Assembly: GCA_963662175.1 (NCBI GenBank)
Contig: OY759222.1
Location: 2,648,713-2,712,712, forward strand
DNA: 64,000 bases
Reading direction: 5' to 3'
Source: Aradus depressus
Lineage: Eukaryota > Arthropoda > Insecta > Hemiptera > Aradidae
The notes beneath the pieces are model-generated. The model made no database searches, had not been told where the DNA came from, and saw only the letters and a list, made by a program, of their open reading frames with translations. Below, in pieces: positions 1 to 64,000 of the stretch (position 1 is its first letter; each line of letters opens with the position of its first letter). The position numbers and the translations under genes are program-made.

Positions 1-260
1 GCAATCCTGCATCATCGAGCACCATGGTCAGCGATGCTAACACCTCGGTGTTTATAACCACCACACCAATGGGAATCCATCCTTTGGTGCTCACTACTAC
101 ACTACTGAGGTTCCAGCCAGCACTGGTAATAGCAATGGTAACACTTTCATTAATGGTGTACCAATTCGAGCAGAAAAGACGAATCTGAAAACAATCTGCC
201 AGGCCATAAAATCGACTTCAATCTTCAGACATGATAGACCGGACTGGATCATGTGCTTTC

Positions 261-645
261 ACACATGGTAGACTGAACTCCGATTGGGCTGGGAACGGAC
301 TGGACCGTGTTCTTTCACACATGGTAGACTGAACTCCGATTAGACTGGGAACGGACTGGACCGTGTTCTTTCACACATGGTAGACTGAACTCCGATTGGA
401 CTGGGAACGTACTGGACCGTGTTCTTTCACACATGGTAGACTGAACTCCGATTAGACTGGGACTGGCCTGGACCGGGTTCTTTCACACATGGTAGACTGA
501 ACTCCGATTGGACTGGGAACGGACTGGACCGTGTTTTTTCACACATGGTAGACTGAACTCCGATTGGACTGGAACTGGACCGTGTTCTATTACACATGGT
601 AGACTGAACTCCGATTGGACTGGGACCGGATTGCGACTAGACAGA
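261..645. repeat. 56-bp minisatellite, about 7 copies
   Basis: A tandem repeat whose copies begin ACACATGGTAGACTGAACTC at 261, 317, 373, 429, 485, 541 and 592. The period is exactly 56 bp for the first five steps. The last step is 51 bp because that copy lacks five bases around the GGGAACGGACTGG part. Copies differ by scattered substitutions, for example GATTGG versus GATTAG. No spacers of unrelated sequence lie between units, so it is a simple minisatellite and not a CRISPR-like array. Confidence 0.95.
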
Positions 646-845
646 CTGTAGACTGTCAACTCCCTGCAGACGCCAACATAGCTACTTCCTACAACCTGAA
701 TATTCTATATTTGTTTCGCTTAATATTTTCTTTCCTCCGAATTATTTTTCCCCCCGTTCATTTTTCGGTAGGTGACATATCACCCTTAAATTGTGTGGCT
801 ATAATAATATGGCTATGATAGATTCTCTAAGGTTTTTTTTATTTA
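646..845. other. intergenic, nothing recognised
   Basis: AT-rich sequence between the 56-bp minisatellite and the first SINE fragment. A 67-codon open frame begins within the minisatellite and ends here, but it has no coding character I can see. Confidence 0.5.
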
Positions 846-1052
846 AAAAAATAACCTTGAGCACGCCGTTGTTCGATAGGTCCCAAGCCTGTCCGATGTC
901 AGGTACTCGTTGAAGACTCCTGTCCTAAGTTAATAAATCTGGGTAGGCAAGATTTAGAGGTCCGACAATAGAGTCGAGCTCATGTCCATCAGAGCATTCT
1001 GTTAGTAGGCAATATATGACAGGGTAGTTGAAGCCCGGGCATGAGTCACCAA
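846..1052 (+). mobile_element. SINE fragment (tRNA head missing), family S1
   Basis: This carries the body and tail of a SINE family seen at least seven times in the window. Shared landmarks in order are CCTTGAGCACGCCG, CCTGTCCGATGTCAGGTACT, the GGTAGGCAAGATTTAG segment and the tail GCCCGGGCATGAGTCAC. The tRNA-like head found in copies at 3.6-3.9 kb and 29.5-29.9 kb is absent, so this copy is 5'-truncated. It is more diverged than the minus-strand full-length copies. Confidence 0.8.
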
Positions 1053-1481
1053 AACCAACCAACCTACGGAACCGTTCAGTGTGTGGCCCGATCAGACTCC
1101 TCCGCAACTTTAGAACTAGTGTCACGTTTTATTTTTTTCAATTTCAATTTACATATTCAAAAAATACTGAGGATAACATCCTCGGCCTTCAAAAATATCT
1201 AAACGTATTTTTCTTTAAATAAACATTAATGGATATATTTATTACGAACAGCCGGATATGGATTTTTTTAAGTACATAACATGTACATAAAAATCATCTT
1301 ACTGATTACACAATTATTTCTGCATAAGCTATGGAGTGACAAAAATGTTAAGTGTTACAAGGTAATATACTGAAAAAAAAAATCGTCAGTTAAATCTTAA
1401 GAAGCACTAGACACTTTAAAAAAATATATATATTTGAATATTCACATGTTAACAACAAGAGTAAAGGCATCAAACTGATGT
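1053..1481. other. intergenic, nothing recognised
   Basis: AT-rich sequence with short homopolymers. I see no coding exon, RNA gene or recognisable element in it. Confidence 0.5.
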
Positions 1482-1650
1482 CCCTATGTCTTAGCTCGGC
1501 TATTTATAGAGGAAATGTAAGTTCCTATGTCTTAGCTCGGCTATTTATAGAGGAAATGAATGTCCCTATGTCTTAGCTCGGCTATTTATAGAAGAAATGT
1601 AAGTTCCTATGTCTTAGCTCGGCTATTTATAGAGGAAATGTAAGTTCCTA
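1482..1650. repeat. 41-bp minisatellite, 4.1 copies
   Basis: The unit CTATGTCTTAGCTCGGCTAT plus TTATAGAGGAAATG and a short variable part recurs with exact 41-bp spacing: CTATG begins at 1484, 1525, 1566, 1607 and (partial) 1648. Alternating units end in AATGTAAGTTC and AATGAATGTCC, which suggests a two-unit duplication step. Confidence 0.95.
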
Positions 1651-1677
1651 CTGATGCAGCCTAACTTGAGGGCTTAA

Positions 1678-1800
1678 CTGTCGGTGAATCACCGGCAATG
1701 TACTTCACCAGTTCGAACTATTTCTGATCAACTAATTTTTCAGCGCCTCTAAACTCTCTCCCCTCCGTCCATTTAAGGCGATTGGGGATGATGGCAGTTT
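1678..1800 (+). repeat. dispersed repeat with CGGTGAaTCACCG palindrome
   Basis: The segment GTCGGTGAATCACCG followed by CAATGTACTTC is shared with 9,384-9,500 and, in diverged and inverted form, with 34,072-34,180. It contains a perfect 6-bp inverted repeat around one base (CGGTGA-A-TCACCG). The similarity continues about 100 bp through a CTCTCCCCTCC-like part. It is probably the edge of an uncharacterised transposable element. Confidence 0.55.
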
Positions 1801-1909
1801 TGTTTAATTTTGTGCGAAAAATGCCGAATTGTCCTCTTCACGCCGCCATTTCGAAAACAAAACACTATCATATGATACCCCCACTTAATCATATTCGTCA
1901 GAAAAGATG

Positions 1910-1937
1910 CCCCCCCCCCCCCCCCCCCCCCTCCCCC
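1910..1937. repeat. poly(C) tract
   Basis: An uninterrupted run of about 22 C followed by T and five more C. Similar long G or C tracts recur near 30.5-30.8 kb and 40.5 kb inside satellite-related modules, but no module sequence is visible around this one. Confidence 0.9.
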
Positions 1938-2449
1938 GTTCATCTAGTAAAAGAAGCCTGCTTTGACACAAATATTTTTATGCGAAATAGACTTCGATAT
2001 CAAAATGCGGACCACCGACACTGTTTTTGGCTTCTATTTTGATCTACTTTTTGACATTCTATTCGGTTGTATGAAAAAAAATGTTGTTTTTGCAATTCTG
2101 TAGTCAGTCAAAAAATTTCGGAGATGTTGATTATAATTTTCGTGGCAATTGATCGTATTTTTTGGATTTTTCAGAAATAATTGTTTGATCTATAGAGAGC
2201 TTTGAGGTTCCGATTTTTTGTTTTCAACCAAAGAAACCCTACAAGGTGCAACACTTCCAGAACTTATTATATTACGTAAGGTTCACTAGACGGAGTGGTT
2301 TTCATATGCGTTTAGCTGCCTTGAAAAAATATTGGCCAAGTGTTGTCATGGGCCACATCTTGAAGGGTTTTAGAGCTATTTAGGATTTATCTAATTTTAT
2401 ATTTAATTTAGAGTACCGCTAAATATCGAAACCCAGTCGAGGCCTTAAC
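1938..2449. other. intergenic, nothing recognised
   Basis: AT-rich sequence between the poly(C) tract and the next SINE fragment. I see no gene or recognisable element. Confidence 0.5.
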
Positions 2450-2669
2450 ATTTTTTTTTATTTGGAAGGTAAACTCTAGCACGCCGTCCTTCGGGTGACG
2501 TTAAGTGATGGTCCTGTGCCTGTACGATGTTAGTTACTCGTTAAAGATCCCTATCCTAAATAACTAAACTTGTGTTGGCAGAATTTAGGGTCTCGCAGTA
2601 GAGTCAGGTTCAAGTCAACAAACGATATGGCCTAGAAGATAAAGCCCGGGCATGAGTCACAATAACTAC
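2450..2669 (+). mobile_element. SINE fragment (tRNA head missing), family S1
   Basis: A headless copy of the same SINE family, starting at TTGGAAGGTAAA and continuing through AGCACGCCGTCCTTCGG, CTGTACGATGTTAG and the tail AAGCCCGGGCATGAGTCAC. It directly abuts the 15-bp minisatellite at 2,691, which may have expanded from its 3' flank. Confidence 0.85.
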
Positions 2670-2690
2670 CTCTTTAAATAATTTAATTCC

Positions 2691-2810
2691 GTTATGCACA
2701 CTACCGTTATGCACAATACCGTTATGCACACTACCGTTATGCACAATACCGTTATGCACACTACCGTTATGCACACTACCGTTATGCACAATACCGTTAT
2801 GCACACTACC
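2691..2810. repeat. 15-bp minisatellite, 8 copies
   Basis: Eight head-to-tail copies of GTTATGCACACTACC or GTTATGCACAATACC, 120 bp in total with no length variation. The C/A difference at the tenth base gives the order C-A-C-A-C-C-A-C. Because 15 bp is five codons, both strands stay open across it (repeating MHTTV or MHNGIV type frames). I regard those frames as by-products of the period and not as a gene. Confidence 0.97.
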
Positions 2811-3049
2811 ATGAAAATCTCTTCGACCTTCCCTGAGCTATTGTGTGTATTATATATGGATATGCATTATGTACTCTCCATATCATTCAAATTGATGTAC
2901 TCTCAATGTATGACTCGATTTTGATGGAGTGTGAATATGAAGAATTCTCCAGGGAATTTGTCAGTCAATCAATACTGAATATACGAAGGGTAAGTACATT
3001 TAGTCAGTACTGAGACACCCCCTTATATATATATATATTTTTTTTTTTT

Positions 3050-3285
3050 AAGTTTTTGGAAGGTGAAAAAACCTTGAGCACGCCCTCCTTCCGATGGGAC
3101 GTTTTGTGATGGCCCCGAGCCTGTATGATGTCAGATACTCATTAAAGACTCTATCATAGTAGGAAACATTTAGAACAGCCACACTAGACTCAGACTAACG
3201 GTCCACAGAGAGACCAAAGAGCACTTTGGTAGTAGGCGATATGACGTCATAGTTAAAGTCCAGGCATGAGTCACAATAACTATTC
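3050..3285 (+). mobile_element. SINE fragment (tRNA head missing), family S1
   Basis: A third headless copy: TTTTTGGAAGGTGAAAAAACC, GAGCACGCCCTCCTTCCGAT, CCTGTATGATGTCAGATACT, then AGTCCAGGCATGAGTCAC. It is preceded by an (AT)n tract and a short poly(T) run. The similarity to 8.97-9.07 kb is close at the GGTGAAAAAACCTTGAGCACG junction. Confidence 0.85.
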
Positions 3286-3570
3286 AGAAAATTAAAAAAA
3301 AAAAACACAGAAAGTTAAGAAACAATTTATGAAATTGTGACTTTATCATTATTCATGAATTATATCTTTTATGTATGAGCCAAGATTGGCAAATATATTG
3401 GCGACTTATCCACTACACTAAATCTGCAATTTGAATATGAATTAACTGACGGATTGGCGAACATACAGATTCGATACTTGTTTATCTCGAAAGCTGACAG
3501 AGATACGTAATTTCGTGAAACTTTGTCTGGTTCTACAGATTCGATAGTTGTCCAAACACTTTTCAGTTTG

Positions 3571-3586
3571 AAATAATGCATATATT
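3571..3586. repeat. target-site duplication of SINE, left copy
   Basis: AAATAATGCATATATT at the 3' side of the minus-strand SINE, matched by AAATAATGTATATATA on its other side (two differences in 16). Confidence 0.6.
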
Positions 3587-3924
3587 AGTTAGTTATTATA
3601 ACTCATGCCCGAGCTTCAACTACGAGGTCATATCGCCTACTACCAGAGCGCTCTTCCGTCACTCTGGTGGACATGAACCCGACTCTAATGTAGAAGTCCT
3701 AAATTTTGCCTACCCTTAAATTTTTATTAACAGGGGTCTTTAACGAGTACCTGACATCGCACAGGCTCGGGACCATCGCTTAACGTCCCATCCGAAGGAC
3801 GACATACTTAAGTTTATTTTACCTATCAGATAAAATAAACTAATGGCCTCGGTCGGGTTTCGAACCCACGATCTTGAGCTCAGAAGACAAGCACACACAC
3901 CACTGAGCTACCGGCGCCCTCTAA
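3587..3924 (-). mobile_element. full-length tRNA-derived SINE, family S1
   Basis: Read on the minus strand, the element begins with a tRNA-like head, GGCGCCGGTAGCTCAGTGGT, containing a pol III A box (TAGCTCAGTGGT). A B box (GGTTCGAAACC) lies about 50 bases on. The body follows (TTTATTTTATC, then the AAGTATGTCGTCCTTCGGAT region, CGATGTCAGGTACTCG and the TCAGAGTGACGG-like part). It ends at GCTCGGGCATGAGTTATAATA. A 16-bp imperfect target duplication flanks it (3,571-3,586 and 3,925-3,940), which supports insertion by retrotransposition. I treat the head as a SINE promoter and not as a working tRNA gene, because the anticodon arm does not fold cleanly. Confidence 0.88.
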
Positions 3925-3940
3925 AAATAATGTATATATA
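3925..3940. repeat. target-site duplication of SINE, right copy
   Basis: AAATAATGTATATATA, the partner of 3,571-3,586. Confidence 0.6.
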
Positions 3941-4043
3941 TATATATTCTCGTAAGTTATTTCAACCCGATTTCCTTATACCCTCACATCCCTTCAAATT
4001 ACATAAAGGTTGATATAACTTTCAACTATATAGAAATAATGGT

Positions 4044-4161
4044 CATATTTTGAATATGCATATTCACGTTATGCTAATTGGCCAAATTCACGTCCAAATG
4101 CCCATATTTTGAATATGCATATTCACGTTATGCTAATTGGCCAAATTCACGTCCAAATGCC
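4044..4161. repeat. 59-bp direct duplication, 2 copies
   Basis: Two apparently identical 59-bp units (4,044-4,102 and 4,103-4,161), each starting CATATTTTGAATATGCATAT and ending CACGTCCAAATGCC. The lack of visible differences points to a recent event. The unit contains the palindrome-like TGAATATGCATATTCA. Confidence 0.95.
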
Positions 4162-6016
4162 AACTACCCAATCTGACTTTACATAGAATACACTATACAT
4201 ACATTTAATGGATATCAATGAATTCCTCGCGACAAAAATGAATTTTAAAAACTTTTTATCATGAAATATTTATTTTGGCACTTCAATGGGATTTCAAGAG
4301 AGGAACAACTAGTTTTTTGTCTCCCCTCAAAAGTTGTTCATATACCCGACGATATGTTTAGCTTTACACCACAATGATAAGTAAGCAACATGACGGTACA
4401 TTGTAGGATAAGTATTTATAATTTGAATGTTTATCATAACATTATTGCTATCTGAGGAGTCAGAAGGGGGTCAAGTTTGTCATCATTCAACATCTTAGGT
4501 TAATTTCCCCAAATACTTGTTATATATATGTGAAAGCCCTTTTCATAAAAGCAGAGACACTGTACACTGTGTACAGCCTCACTAAAAGGACAGACGGGAG
4601 GTTCAAACATTTTAATCTATCGAACAACCTCAGCCTTTTTCACAAAAAGAGTTTATATGTTGGTGAAGAATAACTATTTGGAATGTGTGAACAATTTGGA
4701 AGGTGAGTACAAAATAATATAATTAACATGTTTTCTTTAAGATTTATATATTCCGAGAATGTTTACCTATTCCACATTGATTATAGGGGTATAAGGTTCA
4801 ACATAATTCAGTAGGTATATAAAAACAACATAATTCAGTATATAAAAAAAATCAGAGGTACCAAGTGAATGGTACATATCCCAAATAACCTTTTGTAGGA
4901 AAATATAATATTATTTTTCCGTTCTCGAGCCATTTTAAGATAATGTTCAAAATATCACAGTAAATACTTTTGCCCTAAACACAATCATGTTCTCCCTCAT
5001 TAATTTCTGTATAATTTAATAAGGATATTCAATAAATTAATAGTTTGTGCTTGTGATGCAATTCAATTACATCCCTCCCCTGTTTAAGCTTAATTTCTGC
5101 AGAGTATAAACACTAACATATTGAAATTTAGAAAATAATTACTTTTAAAATGTGAACTTGACATTCAAATGTTATTAATTTGATGGAAATGTGTATATCT
5201 TAGTAAATCCCATTACAATTGAAATCTTAGAAAGACATCAATTCAGAATAGAATAGAATATATTTAAAAAATAGACAACCCCATTTTCCAACTGAAGGGA
5301 AAGATAAGAACGGAAGTCTACGAGGACGAAACAGCTTTTGTATACTGTTATCTTTCATCTTTTCACAGACAGCTCATCCCAAATGTCACTAATAATAGGG
5401 ATGATCAACACTTTATTTAATTGGAAAACAACACAATTGTATAAAAGCATACAATTAATTAAAATAATTGTTCAGCTTGTATAAAGTTGGGGTAAATTTT
5501 ATGATGAAGTTAAACCACAAAATGTAATATATATATACAGGTGGTACTTAACATTAAAGAATAAAAAATAAAATTCAAACGAAAACTGTAACACCCACGC
5601 AAGATAACTTTCTCATCTGATAATAAATAGCTAAGCAAATGGAAGGAAAATAAAGAACATTTAATTCACCGGTTGTCGTCTTTTGCACTACGAAAAACGC
5701 AAAAAACAAAAAAGGACAAAAATTGAAATAATACATAAATAAAAAATGCATACCTTTTAAAATGATCGTATCCTCTTTGTTTTTTTTTTATTGTTTGATA
5801 ACAAAATCCAAAAATGTACACACACAATACACAAAACCAAATAGAATACGAATAAAACCTAAGTATACACTAGTACAAGTAAAATATCATATTGGTTACA
5901 TTTTTAATGTGTTCTAGTTGTGAAGAGGACTTAAAAATAACCGAATAAAAAAAAAAAAAAAAAACGGGAGCCGAAACAGCCCATAGAATGAGTGAGAACG
6001 ACTGAAAGTAGAGTTG
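4162..6016. other. intergenic, no gene recognised
   Basis: About 1.85 kb of AT-rich sequence. A donor-like AAG/GTGAGTAC occurs near 4,694, after a short open stretch from about 4,650. No second exon that joins it was found, so I do not call a gene. Several poly(A) runs are present, including about 18 A at 5,947. Confidence 0.5.
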
Positions 6017-6748
6017 TAGGTGGGCAGTGATCAGTAATCCCTGTTACTCAATAACAGTGTTTAGTAATCATCAGTATGTATTACCAATCACTGTTTTGTA
6101 AATCACAGGTAATTCTATCTCTTTGGTAAAAATTAACATTGACCGAGAATTAATATTCCCGAAATTCCTGAAAGTACCTGTAATAGTATATGTACATAAT
6201 ATTTTACCAATTAAGAGTCTGACCAATATGACTTTCAGTGTTGTTACTATGTTTTATGCAATATGATTAACACCTATTTGAATCAAAAAGTCACTTTATA
6301 GATATTACAAAATCATAATTTCTTAAATGCTTCTCCCTACATGGGCATAATAAGAATATTGACACAATTCTTTATGCTTAATAAAGCTTAAAAATAACCC
6401 TATTATTAGAGGTTATAGTTATTTGTTTAACAGAGAACTTTTTCACAAAGTCAAAATCCCCAAAGTTACTTCCTTGTTTTTCCTTTTCCCGAGGTATTCG
6501 AGACTTTTAACCTCGAAAACTCTTTTGAAGGAAGTCTTGTTCGCATTGATAAAATCCATGAGTTTTATTTTTATTTATTGAGTTGATACATAGGCCTTAA
6601 AATAGCGAAGGGGCATTGTTAAAGTAAAGAGGAACAGCAAATATATACAAATTGAGACTTGATCAGTTTTATGGATAACAGCGATTGCGTTCAGTGTGAA
6701 CCAGTGAATCACCAGTGATCGCTAAATCACTATGATTACCCACCTCTA
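6017..6748. mobile_element. probable non-autonomous hAT-type DNA element
   Basis: The ends are inverted: AGGTGGG...AGTGATCAGTAATC at the left, and the reverse complement of TAGAGGTGGGTAATCATAG at the right. Ends of the form (C/T)AGAGGTGGG are typical of hAT elements. The 8-bp flanks AGAGTTGT and GGAGTTGG are alike at six positions, as expected for an aged 8-bp target duplication. Just inside each end, short CAGTGATC/GATCACTG motifs repeat. The roughly 730-bp interior has no coding frame, so it would depend on a transposase elsewhere. Confidence 0.45.
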
Positions 6749-7737
6749 GGAGTTGGTCCCCTACATGGACACGCCATCTTATCTCAAGTCAATTCTGGCA
6801 CTAGCCCCGACATCTACCGGACTTTTATACGTACTAAGTTTTTTTTTTTCCAACAGGGGGTTGGTTTAGTCAATAAACAAAAAATTGGTTATAAATGCAA
6901 ATTTTCACAATTAAAAATGACAACGCTTTGATGATTTTTAGGCTTAACATCAAAATGAAATAAATGGTATCTTCTAGGTGTAAGATTAAAATCTAACCAA
7001 TATTGTTTAAGATATGCATAGACCATATATTATGGTTCAGCCGACCATCCGTTATTACTATATTTAGTTATTTTTTGTAAGTCATTTTGTACCCAGGGCA
7101 ACTTCAATTATACATAACTAATGATATACTAAAATTAAGAATATCTTTCAGTTTTTCATGGCCCGAGAGGGATGCCCAGGATTTTTTCTCAAATAGCTCC
7201 CCCATCATCTCTTTCCCAATTTTAAAATAATTTCACAGTTCTACAAACCACATAAACATATATTGCCTCTTGAAGTAGCTATGTTCATATGGTGAAAGCC
7301 TTCACACGACTAGAAAAACTATTCAAATGTTTAGAAACGTTTTTAAACTGTTTAAAACAGTTATACATTTGTTTATTCGTTTGTGGGGAAGTCAGTGGAA
7401 AGAGCAACATCTCTCGCACCCTTGCTCTCTACCCAACCGATACCTGTTCCGTGACCCGTTTGTTTAGCATCCTCGTCGCTAAGTTTTATTTTGCTTCACT
7501 TGAACGTTGTCTTCCCACTGTTTTTTTTTTACCAGAACTGGTTTTCAACGCAACAGTGTCATCTTAAGTGGAACATCTCACCCTCCCAGCGTAGAGGTTA
7601 AAGGACAACTGACTTTTATTTCTATGAGAAATCTTGTCTCACATCTTATATCACAAATGAAATTTTCTATGTATATACAGAGAAACCTCTAAAGACGACC
7701 ATTATTGATAGTGGATTAGGGAAGAGGCTTAAGTCAA
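6749..7737. other. intergenic, mostly unassigned; 7,525-7,575 shares a motif with 35.1 kb
   Basis: No gene recognised. The stretch AGAACTGGTTTTCAACGCAA plus GTGTCATC..AGTGG near 7,533-7,573 resembles the reverse complement of a segment at about 35,110-35,160. There, the segment interrupts a Tc1-like transposase remnant. Both are probably copies of one small unidentified repeat. Confidence 0.4.
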
Positions 7738-7885
7738 AAACATAATAACTGCCGTTGTAATGAATGTAACAACAAAAAATGTCATATGTAAATTCAAAAC
7801 CACAAAAGAATGACACATATTGATTTTACGCGGAATCAGCAGAAGAAAAGGGTGTGCTCAACTCAAAACCCCAATAACTGCTTAA
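7738..7885 (+). repeat. diverged solitary copy of satellite module B
   Basis: AATAACTGCCGTTGTAATGA at the start matches the start of module B in the 41-64 kb array (AATAACTGCCGATGTAATGA). The copy ends GTGCTCAACTCAAAACCCCA followed by another AATAACTGC, as at a B-to-B junction. Length is close to the 144-bp monomer. The G-rich part is reduced to GAAGAAAAGGGTG. It shows that module B exists outside the array. Confidence 0.75.
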
Positions 7886-8190
7886 GTACTACATTTTTAT
7901 TTGTATAAAAATAATCTTTAAATATTATATTCTTAAATAGAATTATAAGACTTTCTTAATTTCAATTTTCTTCTTTTCTGTTTTAATTATTCGATTTTGT
8001 CAATATCGGTAGTATTAATCATATTTTTATATTATTTATCCTTAAAATTGATTACATTTCGGATATTTTTATTTACTTAGGTATTCTTATGTTTCCGAGA
8101 AAATATGAGAAATATTCACAATAAGTAGATACCGTTTTGCATGTATCTCCAGGTACATAATGAAAAGTTGGAATTCACAAAAAAAGACTT
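7886..8190. other. intergenic, nothing recognised
   Basis: AT-rich sequence downstream of the mRpL35 3' end; no gene or element seen. Confidence 0.5.
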
Positions 8191-8196
8191 TATTAT
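8191..8196 (-). terminator. candidate polyadenylation signal of mRpL35
   Basis: AATAAA on the minus strand, about 200 bases beyond the stop codon at 8,398-8,400. It gives a plausible short 3' UTR. Confidence 0.5.
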
Positions 8197-8397
8197 AAAT
8201 AAAGATATAATTTGTTTTATGATTCAGAAGAATTAATTATACTTAAATATGGACAAAGTAAAAACTAACATAATCATTTGTTATTAAAATTATACGTAAC
8301 AAATCGAACCCAAAAATTTCCTGTGCCGAACCATTGCAGAAATGGTTGGAAATGGAAAATCCTAATAGATACAACATTTGTTGATCTTCCCGGGATG

Positions 8398-8635
8398 TCA
8401 GAGGGGCGTCCAGGGTCGACTCCTGGTGAGAGGAAACTCTTCTCTGGAGTGGTACGGCGAGTATGGGTCATCCACATAGTACTTGGGTTTTCGCCAGTAG
8501 CGGGTCACCATTTTGTCCAGAAGCCAGCTCTGAGTGGCGTTCGTCATCACGTGTTGACGGAGTCGCCTTTTTCGATTCGCCGATTTCTTATACAAACGTT
8601 TATTTCGGCCACATCTTCCACGAATCCACATTCCC
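8398..8635 (-). CDS. mRpL35: mRpL35 exon 4 (terminal coding exon)
   Basis: Last exon of mitochondrial ribosomal protein L35 (bL35m), a component of the mitochondrial large ribosomal subunit. The acceptor is a pyrimidine-rich tract ending TTATAG at 8,636. The exon supplies the last base of a split tryptophan codon (TG/G) begun in exon 3. It encodes the conserved C-terminal core: MWIRGRCGRNKRLYKKS, then RRLRQHV, TQSWLLDKMVTRYW and YYVDDPYSPYH. These correspond to the human segments LWVRRKAGYKKKLWKK, TQSKLLDKMTTSFW and YVDDPYQKYH as I know them. The stop TGA is at 8,398-8,400. With the other three exons the product is 181 residues, close to the 188 of human MRPL35. The identification rests on family motifs and reading-phase agreement at all three introns. 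Confidence 0.93.
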
Positions 8636-8904
8636 CTATAAGAGAACAAGAAGACAAAAAATTAAAGTGTCTGTAATTGAGACGAAATCCAAATATAATT
8701 TGTAAAAAGACGCGCTACTACTTGTCAATATTTTCTCTTTATAAAATTCTTTTGAACTAAACACGAGGCAGCAAACATGGCTCTCAATAAGGTATATGAC
8801 ATTAACAAACAACATAATACATAAAGTTAACAGTAAACGGTACACAAACATGGTAACAACAAACAAACAGGGTAATACATCTGGAGTGGGAAGGAGAAGA
8901 AGCG

Positions 8905-9150
8905 AGTAGCTCAAATGTAGCCGGCTTCCATACTGAGCTTCAAGATTTCAGGTTCGAAACCCGGCTGAAGATGAAAAAACCTTGAGCACGCCGTCCTTCG
9001 GATGGAACGTTAAGCGATGATCCCGAGCCTGTACGATGTCAGGTACTCGTTAAGTACCTAGATGAATAAACATTCAGGGAAGGCAACAAGATAGGACTTC
9101 CATAGTAGAGTCAGGCTCAAGTCTGCCAGGGCGACCAAAGGGAACCTTCC
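8905..9150 (+). mobile_element. SINE with tRNA-like head, family S1, inside mRpL35 intron 3
   Basis: A tRNA-like head is recognisable (A-box-like GAGTAGCTCAAATG, B box GGTTCGAAACC at 8,951-8,961). The family body follows: AACCTTGAGCACGCCGTCCT, CCTGTACGATGTCAGGTACT and TAGAGTCAGGCTC. The linker between head and body is short compared with the full-length copies. The usual GGGCATGAGTCAC tail is not visible. It lies antisense to mRpL35. Confidence 0.8.
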
Positions 9151-9154
9151 GCAA

Positions 9155-9231
9155 TACCCATATTGCCAACCCTTCCACGATTGCCATATTGCCAACCCTT
9201 CCGCGATACCCATATTGCCAACCCTTCCTGT
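9155..9231. repeat. short tandem repeat, about 29-bp unit
   Basis: CCATATTGCCAACCCTTCC occurs at about 9,158, 9,183 and 9,209, each copy followed by (A/G)CGAT or similar. Roughly 2.7 degenerate copies of a 25-29 bp unit. Confidence 0.7.
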
Positions 9232-9383
9232 AATCTGATCATAAACAATAAAATTTTCTTTTTGGACTATGAGTCTAACCAAATCTGCAAAACATTAATT
9301 AAAAATTATATTTTAAACCTAAAAACCTGTAAACCTAAAAAAAAAAAGATGACATAAGACTAACTGCAAATCATTTTAAAAAA

Positions 9384-9500
9384 TGTCGGTGAATCACCGT
9401 CAATGTACTTCCCCAAAAAGAATCACTCAATAAGTTTCCGCTCTCCTTTCCAAACCAATCGACCTGGATAAATACCAATAGTTGACTTACATACGTGACC
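9384..9500 (+). repeat. dispersed repeat with CGGTGAaTCACCG palindrome
   Basis: TGTCGGTGAATCACCGTCAA followed by TGTACTTCCCCA, a second copy of the repeat at 1,678. It matches the inverted copy at 34,072-34,180 further through CTCTCCTTTCCAAACCAATC and ATAGTTGACT. It lies within mRpL35 intron 3. Confidence 0.55.
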
Positions 9501-9729
9501 TCTGCTGATCCGCTACCCACTTCCCTCAGGTCTATTTCGTGTAAAATTAATAGAATTGTATTACATATGAAATTGTGTTTCAATAAATTCATACTTTCAA
9601 CATTCAAAAGGCATTAAAGTTTTTGTGCTAAATCTCCCCCTTCCCGTTAGCTGAAAAACAAACATAGGAGTCGTCCTTACAGGATTCTACGTCCTTACAG
9701 TAGTAAAATCATAAGATCACAATACTCAC

Positions 9730-9855
9730 CAGTCCAATCTGTAAAACCGGCACAAAACTGCTTTGCATGTTTTTCTTTTACCACTTTTTAAAGAAAATTT
9801 TGTTATATTTCTAGAAGGCTGAAATTGAAAAACGCTTTGAGCTACAGATCCACCA
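9730..9855 (-). CDS. mRpL35: mRpL35 exon 3
   Basis: A 126-bp exon. The acceptor is a poly(T) tract ending CAG at 9,856. The donor is ACTG/GTGAGT, with the intron's first G at 9,729. It supplies the third base of a serine codon started in exon 2 and the first two bases of the tryptophan codon finished in exon 4. It encodes GGSVAQSVFQFQPSRNI and then KSGKRKTCKAVLCRFYRLDW. The second part matches the conserved GKRKTVKAV..RF.RL of MRPL35, which directly precedes the segment found in exon 4. It lies in the expected order and strand. Confidence 0.93.
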
Positions 9856-11240
9856 CTGAAAAAAAAAAAAAAATCAGTTAAATTGATGATATAATAAGAA
9901 TAAGAAGCAGAATTCAGTATAAAGTTACCAACAGAGGAAGGTAATGAACTATTCTCCATAAGTGTAGTTTTAAATATTGAATTGGGGAGGGGGGGTCGTT
10001 CAAGAATAATGAAGGATTCAAGGGGGAGACCGAGCCAGCAGTTAGTTCAACAAAACGTTTTAAAGGTCTCTCAAATATAATTAAAAAATTAAAAGACATT
10101 TAATTCTGGGACCAAGGTCCCCTAAGAATAAATACGTAGAGTCAAAGAGTGAAGTAAACAATTAAATAAAGTATCAGTATGTCCTACAAAGAGTAAATAG
10201 AAAAATAAATAAATAGTGGTATTGTGGAGAAAACCTAAACAATAATAGATAGAATAGATAAAACAAAATAACAAGAACAGATTAATTATAAATAAATAAA
10301 AGTACCTATATCAATAGAAGAATTTATATGACAAGGAATCTATATAAATATGAATAAAATAAAATAAATTAATAAAAATCGACGGAGCATAATACAATGA
10401 TGGTTAGTATGAAAGAGAAGAAAGGATGTCCAGACAAGGTTTGAAATAAAATTAATTTTAGAAAGTAGGGGCTAGATAGAAAAAGTGTGAAAAAAACTAA
10501 TAATAATACTAAAATGAAATAATAAATAAATAAGTGAATAATGAAAATACATAAATAAGTAAAATAAACAAAATATATATAATATTTATTATTATAGAAT
10601 AATTTAGGAAATATAGGAAAATAAAATATGATAAAAAAATAAATAATAAAAAAAATGGGATAAGTAAATAACTTAAATATTAGAGACCTAAATGTTGCCT
10701 AACCTAAATTTTTATTCACCTAGGGTAGGGGGTCTTTAACGAGTACCTGACATCGAACAGGCTCGGCACCATCGCTTAACGTCCCCTTCGAAGGACGGTA
10801 TGCTTAAGTTTATTTTACCTCCCAGATAAAAAAAAAACTAATGGCCTCGGGCGGGTTTTGAACCCGCGATTTTGAGTTCATTAAGCAAGAACGCATACCA
10901 CTGAGCTACCGGCGCCATCAAAAAGAAAATATGATAAAAGGCACCTTGTACAGAGGTACATATCGTAATCAATGAAGATCTCTTGAGGTGCGCCACTTGA
11001 AAACTAATCTCTTTAAGAATGAAACGTTCTCCAGTAAATAGCGTGTAAAGCACCACAGAATGCTCCAAGATATCGGTAATGTAGAAATGAGCGATCATTG
11101 AGGCCCTTGGCAAAATATGGAGCTCTCCCTCAAATCATTCCCATATAATCCCACTCTCCCCTGGGCTTCTTCAAGCTAGTTATACATACAAATTTTGTTT
11201 TATAAAAGTAAATACGATAACAAAAAACAGAAAATAGTAC
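9856..11240 (-). other. mRpL35 intron 2
   Basis: A 1,385-bp GT/AG intron. About 10,140-10,680 is extremely A-rich low-complexity sequence of AAATAAATA type. A sense-strand SINE with tRNA-like head lies at 10,687-10,917. The remainder is unassigned. Confidence 0.8.
10687..10917 (-). mobile_element. SINE with tRNA-like head, family S1, 3'-truncated
   Basis: On the minus strand: GGCGCCGGTAGCTCAGTGGT head, B box GGTTCAAAACC (one base off the usual GGTTCGA), TTTATTTTATCTGGGAGG-type linker and the CATACCGTCCTTCGAAGG and CGATGTCAGGTACTCG body. It ends near TAGGCAACATTTAGG without the GGGCATGAGTCAC tail. It sits in mRpL35 intron 2 in the sense direction. Confidence 0.85.
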
Positions 11241-11400
11241 CTTTCCTGACTGAATTTGAACGGGAATTTAAAAAGATTCAAATAAGAAACGGGTAAAAAT
11301 CCTCCTGTTTGTTGACACAAACTTCTTTGAATAAGTTTGCAATTTGTTACATCACTGAAATTTGTCTTCAAAAATGTACTTTTAGCTGTATTCCAAATGG
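11241..11400 (-). CDS. mRpL35: mRpL35 exon 2
   Basis: A 160-bp exon encoding the poorly conserved region after the start, including IWNTAKSTFLKTNF, CKLIQRSLCQQTGGFLP and VSYLNLFKFPFKFSQE. The acceptor is a T-rich tract ending TTTTTTAG at 11,401. The donor is GAAAG/GTACTA. It supplies two bases of an alanine codon begun in exon 1 and ends with AG, which completes to AGT (serine) with exon 3. MRPL35 is variable in this mitochondrial-targeting part, so the case rests on the phase match at both ends and the correct final length. Confidence 0.85.
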
Positions 11401-11484
11401 CTAAAAAAGTAATAAAAAACAAAAACATTAAAAATGATGTCAACAAATAGCTTCAAAAAAATAATATAAGCTAATCTGACTCAC

Positions 11485-11506
11485 CGCATATACCAGTTCG
11501 CAACAT
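11485..11506 (-). CDS. mRpL35: mRpL35 exon 1 (start codon)
   Basis: ATG TTG CGA ACT GGT ATA TGC G, then donor GTGAGT from 11,484. The remaining G joins CC of exon 2 to make alanine, giving a protein that begins MLRTGICAIWNTAKS. A short first exon followed by an 84-bp intron is plausible. The basic, hydroxyl-poor N terminus is compatible with a mitochondrial targeting peptide. The total CDS is 22 + 160 + 126 + 238 = 546 bases, 181 codons plus stop. An alternative start within the 11.4-11.45 kb open frame would have to ignore the good acceptor at 11,401. Confidence 0.78.
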
Positions 11507-12667
11507 TTTATGAAAAGAAGATACAACTATCAAAGGACTATTGCAAAGGTTCAATTCAAGAATTTTTTAAATAAATATTCATCTATACCCATCAAAACCT
11601 TATGGTAACCTCTCTTGTAAGGTTATAGTCAGTGTTGCTCATTAGTTTCAAACATAAATTAATAATTTATTTAATTATCTAATACTCTAATCTCTACATT
11701 TATTATTCCAAACAAATGTAAATTAAACTTTTGAATGTCTAGAAGATAAGAAAGTATTGCAGATTTCAAAATGTTTTCATGTATTAGTCAATCAAGGACA
11801 GTTCATTATTAAATGTCTATTAATCATTTAAAATTAAAATAATGATTGTATAGTTTTAATTGTTTATTTATTTATTTTTTAGCACCTCAAACCTGTTAGT
11901 GTTTGTTCACTTTCACTCAAGAAATTTCCTGTTCAATACTTCTTATTCATACAAGAGTTCTGAGTTCTGAATTTTAAGAAGTCATTTTAAATTTTATAGA
12001 ACTTTACAGACATTGTCAGTTTTATTGATAATTCAAGTAAAATAAAAATATATATATATAAGGAAAAATAAAAATCAAGGTACAATTATTTTTTACTCAA
12101 CCTGACTTAATCTACAAATGTAGTATGGAAGGTTGACAGTTAGCCTCCATTGAGTAACCTATGTTAAGTGTTTTAGGTTGATGTGAATCTTTTAAATAAC
12201 TTTTAAAACTTGAGTTTTTATTAAATTAAAGTTTACATTATGTCTATTGTTTTATTTGTGTGTTTTTAGAAGTGTTTCATTTAGTGTAGTTTTGGAGTGT
12301 TGAGAAAAGATTTCAAGGTGTAACCGTTTGGGCAAATAATGTTTGGTATAACTTTCTAACCATCATTAGACCCTTTTTACGATGATAATTTCAATATTTT
12401 AGGAAGTGTTTATTATTTTTATTAAAAAATGAGGTATTTAACTATATTATTAATTTACAAATGGCTAGGTTCTCGTGACCCAAGTATCATGTTGTGATTG
12501 GCTGTTTGGATGTATTTTTTTTTGTTTAGACGTTTTTCTTTTAGTTTTGTGATTTCATTATGTATAATTGGACTGTTTTTAAATGTGACTTTATCATAAA
12601 TCTTTTGAGGACATGTTAAGAGATTGTTTTTGGGGCGCTCATTGTACCAATTTGAATAGTAAATTAA
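11507..12667. promoter_or_regulatory. shared intergenic region between two divergent genes
   Basis: A 1,161-bp AT-rich stretch separates the start of mRpL35 (minus) from the start of the giant gene (plus). The genes are head-to-head, so both promoters should lie here, along with any 5' UTR. I see no coding exon. An (AT)n tract is at about 12,049-12,060. No promoter motif is clear enough to call. Confidence 0.5.
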
Positions 12668-15600
12668 ATGGAGTCATCGGGTAGCAGCAGGTCTGAACCT
12701 GTTGACGAAGACAAAGGTAAAGACAAAGATGGGGACAAGGTGATGAATGAAGGTAAAGGGGAAGAAGTAGCAGGTGATAAAGATGAAAATGAGGGCGTTC
12801 CTGGAGGAACGTTACACGAAGTAATACAGGCGTTTATCAATGACAGTTCCAGGTATCCTGAACTGTATTTAGGCATTGAAAACGATGTAACAATCCCGGA
12901 TGAGGATGTTGCAGACGTGGAATCGTTTGAGAGCTTAAAGCCAGTGGGAATCGCGCTGCCTATTTATGATCATGATATGGGCGGACCAAGCAAGCCCCAT
13001 GCCAACTCGGATGATGATTTTTTAGAGATAAATGAAACGGACCCAAACTCAAAGAAAACTGCTCTCATCAAAGATGGAAATGATACTTCAGGAAGGAAAA
13101 GTGACGATACAGATACTTCACTGCAGGTGGGAACGGAGAGTTGTACAGAGGTAGATAGTTCGAAAGATCATTTTGGATGTAGTAATGAGGGGAAGATTGT
13201 GGATGTGGCGAGCTGTGGTCCCTATGTAGTGAGGGCCATCTCTGGAGAAGAGAACCCGGTAATTAGTTCAACCGAACAGCAGGACAGCGCAAGTTCTGTG
13301 AACACTCTCAAAGAGTACATCGAGAACTTTCATCCCTTCCTCTCTTTAGATGAGACGGAAACGGAGACCAGGAGCGACACCTCACTCGTACTTCAGGCAA
13401 CTTGTGATCCTTCCATGCCTGTTTTGGAAAACGAAATCGAAAAGAAGCCAACAGTTTTAGAAGGATCGAGACCTCCAGTATTGCAGCCTGAGGGGGAGAT
13501 GCCGTTCCTTATTGCTTCGAAAGAGAACTTAGGTGGAAATGGCGTTATTCTCCGGCAGGGTATCAGCGCCGGACTGGCACACGTTATCAAAGATGACCGA
13601 CTCAAAAAAAAAGAATTGTTGACTGTACAAAATATAGTCCAGGTTGAAGTTTGTCAGTCTAAACAAAAGGGTAAGCGGAAGAGGAGACGACGTAAGACGA
13701 GGAGATGGTCCCAAGGAAGGAAAGGCAAGGTGCTACCCAACATGCCGTCCTTGTCTCCAGAGAGGAAGGAAGAGGAAGATAGCTATCTTCCGGCCGTGCC
13801 TGGAACTTCTGTAAGTAGGACGACAGGGAAGGTCCACAAGAAACAACTGGGGAGGAGTGGTCCCTTCGGAGGGAATGGACACAGGGGGGTGAGCACTGCC
13901 CATGTTGCGCCTTACAGGGACGATTGTACCGAGTTGAAGGATAGCACAGTCAACAGTGAGGACATACCAGCCAAATCAGTTGCAGAAGAGAGACAGTCAG
14001 ACATTGAAACGTTTGAACTGGGGCAGCTGAATACAGAGACAGTGGGAAAACGAGTAGACTCTGAGGAGGAGAATTCATTTATAAAAGCGAGACAACTGAA
14101 CCCTCAGGAATTCAGTTCATCAATAGAAGTAAAGCAATCAAATCTAGGAGAGTTAAATTCAGAGGGAGTCAATGGATATGAGGGGATTAGTGGCCAAATG
14201 CACACAGGGCTGATTGCCTGCCAGGAAGTAGTTATCGGAGTTCCATCTTCGTCCGGATTGGATGACTCCGTCCCTACCTCCGTCGTAGAATCTCCCGAAG
14301 AGTTTAAGTCTCCCGAGGAGCTATTATATAGATACAGATATCCAGACCAAGTAGTTCCCAGCAACCCCGAAGATGATTATCCATTTTTAAATATTTTCTC
14401 AAAAAGTTCTTCAAGCAACACTCTACTGGACGGAAGAAAAACTACCAACGTAACTTGCGCCGGTTCCGGCGACGACAACACATCTTTTACAGAACTCATT
14501 TCCGCATGTTTAAATTCGTCAGTAGAACAACTAAACAATTCTGAATCTGATAATCATGAAAAATTATATGAAATTTTAAAAGAACTTCCAGGAGGAGATG
14601 TTTTAACTAAAACTAAAGAACGGCAAGGTCCTTGTCTCAGTGGGAGGAACGAGGACGTCCTGTTGTCCAGTGAATTTTCTTTGAAAGAAGTAGGATCGAA
14701 GGATTCGAGCAGATGTGAGTTTGAAGTTGATACAAGGAGTAAGACAGAATCAGCCTCAACACCAGACGAAGAGCCAAACCTACTTGCTGTAGAAAATTGT
14801 TATAAGACTCCGCTTAAAAGTTTAGAGTCTCATGAAACTTCAGATAGAAATGTTATTTCCAAACTGATAAAACCATTCTCAGTGCTTCACTTAGAAGGAG
14901 TGATCATTTCTGTTTCATCGGTAGATTCAAATGAAAATAATACAAAAGACACTGAATTGATCGCACATAATGATCAGAAACATTCATTTACTACAGATAA
15001 TTGTGGTAATAAAGTTGACAATCTGAGTATTTGTGAAAAGGAAGGAGGTACATCTATGTTTCCAGAATGTGCAAGAAGAGTGTGCGATTCTGAAGAATTG
15101 GGGTCTATCTCTAGTTGTGTTGGCAGTGTATCTGAAAGGCAGAGTGTGAACAAGAAAGAGGAGGCTGAATCCAAGACTCAAGACCAGGCAGTGGCTGTAA
15201 CTAGCTCAGGGGGAGTAGACATTTTTGATAAGTTCAAAAGTTGTATTGAAGAGCTAAAAGAGTCTCTAATGATGGTGAATATTTTTGGAAAATCAGCATC
15301 TGTTATTGAATCAAACGAAAAACGTGTACAACCTGAATCAATAAATATGAATAAAAAACAAGAGTCAATTTTCGTTTCTTCAATAAATATAAACCTACAG
15401 AAAGATGATGTTTTTCAAAAAGATTTTCAAATAGTCCAAAATTCAGATTCACATTCAAACATATCTGACGGTGCCTTAGCAACATGTGTGGAATCACTCA
15501 ATTCTTTTAAGACCCAAGATGCTGAACATTTAAAAAATGGTTATGAAACTAAGACAAGTGTCATCCCAGCTAAGCTGTACGATTCTAACTCAGATGTTAC

Positions 15601-18600
15601 TGTCGACGTAGCCAAAGTAATGGAGGCTGAGGTTGTTTCCGAGGATTCTATATTTTTATCTAAATCTTGCGAAACTGAAGTCGCCCTAAAATATCAAACT
15701 ATACCAGACATTTCTAGAGAAATCCTAACATCTGTAACACCGCTTGCGAAGAGTTCTGACTGTGGAGATGACTTGGAGGATGGAATATCTTGGATTATCA
15801 AGAACGATAAATCTGATGAACCAGAAGACATGTCCTCAGCTTGCGTGAATGGCTCAGAAATTGTTATTTCAGTTGCTTCTGAAGAAATATTATCAAATCC
15901 TATAGAGTCGATGGAACTTGTTAAATGGAATAGCGCTAACGACTTGAAGAATTGTGAGGATGTGTCGCAAAGTGTTCAAGATTTGAAAACTTCCGAATGT
16001 GGTTTAGAAAATTTAGATATGTTAAGTTCTGGCATCTCTGGATACTCATGTGAAGATCTCTTAGTAATATCTGCAGAATCAGTGCTCTCAGAAGACACAC
16101 CAAAGTCTCCAGAACTTCCGGAGGTCCAGGTGCAACTTGCGAACAATGCGCCAGAAAGTCGCGTGGATGGTATATCAGAGAAGTGCGAAGATATCTTAAT
16201 CATGTCTGCAGAACCAATTCTCTCAAAAGCTAACATGAGAGAAGACATACCAAAGACTCCAGAACTTCTTAAGGAAGAGGTACAATATGTGAACTGTGCA
16301 CCAGAAAGTCGCATGGTTGGTATATCTGAGAACTGTGAAGAGGCCTTAGTTACTTCTGCAGAATCTACTCTCCTAGAAGCCGACATGGGAGTAGAAAAAT
16401 CAAGGCTTTCAGAACTTCTTGATTTACAGCTGGATCTTGCGGACAATGCGCCAGAGAGTCTCATGGATGGTATATCTGAAAAGAGTGAAGAGGCCTTAGT
16501 CAAGTCTGCAGGATCTCCGCTCCCAGAAGCCAACATGTCAAAAGACATAATAGATGAAGACATACCAAAGTCTCCAGAACTTCCTGAGGTGAAGGTGCAA
16601 CTTGCGTACAATACGCCAGATAGTCTTATGGATGGTGTAGCTGAGAAGGGTGAAGAGTGCTTAGTCATGTCTGCAGAATCTACGCTCCCAGAAGCCAACA
16701 GGGGGGAAGACATATCAACATTTTCAGAGTTTCTTGAGGAACAGGTAGATGTTGCGAACAATGTTCCAGAAAGTCGCGTGGATGGTATACATGAGAAGTG
16801 TGGAGATACCGCAGTCATGTCTGCAGAATCCAGGATCTCAGAAGATAACGTCACAAAAGACATAATAGATGAAGACATACCAAAGTCTCCAGAACTTCCT
16901 GAGGTGAAGGTGCAACTTGCGAACAATACGCCAGATAGTCTTATGGATGGTGTAGCTGAGAAGGGTGAAGAGTGCTTAGTCATGTCTGCAGAATCTACGC
17001 TCCCAGAAGCCAACAGGGGGGAAGACATATCAACATTTTCAGAGTTTCTTGAGGAACAGGTGGATCTTGCTAACAATGTTCCAGAAAGTCGCGTGGATGG
17101 TATACATGAGAAGTGTGGAGATACCGCAGTCACGTCTGCAGAATCCAGGATCTCAGAAGATAACGTCACAAAAGACATAGTGGAGGAAGACTTACCAAAA
17201 TCTCCAGAACGTTCTGAGATCAAGGTGCAACTTGCGAACAATGCACCAGATAGTCTTATGGATGGTGTAACTGAGAAGAGTGAAGAGGCTTTAGTCATGT
17301 CTGCAGAATCTACGCTCCCAGAAGCCGAAATGGGAGAAGACATATCAACGTTTTCAGAACTTCTTGAGGAACAGGTGGATCTTGCTAACAATGTTCCAGA
17401 AAGTCGCGTGGTTGGTATACATGAGAAGCGTGGGGATACCTTAGTCATGTTCCCAAGATCTCCGCTCCCAGAAACCATTTCAAAAGACATCGCAGATGAA
17501 GACATACCAAAGTCTTCAGAACTTCTTGAGGTCAAGTTGCAACTTGCGAACAATGCGCCAAAGAGTATCATTGATGGTATATCTGAGATGTGTGAAGAGA
17601 CCTTAGTCTTGTCTGCAGGATCTCCGATCCCAGACACCAACCGGTCAAAAGACATCGCAGATGAAGACATACCAAAGTCTCCAGAACTTGTTGAGGTCAA
17701 GTTGCAACTTGCGAACAATGCGCCAGAGAGTATCATTGATGGTATATCTGAGATGTGTGAAAAGGCCTTAGTCGTGTCTGCAGGATCTTCGGTCCCAGAA
17801 GCCAACATGACAAAAGACATAGTGGATGAAGAAATACCAAAGTCTCCAAAACTTCGTGAGATCCAGGTGCAACTTGCGAACAATGCACCAGAAAGTAGTG
17901 TGGATATTATATCTGAGAAGTGTGAAGAAGTCATGGCTGAAGAACCTATGGAGAGAGAAGCCAATAGCCCAAAAGAATTGACTGATTTTAGCGTTGAACC
18001 TTCCGTCGCCCTGGAGCCACCGCGAACTGCTCAATCTTACGATCCTCTTCAAAATCAAGCAAAAAAATATAGTAGATCTGATTATATACAAATAACATCC
18101 GAGCATACAGAACCTTTGCAACCTGTTATTTTAGATATTCCAGTTAATTTGACTTTTTCTAAAGATAAATCCCCGAAGGAGGATGTAACTATTTGTAATA
18201 AGTCCGAAGAAATAACGCTTTTCTGTGGCGAGCCATTACGACCTGTTATTGTTGACGTTGCGACGGAACTGGGCAAAAAAGAGTTAACTTCTTGTGAAAA
18301 TGTCTCACCTTTGGATGAGGATATGACTGAATCTACAGGAATACCACCAAAGCTAACTGAGCCAGCTCAGATTTGCGATCTTGATGATCCTAAAGGATTG
18401 ATAACTTGTGAAGTTATTCTAAAAAATTCGAAGTCCACTACAAAACAGTTTACAAAATCTGACTCTAATTTTCTGTTTGCCTCTAATAAACCTGACCATA
18501 TTTTGAAACCTTTAAGAAATAAATCTAAATTAAATGTCAACCGGAAAAAGCAAATAGAACCTGTAAAATGTTGTATAGTTGCTGGTGGATCGGGAGAAAG

Positions 18601-19166
18601 AGATGCTGCAAAGGGATCTGTCTCTTCTTCCAATCCGGTCGATGCTGAATCCAACAATGGAAGACTTTTCGAATCTATCAAAGATGGAAACGGAGCCACT
18701 TCTGTCGAATATCTTTCGGAACCTCAGAAAGAAATGTTCAATAAGTTGAAAATTAAAGATTATTTTTCAAAGGAATTATCTTCCCAACGTAAACAGAAAA
18801 CAAATGGTGATTTAGAAGAAATAAAAGCCAATAACATTTTCCCGCCAAGAGATGATGGTGTTGCAAACAAAGTTTCAGTTCAAGTAGGACAAACTAACGA
18901 CCAGTCTACTTTTCCAAAATTGTCACAACTCCCCATCAACGGTGACATATCAATGTCCTTTGTGGTAGCTTCTGAACATTTTTCTAAACTCTCAGCCAAT
19001 CACGACAGTTCTAGTGCATTTTTAAATAATTTTAATGGGAGGAGAACCGCCGTTGTTTTTGAAAAGTCAAAATCAAATTCAACTCTCGATTATTCAATTT
19101 TGGGGAAAAAAGAAATTTTCAACAAAGAGAAAGGAAAGATCAACGGAGATTTGTCATCACAAAATG
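12668..19166 (+). CDS. giant repeat-rich acidic protein, exon 1 (2,166 codons)
   Basis: A single 6.5-kb coding exon. The start is fixed because an in-frame TAA lies immediately upstream of the ATG (TAAATGGAG). The exon ends AATG/GTGAGA. The leftover G pairs with GT at the next exon to make glycine, so the frame continues at 20,484. The protein is acidic and Ser/Glu-rich, hence probably largely disordered. Visible parts are: a charged N terminus; a strongly basic cluster at residues about 331-353 (KGKRKRRRRKTRRW), a likely nuclear localisation signal; and at residues about 1,140-1,760 roughly twelve repeats of 50-55 residues. The repeat core is PKSPELPEVKVQLANNAPES, then (L/R)(M/V)DG(I/V)(S/A)EK and MSAES. 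I do not recognise the family and propose no function. Continuous length, absence of stops and phase agreement at the intron make it a real gene. Confidence 0.85.
16085..17950 (+). repeat. in-frame coding repeats, about 12 units of 150-165 bp
   Basis: Units starting at CCAAAGTCTCCAGAACTTC or variants occur near 16,101, 16,250, 16,400, 16,565, 16,717, 16,880, 17,030, 17,198, 17,350, 17,512, 17,676 and 17,840. A two-unit block is duplicated at high identity with 315-bp spacing (16,565 and 16,880), which keeps frame (105 codons). The antisense strand stays open for 662 codons across this region, apparently because the repeated codons happen to lack stops in that frame. Confidence 0.9.
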
Positions 19167-20483
19167 GTGAGAATTATTTTAATTTTTAATATTTATTGTA
19201 GACTGCTACGACTAAAACAAATTATTTTGAAATGCTATAACATACATGGATCTCTTAGCCCGTACACTTACCGACGCTACTGGAACAAAGAAACTGAAAA
19301 TTGCATTATAAAAATGGCTATTAAAATATGTTCATACAAATAATCTAGCTACAAATTGAATCAGGATTGGAGCTACAAATGATCCAATAGAAAAAAATGG
19401 ATTGTGATAATTTTGTTAGTTTTTGTAATATGGCTCTGCTAGCTTCAATATTTCGCTAGCAAAGCCATTAGATTTAAAAAATATATATAATGCTACAATT
19501 TTGAAATTTGAGCAACAAAATTTTAAGTAAGAATGGATTCTGCTCATTTGGCTTTGCCGCCTTCAGGTATCGTAACATTTTTTCAAATTCAATTTTTATT
19601 GTATTTATAATGAAGTTATAGAACTGGAACACATTAGATAAAAATTTAAAAAAAAAAACAGTTTATTATAAGTTTAAAAAAAAAATTCTACTCAGAAAAA
19701 CATCTTATTTTTAATGCTATTACTTAAAAAAAAAAAAAAAAAAGTAAAAAACATTTTTCAAAATGTAAAAATGATCTGCTGTTTTTTTTCTCCAATTGGC
19801 AACAGCCAACCTTGCCATATTTTTAGAAAAATATGCATATAAATGATTCATTGAGTTTGTGCCAACCTTTAGTACTCAGTAGTCTTGTAGTACTCATTTC
19901 TTGTGGGGATATATTCAGTGATGGATCCATGGGTGGGGTACAATCAATAAGTGTGATCCCCTAGTGATTTCTCTGTTTAATGTTCAATATGGCCGCTACT
20001 ATAGAAAATTCTAATTGGAATTTCGCATCATACTTTTCACCAATTTATATTTATTTTATATATTTATTTCTTGCGCTTCACTGACATGATAATATGTTAC
20101 TTTCTTCCAGAGGTGTCTTCAATTTTGACAATATTTCGGGACACTCCCACGTCCCTTCTTCGGGTTCATCATGACACGAAAAATTAACGTGGAAGTGTTT
20201 CGATGTATTGTCAAAGTTAAAGACACCTCGAAGAAATGGAAAAAAAAAAAAAAAGTAACTTATTATTTTATAGTAATTAATAAGAGGACCTATTCTAGTC
20301 TACTCTCTTATATTTATAGAGAAAAATAACAAGAAGTACACTTAGTTTATGAAAATTATACATTGTTATATTATGCTGCTAATATGCGACGTGCGCCATC
20401 TATCGCAGACAGCAAACATTTTATTTTGTATAAATTATGTGAATATTCATTCATATTATTAAACAATTGTTCTGATATTTCAG
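19167..20483 (+). other. intron of the giant gene
   Basis: A 1,317-bp intron, donor GTGAGA and acceptor GATATTTCAG. It is AT-rich with several poly(A) and poly(T) runs and contains a foldback sequence near its 3' end. Confidence 0.8.
20089..20265. repeat. foldback (inverted repeat) in the intron
   Basis: The left arm (about 20,089-20,151, from GTTACTTTCTTCC through GAGGTGTCTTCAATTTTGAC to CACTCCCACGT) is mirrored by a right arm (about 20,187-20,265). The right arm's reverse complement reads GAGGTGTCTTTAACTTTGAC...CACTTCCACGT. Arms are about 50-60 bp with a few mismatches and a poly(A) insertion in the right arm. The loop of about 35 bp contains CCCTTCTTCGGG. It could be a small foldback element or a pair of element ends; the transcript would form a hairpin. 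Confidence 0.75.
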
Positions 20484-23400
20484 GTTTTGCGGTGAGTCCG
20501 GGGGAGAGGAGCATGCTGTACATCGGAGGAGACGGGTACATTGTGCTGGATGAGGTGGGGACGGAAGAGGATGAAGAGATGGAGGTCTCGGTAGTGGAAG
20601 TGAAACCGATTAAGGACAACCAGTGGATATGCCCTACTCGACATGGGGAAGGGAACATTGACAAAATTGAAGACGGAAAAACTGGTGCCAAGAATGTATA
20701 CAAACGTACATCTTGCGAAAATTCAAGAAAAAAAGGAGTAGGTTTGTATTTTTTAAGGATCAACCGAGAAGACCCGGGAGTAAGTAGGCAGTATAAAAGG
20801 AACGGACTGAAGAGAAGAAGAATGGTGAGTAATGGAGACATGGAAGCGGAAAGAGCAGGGGAGGGGGGGAGCTGCAGGGATCCTCGGCTGAAGCACCTGG
20901 TGTCTGCAGTCCGACAGAACATACAGAACGAAATATTGCAGAACGGGAAACTGTCGGAGACCAGCTGTACAAAATATCAGCTCTCCTCCAGTGAACATAT
21001 AAACAGAAAAACAGGAGTCCTTGTACAAACGTTACTCACTGAAGATAACATGACAACAACAAAGAAGCGCAAAACTGTCGACAATTCTAAGCATCTCAAC
21101 ACTCATTATGTACGCAATGGTGGAAAGAAATGGAAACATCTGACTGAAGGTAGAAGCATCAGCATGTCTGAAAGAAAGAAACCGAGCAGTGAGGGTCTTT
21201 TACTGGAAAGACAGATTACATCGCAGAAATCTGTTCGATGGAAACTTCCACAAGCTAGGAAAAGCTCTGAAAAACTGAATACTCCAATTAACAAGGATTG
21301 TGGTAACGTCAAATTTTATGGTACAGAAATTAGGAAACAGCATGTTACAAATGAGCTTATACTCGCAGTGAATGAAACAACCGTCAGCGAACTGACGGAG
21401 CAGAAAATCACAGTAGCTGCGCATGAAATATCAGAAAATGAAAATAACAATCATGACCAATCACAGAAGGTTGTTGGCGACATTGGAACATCTAAAGGTG
21501 ATATTACTCAGCAAGAGCCAGCGCAACACATCATCGTAACAACCGACAGCGGAATAGCTCAACAAGTGCTATCGCAGGAAAACATAGTTGCCGTCGACTT
21601 ACCATCGGAGAGTGAGAGAACACAGCAGCATGAATACCCGGAGAATACTGGCGGTGGTGATAAAAAGTCTGTGGATGAAGCAGCTCCGGAGGAGCAATCA
21701 CAAAAGTCTGATATCGGCGATGAAAAAACTGACGCTGAAGTAGTTCCAGAGGAACAATCACAGGAGAATATTGTTGATCGCGATGGAACATCTGAGGATG
21801 AAGTAGCTCAGGAGAAGTCTGTTATCTGCGATGTTACATCTGAGTGTGCAATAGCACAGGAGAAGCAATCACAGGATAAGTCTGATTTCTGCGATTTTAC
21901 ATCTGAGTGTGCAGTAGTTCAAGAGGACAAATCACAGGAGAAGTCTGATTTCTGCGATGTTACATCTGAGTGTGCAGTAGCACAGGAGGAGCAGGTACAA
22001 GAGAAGTCTGATATCTGCGATGTTACATCTCAGTGTGAAGTAGCACAGGAAGAGCGATCACAGGAGCAATCTGGTGTCTGTGATGTTACATCTGAGGGCG
22101 AAGTAGAACCGGAGCAGTCTGATGTCTGTGATGTTACATCTAAAAGTGAAGTAGCACAGGAGAAGTCTGATATCTGCGATGTTACACCTGAGTGTGAAGT
22201 AGCACAGAAGGAACAATCACAGGAGACGTTTGTTGTCTGCGATGTTACATCTGAGACCGAATTAGCTCAGGAGAAGTCTGGTGTCTGCGATGTTACATCT
22301 GAGTGCGAAGTAGCTCAGAAGAAGTCCAATATCTGCGATGTTACATCTGTAGGTGAAGTAGCTCAGGAGAAGTCTGGTGTCTGCGATGTTACATCTGAGG
22401 GCGATTTAGCTCAGGAAACGTCTGAGGTCTGTGATGTTACATCTGGGGGCGAAGTAGCACAGGAGCAATCTGGTGTCTGCGATGTTACGTCTGAATGTGA
22501 AGTAGCACAGGAGCAGTCTGGTGTCTGCGATGTTACATATGTGGGCGAAGTAGCACAGGAGGAGCGATCACAGGAGCAGTCTGATATCTGCGATGTTTCA
22601 TTTGAATGTGAAGTAGCACTGGAGCAGTCTGATGTCTGCGATGTTACATCTGAGGGCGAAGTAACTCAGGAGGAGCGATCACAGGAGCAGTCTGATATCT
22701 GTGATGTTACATCTGAAATTGAAGTAGCACTGGAGCAGTCTGATGTCTGCGATGTTACATCTGAGGGCGAAGTAGCACAGGAGGAGCGATCACAGGAGCA
22801 ATCTGGTGTCTGCGATGTTACGTCTGAATGTGAAGTAGCACAGGAGCAGTCTGATGTCTGCGATGTTACATCTAAGGGCGAAGTAGCACAGGAGGAGCGA
22901 TCACAGGAGCAGTCTGATATCTGCGATGTTTCATTTGAGGGCGAAGTAGCACAGAAGAAGCGATCACAGGAGCAATCTGCTGTCTGCGATGTTACATCTG
23001 AATGTGAAGTAGCACAGGAGCAGTCTGATGTCTGCGATGTTACATCTAAGGGCGAAGTAGCACAGGAGGAGCGATCACAGGAGCAGTCTGATATCTGCGA
23101 TGTTTCATTTGAGGGCGAAGTAGCACAGGAGAAGCGATCACAGGAGCAATCTGCTGTCTGCGATGTTACATCTGAATGTGAAGTAGCACAGGAGCAGTCT
23201 GATGTCTGCGATGTTACATCTAAGGGCGAAGTAGCACAGGAGGAGCGATCACAGGAGCAGTCTGATATCTGCGATGTTTCATTTGAATGTGAAGTAGCAC
23301 TGGAGCAGTCTGATGTCTGCGATGTTACATCTGAGGGCGAAGTAGCACAGGAGGAGCGATCGCAGGAGCATTCTGATATCTGCGATGTTTCATTTGAATG

Positions 23401-26400
23401 TGAAGTAGCACTGGAGCAGTCTGATGTCTGCGATGTTTCATCTGAATGTGAAGTAGCACAGGAGCAGTCTGATGTCTGCGATGTTACATCTGAGGGCGAA
23501 GTAGCTCAGAAGTCTGGTGTCTGCGATGTTACATCTGAGTGTGAAGTTGCGCAGGAGCAGTCTGATGACTGCGATGATACATCTGAGGGCGAAGTAGCTC
23601 AGAAGTCTGGTGTGAGTGATGTTACATCTGAAGGTGAAGTAGCACAGGAGGAGCGATCACAGGAGCTGTCTGATATCTGCGATGTCATATCTGAATGTGA
23701 AGTTGCACAGGAGCAGTCTGATGTCTGCTATGTTTCACCTAAGGGCGAATTAGCTCAGGAGAAATCTGGTGTATGTGATGTTACATCTGAGTGTGAAGTT
23801 GCACAGGAGCAGTCTGGTGTCTGCGATGTTACATCTGAAAGTGAAGTAGCACAAGAGAAGTTTGTTGTCTGTGATGTTACATCTGAAAATGAAGTAGCAC
23901 AGGAGGAGCAATCACAGGAGACGTTTGTTGTCTGTGATGTTACATCTGAGTGTGAAGTAGCACAGGAGCAGCAATCACAGGAGAAGTCTGATATCTGCGA
24001 TGTTACATCAGAGTGTGGAGTAGCTCAGGAGAAGTCTGGTGTCTATGATGTTACATCTGAAAATGAAGTAGCACAGGAGGAGCAATCACAGGAGACATTT
24101 GTTGTCTGCGATGTTACGTCTGAGTTTGAAGTAGCACATGAGCAGTCTGATGTCTGCGATGTTACATCTGAATGTGAAGTAGCATGGGAGCAGTATGATA
24201 TTTGTGATGTTACATCTGAATGTGAAGTAGCTCAGGAGGACCAATCCCAGGAGAAGTCCGTTTTCTGCGATGGAACATCCGAGTGTGAAGTAACACAGGA
24301 CCAGCAATCACAGGAGATGTCTCTCGTTTGCGTTGGAACATCTGAGTGTGAAGTAGCTCAGGAGGACCAATCACAGGAGAAGTCCGTTTTCTGCGATGGA
24401 ACATCCGAGTGTGAAGTAACACAGGACCAGCAATCACAGGAGATGTATATCGTTTGCGTTGGAACATCTGAGTGTGAAGTAGCTCAGGAGAACCAATCAC
24501 TGGAGAAGTTTGTTGTTTGCGCTGGAATATCTGAGGGTGATATAGCTCTAGAGGAACTGTCACAGAAGTCTGTTGTCTGTGATGTTACATCTGTGGTTGA
24601 AGTACATCAGGAAGAGTTATCACAGGAGAATATTACTGTCCACGATTTGCCCTCAGATGAATTGAAAATGCAGAACCCATTGCTAAATGATGTTTCAAAG
24701 GATCCAGAATTCAGAACTTCTGGAGAGGTTGAGGAGACATCCCATGATATTGCAGCAATCGACAGCATTGTTCATGGAGATGACGATATTTCAAAGAACG
24801 AAGTTGCAGAACAAGAGGTGAATGTTGAACGTAACGCCAAGGATGTGACAAAACAACAAGGAAGTACTTGGAAACAGCGTGTAACTCAAGTCGTTTCATG
24901 TGGTACGCATATTATTGATTATAAGTGCGACTCTGATCGGGGTGTTGTTTGTAAGGACTGTATTTCAGATATGTCAGGCCCTGGTTGTCACATCGATGTG
25001 GAAGCTCAGAGCCAGGGGAAGATCAGGAGACCGAATTGCAAAGAGCAGATGCACTTAGTGGAAGGATCTGGGCCGGGGAATGAAGTGCTTGCTTTGCCGA
25101 AGAGTTTTTTAAAGAATCGTTTTTTAATGTATGGAGGAAAATCTTACGATACTGCCTATGACTATGCTGAACTCTACTGTCTAAATATAATCACAAGATG
25201 TTTTATTCGATTGGACCGAATGGATCAGTCAACTTTGCAAATTATTTTAAAATCAAAAAATGAGGGAGTGATGTCAATCGGATTGGATAATCCGCCATCC
25301 ACGGCATTGCAGTTGTGCCAAAACGCTAGAGGGGCGGGTAAGAGGACTTGGGAGGTGTCAAAATTGGGTGACCTGGCTGAGGCGAGACGGTCCAAGGAAG
25401 CCAGGCTCTCCTGTGAGGACAGTCCGTCCGCTACTCCACATCCGACCTCACAGGAGGCAATGCTAACTCATCAGCTCTTCCACCCCAGAAAATATACCAT
25501 CTTTAAAAGTAAAAATAGTTCAAATGTTCCTAAGAAACCTGTTATTCCTCTGCGTTTAGTTTCATCAAAAGATGCGGGGGGAAATACAGAAATGGCTGTT
25601 GATATGCATCCTTCGGAATATTCTGTGATAGCGCCTCGTTCAAAACCAGTGGAAAAAGACGAGCCTACAGTAAGTCTAGCTTCAGAGAAACTGTTGCCGA
25701 CAGACCATGGACAGTCAACATTTCCAGAAAACAACTCACAACTTTCTGAAATAGTTAATATTAAAGATGTAGTCACATGTGATCAAGAACAGTGTGTCAA
25801 TATGATGCTGGGAACAGCTGTTCATGTCAACGAGGACAGTCTCACCAAATCTACGGATACAACTCCGGAGTCCACTGAAAATAACGTAACTAATACACTA
25901 TCTGAATCAGTTGAACAATCGTCATCTTCAGAAAAAAATATATTAACAGAAATAATTGACTCAGCCACAGATCCTTCTGAAAATCAATTAGAATTGGATA
26001 CTCTTGATTTTGATCCTAATAGAAAAGTTTATAGAAATCCAAAATTCAAAGATTGGCACAAAGAAATGATGAAAGAAGCTGAAGAAAAAATGATAGCAAA
26101 TAAAATAGATTGTTCTCAGGATAAAGTATTATCAGAAGGGAAAATTCCACGAAAGGGCGGACCGAAGAAATGCAAAAGGAGGGGCAGTTTGAAGGGCGAA
26201 GACAAGCATGGCAGGCTAAGAAGGACCGAAATAGAAGTGATAAATTCTGAATCTGAAGAAATTACTCAGAATTCAGATAAACATTCCTTTTCTCCTGACC
26301 TAAAGACATTTCTTCTGACAAACTGTGACGAATTGTATCGACGGAATGTTATCAGACAGTGTACTGTTCTTTTGGAAAGATTGGACGAATCGGCTTTGGC

Positions 26401-28006
26401 GAGGGCGTCCGGGCGTAAAGTTGCTGAGTCTGGGACCGTGATAGGTCCCGCCAGGAGAAGAGGTCGGCCACCGAAGAGGGTTCGGCGAGTGGGAGGGTCA
26501 TCAGTGAGGGATGTGAGGTCAATGGTCCATCTTGTGGCTACAGATACAGAAGATGCACTTCCACAGCAACTGGAAACTGCAGCCACCTCGTCTATAGCAC
26601 TTGAGACAGACCCCTTGCCTCTGAAGCCGCCTCCTTTGGACGGCCCATGCAAGCTGCCAAGCCCCTCTTCATCCTCTGATCCTCTCACATCTACCTCAGA
26701 TAGGCTGATAGGTCGATCAGATACTCTGTCATCTCTTGACACTAGGGAGGAGACAGTGGGGAAGGTGTGTGAAGGAAGGGCAACAAATCCCATCAGCTCA
26801 CCCTCCAATGATAATGTTCCTGATTCATCCACGCGGAATTTAAGTTTAGTTTCCGACAATCCTTCTGAAATTCCCCCAATCAAAGATACAACACCTGTTT
26901 TCTCAAATAAATCAAGTACTAATTATGCACCTAACCCTGTTCTACCCATAGAAGATCCGGACGTTGAATCTTCATCTGAGTCTGAAATGATGAAAACTGA
27001 TTTTGGACCACGTTTTGGGGAAAGAAGACTAAACACAGAAGAGCGAACTTTTCACGGTTCGCAAAAAGCTGATTTTCCAGCTAGCATTCCTGGATCCTCC
27101 AGGTCCTTCATACCTTCAGAAACTCCATCAAACACGAATGCATCATTAATTTTTTCCAAAGAACCATCTAATTATTATTCACCTAATCATGGTCCACCCA
27201 GAGAAGATTCTAGTGTCGAATCTTCATTTGAGTTTGAAATGCTGCAGGCGCTGTTGGCTAATGCTTTAGGAGGAAATGGCTCAAAGCGGAATAATTTTCG
27301 AACACGGTTTTTAGAACAAGGACCAAACGTGGATGATCAATTTTTTTCTAGGTCACAAAGAGGAGCTGGCTTCTCACATGGCATCCCAGACCGCCCGAGG
27401 TCCTTTTTTTCGTGGTCAAACTATTTTGCGAGTCTCCCCAGGAAAAGGCCAAAAAACTACAACGAAGCTCCATTAGGCGAAGAGTTGTTCAAAAAAATGT
27501 GTTGTTCAATTGAAGAGGACGACTCTAGGTACGACTATTCTCGTTTGCGTAATGTTGAATTGGATTCAAACAAGTTGGAGAAAATATTGAATATTTTAGA
27601 TGGTAAACCTGAGGAACAGTCACCGAGCGGCACCTCGAAGAAGGACGAAGAGGGTTTCAGCGGCTTCACGGACTGCCTTATCCCAAGCCATCTCCCGGCC
27701 CACTGTACAACTTGTAAACGAAAATACGAAATTGCCCAACTGGATATTGCTAACGTAAAGGCAGCCATGTATGCTCTTTCTCGAACCCGTCCTCCTCCCA
27801 GAACAGTTGAAGAAAGAACCCAACAGAATTTCCCTCCAACCCATCCCCACAGAAGATTTGAAGAAAGAACTCATCTGAACCTCCCCCAAACCCATCTTCC
27901 TGACAGAACAGCTGAAGAAAGAACCCAACAGAACTTCCCCCGAACCCATCCTTGCAGAACAGCTGAAGAAAGAACACAAGTCTATTTTTCGCCGTCAAAT
28001 TCTAAG
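20484..28006 (+). CDS. giant repeat-rich acidic protein, exon 2 (about 2,508 codons)
   Basis: Begins GT TTT GCG after TTTCAG and completes the glycine codon from exon 1. The first residues are GFAVSPGERSMLYIGGDGYI. Next come a basic region (GLKRRRMVSNG), about 55 short Cys-containing repeats (CDVTSECEVAQE type, nt 21,800-24,640), then a more complex C-terminal part. That part contains two related segments sharing the pattern ELY-x2-N-x-I-x2-C-x3-L-x-R-x-D-x-S (nt about 25,170-25,250 and 26,325-26,395). It also contains an AT-hook, RRRGRPPKR (nt about 26,452-26,480), which suggests nuclear DNA binding, and a CTTCKRKYEI motif near 27,708. I end the exon at TCTAAG/GTAATA. Read-through to the stop at 28,154 would add an AT-rich hydrophobic tail that looks intronic. 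To this point the frame totals 4,674 codons with exon 1. Confidence 0.8.
21800..24640 (+). repeat. in-frame coding repeat tract of 13- to 21-codon units
   Basis: Dozens of units of the form (E)QSDVCDVTSECEVAQE, optionally extended by ERSQ. Most carry two cysteines, one before DVTS and one after. A nested higher-order unit of exactly 174 bp (58 codons) begins at CTGATGTCTG at 22,851, 23,025 and 23,199 and is almost identical between copies. Every change in unit length is a multiple of three, so the frame is under selection or was recently expanded. Confidence 0.95.
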
Positions 28007-28444
28007 GTAATAATATCTTTATCAATAGTCAATAATAATTCAATGAAAATGATTAAATTCATAATTCTTTTTAAATGCTTTACAATTCTAAAGGCCAAAA
28101 TAGCCTTTTTATTTCTATTTCAATTTTTTCATTCAACAAATCATAGTTACTATTAAATTGATTGATGATGAAAATTTTTCTTTTTTCTTTTTAATGATCT
28201 TTATAGTGCAATAAGGCACTTTTTTTTTTTTTTTTTTTAAATAGAAATCGGTAAATATTTTTGTGATAAGAGTTAAAAGAAATAAGAAGAGCGAAGATCC
28301 TTCAAGAAAGAAGACAGATTTAACTGAAAAATATATGAAAGAAGAATAGTATTAATTGAATAGAAATCTAGAGGGCGTGGGGAGACTAGCTGGGAGGAAA
28401 ATTAAATCCTGGGCACAAATGATCCTTTGGTCAAAGGTTTGCAA

Positions 28445-28476
<32 letters not shown>

Positions 28477-28858
28477 AAAAACAAAAAACCTCAACCATTT
28501 CTACGTAGTGTAGGGAAAGGGTAACTTGTCTAATCGGACAAAAATTCACACCAGAATTTAATATTTCCCGAACCCCAGAATCCAAAATGAAACAAAAAAA
28601 TTAATATTTCTCGGTTGAATACTATAACTCCCGGCAAAATGAATATTGGATGATCCACTAAAGTTGTTCACCCCTATAACATGCTTATTTTTTTGACATT
28701 TTTGGACTTTTATACATTGCATAATTCAAATCAAAACTTTATTGCTTTTTCAAAAAAATTAAATAATTATATATTGGTTTTAAATTTGCTTATGAAGAAA
28801 GATACTGTCCAAAAAAATATATTAATTTGTTGGTATATTTTTGAAAATATTAAGAAGA
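28007..28858 (+). other. probable last intron of the giant gene
   Basis: AT-rich sequence with two long poly(T) runs (about 28,213 and 28,447). A moderately GC-richer patch near 28,375-28,440 (GAGGGCGTGGGGAGACTAGC) may be a short element remnant. It would run from donor GTAATA at 28,007 to an acceptor near 28,858. Confidence 0.4.
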
Positions 28859-28908
28859 AAGAATTCCTGGCTAGAATCATGAAGCTCAAAAAGAACGCGA
28901 AAAAATAA
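28859..28908 (+). CDS. possible terminal exon of the giant gene
   Basis: After TATTAAG, codons for KKEFLARIMKLKKNAKK and a TAA stop follow in the phase left by exon 2. The base composition here is less AT-rich than its surroundings. An alternative acceptor in the same stretch (TGGCTAG at about 28,876) would instead give NHEAQKEREKIRF and run to a stop near 28,943. Either fits phase 0, and the sequence alone does not decide. A candidate AATAAA follows at 28,939. Confidence 0.35.
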
Positions 28909-28929
28909 GATTCAAAAGTTATTTAGTAA

Positions 28930-29260
28930 TTTTCAGAAAATAAATATTAGACGGGTTAGCTTATGTCTGTTATTTCGAAAATAAAGAAGAACGAATGTTT
29001 TTTAAAATATTGTCTATTTCAGAAAATATAATATTAGACTGGGGTTAGCTTATGTTTGTAAAATTGTTTATAACGGAAAATAAAGAAGAACGAATGTTTT
29101 TTCTAAATATTGTCTATTTCAGAAAATAAATATTAGACGGCAGAAAATAAATATTAGACGGGGGTTAGCTTATGTTTGTAAATTTGTTTATAACGGAAAA
29201 TAAAGAAGAACGAATGTTTTTTTAAATATTGTCTATTTCAGAAAATAAATATATAGTAGT
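28930..29260 (+). repeat. tandem repeat, about 3 copies of 89-120 bp, with AATAAA in each
   Basis: TTAGCTTATGT occurs at 28,956, 29,045 and 29,165. Each unit includes GAAAATAAAGAAGAACGAAT followed by TATTGTCTATTTCAGAAAAT. The third step is longer because CAGAAAATAAATATTAGACG is itself duplicated. Every unit therefore holds a polyadenylation-like AATAAA and a good splice-acceptor-like TGTCTATTTCAG. Confidence 0.9.
28939..28944 (+). terminator. candidate polyadenylation signal of the giant gene
   Basis: AATAAA 31 bases after the putative stop at 28,908. Further copies are repeated downstream in the tandem array. Confidence 0.35.
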
Positions 29261-29530
29261 ATTTTCGGTATTGCTACCATCTTCAGCCACGACTTAACAA
29301 ATACTAGATGGAAGTTCAACCAGTTTATAATCCTAACTATCCCTTTTTCCAGCCCCTATGGGGTTATTCCCTGTCCCTTCTGTACAGTAACGTCTTGAAA
29401 ATATATAAAAAAAAATTGAAATTTTTTTTTTTTATTTTTTTAATAGTAGGTGCTGATTAAAATACAAATATATACATATGCATATAAGGAATAAATCAAA
29501 GGTTATAATACATATATGGAGGTTAGGTTT

Positions 29531-29864
29531 TATGACTCATGCCCGGGCTTTAACTACAAGGTCATATCGTCTGCTACCAGAGCGCTCTTTCGTCACTCTG
29601 GTGGGTATGAGCCCGACCCTACTATGGGAGTCCTAAATGTTGCCTATCCTAAATTTTTAATCACCTAGGGTAGGGGTCTTTAACGAGTACCTGACATCGC
29701 ACAGGGTTGGGGCCATCGCTTAACGTCCCATCCGAAGGACGACGTGCTTACGTTTATTTTACCTCCCAGATAAAATAAACTAAGGACCTCGGCTGGATTT
29801 CGAACCCACGATCTTGAGCTCAGTAAGCAAGCACGCATACCACTGAGCTACTGGCCGCCCTCTA
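29531..29864 (-). mobile_element. full-length tRNA-derived SINE, family S1
   Basis: On the minus strand: head GGCGGCCAGTAGCTCAGTGG with A box, B box GGTTCGAAATCC, linker TTTATTTTATCTGGGAGG, body ACGTCGTCCTTCGGATGG and GCGATGTCAGGTACTCG, then AGCGCTCTGGTAGCAGACG and tail GCCCGGGCATGAGTCATA. It is nearly collinear with the copy at 3.6-3.9 kb. Confidence 0.88.
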
Positions 29865-30450
29865 GAACTTGAATGTCGGTGGAACGCAGCCATTAAGAGT
29901 TAATCTCTAATAAGAGAATGGATATTTTGAAGGATATCCGAAATGGTTTCTTAAAAATATTTTTCCAAATTACATTCATTATGTCAGATTCAAAGCTTTA
30001 GGATATTTCAAAATTTAGTGTTCTGTGAGAATTGACATATTTATGTTTTAATTTACTCTCATGAGATAGATAGATAAACTTTATTGCAGTAAAGATTACA
30101 ACTTTTATGGCAATGAGTTTTTTTCTTTTTAACCTGCCAGCATATAAGGAAGTTATTGTAATGGGTCCGAAAATCTAAATCAAAAATTTCATCATATTTT
30201 TATGTTTCAAGGTCATTACAGTAATTTTACACTATTTTTGGAAAGAAGTGTGTACCTGGTCAGTTTTTCCTGCACGATATCGCGCGAATGAAAAATGATA
30301 TCGACCACGTTTTGCTGTCATTCGAAGCGTATCAACGTAAATATGATCTGAAAGGAATTTTATCAAATTCGGTCCACCCGTTTTTTGTTTGAACAAAAAG
30401 ACTGCTAAAAAAATGGATTTTAGGAATTTGTTCTGGTGGCAATCTAGAAT
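29865..30450. other. intergenic, nothing recognised
   Basis: AT-rich sequence between the SINE and the small satellite-related array; no gene seen. Confidence 0.5.
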
Positions 30451-31046
30451 CCATTAGAGCCAGATTGAAAAATAGGCTATATGGCGTCTGAAAATTTTAA
30501 ACGGGGGGGGGGGGTATGAGACAGCTAGACATACAAATTGTTCTAGCTCATTAACGGATAGTCGGATTGTTATGAAATTTCACATGTTATATTCTTAATA
30601 GCCAATTGAAAAATAGGGTGTGTGAGGTCTCAAAATACTTAAGGGGGGGGGGGGGGGGGGGCCTATGCATAAAAATAGGTCTAGCTCATCCACGGATGAT
30701 CGGATCGTGATAACATTTCACATATAGTATTCCTAAGACCCAATTGAGATAAAGACTACCTGGCGTCACGAAATTCTTATGCTGAGTGGAGGGGGGGGGG
30801 GGGGGGGGGGTAAACATAAAAGTAGGTCTAGCTCATCAACAGATGTTCGGATTTTAATGAAATTTAACATGTAGTATTCTTAAAAGCCAAATTGAAAAAA
30901 AGGTGTGTGACGTCTCAAAAATCTTATCAGGAGGGGGGACTGTGAGTGGAGGTTGAGCATAAAAATAGTTCAACCTCATTAACGGATTATCGGAGTGTCA
31001 TGAAATTTTACATGTAGTCGTTTTAAAAGCAAAATTAAAAAAAAAT
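30451..31046 (-). repeat. small tandem array of satellite module A relatives
   Basis: About four copies with spacing 138, 147 and 143 bp (CTAGCTCAT or its equivalent at 30,543, 30,681, 30,828 and 30,971). Read on the minus strand each copy matches module A of the 40-64 kb array: long C tract, GTGACG, CTATTTTTCAATTTGG, a TGAAATTTCATGACAATCCG-like segment and a GAGCTAGACCTATTTTTATG-like segment. Divergence is much greater than among array copies. Several units contain G runs of 10-20. Confidence 0.85.
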
Positions 31047-31782
31047 GCATTTGCATATCAATCTATGTATATATTAAATTCAATTAAATGAACAAATAAT
31101 TGTGTACTGAATAAAATGGCTACTTTTGTGATGTTATTATTAATTATATCGATACCATGCTGGGAAGTTTGCTGTGTGGACCTCAAGGGCCGCAGTTAGA
31201 AATGCCACTTTGTAGAGACGAAACACACACATCCAAGAACCTGCTTGTTTTTCTGTTTTTTTTTTGTTTTTTTTTTTTTTTTTTTTACAAAATACATGTT
31301 CTTATAGTAATATAAAATAAAAGAAAAAATATCTATTTATAGAATTGTACAAAATAAGCAATATAGCAACTAAATAAAATAAAAAATGTTTATATCCATC
31401 TTACGTGCAACAGATTGAATTATATTATTCTTTATTTTCAATCCAACACTAGAAAATAAATTGTTAAATTGCTAACATCTAAATTATTTAAAAAAATTCA
31501 CAATTGGTTCTGGAGTCGTATTGTGGTCTATTGGTGAGATAATTGTGGAGAAATGTTTGCCTGGGATACACAAAGAGGGACAATAGAATAAAAATTGTAT
31601 GATGAGGTCGTCCTTTAATTTACTCTCATGAAAATGCACGACAATTTTTATATTTCTAATAACAAAATGTCAGAGAGGAAAAATTGATAAGAAAATTGGA
31701 TTATCACAAACTAGCCTAATGAAGGATAACCAGTTTCCAGATTTATTACATATTTTCTTATTTGGTTAGAATGTTTATGTAT
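31047..31782. other. intergenic, nothing recognised
   Basis: AT-rich, with a long broken poly(T) tract at about 31,254-31,287. No gene recognised. Confidence 0.5.
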
Positions 31783-31783
31783 G

Positions 31784-33001
31784 GGCGATTCTCTGTAAAC
31801 TCGTAATGGCCCATACAAACTCTGTCCTCTGTTTTTTAGAATTTTCGTAAAAATATAATAGTATTGCTTAGGAAAGTAACTGTTACTTTTAGTACACAAG
31901 AGGGCCAATTGAATTTATATGTATTTTTAAAGTTATTTTAGATTTTCTGATAAATCGCGACAGGGGACTGTTAGGTGCTAAATTCTTAAACTAATTCTAA
32001 AAACTAAATTCTTAAACTAATTCAATCTTTTTGTTTTATATTTTGGGCATTTTGTTTAAAATTTAAGTTATATAATTCTGGGCAGCAATCATTACATATA
32101 AACGAGTAAGAGTACCTTCTTTTTGGATCAATAGCACCAACGAATCACTTAAATTCAGTTCACCACTTCTTTAAGCCTAAAAAATCACCACTGTAATTTT
32201 TACACAGCTCGCCGCCATCGCTAGGCCTCGACTTCTTCACCACACCGTTAATTGTTTAATGTTTTCAACTTAATATTTTAATGTGTGTATTTTATAGATC
32301 ACATGCCAGGCAGGGGACTGTTGCCAGGGGACTGTGCATTTTGGTTTAATTTCAAAATATTTACAAAACTATTGAAACATGATTCGATACGAAGCTACCG
32401 ACAAATTTGGACACAAATCACAGACATATAGACAATTTATATAAATATTTAATCTAATTAACATTATTAAAATCACTTACCAGGGGACTGTATGCCGCAA
32501 CGACCAACACGCGTACTCACACCACAAATTGCGCTGGGACACTAAATAAAAAGGCGGCCTGACGCCGTTCTCGACAGTGTTACTAACTTCACACTGGTTG
32601 CGTTTCATTTCACTCTAAAAAACGTTTGTAAACATAACAGATTTTTGCTATTTTAGGTTTAAATTTTTGACAGGGGACTGTCTAAGAAAACTTCGGACAA
32701 CATTAACATGGCATTATGACATTAAAAAAATAAGAAACTACATCTTGTTTTATGACATAAATATAAATTAATTATTCTATTTTTAGATATGAACAGCAAA
32801 ATTTATTTAGTGTTCATAGTTTTTTTAAAAATATTATCCTAAAGTGGGAATCCGTGAAATGGGACAGCCAGGGGACTAATATAATAGCACTATAAAGTTC
32901 AGCGTTTAATTTAAATGAAGAGGCATAATTATATTTCTATGCTTTATTATTTTTTTAAAACTCGGTCCGGACAGCCGTTTACGAGTTTACAGAGAATCGC
33001 C
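31784..33001. mobile_element. 1.2-kb non-autonomous element with 23-bp terminal inverted repeats
   Basis: The left end at 31,784-31,806 (GGCGATTCTCTGTAAACTCG...) is repeated perfectly in inverse orientation at 32,979-33,001. The interior has no coding frame. All six occurrences of CAGGGGACT(G/A) in this part of the window lie between the two ends and in the same orientation. I could not establish a target-site duplication (flanks TATG and AATG), so the superfamily is undetermined. Confidence 0.72.
31961..32878 (+). repeat. six dispersed CAGGGGACTG motifs within the element
   Basis: Positions 31,961, 32,311, 32,325, 32,481, 32,671 and 32,869 (the last reads CAGGGGACTA). Spacing is irregular (350, 14, 156, 190 and 198 bases) and the sequence between copies is unrelated. 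The motif has CAG/CTG inverted ends around GGGA. This looks like repeated protein-binding sites and not a tandem duplication. Confidence 0.8.
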
Positions 33002-34011
33002 AATGCATTGTCTTTTATAAAGAGCTAGTTCCTCGTATTTTACTAACCCACTAAAATCCTAAATGAAAATTATAACGGGAAAAAATAACTTCTACTGGAG
33101 CTTAAATATTAATAGTTAGAACGAAATACATTTTATTTTTTTTGGTTCAGATTCTTAAATATATATATTTCCATTTTTTCACAATCAAAACTTAATTATT
33201 TAAAAATAATATTCCACCGAAACTATTGTCGATTAAATTAAGTACATAATATGTATTCAAAACATGTTTCCTCCTCTGAATACGGTCAAAACATGATTTC
33301 TCGAAATTTCGGATGCATTTTTCTAATTAATTTCAAGTTCATTAGGTAAAGTAAGCCTACAAGTCTTCCTATAAACCAGTAATACAACTAAACAACTGAG
33401 TCAAATAATATCAGATATTTTTTGTTAATAGTTTCTTAAATTAAAACTGCCCATAACTACACAATTTTCAGCATAAAACAAACCCATAAAAATCCCAAAT
33501 GGATGTTTAACGATCTTTCATGATTTCAAACCAGTGTTGCCAAACTGAATTTGAAAAAAAAAATCCATATTATATCAATTTTAGTAGATTTAACAAAAAT
33601 TAATTGATTACAATCTTACTTAAAAAACTAAAAGCACTATTTTCTTATTAAAATAAATAATATTATATGAGGGAGGACTATCTGTGTCACTTAACATTAT
33701 CTAGTAGGTTTTCCGCTTGAGAGCGTTGTCTATATTTTGGTTAGTTAAAATTCAATCACTTATCCCCTAAAATGAATGAATATATATTTTTTTTTTTGAC
33801 GTTTTCATTCTAAATACAAGAAGGTAGATATAAAGTCATCTCATTGTATGCCTTAACCTATATTAAAATTTATCGTTTTTAACCAAATGGAACAAATCAA
33901 GAATATTGATTAAGCAAATTATGTAATTATATCAATAGAAAGCAAACCAATGAAGAAGAAAAAACTGCCAGTAAACAACACAATACTTATACATATCTGC
34001 TGTAAATGAGA
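33002..34011. other. intergenic, nothing recognised
   Basis: AT-rich sequence with no recognisable gene or element. Confidence 0.5.
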
Positions 34012-34013
34012 TA

Positions 34014-34041
34014 CACTGGAGGTCAAAAGTATTTTCACAAC
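34014..34041 (+). mobile_element. Tc1/mariner-type terminal inverted repeat (one end)
   Basis: Starts TA/CACTGGAGGTCAAAAGTATT, which has the form of Tc1-type ends (CAGTGG-GGTCAAAAGT). With the transposase remnant at 34,731-35,527 on the minus strand it would be the 3' end of the same element. The opposite end was not found. Confidence 0.5.
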
Positions 34042-34083
34042 TAGTTCTTTTTTACCAATACCTTTGAAAAAATCGTCGATGAA

Positions 34084-34545
34084 TCGCCGCCATATTACTT
34101 CCCCAGAACGAATTAATCTATTAACTTTTCGCTCCTCCTCCAAAACCAGTCGACCATTTGCGCTAATAGTTGACTAAAAGTTGGGGCTCCTAAATCCTCA
34201 TACTAAATCTTGTGTTGAACCCGTCACTGAAATTTTGTGTCAAACCACTCATTACAACGGCAGTTCTTGGAGTTTTTGAGTTGAGCCTCTCCCATAATCC
34301 CCCCTCCCCTTTGGTCCGATATGGCTTAAAATCGATAGGTGTTGTCTTTATGGAGTTCTGAATTCACATATAAAATTTCGTGCCGATACATTCATTCTAC
34401 CGGAAGTTATCGTGTTCACAGACAGATTTTTTTTTTTTTTTTTTTGTTCCTATTTGGAATCTAGAGGTCGGAAAACATGAAATTCCATTGAAAACTCCAC
34501 ATCGAATTTTTGACCGATTACATAACTTCGTATCGCTGGGGAAGT
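34084..34545 (-). mobile_element. element bounded by TTACTTCCCCAG inverted ends, carrying two module-B-like units
   Basis: Short inverted ends (TTACTTCCCCAG at about 34,100, its reverse complement CTGGGGAAGTAA at about 34,536) enclose 450 bp. On the minus strand the interior contains GATAACTTCCGGTAGAATGA then ATGTATCGGCACGAAATTTT, and later AGAACTGCCGTTGTAATGAG. Between them lie the ATATCGGAC and GGGGAGGGGGG parts. These are two diverged B modules in tandem. Its outer part is shared with the dispersed repeats at 1,678 and 9,384. It appears nested in the Tc1-like element. Confidence 0.65.
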
Positions 34546-34730
34546 AAAACAGAAAATATAGTCAAATATATTTATAATTTTGAAAATAATAATTTACTCA
34601 CCTAAAAACAAATACAAAAATTAACAAAAAGCAAAACTTATAAATTGGTAAAAAATATTATAAAATAATGGTAGTATTAGTACGCTTTAAAAATAATAAA
34701 TAATTATAATAAATACAGTTTTTGTTCTTT

Positions 34731-35527
34731 TTAATATTTCATGTGTAGTCTGGCTTTTATTTTAGCTTGCAGCCTCCTGTTCATAAAATATACTACGTTT
34801 TTATTGTAGTCTAAGCTAATTTTTTCCCACTCCTCGAAGAGCATTTCTAAAATGATTTTACGCTTACGAATTTGCACGTCCAAAATGTGCCATCGATTCT
34901 CAGTTATATCGATGCAAGAAGGAGTAGTCAATTTCCTGCGTATCTTCTACAAAAACCACTCTTTCCTGTGTTCTCTATTTCTATATAATATCAATATGAA
35001 TAATATGTTTATCAGCTGTCATGATAACACCAATAAAGCCCCAGATCATGATATGACCTCTCCCAGTAGGAACTATGTTTTTGTACAAAGAAATAAAAAA
35101 AAAAAGAGTATTCCCACTGATGATGACGCATTTGCTTTGAAAACCGGTTCTAATTGGAAATGAAACAGTGAGAAGACTACGTATTTGATTTCTTTGAGAA
35201 ATTTCGTCCCATAACAATATTTCTTTTTCATCTGTGGATTTTTGGGATTCAATTTTTGGTTTGTCTTTCGCCAGATGCATTGCTTATCATCACTAGCAAA
35301 AAGTTTAAACTTACTTTCAACACTAATAATTATTTTTTTTTTTTTTTCAAAAAATAGATCAAGTAGCGCTTTGCAAACTCTAGCCTCTTATTTCTGTTGA
35401 CCTTCGATGTGGGGTGTTGTTCTGGGCGTTCAAGCATGAAACTCCCTTCTTCTCTTTGCGGCCTCACTGAGAAGTTGGTTCTACCACGTCCACTAGGGTG
35501 AAGGTTCCCCTTACAGATGTACATCAC
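34731..35527 (-). pseudogene. decayed Tc1-like transposase
   Basis: In order on the minus strand: KVNRNKRLEFAKRYL (about 35,350-35,400), KLFASDDKQCIWRKTNQKLN (about 35,250-35,310), VPTGRGHIMIWGFIG (about 35,020-35,070), then ENRWHILDVQIRKRK, FEEWEKISLDYNKN and NRRLQAKIKA (34,731-34,900). These match the usual Tc1 order: KKRLEFAKK, then WR(K/R)PNE-LNPK, GGGSVMVWG, HLWDEL-RRVRKR and EWEKI...M-RRLQAVIKAKG. Stops, frameshifts and a roughly 130-bp insertion (about 35,100-35,230, shared with 7.5 kb) break it. It cannot be functional. Confidence 0.82.
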
Positions 35528-36095
35528 CGGGCATGAGTCATAAAAACTAACTATGCTTTTCCATTCTTCGGGGCGCTATAACACTTGTCGTATTGAACCT
35601 AACTCAAATCTGAATGACCTCAGATGTTATAAAGAACAACCATTTTTTTTCGACCCAATTGAGAAGGCCCTGAGTAACAAATCTATTGATTTTCAGCCAA
35701 ATTGACCGAAGAGGAGAAGGGTTTAGAGCAGACGGAGCTGAATACAAATAACTGAAGCGTGGGAAATACATTGTACATTGGTGATTCAATTTTCCCCCTG
35801 AGATTAACCTAATATCCTTGAAAATAAGAGAGGAAATTTAAAAAAACTTCGTACTTTTCATTTTGAGCAAAGAGCAACGACCAATTTTTTTTTTTTTAAT
35901 TTTATGAAAACATGCTTTAATTAACGTTTATATTCAATAGTTTTGTGAATTTAACGAACTAATTTGAGATACATAAACCCAGCTATTGTTTTTAGTCTTT
36001 TATTAAAAGATAATATAAAAATGTTGAAGAAAGAACTAAAGTTTTTCTATGATTTCGCAACTAAAGAACACACATGTTTTCAAACTACTCTCTAT
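35528..36095. other. intergenic; isolated SINE-tail-like motif at its start
   Basis: GGGCATGAGTCATAAAAACT at about 35,530 equals the tail of SINE family S1, but no SINE body is visible beside it. The rest is AT-rich with nothing recognised. Confidence 0.4.
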
Positions 36096-37500
36096 TATTA
36101 TTATTATTTTTTTTTTTTTAATTGACCGGGTTGATTAAATATCCCAGCCTTAGGCAGCTATTGTATACAGAGGTAAGGGCCGCTATGACCTTCTGGGGAA
36201 AGGTCTTGATGGCAACTGTTGGAATTCGGTCCAGTCCAGGGCTCTTCCTGGTCTTCAGTTCCTGAATTATTTTTCTGACTTCTGGGGATATAAATTTTAA
36301 CGGAAGTTCTGCTGTCAATTTAGGTTGCTGACGGAACTCCTTCACAAGCTTTTCTGTCGGGTCTAACGGATTACTAGTCCCTGAGAATACTTTCTCAAAA
36401 TGTTTTCCGAAGGCTTCACATTTGTCTATGTCTGAAAGTATGGTTTTCAGAGAGATGCATCAATATCAGACAGATAATTTTGATATTTATTCGAAAGTTA
36501 TCTATTTCATATTTAACTTTGTGAACTAAGAAGTTTAGCTTTGTTTTCACATGAAAATCCCGAGTGTTCTGCCATAGTCTTAGACTGCCATAGACTCAAA
36601 ATGTTGTGCGGTAGTTCATCCATTATATTTCTCCTTGGGGGTTTTCTGCTGACAACTGTTGATACCGAAAATGCCTCTTTCGTGACATTTATTATTTGTT
36701 CTATGAAGGTCTCGATTTCTTCCTCGGAGTTAAGATTTCTAGGTGACACAAGTTTTTCATTTAAAATATTTTGGTATTGCTTCCAATTTATTTTTCCATC
36801 GATAAGCGGGTTCCTTCGCGGTAATTCTTCAATGAGCGCCATTAATGTTGTTATCACAGGGATGTGATCCGAGCTGAGTGCAGGGTCGCATCGTATACGG
36901 GGGCAGTCCATTGATGAGTTATTGCTATATCTAGGATGTCCGGCAGTCTACCCTGTCTGTAGAATGTTGGCTCCAGGGGTGGATGAATGTTCAACCCGAG
37001 GTCACTCGCTATCTTACTCAAGCACACTCCATTAGAATTGGACTTTGCACAGCCCCATTCTGTGTTTTTGCTATTTAGATCACCTAGTAGTATGCTGTGG
37101 TGGCTTGGAGTGAATATCAATTTTAGTTCAACATCCAAAATGTTTCTGTTGGGGGCCTTGTATGCTGCAATTACATATATCGGGTATTGAGAGTAGATAA
37201 ATATGGCCGCTGCTTCTATTGTTTTCAAGGATGGAAGGAGATGTTCGATTGATTTCTTTATTAGTGTAGCCACCCCACCTGATGCTCTGCCTGCGTTGCG
37301 GTCGGTTCTGTACAAGTAGTAGCCGGAGAAATGTAACTTGTCATTTTCAGTAAGATGTGTTTCCGTGATTTATGCTATATCTATGATCTGTGATTGGATG
37401 TATATTAAAAGTTCATTTTTTTGTTCGCAATACCATTAGCGTTAAAGTTGACTAATTTTAAGTGTTTTTTATTGTAAATTTTATATCCACTTGACATATT
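36096..37500 (-). pseudogene. Jockey-like LINE ORF2: endonuclease and start of reverse transcriptase, truncated
   Basis: On the minus strand from about 37,496: MSSGYKIYNKK, then LKLVNFNANGI, YLYRTDRNAGRASGGVATLI (about 37,260-37,320), ILLGDLNSKNTEWGC and SSDHIPVI. This is the apurinic-type endonuclease with its GDLN and SDH motifs. A linker follows, then SPEVRKIIQELKTRKSPGLD, the opening of the reverse transcriptase. The element then ends, about 30 residues on, at LGYLINPVN and a poly(A) run (36,107-36,120 as T on the plus strand). Frame breaks occur near 37,370 and 36,500-36,350. Most of the RT, including its catalytic motif, is missing, so it is dead. Confidence 0.85.
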
Positions 37501-37502
37501 GT

Positions 37503-37506
37503 TTAA
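37503..37506. repeat. TTAA target-site duplication, left
   Basis: TTAA immediately outside the left piggyBac end, matched at 38,601-38,604. Confidence 0.9.
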
Positions 37507-38600
37507 CCCGTAACTGGTGACGTGGGGTTATCTATACCCAGAACTTTTCCCCTCTCCCACGAGCTTAACTTGCGGGATAAAAAAAATATTTTAATTTTAA
37601 TTAATTTAGTGACATGTATTTATGACCTCAAAAACATTTAAACACAAAAAAAAAATGTCTAGGGCCCCAAAATTTTTTTTATAAAACTTGCCAATAAAAA
37701 CCAATTTAAGCTATAGAGTTGCTAAAAATCCCAAAATATAATTTGCAACACCTTTTGGAATAAAAATTGCAGCAATACTCTATTATTTAAATATAATAAA
37801 AGTAAAAAAAAAAAAAGAATAAAAAAAAAGTTAATTTTTAATTAAAATTCCGACACATCATTCAGCACATTCTTTACAGACTGGAATCATACAACTTCCA
37901 CATATTGGCACTTTGCAACCATTGCAGACTTTTTTGTTTTTTTGTCAGATCCTCTGGGGCACTTCTGGCATCTTACTTGTTTGTCCAAGTCTTCCGGTTT
38001 TTTCCAAAGTATTTAGTTACCTTTTTTTTTACTTTTTTTGGTAGAGGTTCATAAGATCAGACCCAGACGAAGAATCTGAGTCCAAAGTACGCGGCAGTGA
38101 AGTACTTGCCATTGGCGGTGATGTACTTGCCATTACCGATGGAAATTCGTCATCAGTCAATTCTTGTTCTGAATCAGTTTGATGATCACTAACATAATCA
38201 CGAGATACATCTTCATCACCACTGCACTCACTTTCTCCTTCAAGTATTGACCATCAGAAACATTTTTTTAGATGCCATAACAATAAAATTATATGTAAAA
38301 GTTATTTATAAACACAGTAGATAATACCAAAAACCCACAGAAAAAATAATAAAATAAAAAAAATCGCGAAGGGCAAAAAAGTTACGTATCTGGTGACGTG
38401 GGGTGTAAATTACCCTATTATATTTATTTGGAGCTGACACGAAATAACACACTAGAGAATCAAAATAATACACTAGGCAAGGAGGGCATAGACCGACTGG
38501 AAGGTACCTAGTCGGACAACAAGTTACCCCAACCCTCTGGCCCCAGTGGTGAATCATAGTTTTCGCTGGGTATCACACACCCCACGTCACCAGTTACGGG
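37507..38600 (-). mobile_element. internally deleted piggyBac-like element
   Basis: Inverted ends of about 20-22 bp begin CCCGTAACTGGTGACGTGGG at 37,507 and end with its reverse complement at 38,600. Both ends are bounded by TTAA, the piggyBac target. A second CTGGTGACGTGGGGTGT copy near 38,391 looks like a subterminal repeat. On the minus strand, an acidic stretch (SDHQTDSEQELTDDEFPS, about 38,130-38,190) resembles the transposase N terminus. Another (VRCQKCPRGSDKK, then after a frameshift VCNGCKVPICGSCM, about 37,860-37,990) resembles its C-terminal cysteine-rich domain. The catalytic DDD core is absent. It is inserted in the Jockey-like LINE. Confidence 0.88.
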
Positions 38601-38604
38601 TTAA
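38601..38604. repeat. TTAA target-site duplication, right
   Basis: Partner of 37,503-37,506. Confidence 0.9.
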
Positions 38605-39710
38605 TCATATAAAATATAGCTAGTCGATATATCCAATATTGATGTTACGGGTAGCTTCTGTAAATGACTCAATAGATTGTTCAAGTTAAGAGAAGGTAGC
38701 ATACCTGTTATAACGTGTCATTATTTGCGGGAGATATTGAACGAGTGTTTTGGCTAATATGTTGATAATGGTGGAAAGTAGATTCTCTTGTGCTGTGTTT
38801 GGTTCTTTATTGCTATTGTGGACGTTTGTGTTGGTTGTTTGGTTGAATACTGAGGCATAACTTCTCTTTGGATTTACTTAAGTGAAACTTCTCTTCGGTT
38901 TATTTTCATCCATGTAAGGTGTGTTAACTTTGTTATATTTATTTTTTGATAGTAGAAACATCCCTTATAGTTAGCGGCGTGAAACTCCTGACAGTTCACG
39001 CATCGCGGAGGTATTTCTTTATTTTTGATAGGGCATTTTGAAAAATGTTGGTAATCCAAACTTTTTACGCACCTGCTTTCCAAATGACACGAAAAGTTTC
39101 GTGTGGCAATTGGCAATTTTGGCACATCGGAATGTCTTGAGTCGTATTTTTCGGTTTAACCTTAACTACTGTGTAAAATAGTTTATTTAGAGAAAATATT
39201 TTTTTACCATTTTCATCGTTAGTCAATTTTACTAAACATAAAGGTGTGGGCTGTAAATTGTTTTTGTTTATTATTCTCTTTATATACGTTACCGGGTATT
39301 TCGACGTTAAATCTTTTTTAATTTCTTCGTCGTTGTATGTATAAGGAACTCCTCTTATTACCACAGTTAAGCATTCGTCTTTCTCGTTCAAATACATGTA
39401 ATATTGGATTAGTTCTTCATCATAATACTCCGTTAAAGCACGATAATCATCGGGTGAGGTTAACATTATTTTTATGTTTTTTTGTCCAATAATTTTAGTT
39501 GTAAATTCATTTTTACATATTTTTTGGATATCTTCCAGGATTGATTTATAATTATTCGCATTGTGCAATATAATAGGAGGTATTTCAACTGTTATCTCTT
39601 GGCGGGGTTTTTCTTTATCAATGGGCCTCAGCCAGAAAGTACACTATATTTGTTACTAATCGGAATTGTGATATCAGTTAAAGAGTGATTTTCTTTATAG
39701 GCGAGGCTCC
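38605..39710 (-). pseudogene. Jockey-like LINE ORF1 (gag-like, zinc-knuckle protein), frameshifted
   Basis: Upstream half of the LINE split by the piggyBac element. On the minus strand: DKEKPRQEITVEIPPI (about 39,580-39,630), a central region with VVIRGVPYTYNDEEIKKDL (RRM-like part of gag), then PMCQNCQ, a frameshift near 39,100, and YQHFSKCPIKNKEIPPRCVN through HAANYKGC. Cysteines are spaced as in the PRE_C2HC plus zinc-knuckle end of insect Jockey ORF1 proteins. Order (ORF1, then ORF2) and strand agree with 36,096-37,500, so one LINE copy spans about 36.1-39.7 kb apart from the insertion. Confidence 0.8.
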
Positions 39711-39979
39711 TGGGGAGTGTTCCAATGGGGGTTTTTAGCTTTCTGGCATAGGATTTCTAGACATTTCGACGTCAAAAATTACTTGTTCACTTGGTTGGCT
39801 AATTTTGCTTTGAATGGAATCAGAATTTTTTACATTCTGATTCCTATTCATATGCCCGTCCTCAGATATTCAGGTAGGGATCTTCTTGAAATATTTGCAT
39901 AGAATTAAACAATAATGTTTAATTCTTCTACGATTTCCGTTATCACTACTCACTTAACACACGTGATAGCACCGCTCTC

Positions 39980-40450
39980 TTACGAAGCAAGAGGCCAACT
40001 GAGTACGTAGTTAGATACGCTGGGCACCACAGCTAGTATGTACCTTGCAACGGCGGACTCCACAGCTAGTACGTAGTTAGGAACGCTAGGCACCACAGCT
40101 GGTATGTTAGTATTTTTTTTTTTTTTTTGCGGGTGCTCCGGCATACCCGGCCCGATATTGTCGGGGGAAGAGGAGGTACATAATATTTGGTTTTATTTAT
40201 AATTTACAGTTGTGGTTATGGATGTCTGGGCGCGACTGCCTCTGGTCCCTTGCGGGACAGCCTGGCGCTCCCAGACCCCCATGTATTGCGGCTGCCTGGT
40301 GGCGCCAAGAGAGCTCAAGATCAGTGTAGTGGGGCTGCTTCTACATCGCGATCGCCGGGGGTAGAACTCGGGCCTGGCCCGTCAATCGCCTGGTATGTGT
40401 CACACATCACAGCTGGTATGTGTCTTGCAACGGCGGACCCCACAGCTAGT
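39980..40450. repeat. GC-richer region with degenerate CCACAGCTAGTACGTAG repeats
   Basis: CACAGCT(A/G)GTA(T/C)G occurs at about 40,030, 40,063, 40,092, 40,408 and 40,443. Variants of CTTGCAACGGCGGACYCCAC and TACGTAGTTAG lie between them. The interior (40,140-40,380) is unusually GC-rich. It lies upstream of the LINE ORF1 on the same strand, so it may be the element's 5' promoter region, but I cannot prove it. Confidence 0.5.
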
Positions 40451-40451
40451 A

Positions 40452-41064
40452 CGTAGTTACTAGTACTACATGTGAAATTTCATGACAATCCGACCATTAG
40501 TTCATGAGTTAGCACTATTTTTATGCTTAGCCCCCCCCCCCCCCCCCTTACAACTCCCCTCCCGTTCAAAACATTGAGCCGTCACACACCCTATTTTTCT
40601 ATTTGGCCTTCAGGAATATTACATGTGAAATTCCGTGACAATGCGACCATTAGTTGATGCACTACCGGTATCTTTATATTTAGGCCTACCCCCACAACCC
40701 CCCCTCCCGTTCACAATTTTGTGACGTCACACACTCTGTTTTTCTATTTGGCCTTTAAGAATACTACATATGAAATTTCATGACAATCCGACCATTAGTT
40801 CATGAGTTTCCAATAACTGCCGATGTAATGGATGTATCAACCTCAAATTTCTTATTTGAAATAAACATCCACTGAAGACTACATAGCCACATAGCCTATC
40901 ATTCAATCGGGGTCTAAAGGATGCTACATGTGGAGTATCATGAAGATCCGTCCAGCGGTTTGGGCGTGATGCTGGAGCAAACCCTGTTTCAGCTTTATTG
41001 ATATAGAAGATTATGAAGGTGGGTGGAAGAGAACGGGGAGTTAAAAGATTGCTCAAATCAAAAT
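40452..41064 (+). repeat. diverged edge of the array: module A copies and a B/C fusion
   Basis: Three A-like modules (TGAAATTTCATGACAATCCG or near variants at about 40,467, 40,628 and 40,770) with long C tracts. Then an A-to-B junction at 40,809 leads, within about 70 bp, into module C (TAGCCACATAGCCTATCATT). These copies differ from the array consensus far more than inner copies do, as expected at the edge of a homogenised satellite. Confidence 0.85.
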
Positions 41065-41495
41065 CCCAATAACTGCCGATGTAATGAATGTATCAACATC
41101 AAATTTCGTATTTAAAATTAAAATGCACTGTGGACATGACCAGTCAAATTTCAGCGATATCGGTTGAGGGGAGGGGGGAGTTCCGGGGAGAGGGCTCAGT
41201 TCAAAAATCCCAATAACTGCCGATGTAATGAATGTATCAAAATCAAATTTCGTATTTGAAACTAAAATCTACTTAAGACATAACCAGTCAAATTTCAGCG
41301 ATATCGGCCAAGATGAGGGGGAGTTCCGGGGTGTGGGCTCAGTTCAAAAATCCCAATAACTGCCGATGTAATGAATTTATCGACATCAAATTTCGTATTT
41401 AAAACTAAAATCCACTTAGGACATAACCAGTCAAATTTCAGCGATATCGGCCGAGGGGAGGGGGGAGTTCCGGGGAGAGGGCTCAGTTCAAAAAT
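41065..41495 (+). repeat. three consecutive B monomers at the array start
   Basis: B monomers begin at CCCAATAACTG at 41,065, 41,209 and 41,352. The second is 143 bp and has a divergent GGCCAAGATGAGGGGG. This is the first regular part of the array. Confidence 0.9.
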
Positions 41496-44400
41496 CCACA
41501 ACCCCCCTCCCGTTCACAATTGTGTGACGTCGCACACTTTTTTTTTTCTATTTGGCCTTCAAGAATACCACATATGAAATTTGATGACAATCCGAGCATT
41601 AATTAATGATTTAGCACTATTTTTATGCTTAGGCCCCCCTTACAACCCCCCCTCCCGTTCGAAATTTTGGGACGCCACATAGCCTATTATTCAATCGGTC
41701 TTGAAAGGATGCTACATGTGAAGTTTCATGAATATCCGTCCAGCCGTTTGGGCGTGATGCTGGAAGAAACATAGAAACAAACCCCGTTTCAGTATAGAAG
41801 TATAGAAGCCGGTCGAAGAGAATGGGTAGATAAACGAGTCTGAATTTAAAAATCCCAATAACTGCCGATGTAATGAATGTATCAACATCAAATTTCGTAT
41901 TTAAAATTAACATTCACGGAGGACATAACCAGTCAAATTTCAGCGATATCGGCCGAGGGGAGGAGGGAGTTCCGGGGTGGGGGCTCAGTTCAAAAATCCC
42001 AATAACTGCCGATGTAATGAATGTATCGACATCAAATTTCGTATTTAAAACTAAAATCCACTTAGGACATAACCAGTCAAATTTCAGCGATATCGGCCGA
42101 GGGGAGGGGGGAGTTCCGGGGAGAGAGCTCAGTTCTAAAGTCCACAACCCCCCTCCCGTTCACAATTGTGTGACGTCGCACACTTTTTTAATCTATTTGG
42201 CCTTCAAGAATACCACATATGAAATTTCATGACCATCCGACCATTAATTAATGAGTTAGCACTATTATTATGCTTAGGCCCCCCTTACAACCTCCCCTCT
42301 CGTTGGAAATTTTGGGACGCCACATAGCCTATTATTCAATCGGTCTTGAAAGGATGCTACATGTGAAGTTTCATGAATATCCGTCCAGCCGTTTGGGCGT
42401 GATGCTGGAAGAAACATAGAAACAAACCCCGTTTCAGTTTAGAAGTATAGAAGCCGGTGGAAGAGAATGGGTAGATAAGCGAGTCTGAATTTAAAAATCC
42501 CAATAACTGCCGATGTAATGAATGTATCAACATCAAATTTCGTATTTAAAATTAACATTCACGGAGGACATAACCAGTCAAATTTCAGCGATATCGGCCG
42601 AGGGGAGGGGGGAGTTCCGGGGTGGGCGCTCAGTTCAAAAATCCCAATAACTGCCGATGTAATGAATGTATCGACATCAAATTTCGTATTTAAAACTAAA
42701 ATCCACTTAGGACATAACCAGTCAAATTTCAGCGATATCGGCCGAGGGAAGGGGGGAGTTCCGGGGTGGGCGCTCAGTTCAAAAATCCCAATAACTACCG
42801 ATGTAATGAATGTATCGACATCAAATATCGTATTTAAAACTAAAATCCACTTAGGACATAACCAGTCAAATTTCAGCGATATCGGCCGAGGGAAAGGGGG
42901 AGTTCCGGGGTGAGCGCTCAGTTCAAAAATCCCAATAACTGCCGATGTAATGAATGTATCGACATCAAATTTCGTATTTAAAACTAAAATCCACTTAGGA
43001 CATAACCAGTCAAATTTCAGCGATATCGGCCGAGGGGAGGGGGGAGTTCCGGGGAGAGAGCTCAGTTCAAAAGTCCACAACCCCCCTCCCGTTCACAATT
43101 GTGTGACGTCGCACACTTTTTTAATCTATTTGGCCTTCAAGAATACCACATATGAAATTAATGAGTTAGCACTATTATTATGCTTAGGCCCCCCTTACAA
43201 CCCCCCCTCTCTATGGAAATTTTGGGACGCCACATAGCCTATTATTCAATCGGTCTTGAAAGGCTGCTACATGTGAAGTTTCATGAATATCCGTCCAGCC
43301 GTTTGGGCGTGATTCTGGAAGAAACATAGAAACAAACCCCGTTTCAGTATAGAAGTATAGAAGCCGGTGGAAGAGAATGGGTAGATAAGCGAGTCTGAAT
43401 TTAAAAATCCCAATAACTGCCGATGTAATGAATGTATCAACATCAAATTTCGTATTTAAAATTAACATTCACGGAGGACATAACCAGTCAAATTTCAGCG
43501 ATATCGGCCGAGGGGAGGGGGGAGTTCCGGGGTGGGCGCTCAGTTCAAAAATCCCAATAACTGCCGATGTAATGAATGTATCGACATCAAATTTCGTATT
43601 TAAAACTAAAATCCACTTAGGACATAACCAGTCAAATTTCAGCGATATCGGCCGAGGGGAGGGGGGAGTTCCGGGGAGAGAGCTCAGTTCAAAAGTCCAC
43701 AACCCCCCTCCCGTTCACAATTGTGTGACGTCGCACACTTTTTTAATCTATTTGGCCTTCAAGAATACCACATATGAAATTTCATGACCATCCGACCATT
43801 AATTAATGAGTTAGCACTATTTTTATGCTTAGGCCCCCCTTACAACCCCCCTTCTCGTTGGGAATTTTGGGACGCCACATAGCCTATTATTCAATCGGTC
43901 TTGAAAGGATGCTACATGTGAAGTTTCATGAATATCCGTCCAGCCGTTTGGGCGTGATGCTGGAAGAAACATAGAAACAAACCCCGTTTCAGTTTAGAAG
44001 TTTAGAAGCCGGTGGAAGAGAATGGGTAGATAAGCGAGTCTGAATTTAAAAATCCCAATAACTGCCGATGTAATGAATGTATCAACATCAAATTTCGTAT
44101 TTAAAATTAACATTCACGGAGGACATAACCAGTCAAATTTCAGCGATATCGGCCGAGGGGAGGGGGGAGTTCCGGGATGGGCGCTCAGTTCAAAAATCCC
44201 AATAACTGCCGATGTAATGAATGTATCGACATCAAATTTCGTATTTAAAACTAAAATCCACTTAGGACATAACATGTCAAATTTCAGCGATATCGGCCGA
44301 GGGGAGGGGGGAGTTCCGGGGTGTGGGCTCAGTTCAAAAATCCCAATAACTGCCGATGTAAAGAATGTATCGACATCAAATTTCGTATTTAAAACTAAAA

Positions 44401-47400
44401 TCCACTTAGGACATAACCAGTCAAATTTCAGCGATATCGGCCGAGGGGAGGGGGGAGTTCCGGGGAGAGGGCTCAGTTCAAAAATCCATAACCCCCCTCC
44501 CGTTCACAATTGTGTGACGTCGCACACTTTTTTAATCTATATGGCCTTCAAGAATACCACATATGAAATTTCATGACCATCCGACCATTAATTAATGAGT
44601 TAGCACTATTATTATGCTTAGGCCCCCCTTACAACCGCCCCTCTCGTTGGAAATTTTGGGACGCCACATAGCCTATTATTCAATCGGTCTTGAAAGGATG
44701 CTACATGTGAAGTTTCATGAATATCCGTCCAGCCGTTTGGGCGTGATGCTGGAAGAAACATAGAAACAAACCCCGTTTCAGTTTAGAAGTATAGAAGCCG
44801 GTGGAAGAGAATGGGTAGATAAGCGAGTCTGAATTTAAAAATCCCAATAACTGCCGATGTAATGAATGTATCAACATCAAATTTCGTATTTAAAATTAAC
44901 ATTCACGGAGGACATAACCAGTCAAATTTCAGCGATATCGGCCGAGGGGAGGGGGGAGTTCCGGGATGGGCGCTCAGTTCAAAAATCCCAATAACTGCCG
45001 ATGTAATGAATGTATCGACATCAAATTTCGTATTTAAAACTAAAATAAACTTAGGACATAACCAGTCAAATTTCAGCGATATCGGCCGAGGGGAGGGGGG
45101 AGTTCCGGGGAGAGGGCTAAGTTCAAAAATCCACAACCCCCCTCCCGTTCACAATTGTGTGACGTCGCACACTTTTTTAATCTATTTGGCCTTCAAGAAT
45201 ACCACATATGAAATTTCATGACCATCCGACCATTAATTAATGAGTTAGCACTATTATTATGCTTAGGCCCCCTTTACAACCCCCCCTCTCGTTGGAAATT
45301 TTGGGACGCCACATAGCCTATTATTCAATCGGTCTTGAAAGGCTGCTACATGTGAAGTTTCATGAATATCCGTCCAGCCGTTTGGGCGTGATGCTGGAAG
45401 AAACATAGAAACAAACCCCGTTTCAGTATAGAAGTATAGAAGCCGGTGGAAGAGAATGGGTAGATAAGCGAGTCTGAATTTAAATATCCCAATAACTGCC
45501 GATGTAATGAATGTATCGACATCAAATTTCGTATTTAAAATTAACATTCACGGAGGACATAACCAGTCAAATTTCAGCGATATCGGCCGAGGGGAGGGGG
45601 GAGTTCCGGGGTGGGGGCTCAGTTCAAAAATCCCAATAACTGCCGATGTAAAGAATGTATCGACATCAAATTTCGTATTTAAAACTAAAATCCACTTAGG
45701 ACATAACCAGTCAAATTTCAGCGATATCGGCCGAGGGGAGGGGGGAGTTCCGGGGAGAGGGCTCAGTTCAAAAATCCACAACCCCCCTCCCGTTCACAAT
45801 TGTGTGACGTCGCACACTTTTTTAATCTATTTGGCCTTCAAGAATACCACATATGAAATTTCATGACCATCCGACCATTAATTAATGAGTTAGCACTATT
45901 TTTATGCTTAGGCCCCCCTTACAACCCCCCTTCTCGTTGGAAATTTTGGGACGCCACATAGCCTATTATTCAATCGGTCTTGAAAGGATGCTACATGTGA
46001 AGTTTCATGAATATCCGTCCAGCCGTTTGGGCGTGATGCTGGAAGAAACATAGAAACAAACCCCGTTTCAGTTTAGAAGTATAGAAGCCGGTGGAAGAGA
46101 ATGGGTAGATAAGCGAGTCTGAATTTAAAAATCCCAATAACTGCCGATGTAATGAATGTATCAACATCAAATTTCGTATTTAAAATTAACATTCACGGAG
46201 GACATAACCAGTCAAATTTCAGCGATATCGGCCGAGGGGAGGGGGGAGTTCCGGGATGGGCGCTCAGTTCAAAAATCCCAATAACTGCCGATGTAATGAA
46301 TGTATCGACATCAAATTTCGTATTTAAAACTAAAATCCACTTAGGACATAACCAGTCAAATTTCAGCGATATCGGCCGAGGGGAGGGGGGAGTTCCGGGG
46401 AGAGGGCTAAGTTCAAAAATCCACAACCCCCCTCCCGTTCACAATTGTGAGACGTCGCACACTTTTTTAATCTATTTGGCCTTCAAGAATACCACATATG
46501 AAATTTCATGACCATCCGACCATTAATTAATGAGTTAGCACTATTATTATGCTTAGGCCCCCCTTACAACCCCCCCCCCCCCTCTCGTTGGAAATTTTGG
46601 GACGCCACATAGCCTATTATTCAATCGGTCTTGAAAGGATGCTACATGTGAAGTTTCATGAATATCCGTCCAGCCGTTTGGGCGTGATGCTGGAAGAAAC
46701 ATAGAAACAAACCCTGTTTCAGTATAGAAGTATAGAAGCCGGTGGAAGAGAATGGGTAGATAAGCGAGTCTGAATTTAAAAATCCCAATAACTGCCGATG
46801 TAATGAATGTATCAACATCAAATTTCGTATTTAAAATTAACATTCACGGAGGACATAACCAGTCAAATTTCAGCGATATCGGCCGAGGGGAGGGGGGAGT
46901 TCCGGGATGGGCGCTCAGTTCAAAAATCCCAATAACTGCCGATGTAATGAATGTATCGACATCAAATTTCGTATTTAAAACTAAAATCCACTTAGGACAT
47001 AACCTGTCAAATTTCAGCGATATCGGCCGAGGGGAGGGGGGAGTTCCGGGGTGTGGGCTCAGTTCAAAAATCCCAATAACTGCCGATGTAAAGAATGTAT
47101 CGACATCAAATTTCGTATTTAAAACTAAAATCCACTTAGGACATAACCAGTCAAATTTCAGCGATATCGGCCGAGGGGAGGGGGGAGTTCCGGGGAGAGG
47201 GCTCAGTTCAAAAATCCACAACCCCCCTCCCGTCCACAATTGTGTGACGTCGCACACTTTTTTAATCTATTTGGCCTTCAAGAATACCACATATGAAATT
47301 TCATGACCATCCGACCATTAATTAATGAGTTAGCACTATTTTTATGCTTAGGCCCCCCTTACAACCCCCCTTCTCGTTGGAAATTTTGGGACGCCAGATA

Positions 47401-48359
47401 GCCTATTATTCAATCGGTCTTGAAAGGATGCTACATGTGAAGTTTCATGAATATCCGTCCAGCCGTTTGGGCGTGATGCTGGAAGAAACATAGAAACAAA
47501 CCCCGTTTCAGTTTAGAAGTATAGAAGCCGGTGGAAGAGAATGGGTAGATAAGCGAGTCTGAATTTAAAAATCCCAATAACTGCCGATGTAATGAATGTA
47601 TCAACATCAAATTTCGTATTTAAAATTAACATTCACGGAGGACATAACCAGTCAAATTTCAGCGATATCGGCCGAGGGGAGGGGGGAGTTCCGGGATGGG
47701 CGCTCAGTTCAAAAATCCCAATAACTGCCGATGTAATGAATGTATCGACATCAAATTTCGTATTTAAAACTAAAATCCACTTAGGACATAACCTGTCAAA
47801 TTTCAGCGATATCGGCCGAGGGGAGGGGGGAGTTCCGGGGTGTGGGCTCAGTTCAAAAATCCCAATAACTGCCGATGTAAAGAATGTATCGACATCAAAT
47901 TTCGTATTTAAAACTAAAATCCACTTAGGACATAACCAGTCAAATTTCAGCGATATCGGCCGAGGGGAGGGGGGAGTTCCGGGGAGAGGGCTCAGTTCAA
48001 AAATCCACAACCCCCCTCCCGTTCACAATTGTGTGACGTCGCACACTTTTTTAATCTATTTGGCCTTCAAGAATACCACATATGAAATTTCATGACCATC
48101 CGACCATTAATTAATGAGTTAGCACTATTTTTATGCTTAGGCCCCCCTTACAACCCCCCTTCTCGTTGGGAATTTTGGGACGCCACATAGCCTATTATTC
48201 AATCGGTCTTGAAAGGATGCTACATGTGAAGTTTCATGAATATCCGTCCAGCCGTTTGGGCGTGATGCTGGAAGAAACATAGAAACAAACCCCGTTTCAG
48301 TTTAGAAGTATAGAAGCCGGTGGAAGAGAATGGGTAGATAAGCGAGTCTGAATTTAAAA

Positions 48360-51300
48360 ATCCCAATAACTGCCGATGTAATGAATGTATCAACATCAAA
48401 TTTCGTATTTAAAACTAAAATCCACTTAGGACATAACCAGTCACATTTCAGCGATATCGGCCGAGGGAAGGGGGGAGTTCCGGGGTGGGCGCTCAGTTCA
48501 AAAATCCCAATAACTACCGATGTAATGAATGTATCGACATCAAATATCGTATTTAAAACTAAAATCCACTTAGGACATAACCAGTCAAATTTCAGCGATA
48601 TCGGCCGAGGGAAAGGGGGAGTTCCGGGGTGAGCGCTCAGTTCAAAAATCCCAATAACTGCCGATGTAATGAATGTATCGACATCAAATTTCGTATTTAA
48701 AACTAAAATCCACTTAGGACATAACCAGTCAAATTTCAGCGATATCGGCCGAGGGGAGGGGGGAGTTCCGGGGAGAGAGCTCAGTTCAAAAGTCCACAAC
48801 CCCCCTCCCGTTCACAATTGTGTGACGTCGCACACTTTTTTAATCTATTTGGCCTTCAAGAATACCACATATGAAATTAATGAGTTAGCACTATTATTAT
48901 GCTTAGGCCCCCCTTACAACCCCCCCTCTCGTTGGAAATTTTGGGACGCCACATAGCCTATTATTCAATCGGTCTTGAAAGGCTGCTACATGTGAAGTTT
49001 CATGAATATCCGTCCAGCCGTTTGGGCGTGATTCTGGAAGAAACATAGAAACAAACCCCGTTTCAGTATAGAAGTATAGAAGCCGGTGGAAGAGAATGGG
49101 TAGATAAGCGAGTCTGAATTTAAAAATCCCAATAACTGCCGATGTAATGAATGTATCAACATCAAATTTCGTATTTAAAATTAACATTCACGGAGGACAT
49201 AACCAGTCAAATTTCAGCGATATCGGCCGAGGGGAGGGGGGAGTTCCGGGGTGGGCGCTCAGTTCAAAAATCCCAATAACTGCCGATGTAATGAATGTAT
49301 CGACATCAAATTTCGTATTTAAAACTAAAATCCACTTAGGACATAACCAGTCAAATTTCAGCGATATCGGCCGAGGGGAGGGGGGAGTTCCGGGGAGAGA
49401 GCTCAGTTCAAAAGTCCACAACCCCCCTCCCGTTCACAATTGTGTGACGTCGCACACTTTTTTAATCTATTTGGCCTTCAAGAATACCACATATGAAATT
49501 TCATGACCATCCGACCATTAATTAATGAGTTAGCACTATTTTTATGCTTAGGCCCCCCTTACAACCCCCCTTCTCGTTGGAAATTTTGGGACGCCACATA
49601 GCCTATTATTCAATCGGTCTTGAAAGGATGCTACATGTGAAGTTTCATGAATATCCGTCCAGCCGTTTGGGCGTGATGCTGGAAGAAACATAGAAACAAA
49701 CCCCGTTTCAGTTTAGAAGTATAGAAGCCGGTGGAAGAGAATGGGTAGATAAGCGAGTCTGAATTTAAAAATCCCAATAACTGCCGATGTAATGAACGTA
49801 TCAACATCAAATTTCGTATTTAAAACTAAAATCCACTTAGGACATAACCAGTCAAATTTCAGCGATATCGGCCGAGGGAAAGGGGGAGTTCCGGGGTGAG
49901 CGCTCAGTTCAAAAATCCCAATAACTGCCGATGTAATGAATGTATCGACATCAAATTTCGTATTTAAAACTAAAATCCACTTAGGACATAACCAGTCAAA
50001 TTTCAGCGATATCGGCCGAGGGGAGGGGGGAGTTCCGGGGAGAGGGCTCAGTTCAAAAATCCACAACCCCCCTCCCGTTCACAATTGTGTGACGTCGCAC
50101 ACTTTTTTTTTCTATTTGGCCTTCAAGAATACCACATATGAAATTTGATGACAATCCGACCATTAATTAATGAGTTAGCACTATTTTTATGCTTAGGCCC
50201 CCCTTACAACCCCCCCTCTCGTTGGAAATTTTGGGACGCCACATAGCCTATTATTTAATCGGTCTTGAAAGGATGCTACATGTGAAGTTTCATGAATATC
50301 CGTCCAGCCGTTTGGGCGTGATGCTGGAAGAAACATAGAAACAAACCCCGTTTCAGTATAGAAGTATAGAAGCCGGTGGAAGAGAATGGGTAGATAAGCG
50401 AGTCTGAATTTAAAAATCCCAATAACTGCCGATGTAATGAATGTATCAACATCAAATTTCGTATTTAAAACTAAAATCCACTTAGGACATAACCAGTCAC
50501 ATTTCAGCGATATCGGCCGAGGGAAGGGGGGAGTTCCGGGGTGGGCGCTCAGTTCAAAAATCCCAATAACTACCGATGTAATGAATGTATCGACATCAAA
50601 TATCGTATTTAAAACTAAAATCCACTTAGGACATAACCAGTCAAATTTCAGCGATATCGGCCGAGGGAAAGGGGGAGTTCCGGGGTGAGCGCTCAGTTCA
50701 AAAATCCCAATAACTGCCGATGTAATGAATGTATCGACATCAAATTTCGTATTTAAAACTAAAATCCACTTAGGACATAACCAGTCAAATTTCAGCGATA
50801 TCGGCCGAGGGGAGGGGGGAGTTCCGGGGAGAGAGCTCAGTTCAAAAGTCCACAACCCCCCTCCCGTTCACAATTGTGTGACGTCGCACACTTTTTTAAT
50901 CTATTTGGCCTTCAAGAATACCACATATGAAATTAATGAGTTAGCACTATTATTATGCTTAGGCCCCCCTTACAACCCCCCCTCTCGTTGGAAATTTTGG
51001 GACGCCACATAGCCTATTATTCAATCGGTCTTGAAAGGCTGCTACATGTGAAGTTTCATGAATATCCGTCCAGCCGTTTGGGCGTGATTCTGGAAGAAAC
51101 ATAGAAACAAACCCCGTTTCAGTATAGAAGTATAGAAGCCGGTGGAAGAGAATGGGTAGATAAGCGAGTCTGAATTTAAAAATCCCAATAACTGCCGATG
51201 TAATGAATGTATCGACATCAAATTTCATATTTAAAACTAAAATCCACTTAGGACATAACCTGTGAAATTTCAGCGATATCGGCCGAGGGGAGGGGGGAGT

Positions 51301-52470
51301 TCCGGGGTGGGCGCTCAGTTCAAAAATCCCAATAACTGCCGATGTAATGAATGTATCGACATCAAATTTCGTATTTAAAACTAAAATCCACTTAGGACAT
51401 AACCAGTCAAATTTCAGCGATATCGGCCGAGGGGAGGGGGGAGTTCCGGGGAGAGAGCTCAGTTCAAAAGTCCACAACCCCCCTCCCGTTCACAATTGTG
51501 TGACGTCGCACACTTTTTTAATCTATTTGGCCTTCAAGAATACCACATATGAAATTTCATGACCATCCGACCATTAATTAATGAGTTAGCACTATTTTTA
51601 TGCTTAGGCCCCCCTTACAACCCCCCTTCTCGTTGGAAATTTTGGGACGCCACATAGCCTATTATTCAATCGGTCTTGAAAGGATGCTACATGTGAAGTT
51701 TCATGAATATCCGTCCAGCCGTTTGGGCGTGATGCTGGAAGAAACATAGAAACAAACCCCGTTTCAGTTTAGAAGTATAGAAGCCGGTGGAAGAGAATGG
51801 GTAGATAAGCGAGTCTGAATTTAAAAATCCCAATAACTGCCGATGTAATGAATGTATCAACATCAAATTTCGTATTTAAAACTAAAATCCACTTAGGACA
51901 TAACCAGTCAAATTTCAGCGATATCGGCCGAGGGAAAGGGGGAGTTCCGGGGTGAGCGCTCAGTTCAAAAATCCCAATAACTGCCGATGTAATGAATGTA
52001 TCGACATCAAATTTCGTATTTAAAACTAAAATCCACTTAGGACATAACCAGTCAAATTTCAGCGATATCGGCCGAGGGGAGGGGGGAGTTCCGGGGAGAG
52101 GGCTCAGTTCAAAAATCCACAACCCCCCTCCCGTTCACAATTGTGTGACGTCGCACACTTTTTTTTTCTATTTGGCCTTCAAGAATACCACATATGAAAT
52201 TTGATGACAATCCGACCATTAATTAATGAGTTAGCACTATTTTTATGCTTAGGCCCCCCTTACAACCCCCCCTCTCATTGGAAATTTTGGGACGCCACAT
52301 AGCCTATTATTTAATCGGTCTTGAAAGGATGCTACATGTGAAGTTTCATGAATATCCGTCCAGCCGTTTGGGCGTGATGCTGGAAGAAACATAGAAACAA
52401 ACCCCGTTTCAGTATAGAAGTATAGAAGCCGGTGGAAGAGAATGGGTAGATAAGCGAGTCTGAATTTAAA
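48360..52470 (+). repeat. 2,056-bp segmental duplication within the array
   Basis: Units at 48,381-50,436 and 50,437-52,492 have the same length pattern (766, 645, 645). They share private variants: GTCACATTTCAG at 48,442 and 50,498, the B monomer with ACTACCGATG and AAATATCG, and the same 23-bp deletion. The one module that differs is the first B of the second unit. It is the AACATTCACGG type at 49,147 but the ATTTCATATTTAAAACTAAA type at 51,203. This indicates gene conversion or unequal exchange after duplication. Confidence 0.85.
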
Positions 52471-55400
52471 AATCCCAATAACTGCCGATGTAATGAATGT
52501 ATCGACATCAAATTTCATATTTAAAACTAAAATCCACTTAGGACATAACCTGTGAAATTTCAGCGATATCGGCCGAGGGGAGGGGGGAGTTCCGGGGTTG
52601 GGGCTCAGTTCAAAAATCCCAATAACTGCCGATGTAATGAATGTATCGACATCAAATTTTGTATTTAAAACTAAAATCCACTTAGGACATAACCAGTCAA
52701 ATTTCAGCGATATCGGCTGGGGGGAGGGGGGAGTTCCGGGGAGAGGGCTCAGTTCAAAAATCCACAACCTCCCTCCCGTTCACAATTGTGTGACGTCGCA
52801 CACTTTTTAAATCTATTTGGCCTTCAAGAATACCACATATGAAATTTCATGACCATCCGACCATTAATTAATGAGTTAGCACTATTATTATGCTTAGGCC
52901 CCTCTTACAACCCCCCCTCTCGTTGGAAATTTTGGGACGCCACATAGCCTATTATTCAATCGGTCTTGAAAGGATGCTACATGTGAAGTTTCATGAATAT
53001 CCGTCCAGCCGTTTAGGCGTGATGCTGGAAGAAACATAGAAACAAACCCCGTTTCAGTATAGAAGTATAGAAGCCGGTGGAAGAGAATGGGTAGATAAGC
53101 GAGTCTGAATTTAAAAATCCCAATAACTGCCGATGTAAAGAATGTATCGACATCAAATTTCGTATTTAAAACTAAAATCCACTTAGGACATAACCAGTCA
53201 AATTTCAGCGATATCGGCCGAGGGGAGGGGGGAGTTCCGGGGAGAGGGCTCAGTTCAAAAATCCACAACCCCCCTCCCGTTCACAATTGTGTGACGTCGC
53301 ACACTTTTTTTTTCTATTTGGCCTTCAAGAATACCACATATGAAATTTCATGACCATCCGACCATTAATTAATGAGTTAGCAATATTAGTTTGCTTAGGC
53401 CCCTCTTACAACCCCCCCTCTCGTTGGAAATTTTGGGATGCCACATAGCCTATTATTCAATCGGTCTTGAGAGGATGCTACATGTGAAGTTTCATGAATA
53501 TCCGTCCAGCCGTTTAGGCGTGATGCTGGAAGAAACATAGAAACAAACCCCGTTTCAGTATAGAAGTATAGAAGCCGGTGGAAGAGAATGGGTAGATAAG
53601 CGAGTCTGAATTTAAAAATCCCAATAACTACCGATGTAATGAATGTATCAACATCAAATTTCGTATTTAAAATTAACATTCACGGAGGACATAACCAGTC
53701 AAATTTCAGCGATATCGGCCGAGGGGAGGGGGGAGTTCCGGGGTGAGCGCTCAGTTCAAAAATCCCAATAACTGCCGATGTAATGAATGTATCGACATCA
53801 AATTTCGTATTTAAAACTAAAATCCACTTAGGACATAACCAGTCAAATTTCAGCGATATCGGCCGAGGGGAGGGGGGAGTTCCGGGGAGAGGGCTCAGTT
53901 CAAAAATCCACAACCCCCCTCCCGTTCACAATTGTGTGACGTCGCACACTTTTTTTTTCTATTTGGCCTTCAAGAATACCACATATGAAATTTGATGACA
54001 ATCCGACCATTAATTAATGAGTTAGCACTATTTTTATGCTTAGGCCCCCCTTACAACCCCCCCTCTCGTTGGAAATTTTGGGACGCCACATAGCCTATTA
54101 TTTAATCGGTCTTGAAAGGATGCTACATGTGAAGTTTCATGAATATCCGTCCAGCCGTTTGGGCGTGATGCTGGAAGAAACATAGAAACAAACCCCGTTT
54201 CAGTATAGAAGTATAGAAGCCGGTGGAAGAGAATGGGTAGATAAGCGAGTCTGAATTTAAAAATCCCAATAACTGCCGATGTAATGAATGTATCGACATC
54301 AAATTTCATATTTAAAACTAAAATCCACTTAGGACATAACCTGTGAAATTTCAGCGATATCGGCCGAGGGGAGGGGGGAGTTCCGGGGTTGGGGCTCAGT
54401 TCAAAAATCCCAATAACTGCCGATGTAAAGAATGTATCGACATCAAATTTCGTATTTAAAACTAAAATCCACTTAGGACATAACCAGTCAAATTTCAGCG
54501 ATATCGGTCGAGGGGAGGGGGGAGTTCCGGGGAGAGGGCTCAGTTCAAAAATCCACAACCCCCCTCCCGTTCACAATTGTGTGACGTCGCACACTTTTTT
54601 TTTCTATTTGGCCTTCAAGAATACCACATATGAAATTTCATGACCATCCGACCATTAATTAATGAGTTAGCACTATTATTATGCTTAGGCCCCTCTTACA
54701 ACCCCCCCTCTCGTTGGAAATTTTGGGATGCCACATAGCCTATTATTCAATCGGTCTTGAGAGGATGCTACATGTGAAGTTTCATGAATATCCGTCCAGC
54801 CGTTTAGGCGTGATGCTGGAAGAAACATAGAAACAAACCCCGTTTCAGTATAGAAGTATAGAAGCCGGTGGAAGAGAATGGGTAGATAAGCGAGTCTGAA
54901 TTTAAAAATCCCAATAACTACCGATGTAATGAATGTATCAACATCAAATTTCGTATTTAAAATTAACATTCACGGAGGACATAACCAGTCAAATTTCAGC
55001 GATATCGGCCGAGGGGAGGGGGGAGTTCCGGGGTGGGGGCTCAGTTCAAAAATCCCAATAACTGCCGATGTAAAGAATGTATCGACATCAAATTTCGTAT
55101 TTAAAACTAAAATCCACTTAGGACATAACCAGTCAAATTTCAGCGATATCGGCTGGGGGGAGGGGGGAGTTCCGGGGAGAGGGCTCAGTTCAAAAATCCA
55201 CAACCTCCCTCCCGTTCACAATTGTGTGACGTCGCACACTTTTTTAATCTATTTGGCCTTCAAGAATACCACATATGAAATTTCATGACCATCCGACCAT
55301 TAATTAATGAGTTAGCACTATTATTATGCTTAGGCCCCTCTTACAACCCCCCCTCTCGTTGGAAATTTTGGGATGCCACATAGCCTATTATTCAATCGGT

Positions 55401-56924
55401 CTTGAGAGGATGCTACATGTGAAGTTTCATGAATATCCGTCCAGCCGTTTAGGCGTGATGCTGGAAGAAACATAGAAACAAACCCCGTTTCAGTATAGAA
55501 GTATAGAAGCCGGTGGAAGAGAATGGGTAGATAAGCGAGTCTGAATTTAAAAATCCCAATAACTACCGATGTAATGAATGTATCAACATCAAATTTCGTA
55601 TTTAAAATTAACATTCACGGAGGACATAACCAGTCAAATTTCAGCGATATCGGCCGAGGGGAGGGGGGAGTTCCGGGGTGGGGGCTCAGTTCAAAAATCC
55701 CAATAACTGCCGATGTAAAGAATGTATCGACATCAAATTTCGTATTTAAAACTAAAATCCACTTAGGACATAACCAGTCAAATTTCAGCGATATCGGCCG
55801 AGGGGAGGGGGGAGTTCCGGGGAGAGGGCTCAGTTCAAAAATCCACAACCCCCCTCCCGTTCACAATTGTGTGACGTCGCACACTTTTTTTTTCTATTTG
55901 GCCTTCAAGAATACCACATATGAAATTTCATGACCATCCGACCATTAATTAATGAGTTAGCACTATTTTTATGCTTAGGCCCCCCTTACAACCCCCACTC
56001 TCGTTGGAAATTTTGGGACGCCACATAGCCTATTATTCAATCGGTCTTGAAAGGATGCTACATGTGAAGTTTCATGAATATCCGTCCAGCCGTTTGGGCG
56101 TGATGCTGGAAGAAACATAGAAACAAACCCCGTTTCAGTACAGAAGTATAGAAGCCGGTGGAAGAGAATGGGTAGATAAGCGAGTCTGAATTTAAAAATC
56201 CCAATAACTGCCGATGTAATGAATGTATCAACATCAAATTTCGTATTTAAAATTAACATTCACGGAGGACATAACCAGTCAAATTTCAGCGATATCGGCC
56301 GAGGGGAGGGGGGAGTTCCGGGGTGGGCGCTCAGTTCAAAAACCCCAATAACTGCCGATGTAATGAATATATCGACATGAAATTTCATATTTAAAACTAA
56401 AATCCACTTAGGACATAACCAGTCAAATTTCAGCGATATCGGCCGAGGGGAGGGGGGAGTTCCGGGATGGGGGCTCAGTTCAAAAATCCCATTAACTGCC
56501 GATGTAATGAATGTATCGACATCAAATGTCGTATTTAAAACTAAAATCCACTTAGGACATAACCAGTCAAATTTCAGCGATATCGGCCGAGGGGAGGGGG
56601 GAGTTCCGGGGAGAGGGCTCAGTTCGAAAATCCACAACCCCCCTCCCTTTCACAATTGTGTGACGTCGCACACTTTTTTTTCTACTTGGCCTTCAAGAAT
56701 ACTACATATGAAATTTCATGACAATCCGACCATTATTTAATGAGTTGGCACTATTTTTATGCTTAGGCCCCCCTTACAACCCCCCCTCTCGTTGGAAATT
56801 TCGGGACGCCACATAGCCTATTGTTCAATCAGTCTTGAAAGGATGCTAAATGTGAAGTTTCATGAATATCCGTCCAGCCGTTTGGGCGTGATGCTGGAAG
56901 ATACATAGAAACAAACCCCGTTTC

Positions 56925-56960
56925 AGTATAGATTATATTAGATATTTATATTAGATATTT
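56925..56960. repeat. deletion junction between module C and module B
   Basis: Module C stops at GTTTCAGTATAGA. It is followed by TTATATTAGATATTTA twice over and then the interior of a B monomer (AAAATTAACATTCACGGAGG). The missing part is the end of C and the start of B. Short ATTAGATATTTA repeats mark the join. Confidence 0.85.
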
Positions 56961-57269
56961 AAAATTAACATTCACGGAGGACATAACCAGTCAAATTTCA
57001 GCGATATCGGCCGAGGGGAGGGGGGAGTTCCGGGATGGGCGCTCAGTCCAAAAATCCCAATAACTGCCGATGTAATGAATGTATCGACATCAAATTTCAT
57101 ATTTAAAACTAAAATCCACTTAGGACATAACCTTTGAAATTTCAGCGATATCGGCCGAGGGGAGGGGGGAGTTCCGGGGTTGGGGCTCAGTTCAAAAATC
57201 CCAATAACTGCCGATGTAATGAATGTATCGACATCAAATTTTGTATTTAAAACTAAAATCCACTTAGGA

Positions 57270-57412
57270 GCTATTTAATTCTTTTTTTATTTTATCTGCT
57301 AATAATGCGCAAACTTTCATGGCTCTGCTTGGATTTTCAAAAATCTTCGCACACTGTATGTATGTGTCACTATTCAGCCCGGATGATAAAACAAAATGCC
57401 CATGCAAAATGA
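57270..57412 (-). pseudogene. pyrE: bacterial-type orotate phosphoribosyltransferase (pyrE) fragment inserted in a B monomer
   Basis: A B monomer is interrupted between CCACTTAGGA and CATAACCAGTC by about 141-143 bp found nowhere else in the window. Its minus strand is open throughout (about 47 codons). It includes LHGHFVLSSGL, SDTYIQCAKIFENPSRA and KVCALLADKIKKEL, then runs into satellite and stops. In the PyrE family as I know it, the alphaproteobacterial group has GHF(V/I)LSSGLHS..Y.QCA..., followed by P..A..LC..LA.K. Animal UMPS instead has KFG-F-LKSG..SP. The A/T-rich codons and the SDTYIQCA-KIFENPSRA wording suggest Rickettsiales, such as Wolbachia. It lacks the N terminus and the PRPP-binding half, so it is non-functional. 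Junctions show only about 2 bp (GA) of overlap. Confidence 0.8.
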
Positions 57413-57480
57413 CATAACCAGTCAAATTTCAGCGATATCGGCTGGGGGGAGGGGGGAGTTCCGGGGAGAGGGCTCAGTTC

Positions 57481-60400
57481 AAAAATCCACAACCTCCCTC
57501 CCGTTCACAATTGTGTGACGTCGCACACTTTTTTTTTCTATTTGGCCTTCAAGAATACCACATATGAAATTTGATGACAATCCAACCATTAATTAATGAG
57601 TTAGCACTATTTTTATGCTTAGGCCCCCCTTACAACCCCCCCTCTCGTTGGAAATTTTGGGACGCCACATAGCCTATTATTCAATCGGTCTTGAAAGGAT
57701 GCTACATGTGAAGTTTCATGAATATCCGTCCAGCCGTTTGGGCGTGATGCTGGAAGAAACATAGAAACAAACCCTGTTTCAGTATGGAAGTATAGAAGCC
57801 GGTGGAAGAGAATGGGTAGATAAGCGAGTCTGAATTTAAAAATCCCAATAACTGCCGATGTAATGAATGTATCAACATCAAATTTCGTATTTAAAATTAA
57901 CATTCACGGAGGACATAACCAGTCAAATTTCAGCAATATCGGTCGAGGGGAGGGGGGAGTTCCGGGGTGTGGGCTCAGTTCAAAAATCCCAATAACTGCC
58001 GATGTAAAGAATGTATCGACATCAAATTTCGTATTTAAAACTAAAATCCACTTAGGACATAACCAGTCAAATTTCAGCGATATCGGCCGAGGGGAGGGGG
58101 GAGTTCCGGGGTGTGGGCTCAGTTCAAAAATCCCAATAACTGCCGATGTAATGAATGTATCGACATCAAATTTTGTATTTAAAACTAAAATCCACTTAGG
58201 ACATAACCAGTCAAATTTCAGCGATATCGGCTGGGGGGAGGGGGGAGTTCCGGGGAGAGGGCTCAGTTCAAAAATCCACAACCTCCCTCCCGTTCACAAT
58301 TGTGTGACGTCGCACACTTTTTTAATCTATTTGGCCTTCAAGAATACCACATATGAAATTTCATGACCATCCGACTTAATTAATGAGTTAGCACTATTAT
58401 TATGCTTAGGCCCCTCTTACAACCCCCCCTCTCGTTGGAAATATTGGGACGCCACATAGCCTATTATTCAATCGGTCTTGAAAGGATGCTACATGTGAAG
58501 TTTCATGAATATCCGTCCAGCCGTTTAGGCGTGATGCTGGAAGAAACATAGAAACAAACCCCGTTTCAGTATAGAAGTATAGAAGCCGGTGGAAGAGAAT
58601 GGGTAGATAAGCGAGTCTGAATTTAAAAATCCCAATAACTACCGATGTAATGAATGTATCAACGTCAAATTTCGTATTTAAAATTAACATTCACGGAGGA
58701 CATAACCAGTCAAATTTCAGCGATATCGGCCGAGGGGAGGGGGGTGTTCCGGGATGGGCGCTCAGTCCAAAAATCCCAATCACTGCCGATGTAATGAATG
58801 TATCGACATCAAATTTCATATTTAAAACTAAAATCCACTTAGGACATAACCTGTGAAATTTCAGCGATATCGGCCGAGGGGAGGGGGGAGTTCCGGGGTG
58901 GGGGCTCAGTTCAAAAATCCCAATAACTGCCGATGTAATGAATGTATCGACATCAAATTTCGTATTTAAAACTAAAATCCACTTAGGACATAACCAGTCA
59001 AATTTCAGCGATATCGGCCGAGGGGAGGGGGGAGTTCCGGGGAGAGGGCTCAGTTCAAAAATCCACAACCCCCCTCCCGTTCACAATTGTGTGACGTCGC
59101 ACACTTTTTTTTTCTATTTGGCCTTCAAGAATACCACATATGAAATTTGATGACAATCCAACCATTAATTAATGAGTTAGCACTATTTTTATGCTTAGGC
59201 CCCCCTTACAACCCCCCCTCTCGTTGGAAATTTTGGGACGCCACATAGCCTATTATTCAATCGGTCTTGAAAGGATGCTACATGTGAAGTTTCATGAATA
59301 TCCGTCCAGCCGTTTGGGCGTGATGCTGGAAGAAACATAGAAACAAACCCTGTTTCAGTATGGAAGTATAGAAGCCGGTGGAAGAGAATGGGTAGATAAG
59401 CGAGTCTGAATTTAAAAATCCCAATAACTGCCGATGTAATGAATGTATCAACATCAAATTTCGTATTTAAAATTAACATTCACGGAGGACATAACCAGTC
59501 AAATTTCAGCAATATCGGCCGAGGGGAGGGGGGAGTTCCGGGGTGTGGGCTCAGTTCAAAAATCCCAATAACTGCCGATGTAAAGAATGTATCGACATCA
59601 AATTTCGTATTTAAAACTAAAATCCACTTAGGACATAACCAGTCAAATTTCAGCGATATCGGCCGAGGGGAGGGGGGAGTTCCGGGGTGTGGGCTCAGTT
59701 CAAAAATCCCAATAACTGCCGATGTAATGAATGTATCGACATCAAATTTTGTATTTAAAACTAAAATCCACTTAGGACATAACCAGTCAAATTTCAGCGA
59801 TATCGGCTGGGGGGAGGGGGGAGTTCCGGGGAGAGGGCTCAGTTCAAAAATCCACAACCTCCCTCCCGTTCACAATTGTGTGACGTCGCACACTTTTTTA
59901 ATCTATTTGGCCTTCAAGAATACCACATATGAAATTTCATGACCATCCGACTTAATTAATGAGTTAGCACTATTATTATGCTTAGGCCCCTCTTACAACC
60001 CCCCCTCTCGTTGGAAATATTGGGACGCCACATAGCCTATTATTCAATCGGTCTTGAAAGGATGCTACATGTGAAGTTTCATGAATATCCGTCCAGCCGT
60101 TTAGGCGTGATGCTGGAAGAAACATAGAAACAAACCCCGTTTCAGTATAGAAGTATAGAAGCCGGTGGAAGAGAATGGGTAGATAAGCGAGTCTGAATTT
60201 AAAAATCCCAATAACTACCGATGTAATGAATGTATCAACGTCAAATTTCGTATTTAAAATTAACATTCACGGAGGACATAACCAGTCAAATTTCAGCGAT
60301 ATCGGCCGAGGGGAGGGGGGTGTTCCGGGATGGGCGCTCAGTCCAAAAATCCCAATCACTGCCGATGTAATGAATGTATCGACATCAAATTTCATATTTA

Positions 60401-60975
60401 AAACTAAAATCCACTTAGGACATAACCTGTGAAATTTCAGCGATATCGGCCGAGGGGAGGGGGGAGTTCCGGGGTGGGGGCTCAGTTCAAAAATCCCAAT
60501 AACTGCCGATGTAATGAATGTATCGACATCAAATTTCGTATTTAAAACTAAAATCCACTTAGGACATAACCAGTCAAATTTCAGCGATATCGGCCGAGGG
60601 GAGGGGGGAGTTCCGGGGAGAGGGCTCAGTTCAAAAATCCACAACCCCCCTCCCGTTCACAATTGTGTGACGTCGCACACTTTTTTTTTCTATTTGGCCT
60701 TCAAGAATACCACATATGAAATTTGATGACAATCCAACCATTAATTAATGAGTTAGCACTATTTTTATGCTTAGGCCCCCCTTACAACCCCCCCTCTCGT
60801 TGGAAATTTTGGGACGCCACATAGCCTATTATTCAATCGGTCTTGAAAGGATGCTACATGTGAAGTTTCATGAATATCCGTCCAGCCGTTTGGGCGTGAT
60901 GCTGGAAGAAACATAGAAACAAACCCTGTTTCAGTATGGAAGTATAGAAGCCGGTGGAAGAGAATGGGTAGATAA
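57481..60975 (+). repeat. 1,576-bp segmental duplication within the array
   Basis: Units 57,863-59,438 and 59,439-61,014 have the same length pattern (787, 789) and share rare variants. These are CCGACTTAATTAATG (2-bp loss) at 58,372 and 59,948, CCCAATCACTGCCG at 58,776 and 60,352, CAGCAATATCGG, and CAGTATGGAAG. The second CAGTATGGAAG copy at 59,356 and a third at 60,932 show that the repeat extends past both listed edges. Few differences are visible, for example GGTCGAGG at 57,950 against GGCCGAGG. Confidence 0.88.
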
Positions 60976-63900
60976 GCGAGTCTGAATTTAAAAATCCCAA
61001 TAACTGCCGATGTAATGAATGTATCAACATCAAATTTCGTATTTAAAATTAACATTCACGGAGGACATAACCAGTCAAATTTCAGCAATATCGGCCGAGG
61101 GGAGGGGGGAGTTCCGGGGTGTGGGCTCAGTTCAAAAATCCCAATAACTGCCGATGTAAAGAATGTATCGACATCAAATTTCGTATTTAAAACTAAAATC
61201 CACTTAGGACATAACCAGTCAATTTTCAGCGATATCGGCCGAGGGGAGGGGGGAGTTCCGAGGAGAGGGCTCAGTTCAAAAATCCACAACCCCCCTCCCG
61301 TTCACAATTGTGTGACGTCGCACACTTTTTTAATCTATTTGGCCTTCAAGAATACCACATATGAAATTTGATGACAATCCGACCATTAATTAATGAGTTA
61401 GCACTATTTTTATGCTTAGGCCCCCCTTACAACCCCCCCTCTCGTTGGAAATTTTGGGACGCCGTATAGCCTATTATTCAATCGGTCTTGAAAGGATGCT
61501 ACATGTGAAGTTTCATGAATATCCGTCCAGCCGTTTGGGCGTGATGCTGGAAGAAACATAGAAACAAACCCCGTTTCAGTATAGAAGTATAGAAGCCGGT
61601 GGAAGAGAATGGGTAGATAAGCGAGTCTGAATTTAAAAATCCCAATAACTGCCGATGTAATGAATGTATCAACATCAAATTTCGTATTTAAAATTAACAT
61701 TCACGGAGGACATAACCAGTCAAATTTCAGCAATATCGGTCGAGGGGAGGGGGGAGTTCCGGGGTGTGGGCTCAGTTCAAAAATCCCAATAACTGCCGAT
61801 GTAAAGAATGTATCGACATCAAATTTCGTATTTAAAACTAAAATCCACTTAGGACATAACCAGTCAAATTTCAGCGATATCGGCCGAGGGGAGGGGGGAG
61901 TTCCGGGGAGAGGGCTCAGTTCAAATATCCACAACCCCCCTCCCGTTCACAATTGTGTGACGTCGCACACTTTTTTAATCTATTTGGCCTTCAAGAATAC
62001 CACATATGAAATTTCATGACCATCCGACCATTAATTAATGAGTTAGCACTATTTTTATGCTTAGGCCCCCCTTACAACCCCCCCTCTCGTTGGAAATTTT
62101 GAGACGCCACATAGCCTATTATTCAATCGGTCTTGAAAGGATGCTACATGTGAAGTTTCATGAATATCCGTCCAGCCGTTTAGGCGTGATGCTGGAAGAA
62201 ACATAGAAACAAACCCCGTTTCAGTATAGAAGTATAGAAGCCGGTGGAAGAGAATGGGTAGATAAGCGAGTCTGAATTTAAAAATCCCAATAACTACCGA
62301 TGTAATGAATGTATCAACGTCAAATTTCGTATTTAAAATTAACATTCACGGAGGACATAACCAGTCAAATTTCAGCGATATCGGCCGAGGGGAGGGGGGA
62401 GTTCCGGGATGGGCGCTCAGTCCAAAAATCCCAATAACTGCCGATGTAATGAATGTATCGACATCAAATTTCATATTTAAAACTAAAATCCACTTAGGAC
62501 ATAACCTGTGAAATTTCAGCGATATCGGCCGAGGGGAGGGGGGAGTTCCGGGGTTGGGGCTCAGTTCAAAAATCCCAATAACTGCCGATGTAATGAATGT
62601 ATCGACATCAAATTTCGTATTTAAAACTAAAATCCACTTAGGACATAACCAGTCAAATTTCAGCGATATCGGCCGAGGGGAGGGGGGAGTTCCGGGGAGA
62701 GGGCTCAGTTCAAAAATCCACAACCCCCCTCCCGTTCACAATTGTGTGACGTCGCACACTTTTTTTTTCTATTTGGCCTTCAAGAATACCACATATGAAA
62801 TTTGATGACAATCCAACCATTAATTAATGAGTTAGCACTATTTTTATGCTTAGGCCCCCCTTACAACCCCCCCTCTCGTTGGAAATTTTGGGACGCCACA
62901 TAGCCTATTATTCAATCGGTCTTGAAAGGATGCTACATGTGAAGTTTCATGAATATCCGTCCAGCCGTTTGGGCGTGATGCTGGAAGAAACATAGAAACA
63001 AACCCTGTTTCAGTATAGAAGTATAGAAGCCGGTGGAAGAGAATGGGTAGATAAGCGAGTCTGAATTTAAAAATCCCAATAACTACCGATGTAATGAATG
63101 TATCAACGTCAAATTTCGTATTTAAAATTAACATTCACGGAGGACATAACCAGTCAAATTTCAGCGATATCGGCCGAGGGGAGGGGGGAGTTCCGGGATG
63201 GGCGCTCTGTCCAAAAATCCCAATAACTGCCGATGTAATGAATGTATCAACATCAAATTTCGTATTTAAAATTAACATTCACGGAGGACATAACCAGTCA
63301 AATTTCAGCAATATCGGCCGAGGGGAGGGGGGAGTTCCGGGGTTGGGGCTCAGTTCAAAAATCCCAATAACTGCCGATGTAATGAATGTATCGACATCAA
63401 ATTTCGTATTTAAAACTAAAATCCACTTAGGACATAACCAGTCAAATTTCAGCGATATCGGCCGAGGGGAGGGGGGAGTTCCGGGGAGAGGGCTCAGTTC
63501 AAAAATCCACAACCCCCCTCCCGTTCACAATTGTGTGACGTCGCACACTTTTTTTTTCTATTTGGCCTTCAAGAATACCACATATGAAATTTGATGACAA
63601 TCCAACCATTAATTAATGAGTTAGCACTATTTTTATGCTTAGGCCCCCCTTACAACCCCCCCTCTCGTTGGAAATTTTGGGACGCCACATAGCCTATTAT
63701 TCAATCGGTCTTGAAAGGATGCTACATGTGAAGTTTCATGAATATCCGTCCAGCCGTTTGGGCGTGATGCTGGAAGAAACATAGAAACAAACCCTGTTTC
63801 AGTATAGAAGTATAGAAGCCGGTGGAAGAGAATGGGTAGATAAGCGAGTCTGAATTTAAAAATCCCAATAACTACCGATGTAATGAATGTATCAACGTCA

Positions 63901-64000
63901 AATTTCGTATTTAAAATTAACATTCACGGAGGACATAACCAGTCAAATTTCAGCGATATCGGCCGAGGGGAGGGGGGAGTTCCGGGATGGGCGCTCTGTC

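Follow-up and report, generated by a model that had tools for sequence, protein, structure and literature searches.

Wolbachia DNA is known to have entered the nuclear genomes of its hosts in pieces of many sizes, and published cases range from short fragments to totals of hundreds of kilobases. In the DGRP lines of Drosophila melanogaster, Wolbachia insertions of ~180 bp occur at two sites on 2R in 4 of 205 lines, and that study names the occurrence of Wolbachia in developing gametes as the likely explanation for the frequency of such transfers (PMC4079974). In Chorthippus parallelus the inserts derive from two supergroups, adding up to no less than 448 kb for one and 144 kb for the other; the study could not tell few large pieces from many small ones, and placed some inserts in telomeric heterochromatin by FISH (PMC4675112). 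The nuclear Wolbachia transfers (NUWTs) of filarial nematodes come from several supergroups, and their enrichment by repeat class involves Pao elements, Helitrons in some hosts, and no link in others (PMC12693587). A parallel class of events is offered by primate numts, where 33 of 71 two-sided insertions combine a microhomology junction with a blunt one, 30 have two blunt junctions and 8 have two microhomology junctions; within the mixed class, 14 of 33 lost host bases and 19 of 33 show no host deletion (PMC2567098).

Here we describe an insert that is very probably a NUWT: a ~143-bp fragment of pyrE, from a close relative of sequenced Wolbachia strains, captured in a single monomer of a tandem array in the host nuclear genome. 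It is a small example of a known event, and leaves general knowledge of symbiont-host transfers unchanged. Like the DGRP insertions it is a short Wolbachia piece in an insect nuclear genome; however, those were tested by PCR and Sanger sequencing (PMC4079974), whereas the present insert lies in a tandem array and is known from one assembly. It is a Wolbachia-derived nuclear fragment as the filarial NUWTs are, although the hosts there are nematodes and the main text of that study does not use the word “satellite” (PMC12693587). Chorthippus parallelus is an insect host too, but with hundreds of kilobases against ~143 bp here (PMC4675112), and the primate numts share the blunt-plus-microhomology class with a donor that is mitochondrial DNA (PMC2567098). 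A limited search of open-licence papers found no description of a Wolbachia fragment inside a satellite monomer, and we make no claim of priority. The value of the locus is that the transfer is clean and nearly undecayed: one assembly displays the donor group, the two junctions and a number of empty paralogues, so that the repair route can be read at base level.

The window is the whole stretch of 64,000 nucleotides that was analysed, with positions counted from its first base. The features on which the argument depends are as follows.

41060-64000, plus strand: tandem array of A and B units, running ~5 kb past the window
57194-57269, plus strand: left part of the interrupted B monomer (B positions 1-76)
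57267-57269: junction bases GGA (plus strand) or TCC (minus strand), belonging to the host flank and, in 5 of the 6 nearest genomes, to the Wolbachia continuation alike (TC in all 6); microhomology
57270-57410, minus strand: Wolbachia pyrE fragment, 47 codons, open, without the start or end of the gene
57411-57412: host-side GA on the right, identical to that at 57268-57269 (2-bp overlap); blunt
57411-57480, plus strand: right part of the interrupted B monomer (B positions 75-144)
57481-57837, plus strand: A unit following the interrupted monomer
58769-59413, plus strand: empty paralogue of the 645-bp block, 7 mismatches in 645
60345-60989, plus strand: empty paralogue of the same block, 7 mismatches in 645
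62424-63068, plus strand: nearest empty paralogue, 6 mismatches in 645

The first-pass annotation of this DNA had claimed that an insertion of 141-143 bp splits one 144-bp B monomer once, and this is what we find, at 57270-57410 and with no second instance in the array. Between 57410 and 57270 the minus strand of the insert translates to ILHGHFVLSSGLNSDTYIQCAKIFENPSRAMKVCALLADKIKKELNS, 47 codons with 0 stops, in which LHGHFVLSSGL, SDTYIQCA and KIFENPSRA follow one another in that order; the open frame comprises 54 aa in all. The annotation had reported this frame and its three motifs correctly, but its interval, 57270-57412, is out of frame when read from its end and contains stops; the open frame is read from 57410. 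The translated part corresponds to residues 18-64 of a 200-aa PyrE of the Wolbachia clade (locus L002; tblastn), and a tblastn search with that full protein against 104 kb around the insert returned it at E 6.5e-24, the next place scoring E 0.5. Among NCBIfam models, TIGR01367 (pyrE, orotate phosphoribosyltransferase) matched at E 7e-13 and two further pyrE models at E 4e-4 and 1e-3. The TIGR01367 score is 48.6 bits, against a whole-protein cut-off of 150; it falls short because so small a piece covers only 43 of 187 model positions. Pfam gave no match to this short piece at E up to 1.

That the frame belongs to pyrE and not to an animal UMPS had been claimed from the motifs, and the TIGR01367 match bears this out, as does the comparison with solved structures, in which the insert matched 4paw (which we take to be a bacterial orotate phosphoribosyltransferase) at E 1.7e-7 and 2wns (presumably human UMPS) at E 0.96. 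A chance resemblance, or a piece of animal UMPS that happens to look like PyrE, might be entertained on the ground that only 47 residues are involved, but it is refuted by the same structural contrast together with 98-99% DNA identity to six Wolbachia genomes, and we consider it vanishingly improbable. The insert is probably too short to work as pyrE. A functional acquired gene would need a complete open reading frame, of which 47 of ~200 codons are present, and the PRPP-binding motif is presumably absent; on both grounds no function is expected.

Similarity to Wolbachia DNA is widespread across the genus, with a match to the insert in 37 of 41 genomes and none in the other 4. In six of the 41 the identity is 98-99% over all 141 bases, and in the other 31 matching genomes the best matches reach at most 89%. 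Eighteen loci on named genome contigs encode relatives of the insert. Thirteen of these cover the piece fully or nearly so and form the Wolbachia clade, comprising 11 titled Wolbachia and two (L002 and L004) titled Rickettsiales bacterium that group with the Wolbachia loci; their protein identity to the insert is 79-89% in 12 of 13 and 70% in L012. One further locus, L017, is partial, with 96% identity over 24 residues. Outside the clade stand L013-L016 (three Rickettsiales and one alphaproteobacterium), at 68-71% protein identity, and among plasmid records tblastn found five pyrE-like matches, each below 60% identity. The insert thus nests within Wolbachia, no other source being as close, and a Rickettsia or other Rickettsiales donor is rejected, given the 68-71% protein identity of L013-L016 against 79-89% in 12 of the 13 Wolbachia-clade loci, and given the 98-99% DNA identity in six Wolbachia genomes. 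When a 20-kb piece of the nearest Wolbachia genome was compared with 324 kb of host DNA, only 57267-57410 matched, at 98.6% over 144 bp. An endosymbiont origin, Wolbachia- or Rickettsia-like, had been proposed from the motifs, with Rickettsiales genomes named as the place to look for similarity; it is found there, and on these sequence comparisons the donor is a Wolbachia.

With four adjacent pieces of the contig added, the array extends from 41060 to ~69156 and contains 95 complete B units together with 36 complete A units, and the only stretches longer than 10 bp without a match to A or B are the insert and 23 bp at 56933-56955; a shorter one, of 8 bp, lies near the right edge of the array at 68569. 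As assembled, the insert is flanked on both sides by host array, on a contig of 41.6 Mb. The interrupted 645-bp block (57050-57837 with the insert left out) has three empty paralogues that carry the unbroken site at 98.9-99.1% identity. With so few mismatches between them, the empty site is directly visible and the insert is absent from the closest paralogues. The right flank is similarly close to its neighbour, 4 of 1590 positions differing between 57411-59000 and 58987-60576.

These observations also bear on the concern that the locus is a chimera, made when library preparation or assembly fused Wolbachia DNA of an infected specimen to the array. In favour of it, the insert hardly differs from living Wolbachia, the array is repetitive and of the kind in which assemblers err, it is the assembly that supplies physical continuity at the two junctions, and Wolbachia insertions have been wrongly called in infected lines before (PMC4079974). 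However, both junctions fall within one monomer whose register is kept to within 2 bp, and random re-entry at the same base would be rare. Moreover, five sites, the same in each case, set the interrupted block apart from all three nearest empty paralogues, so that this block, on its 41.6-Mb contig, is not simply a paralogue with a false insert. We therefore regard such a chimera as unlikely and a genuine nuclear insertion as the preferred reading.

Several features of the surrounding array may be recorded. A block of 1576 bp is duplicated in tandem at 57838-59413 and 59414-60989 with 1 mismatch, in sequence terms a very recent expansion step adjoining the insert. At 56933-56955 an A unit ends 49 bp early and the next B monomer begins at position 51; the 23 bp between them belong to a 13-bp tandem repeat (TTATATTAGATAT), occur once in 324 kb of host DNA, and look like repair filler. 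A and B units are also present on C65, C57, C48 and C26 (L033, L041, L057 and L075), among 60 contigs sampled by their first 500 or 10,000 bases each. Diverged minus-strand relatives of A and B (72-81%) lie outside the array at 30442-31015 and 34298-34410, and the repeat family is therefore also dispersed.

The B monomer breaks off after its position 76 (base 57269) and resumes at position 75 (base 57411), an overlap of 2 bp. On the minus strand the order is host GGTTATGTC, the insert from ATTTTG to AATAGC, and then TCCTAAGTGG, where the empty site reads GGTTATGTCCTAAGTGG. In the 30 Wolbachia loci compared, ATTTTG is preceded by A, G or T; because C is absent there, this junction is without homology between donor and host, although C does precede ATTTTG in L009, a named locus at greater distance. 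At the other end, AATAGC is followed in the six nearest genomes by TCC in five and TCA in one, and by TC in all six. The best reading would accordingly be a 143-bp insert with one blunt junction, one junction of 2-3 bp microhomology and 0 host bases lost or gained, preferred because TCC continues in five of the six nearest genomes as it does in the host flank; a 141-bp insert with a 2-bp duplication may serve as an equal description of the same junctions. The ~2 bp overlap without a long target duplication that the first-pass annotation had noted is thus refined to one blunt and one microhomology junction.

In other words, the junctions have what is expected of filler DNA in end joining, with 0 bp of homology on one side, 2-3 bp on the other, and an overlap of 2 bp or none. 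They do not have what is expected of a retrotransposed copy: there is no A tail, the overlap is only 2 bp and the fragment ends inside the gene, and a retrotransposed gene is rejected on junctions and length. A related alternative is that the break was filled with cDNA of a pyrE transcript and not with genomic DNA; in its favour, the fragment lies wholly within one coding sequence. Yet a coding-dense bacterial genome usually yields an in-gene fragment by chance, and with no A tail and a target duplication of at most 2 bp nothing asks for an RNA step; we judge capture of cDNA very unlikely, and take genomic DNA to be the source.

How long ago this happened can be gauged from the few differences between the insert and its relatives. 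The three nearest Wolbachia genomes differ from it at 2 of 141 sites and the next three at 3 sites each. The difference at position 33 is synonymous, and the G of the insert is present in 16 of 30 loci; that at position 37, where C becomes A and codon 13 changes from His to Asn, is the sole base private to the insert among the loci compared, which were 30 cut out of the 37 matching genomes, at least nine of them from the same genomes as the named-contig relatives. In a tree of 31 rows the insert adjoins two of these six genomes; support is 91/82, weak on 141 bp, and the end branch measures 0.0064. Third codon positions hold more than half of the differences in each comparison with the 13 Wolbachia-clade loci (with L007, for example, 6, 3 and 11 differences at codon positions 1, 2 and 3), a comparison that left out the partial L017 and, as lying outside the clade, L013-L016, and in which L005 was misaligned over the last codons by an indel. 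This excess suggests that the differences arose in a gene under selection in bacteria, not through long decay in the host.

Among the 13 named Wolbachia-clade loci the best DNA identity is 121/141, from which an old insert or an unsampled donor might have been read; that interpretation was overturned by the 98-99% matches of the wider genus search. Near-identity and a single private base indicate that almost all divergence from other Wolbachia predates the transfer and took place in the donor, with about one change apparently needed since, subject to the wide error of 141 sites. Judged by these sequences the transfer is recent, and the insert suggests that the host lineage has recently met Wolbachia of the donor group. 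The insert had been called young before any comparison was made, and its youth now has two grounds, one private base among 30 loci and empty paralogues that are near-identical.

The insert DNA was found at one place in the assembly (697.7 Mb, 74 contigs), within the sensitivity of the search, and other repeat units yielded no copy, in keeping with the earlier view that it has not been spread by satellite turnover. A search of the whole assembly with the full Wolbachia PyrE protein likewise matched only this place, a single candidate being scored. The host UMPS was not recovered by that search, which therefore reaches close relatives and may miss distant or short remnants. In 324 kb of host DNA nothing besides the insert matched 120 kb of Wolbachia DNA, or the 39 stop-to-stop frames taken from five neighbourhoods of pyrE. 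No contig from C15 to C74 exceeds 667 kb, and the six nearest Wolbachia genomes are on contigs of 1.19-1.65 Mb, though smaller Wolbachia contigs may still be present. The last of the host contigs, C74, measures 17.8 kb and carries COI, read with the invertebrate mitochondrial code, within its first 10 kb. Other hosts are known to have large nuclear Wolbachia insertions, as listed in PMC4675112, and the piece might have been copied into the array from a larger insertion elsewhere in this genome. However, the insert DNA and the full PyrE protein match only one place in the assembly, so that another nuclear pyrE copy within it is probably not the source, and we hold such secondary copying to be highly improbable compared with direct capture from the symbiont.

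We propose the following route. A double-strand break would have occurred in the array in a host germline cell, where free Wolbachia DNA may have been used as filler; end joining would then have sealed the break, leaving one blunt junction and one of 2-3 bp microhomology, probably without net loss on the host side. Computation on this assembly shows the Wolbachia origin, the one place found, the intact flanks, the empty paralogues and the structure of the junctions; the break itself, its sealing, the timing in the germline and the lack of function are what we infer. Capture of a free fragment is the best explanation because the junctions fit the mixed class of numts and because Wolbachia is present in developing gametes. 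The earlier reading of capture during break repair is thereby supported, through the junctions rather than through observation of the event.

A broader hypothesis is that tandem arrays act as sinks for endosymbiont DNA, in which Wolbachia fragments mend the breaks that turnover produces and every unique scrap becomes a dated tag. We consider this doubtful, but if it were true, the rate of unequal exchange and homogenisation could be read from the scraps. The scar at 56933-56955, ~315 bp upstream of the insert, would fit a break-prone spot under that hypothesis. Independently of it, the insert is a unique marker for following the turnover of the tandem array; gene conversion could blur the clock that mismatches with the empty paralogues provide.

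Rfam at gathering scores returned nothing in the 64-kb window. Elsewhere in it, two very long open frames lie on the plus strand at 12668-19189 (2173 codons) and 20363-28156 (2597 codons); both contain many tandem repeats, with periods that are nearly all multiples of three, and their Pfam matches are few and weak. The first has a match to the CPAP tubulin-binding family at a whole-protein E of 2e-6, with no single stretch passing. A tRNA-Lys (CTT) is predicted at 10842-10916 on the minus strand in a run under the bacterial code.
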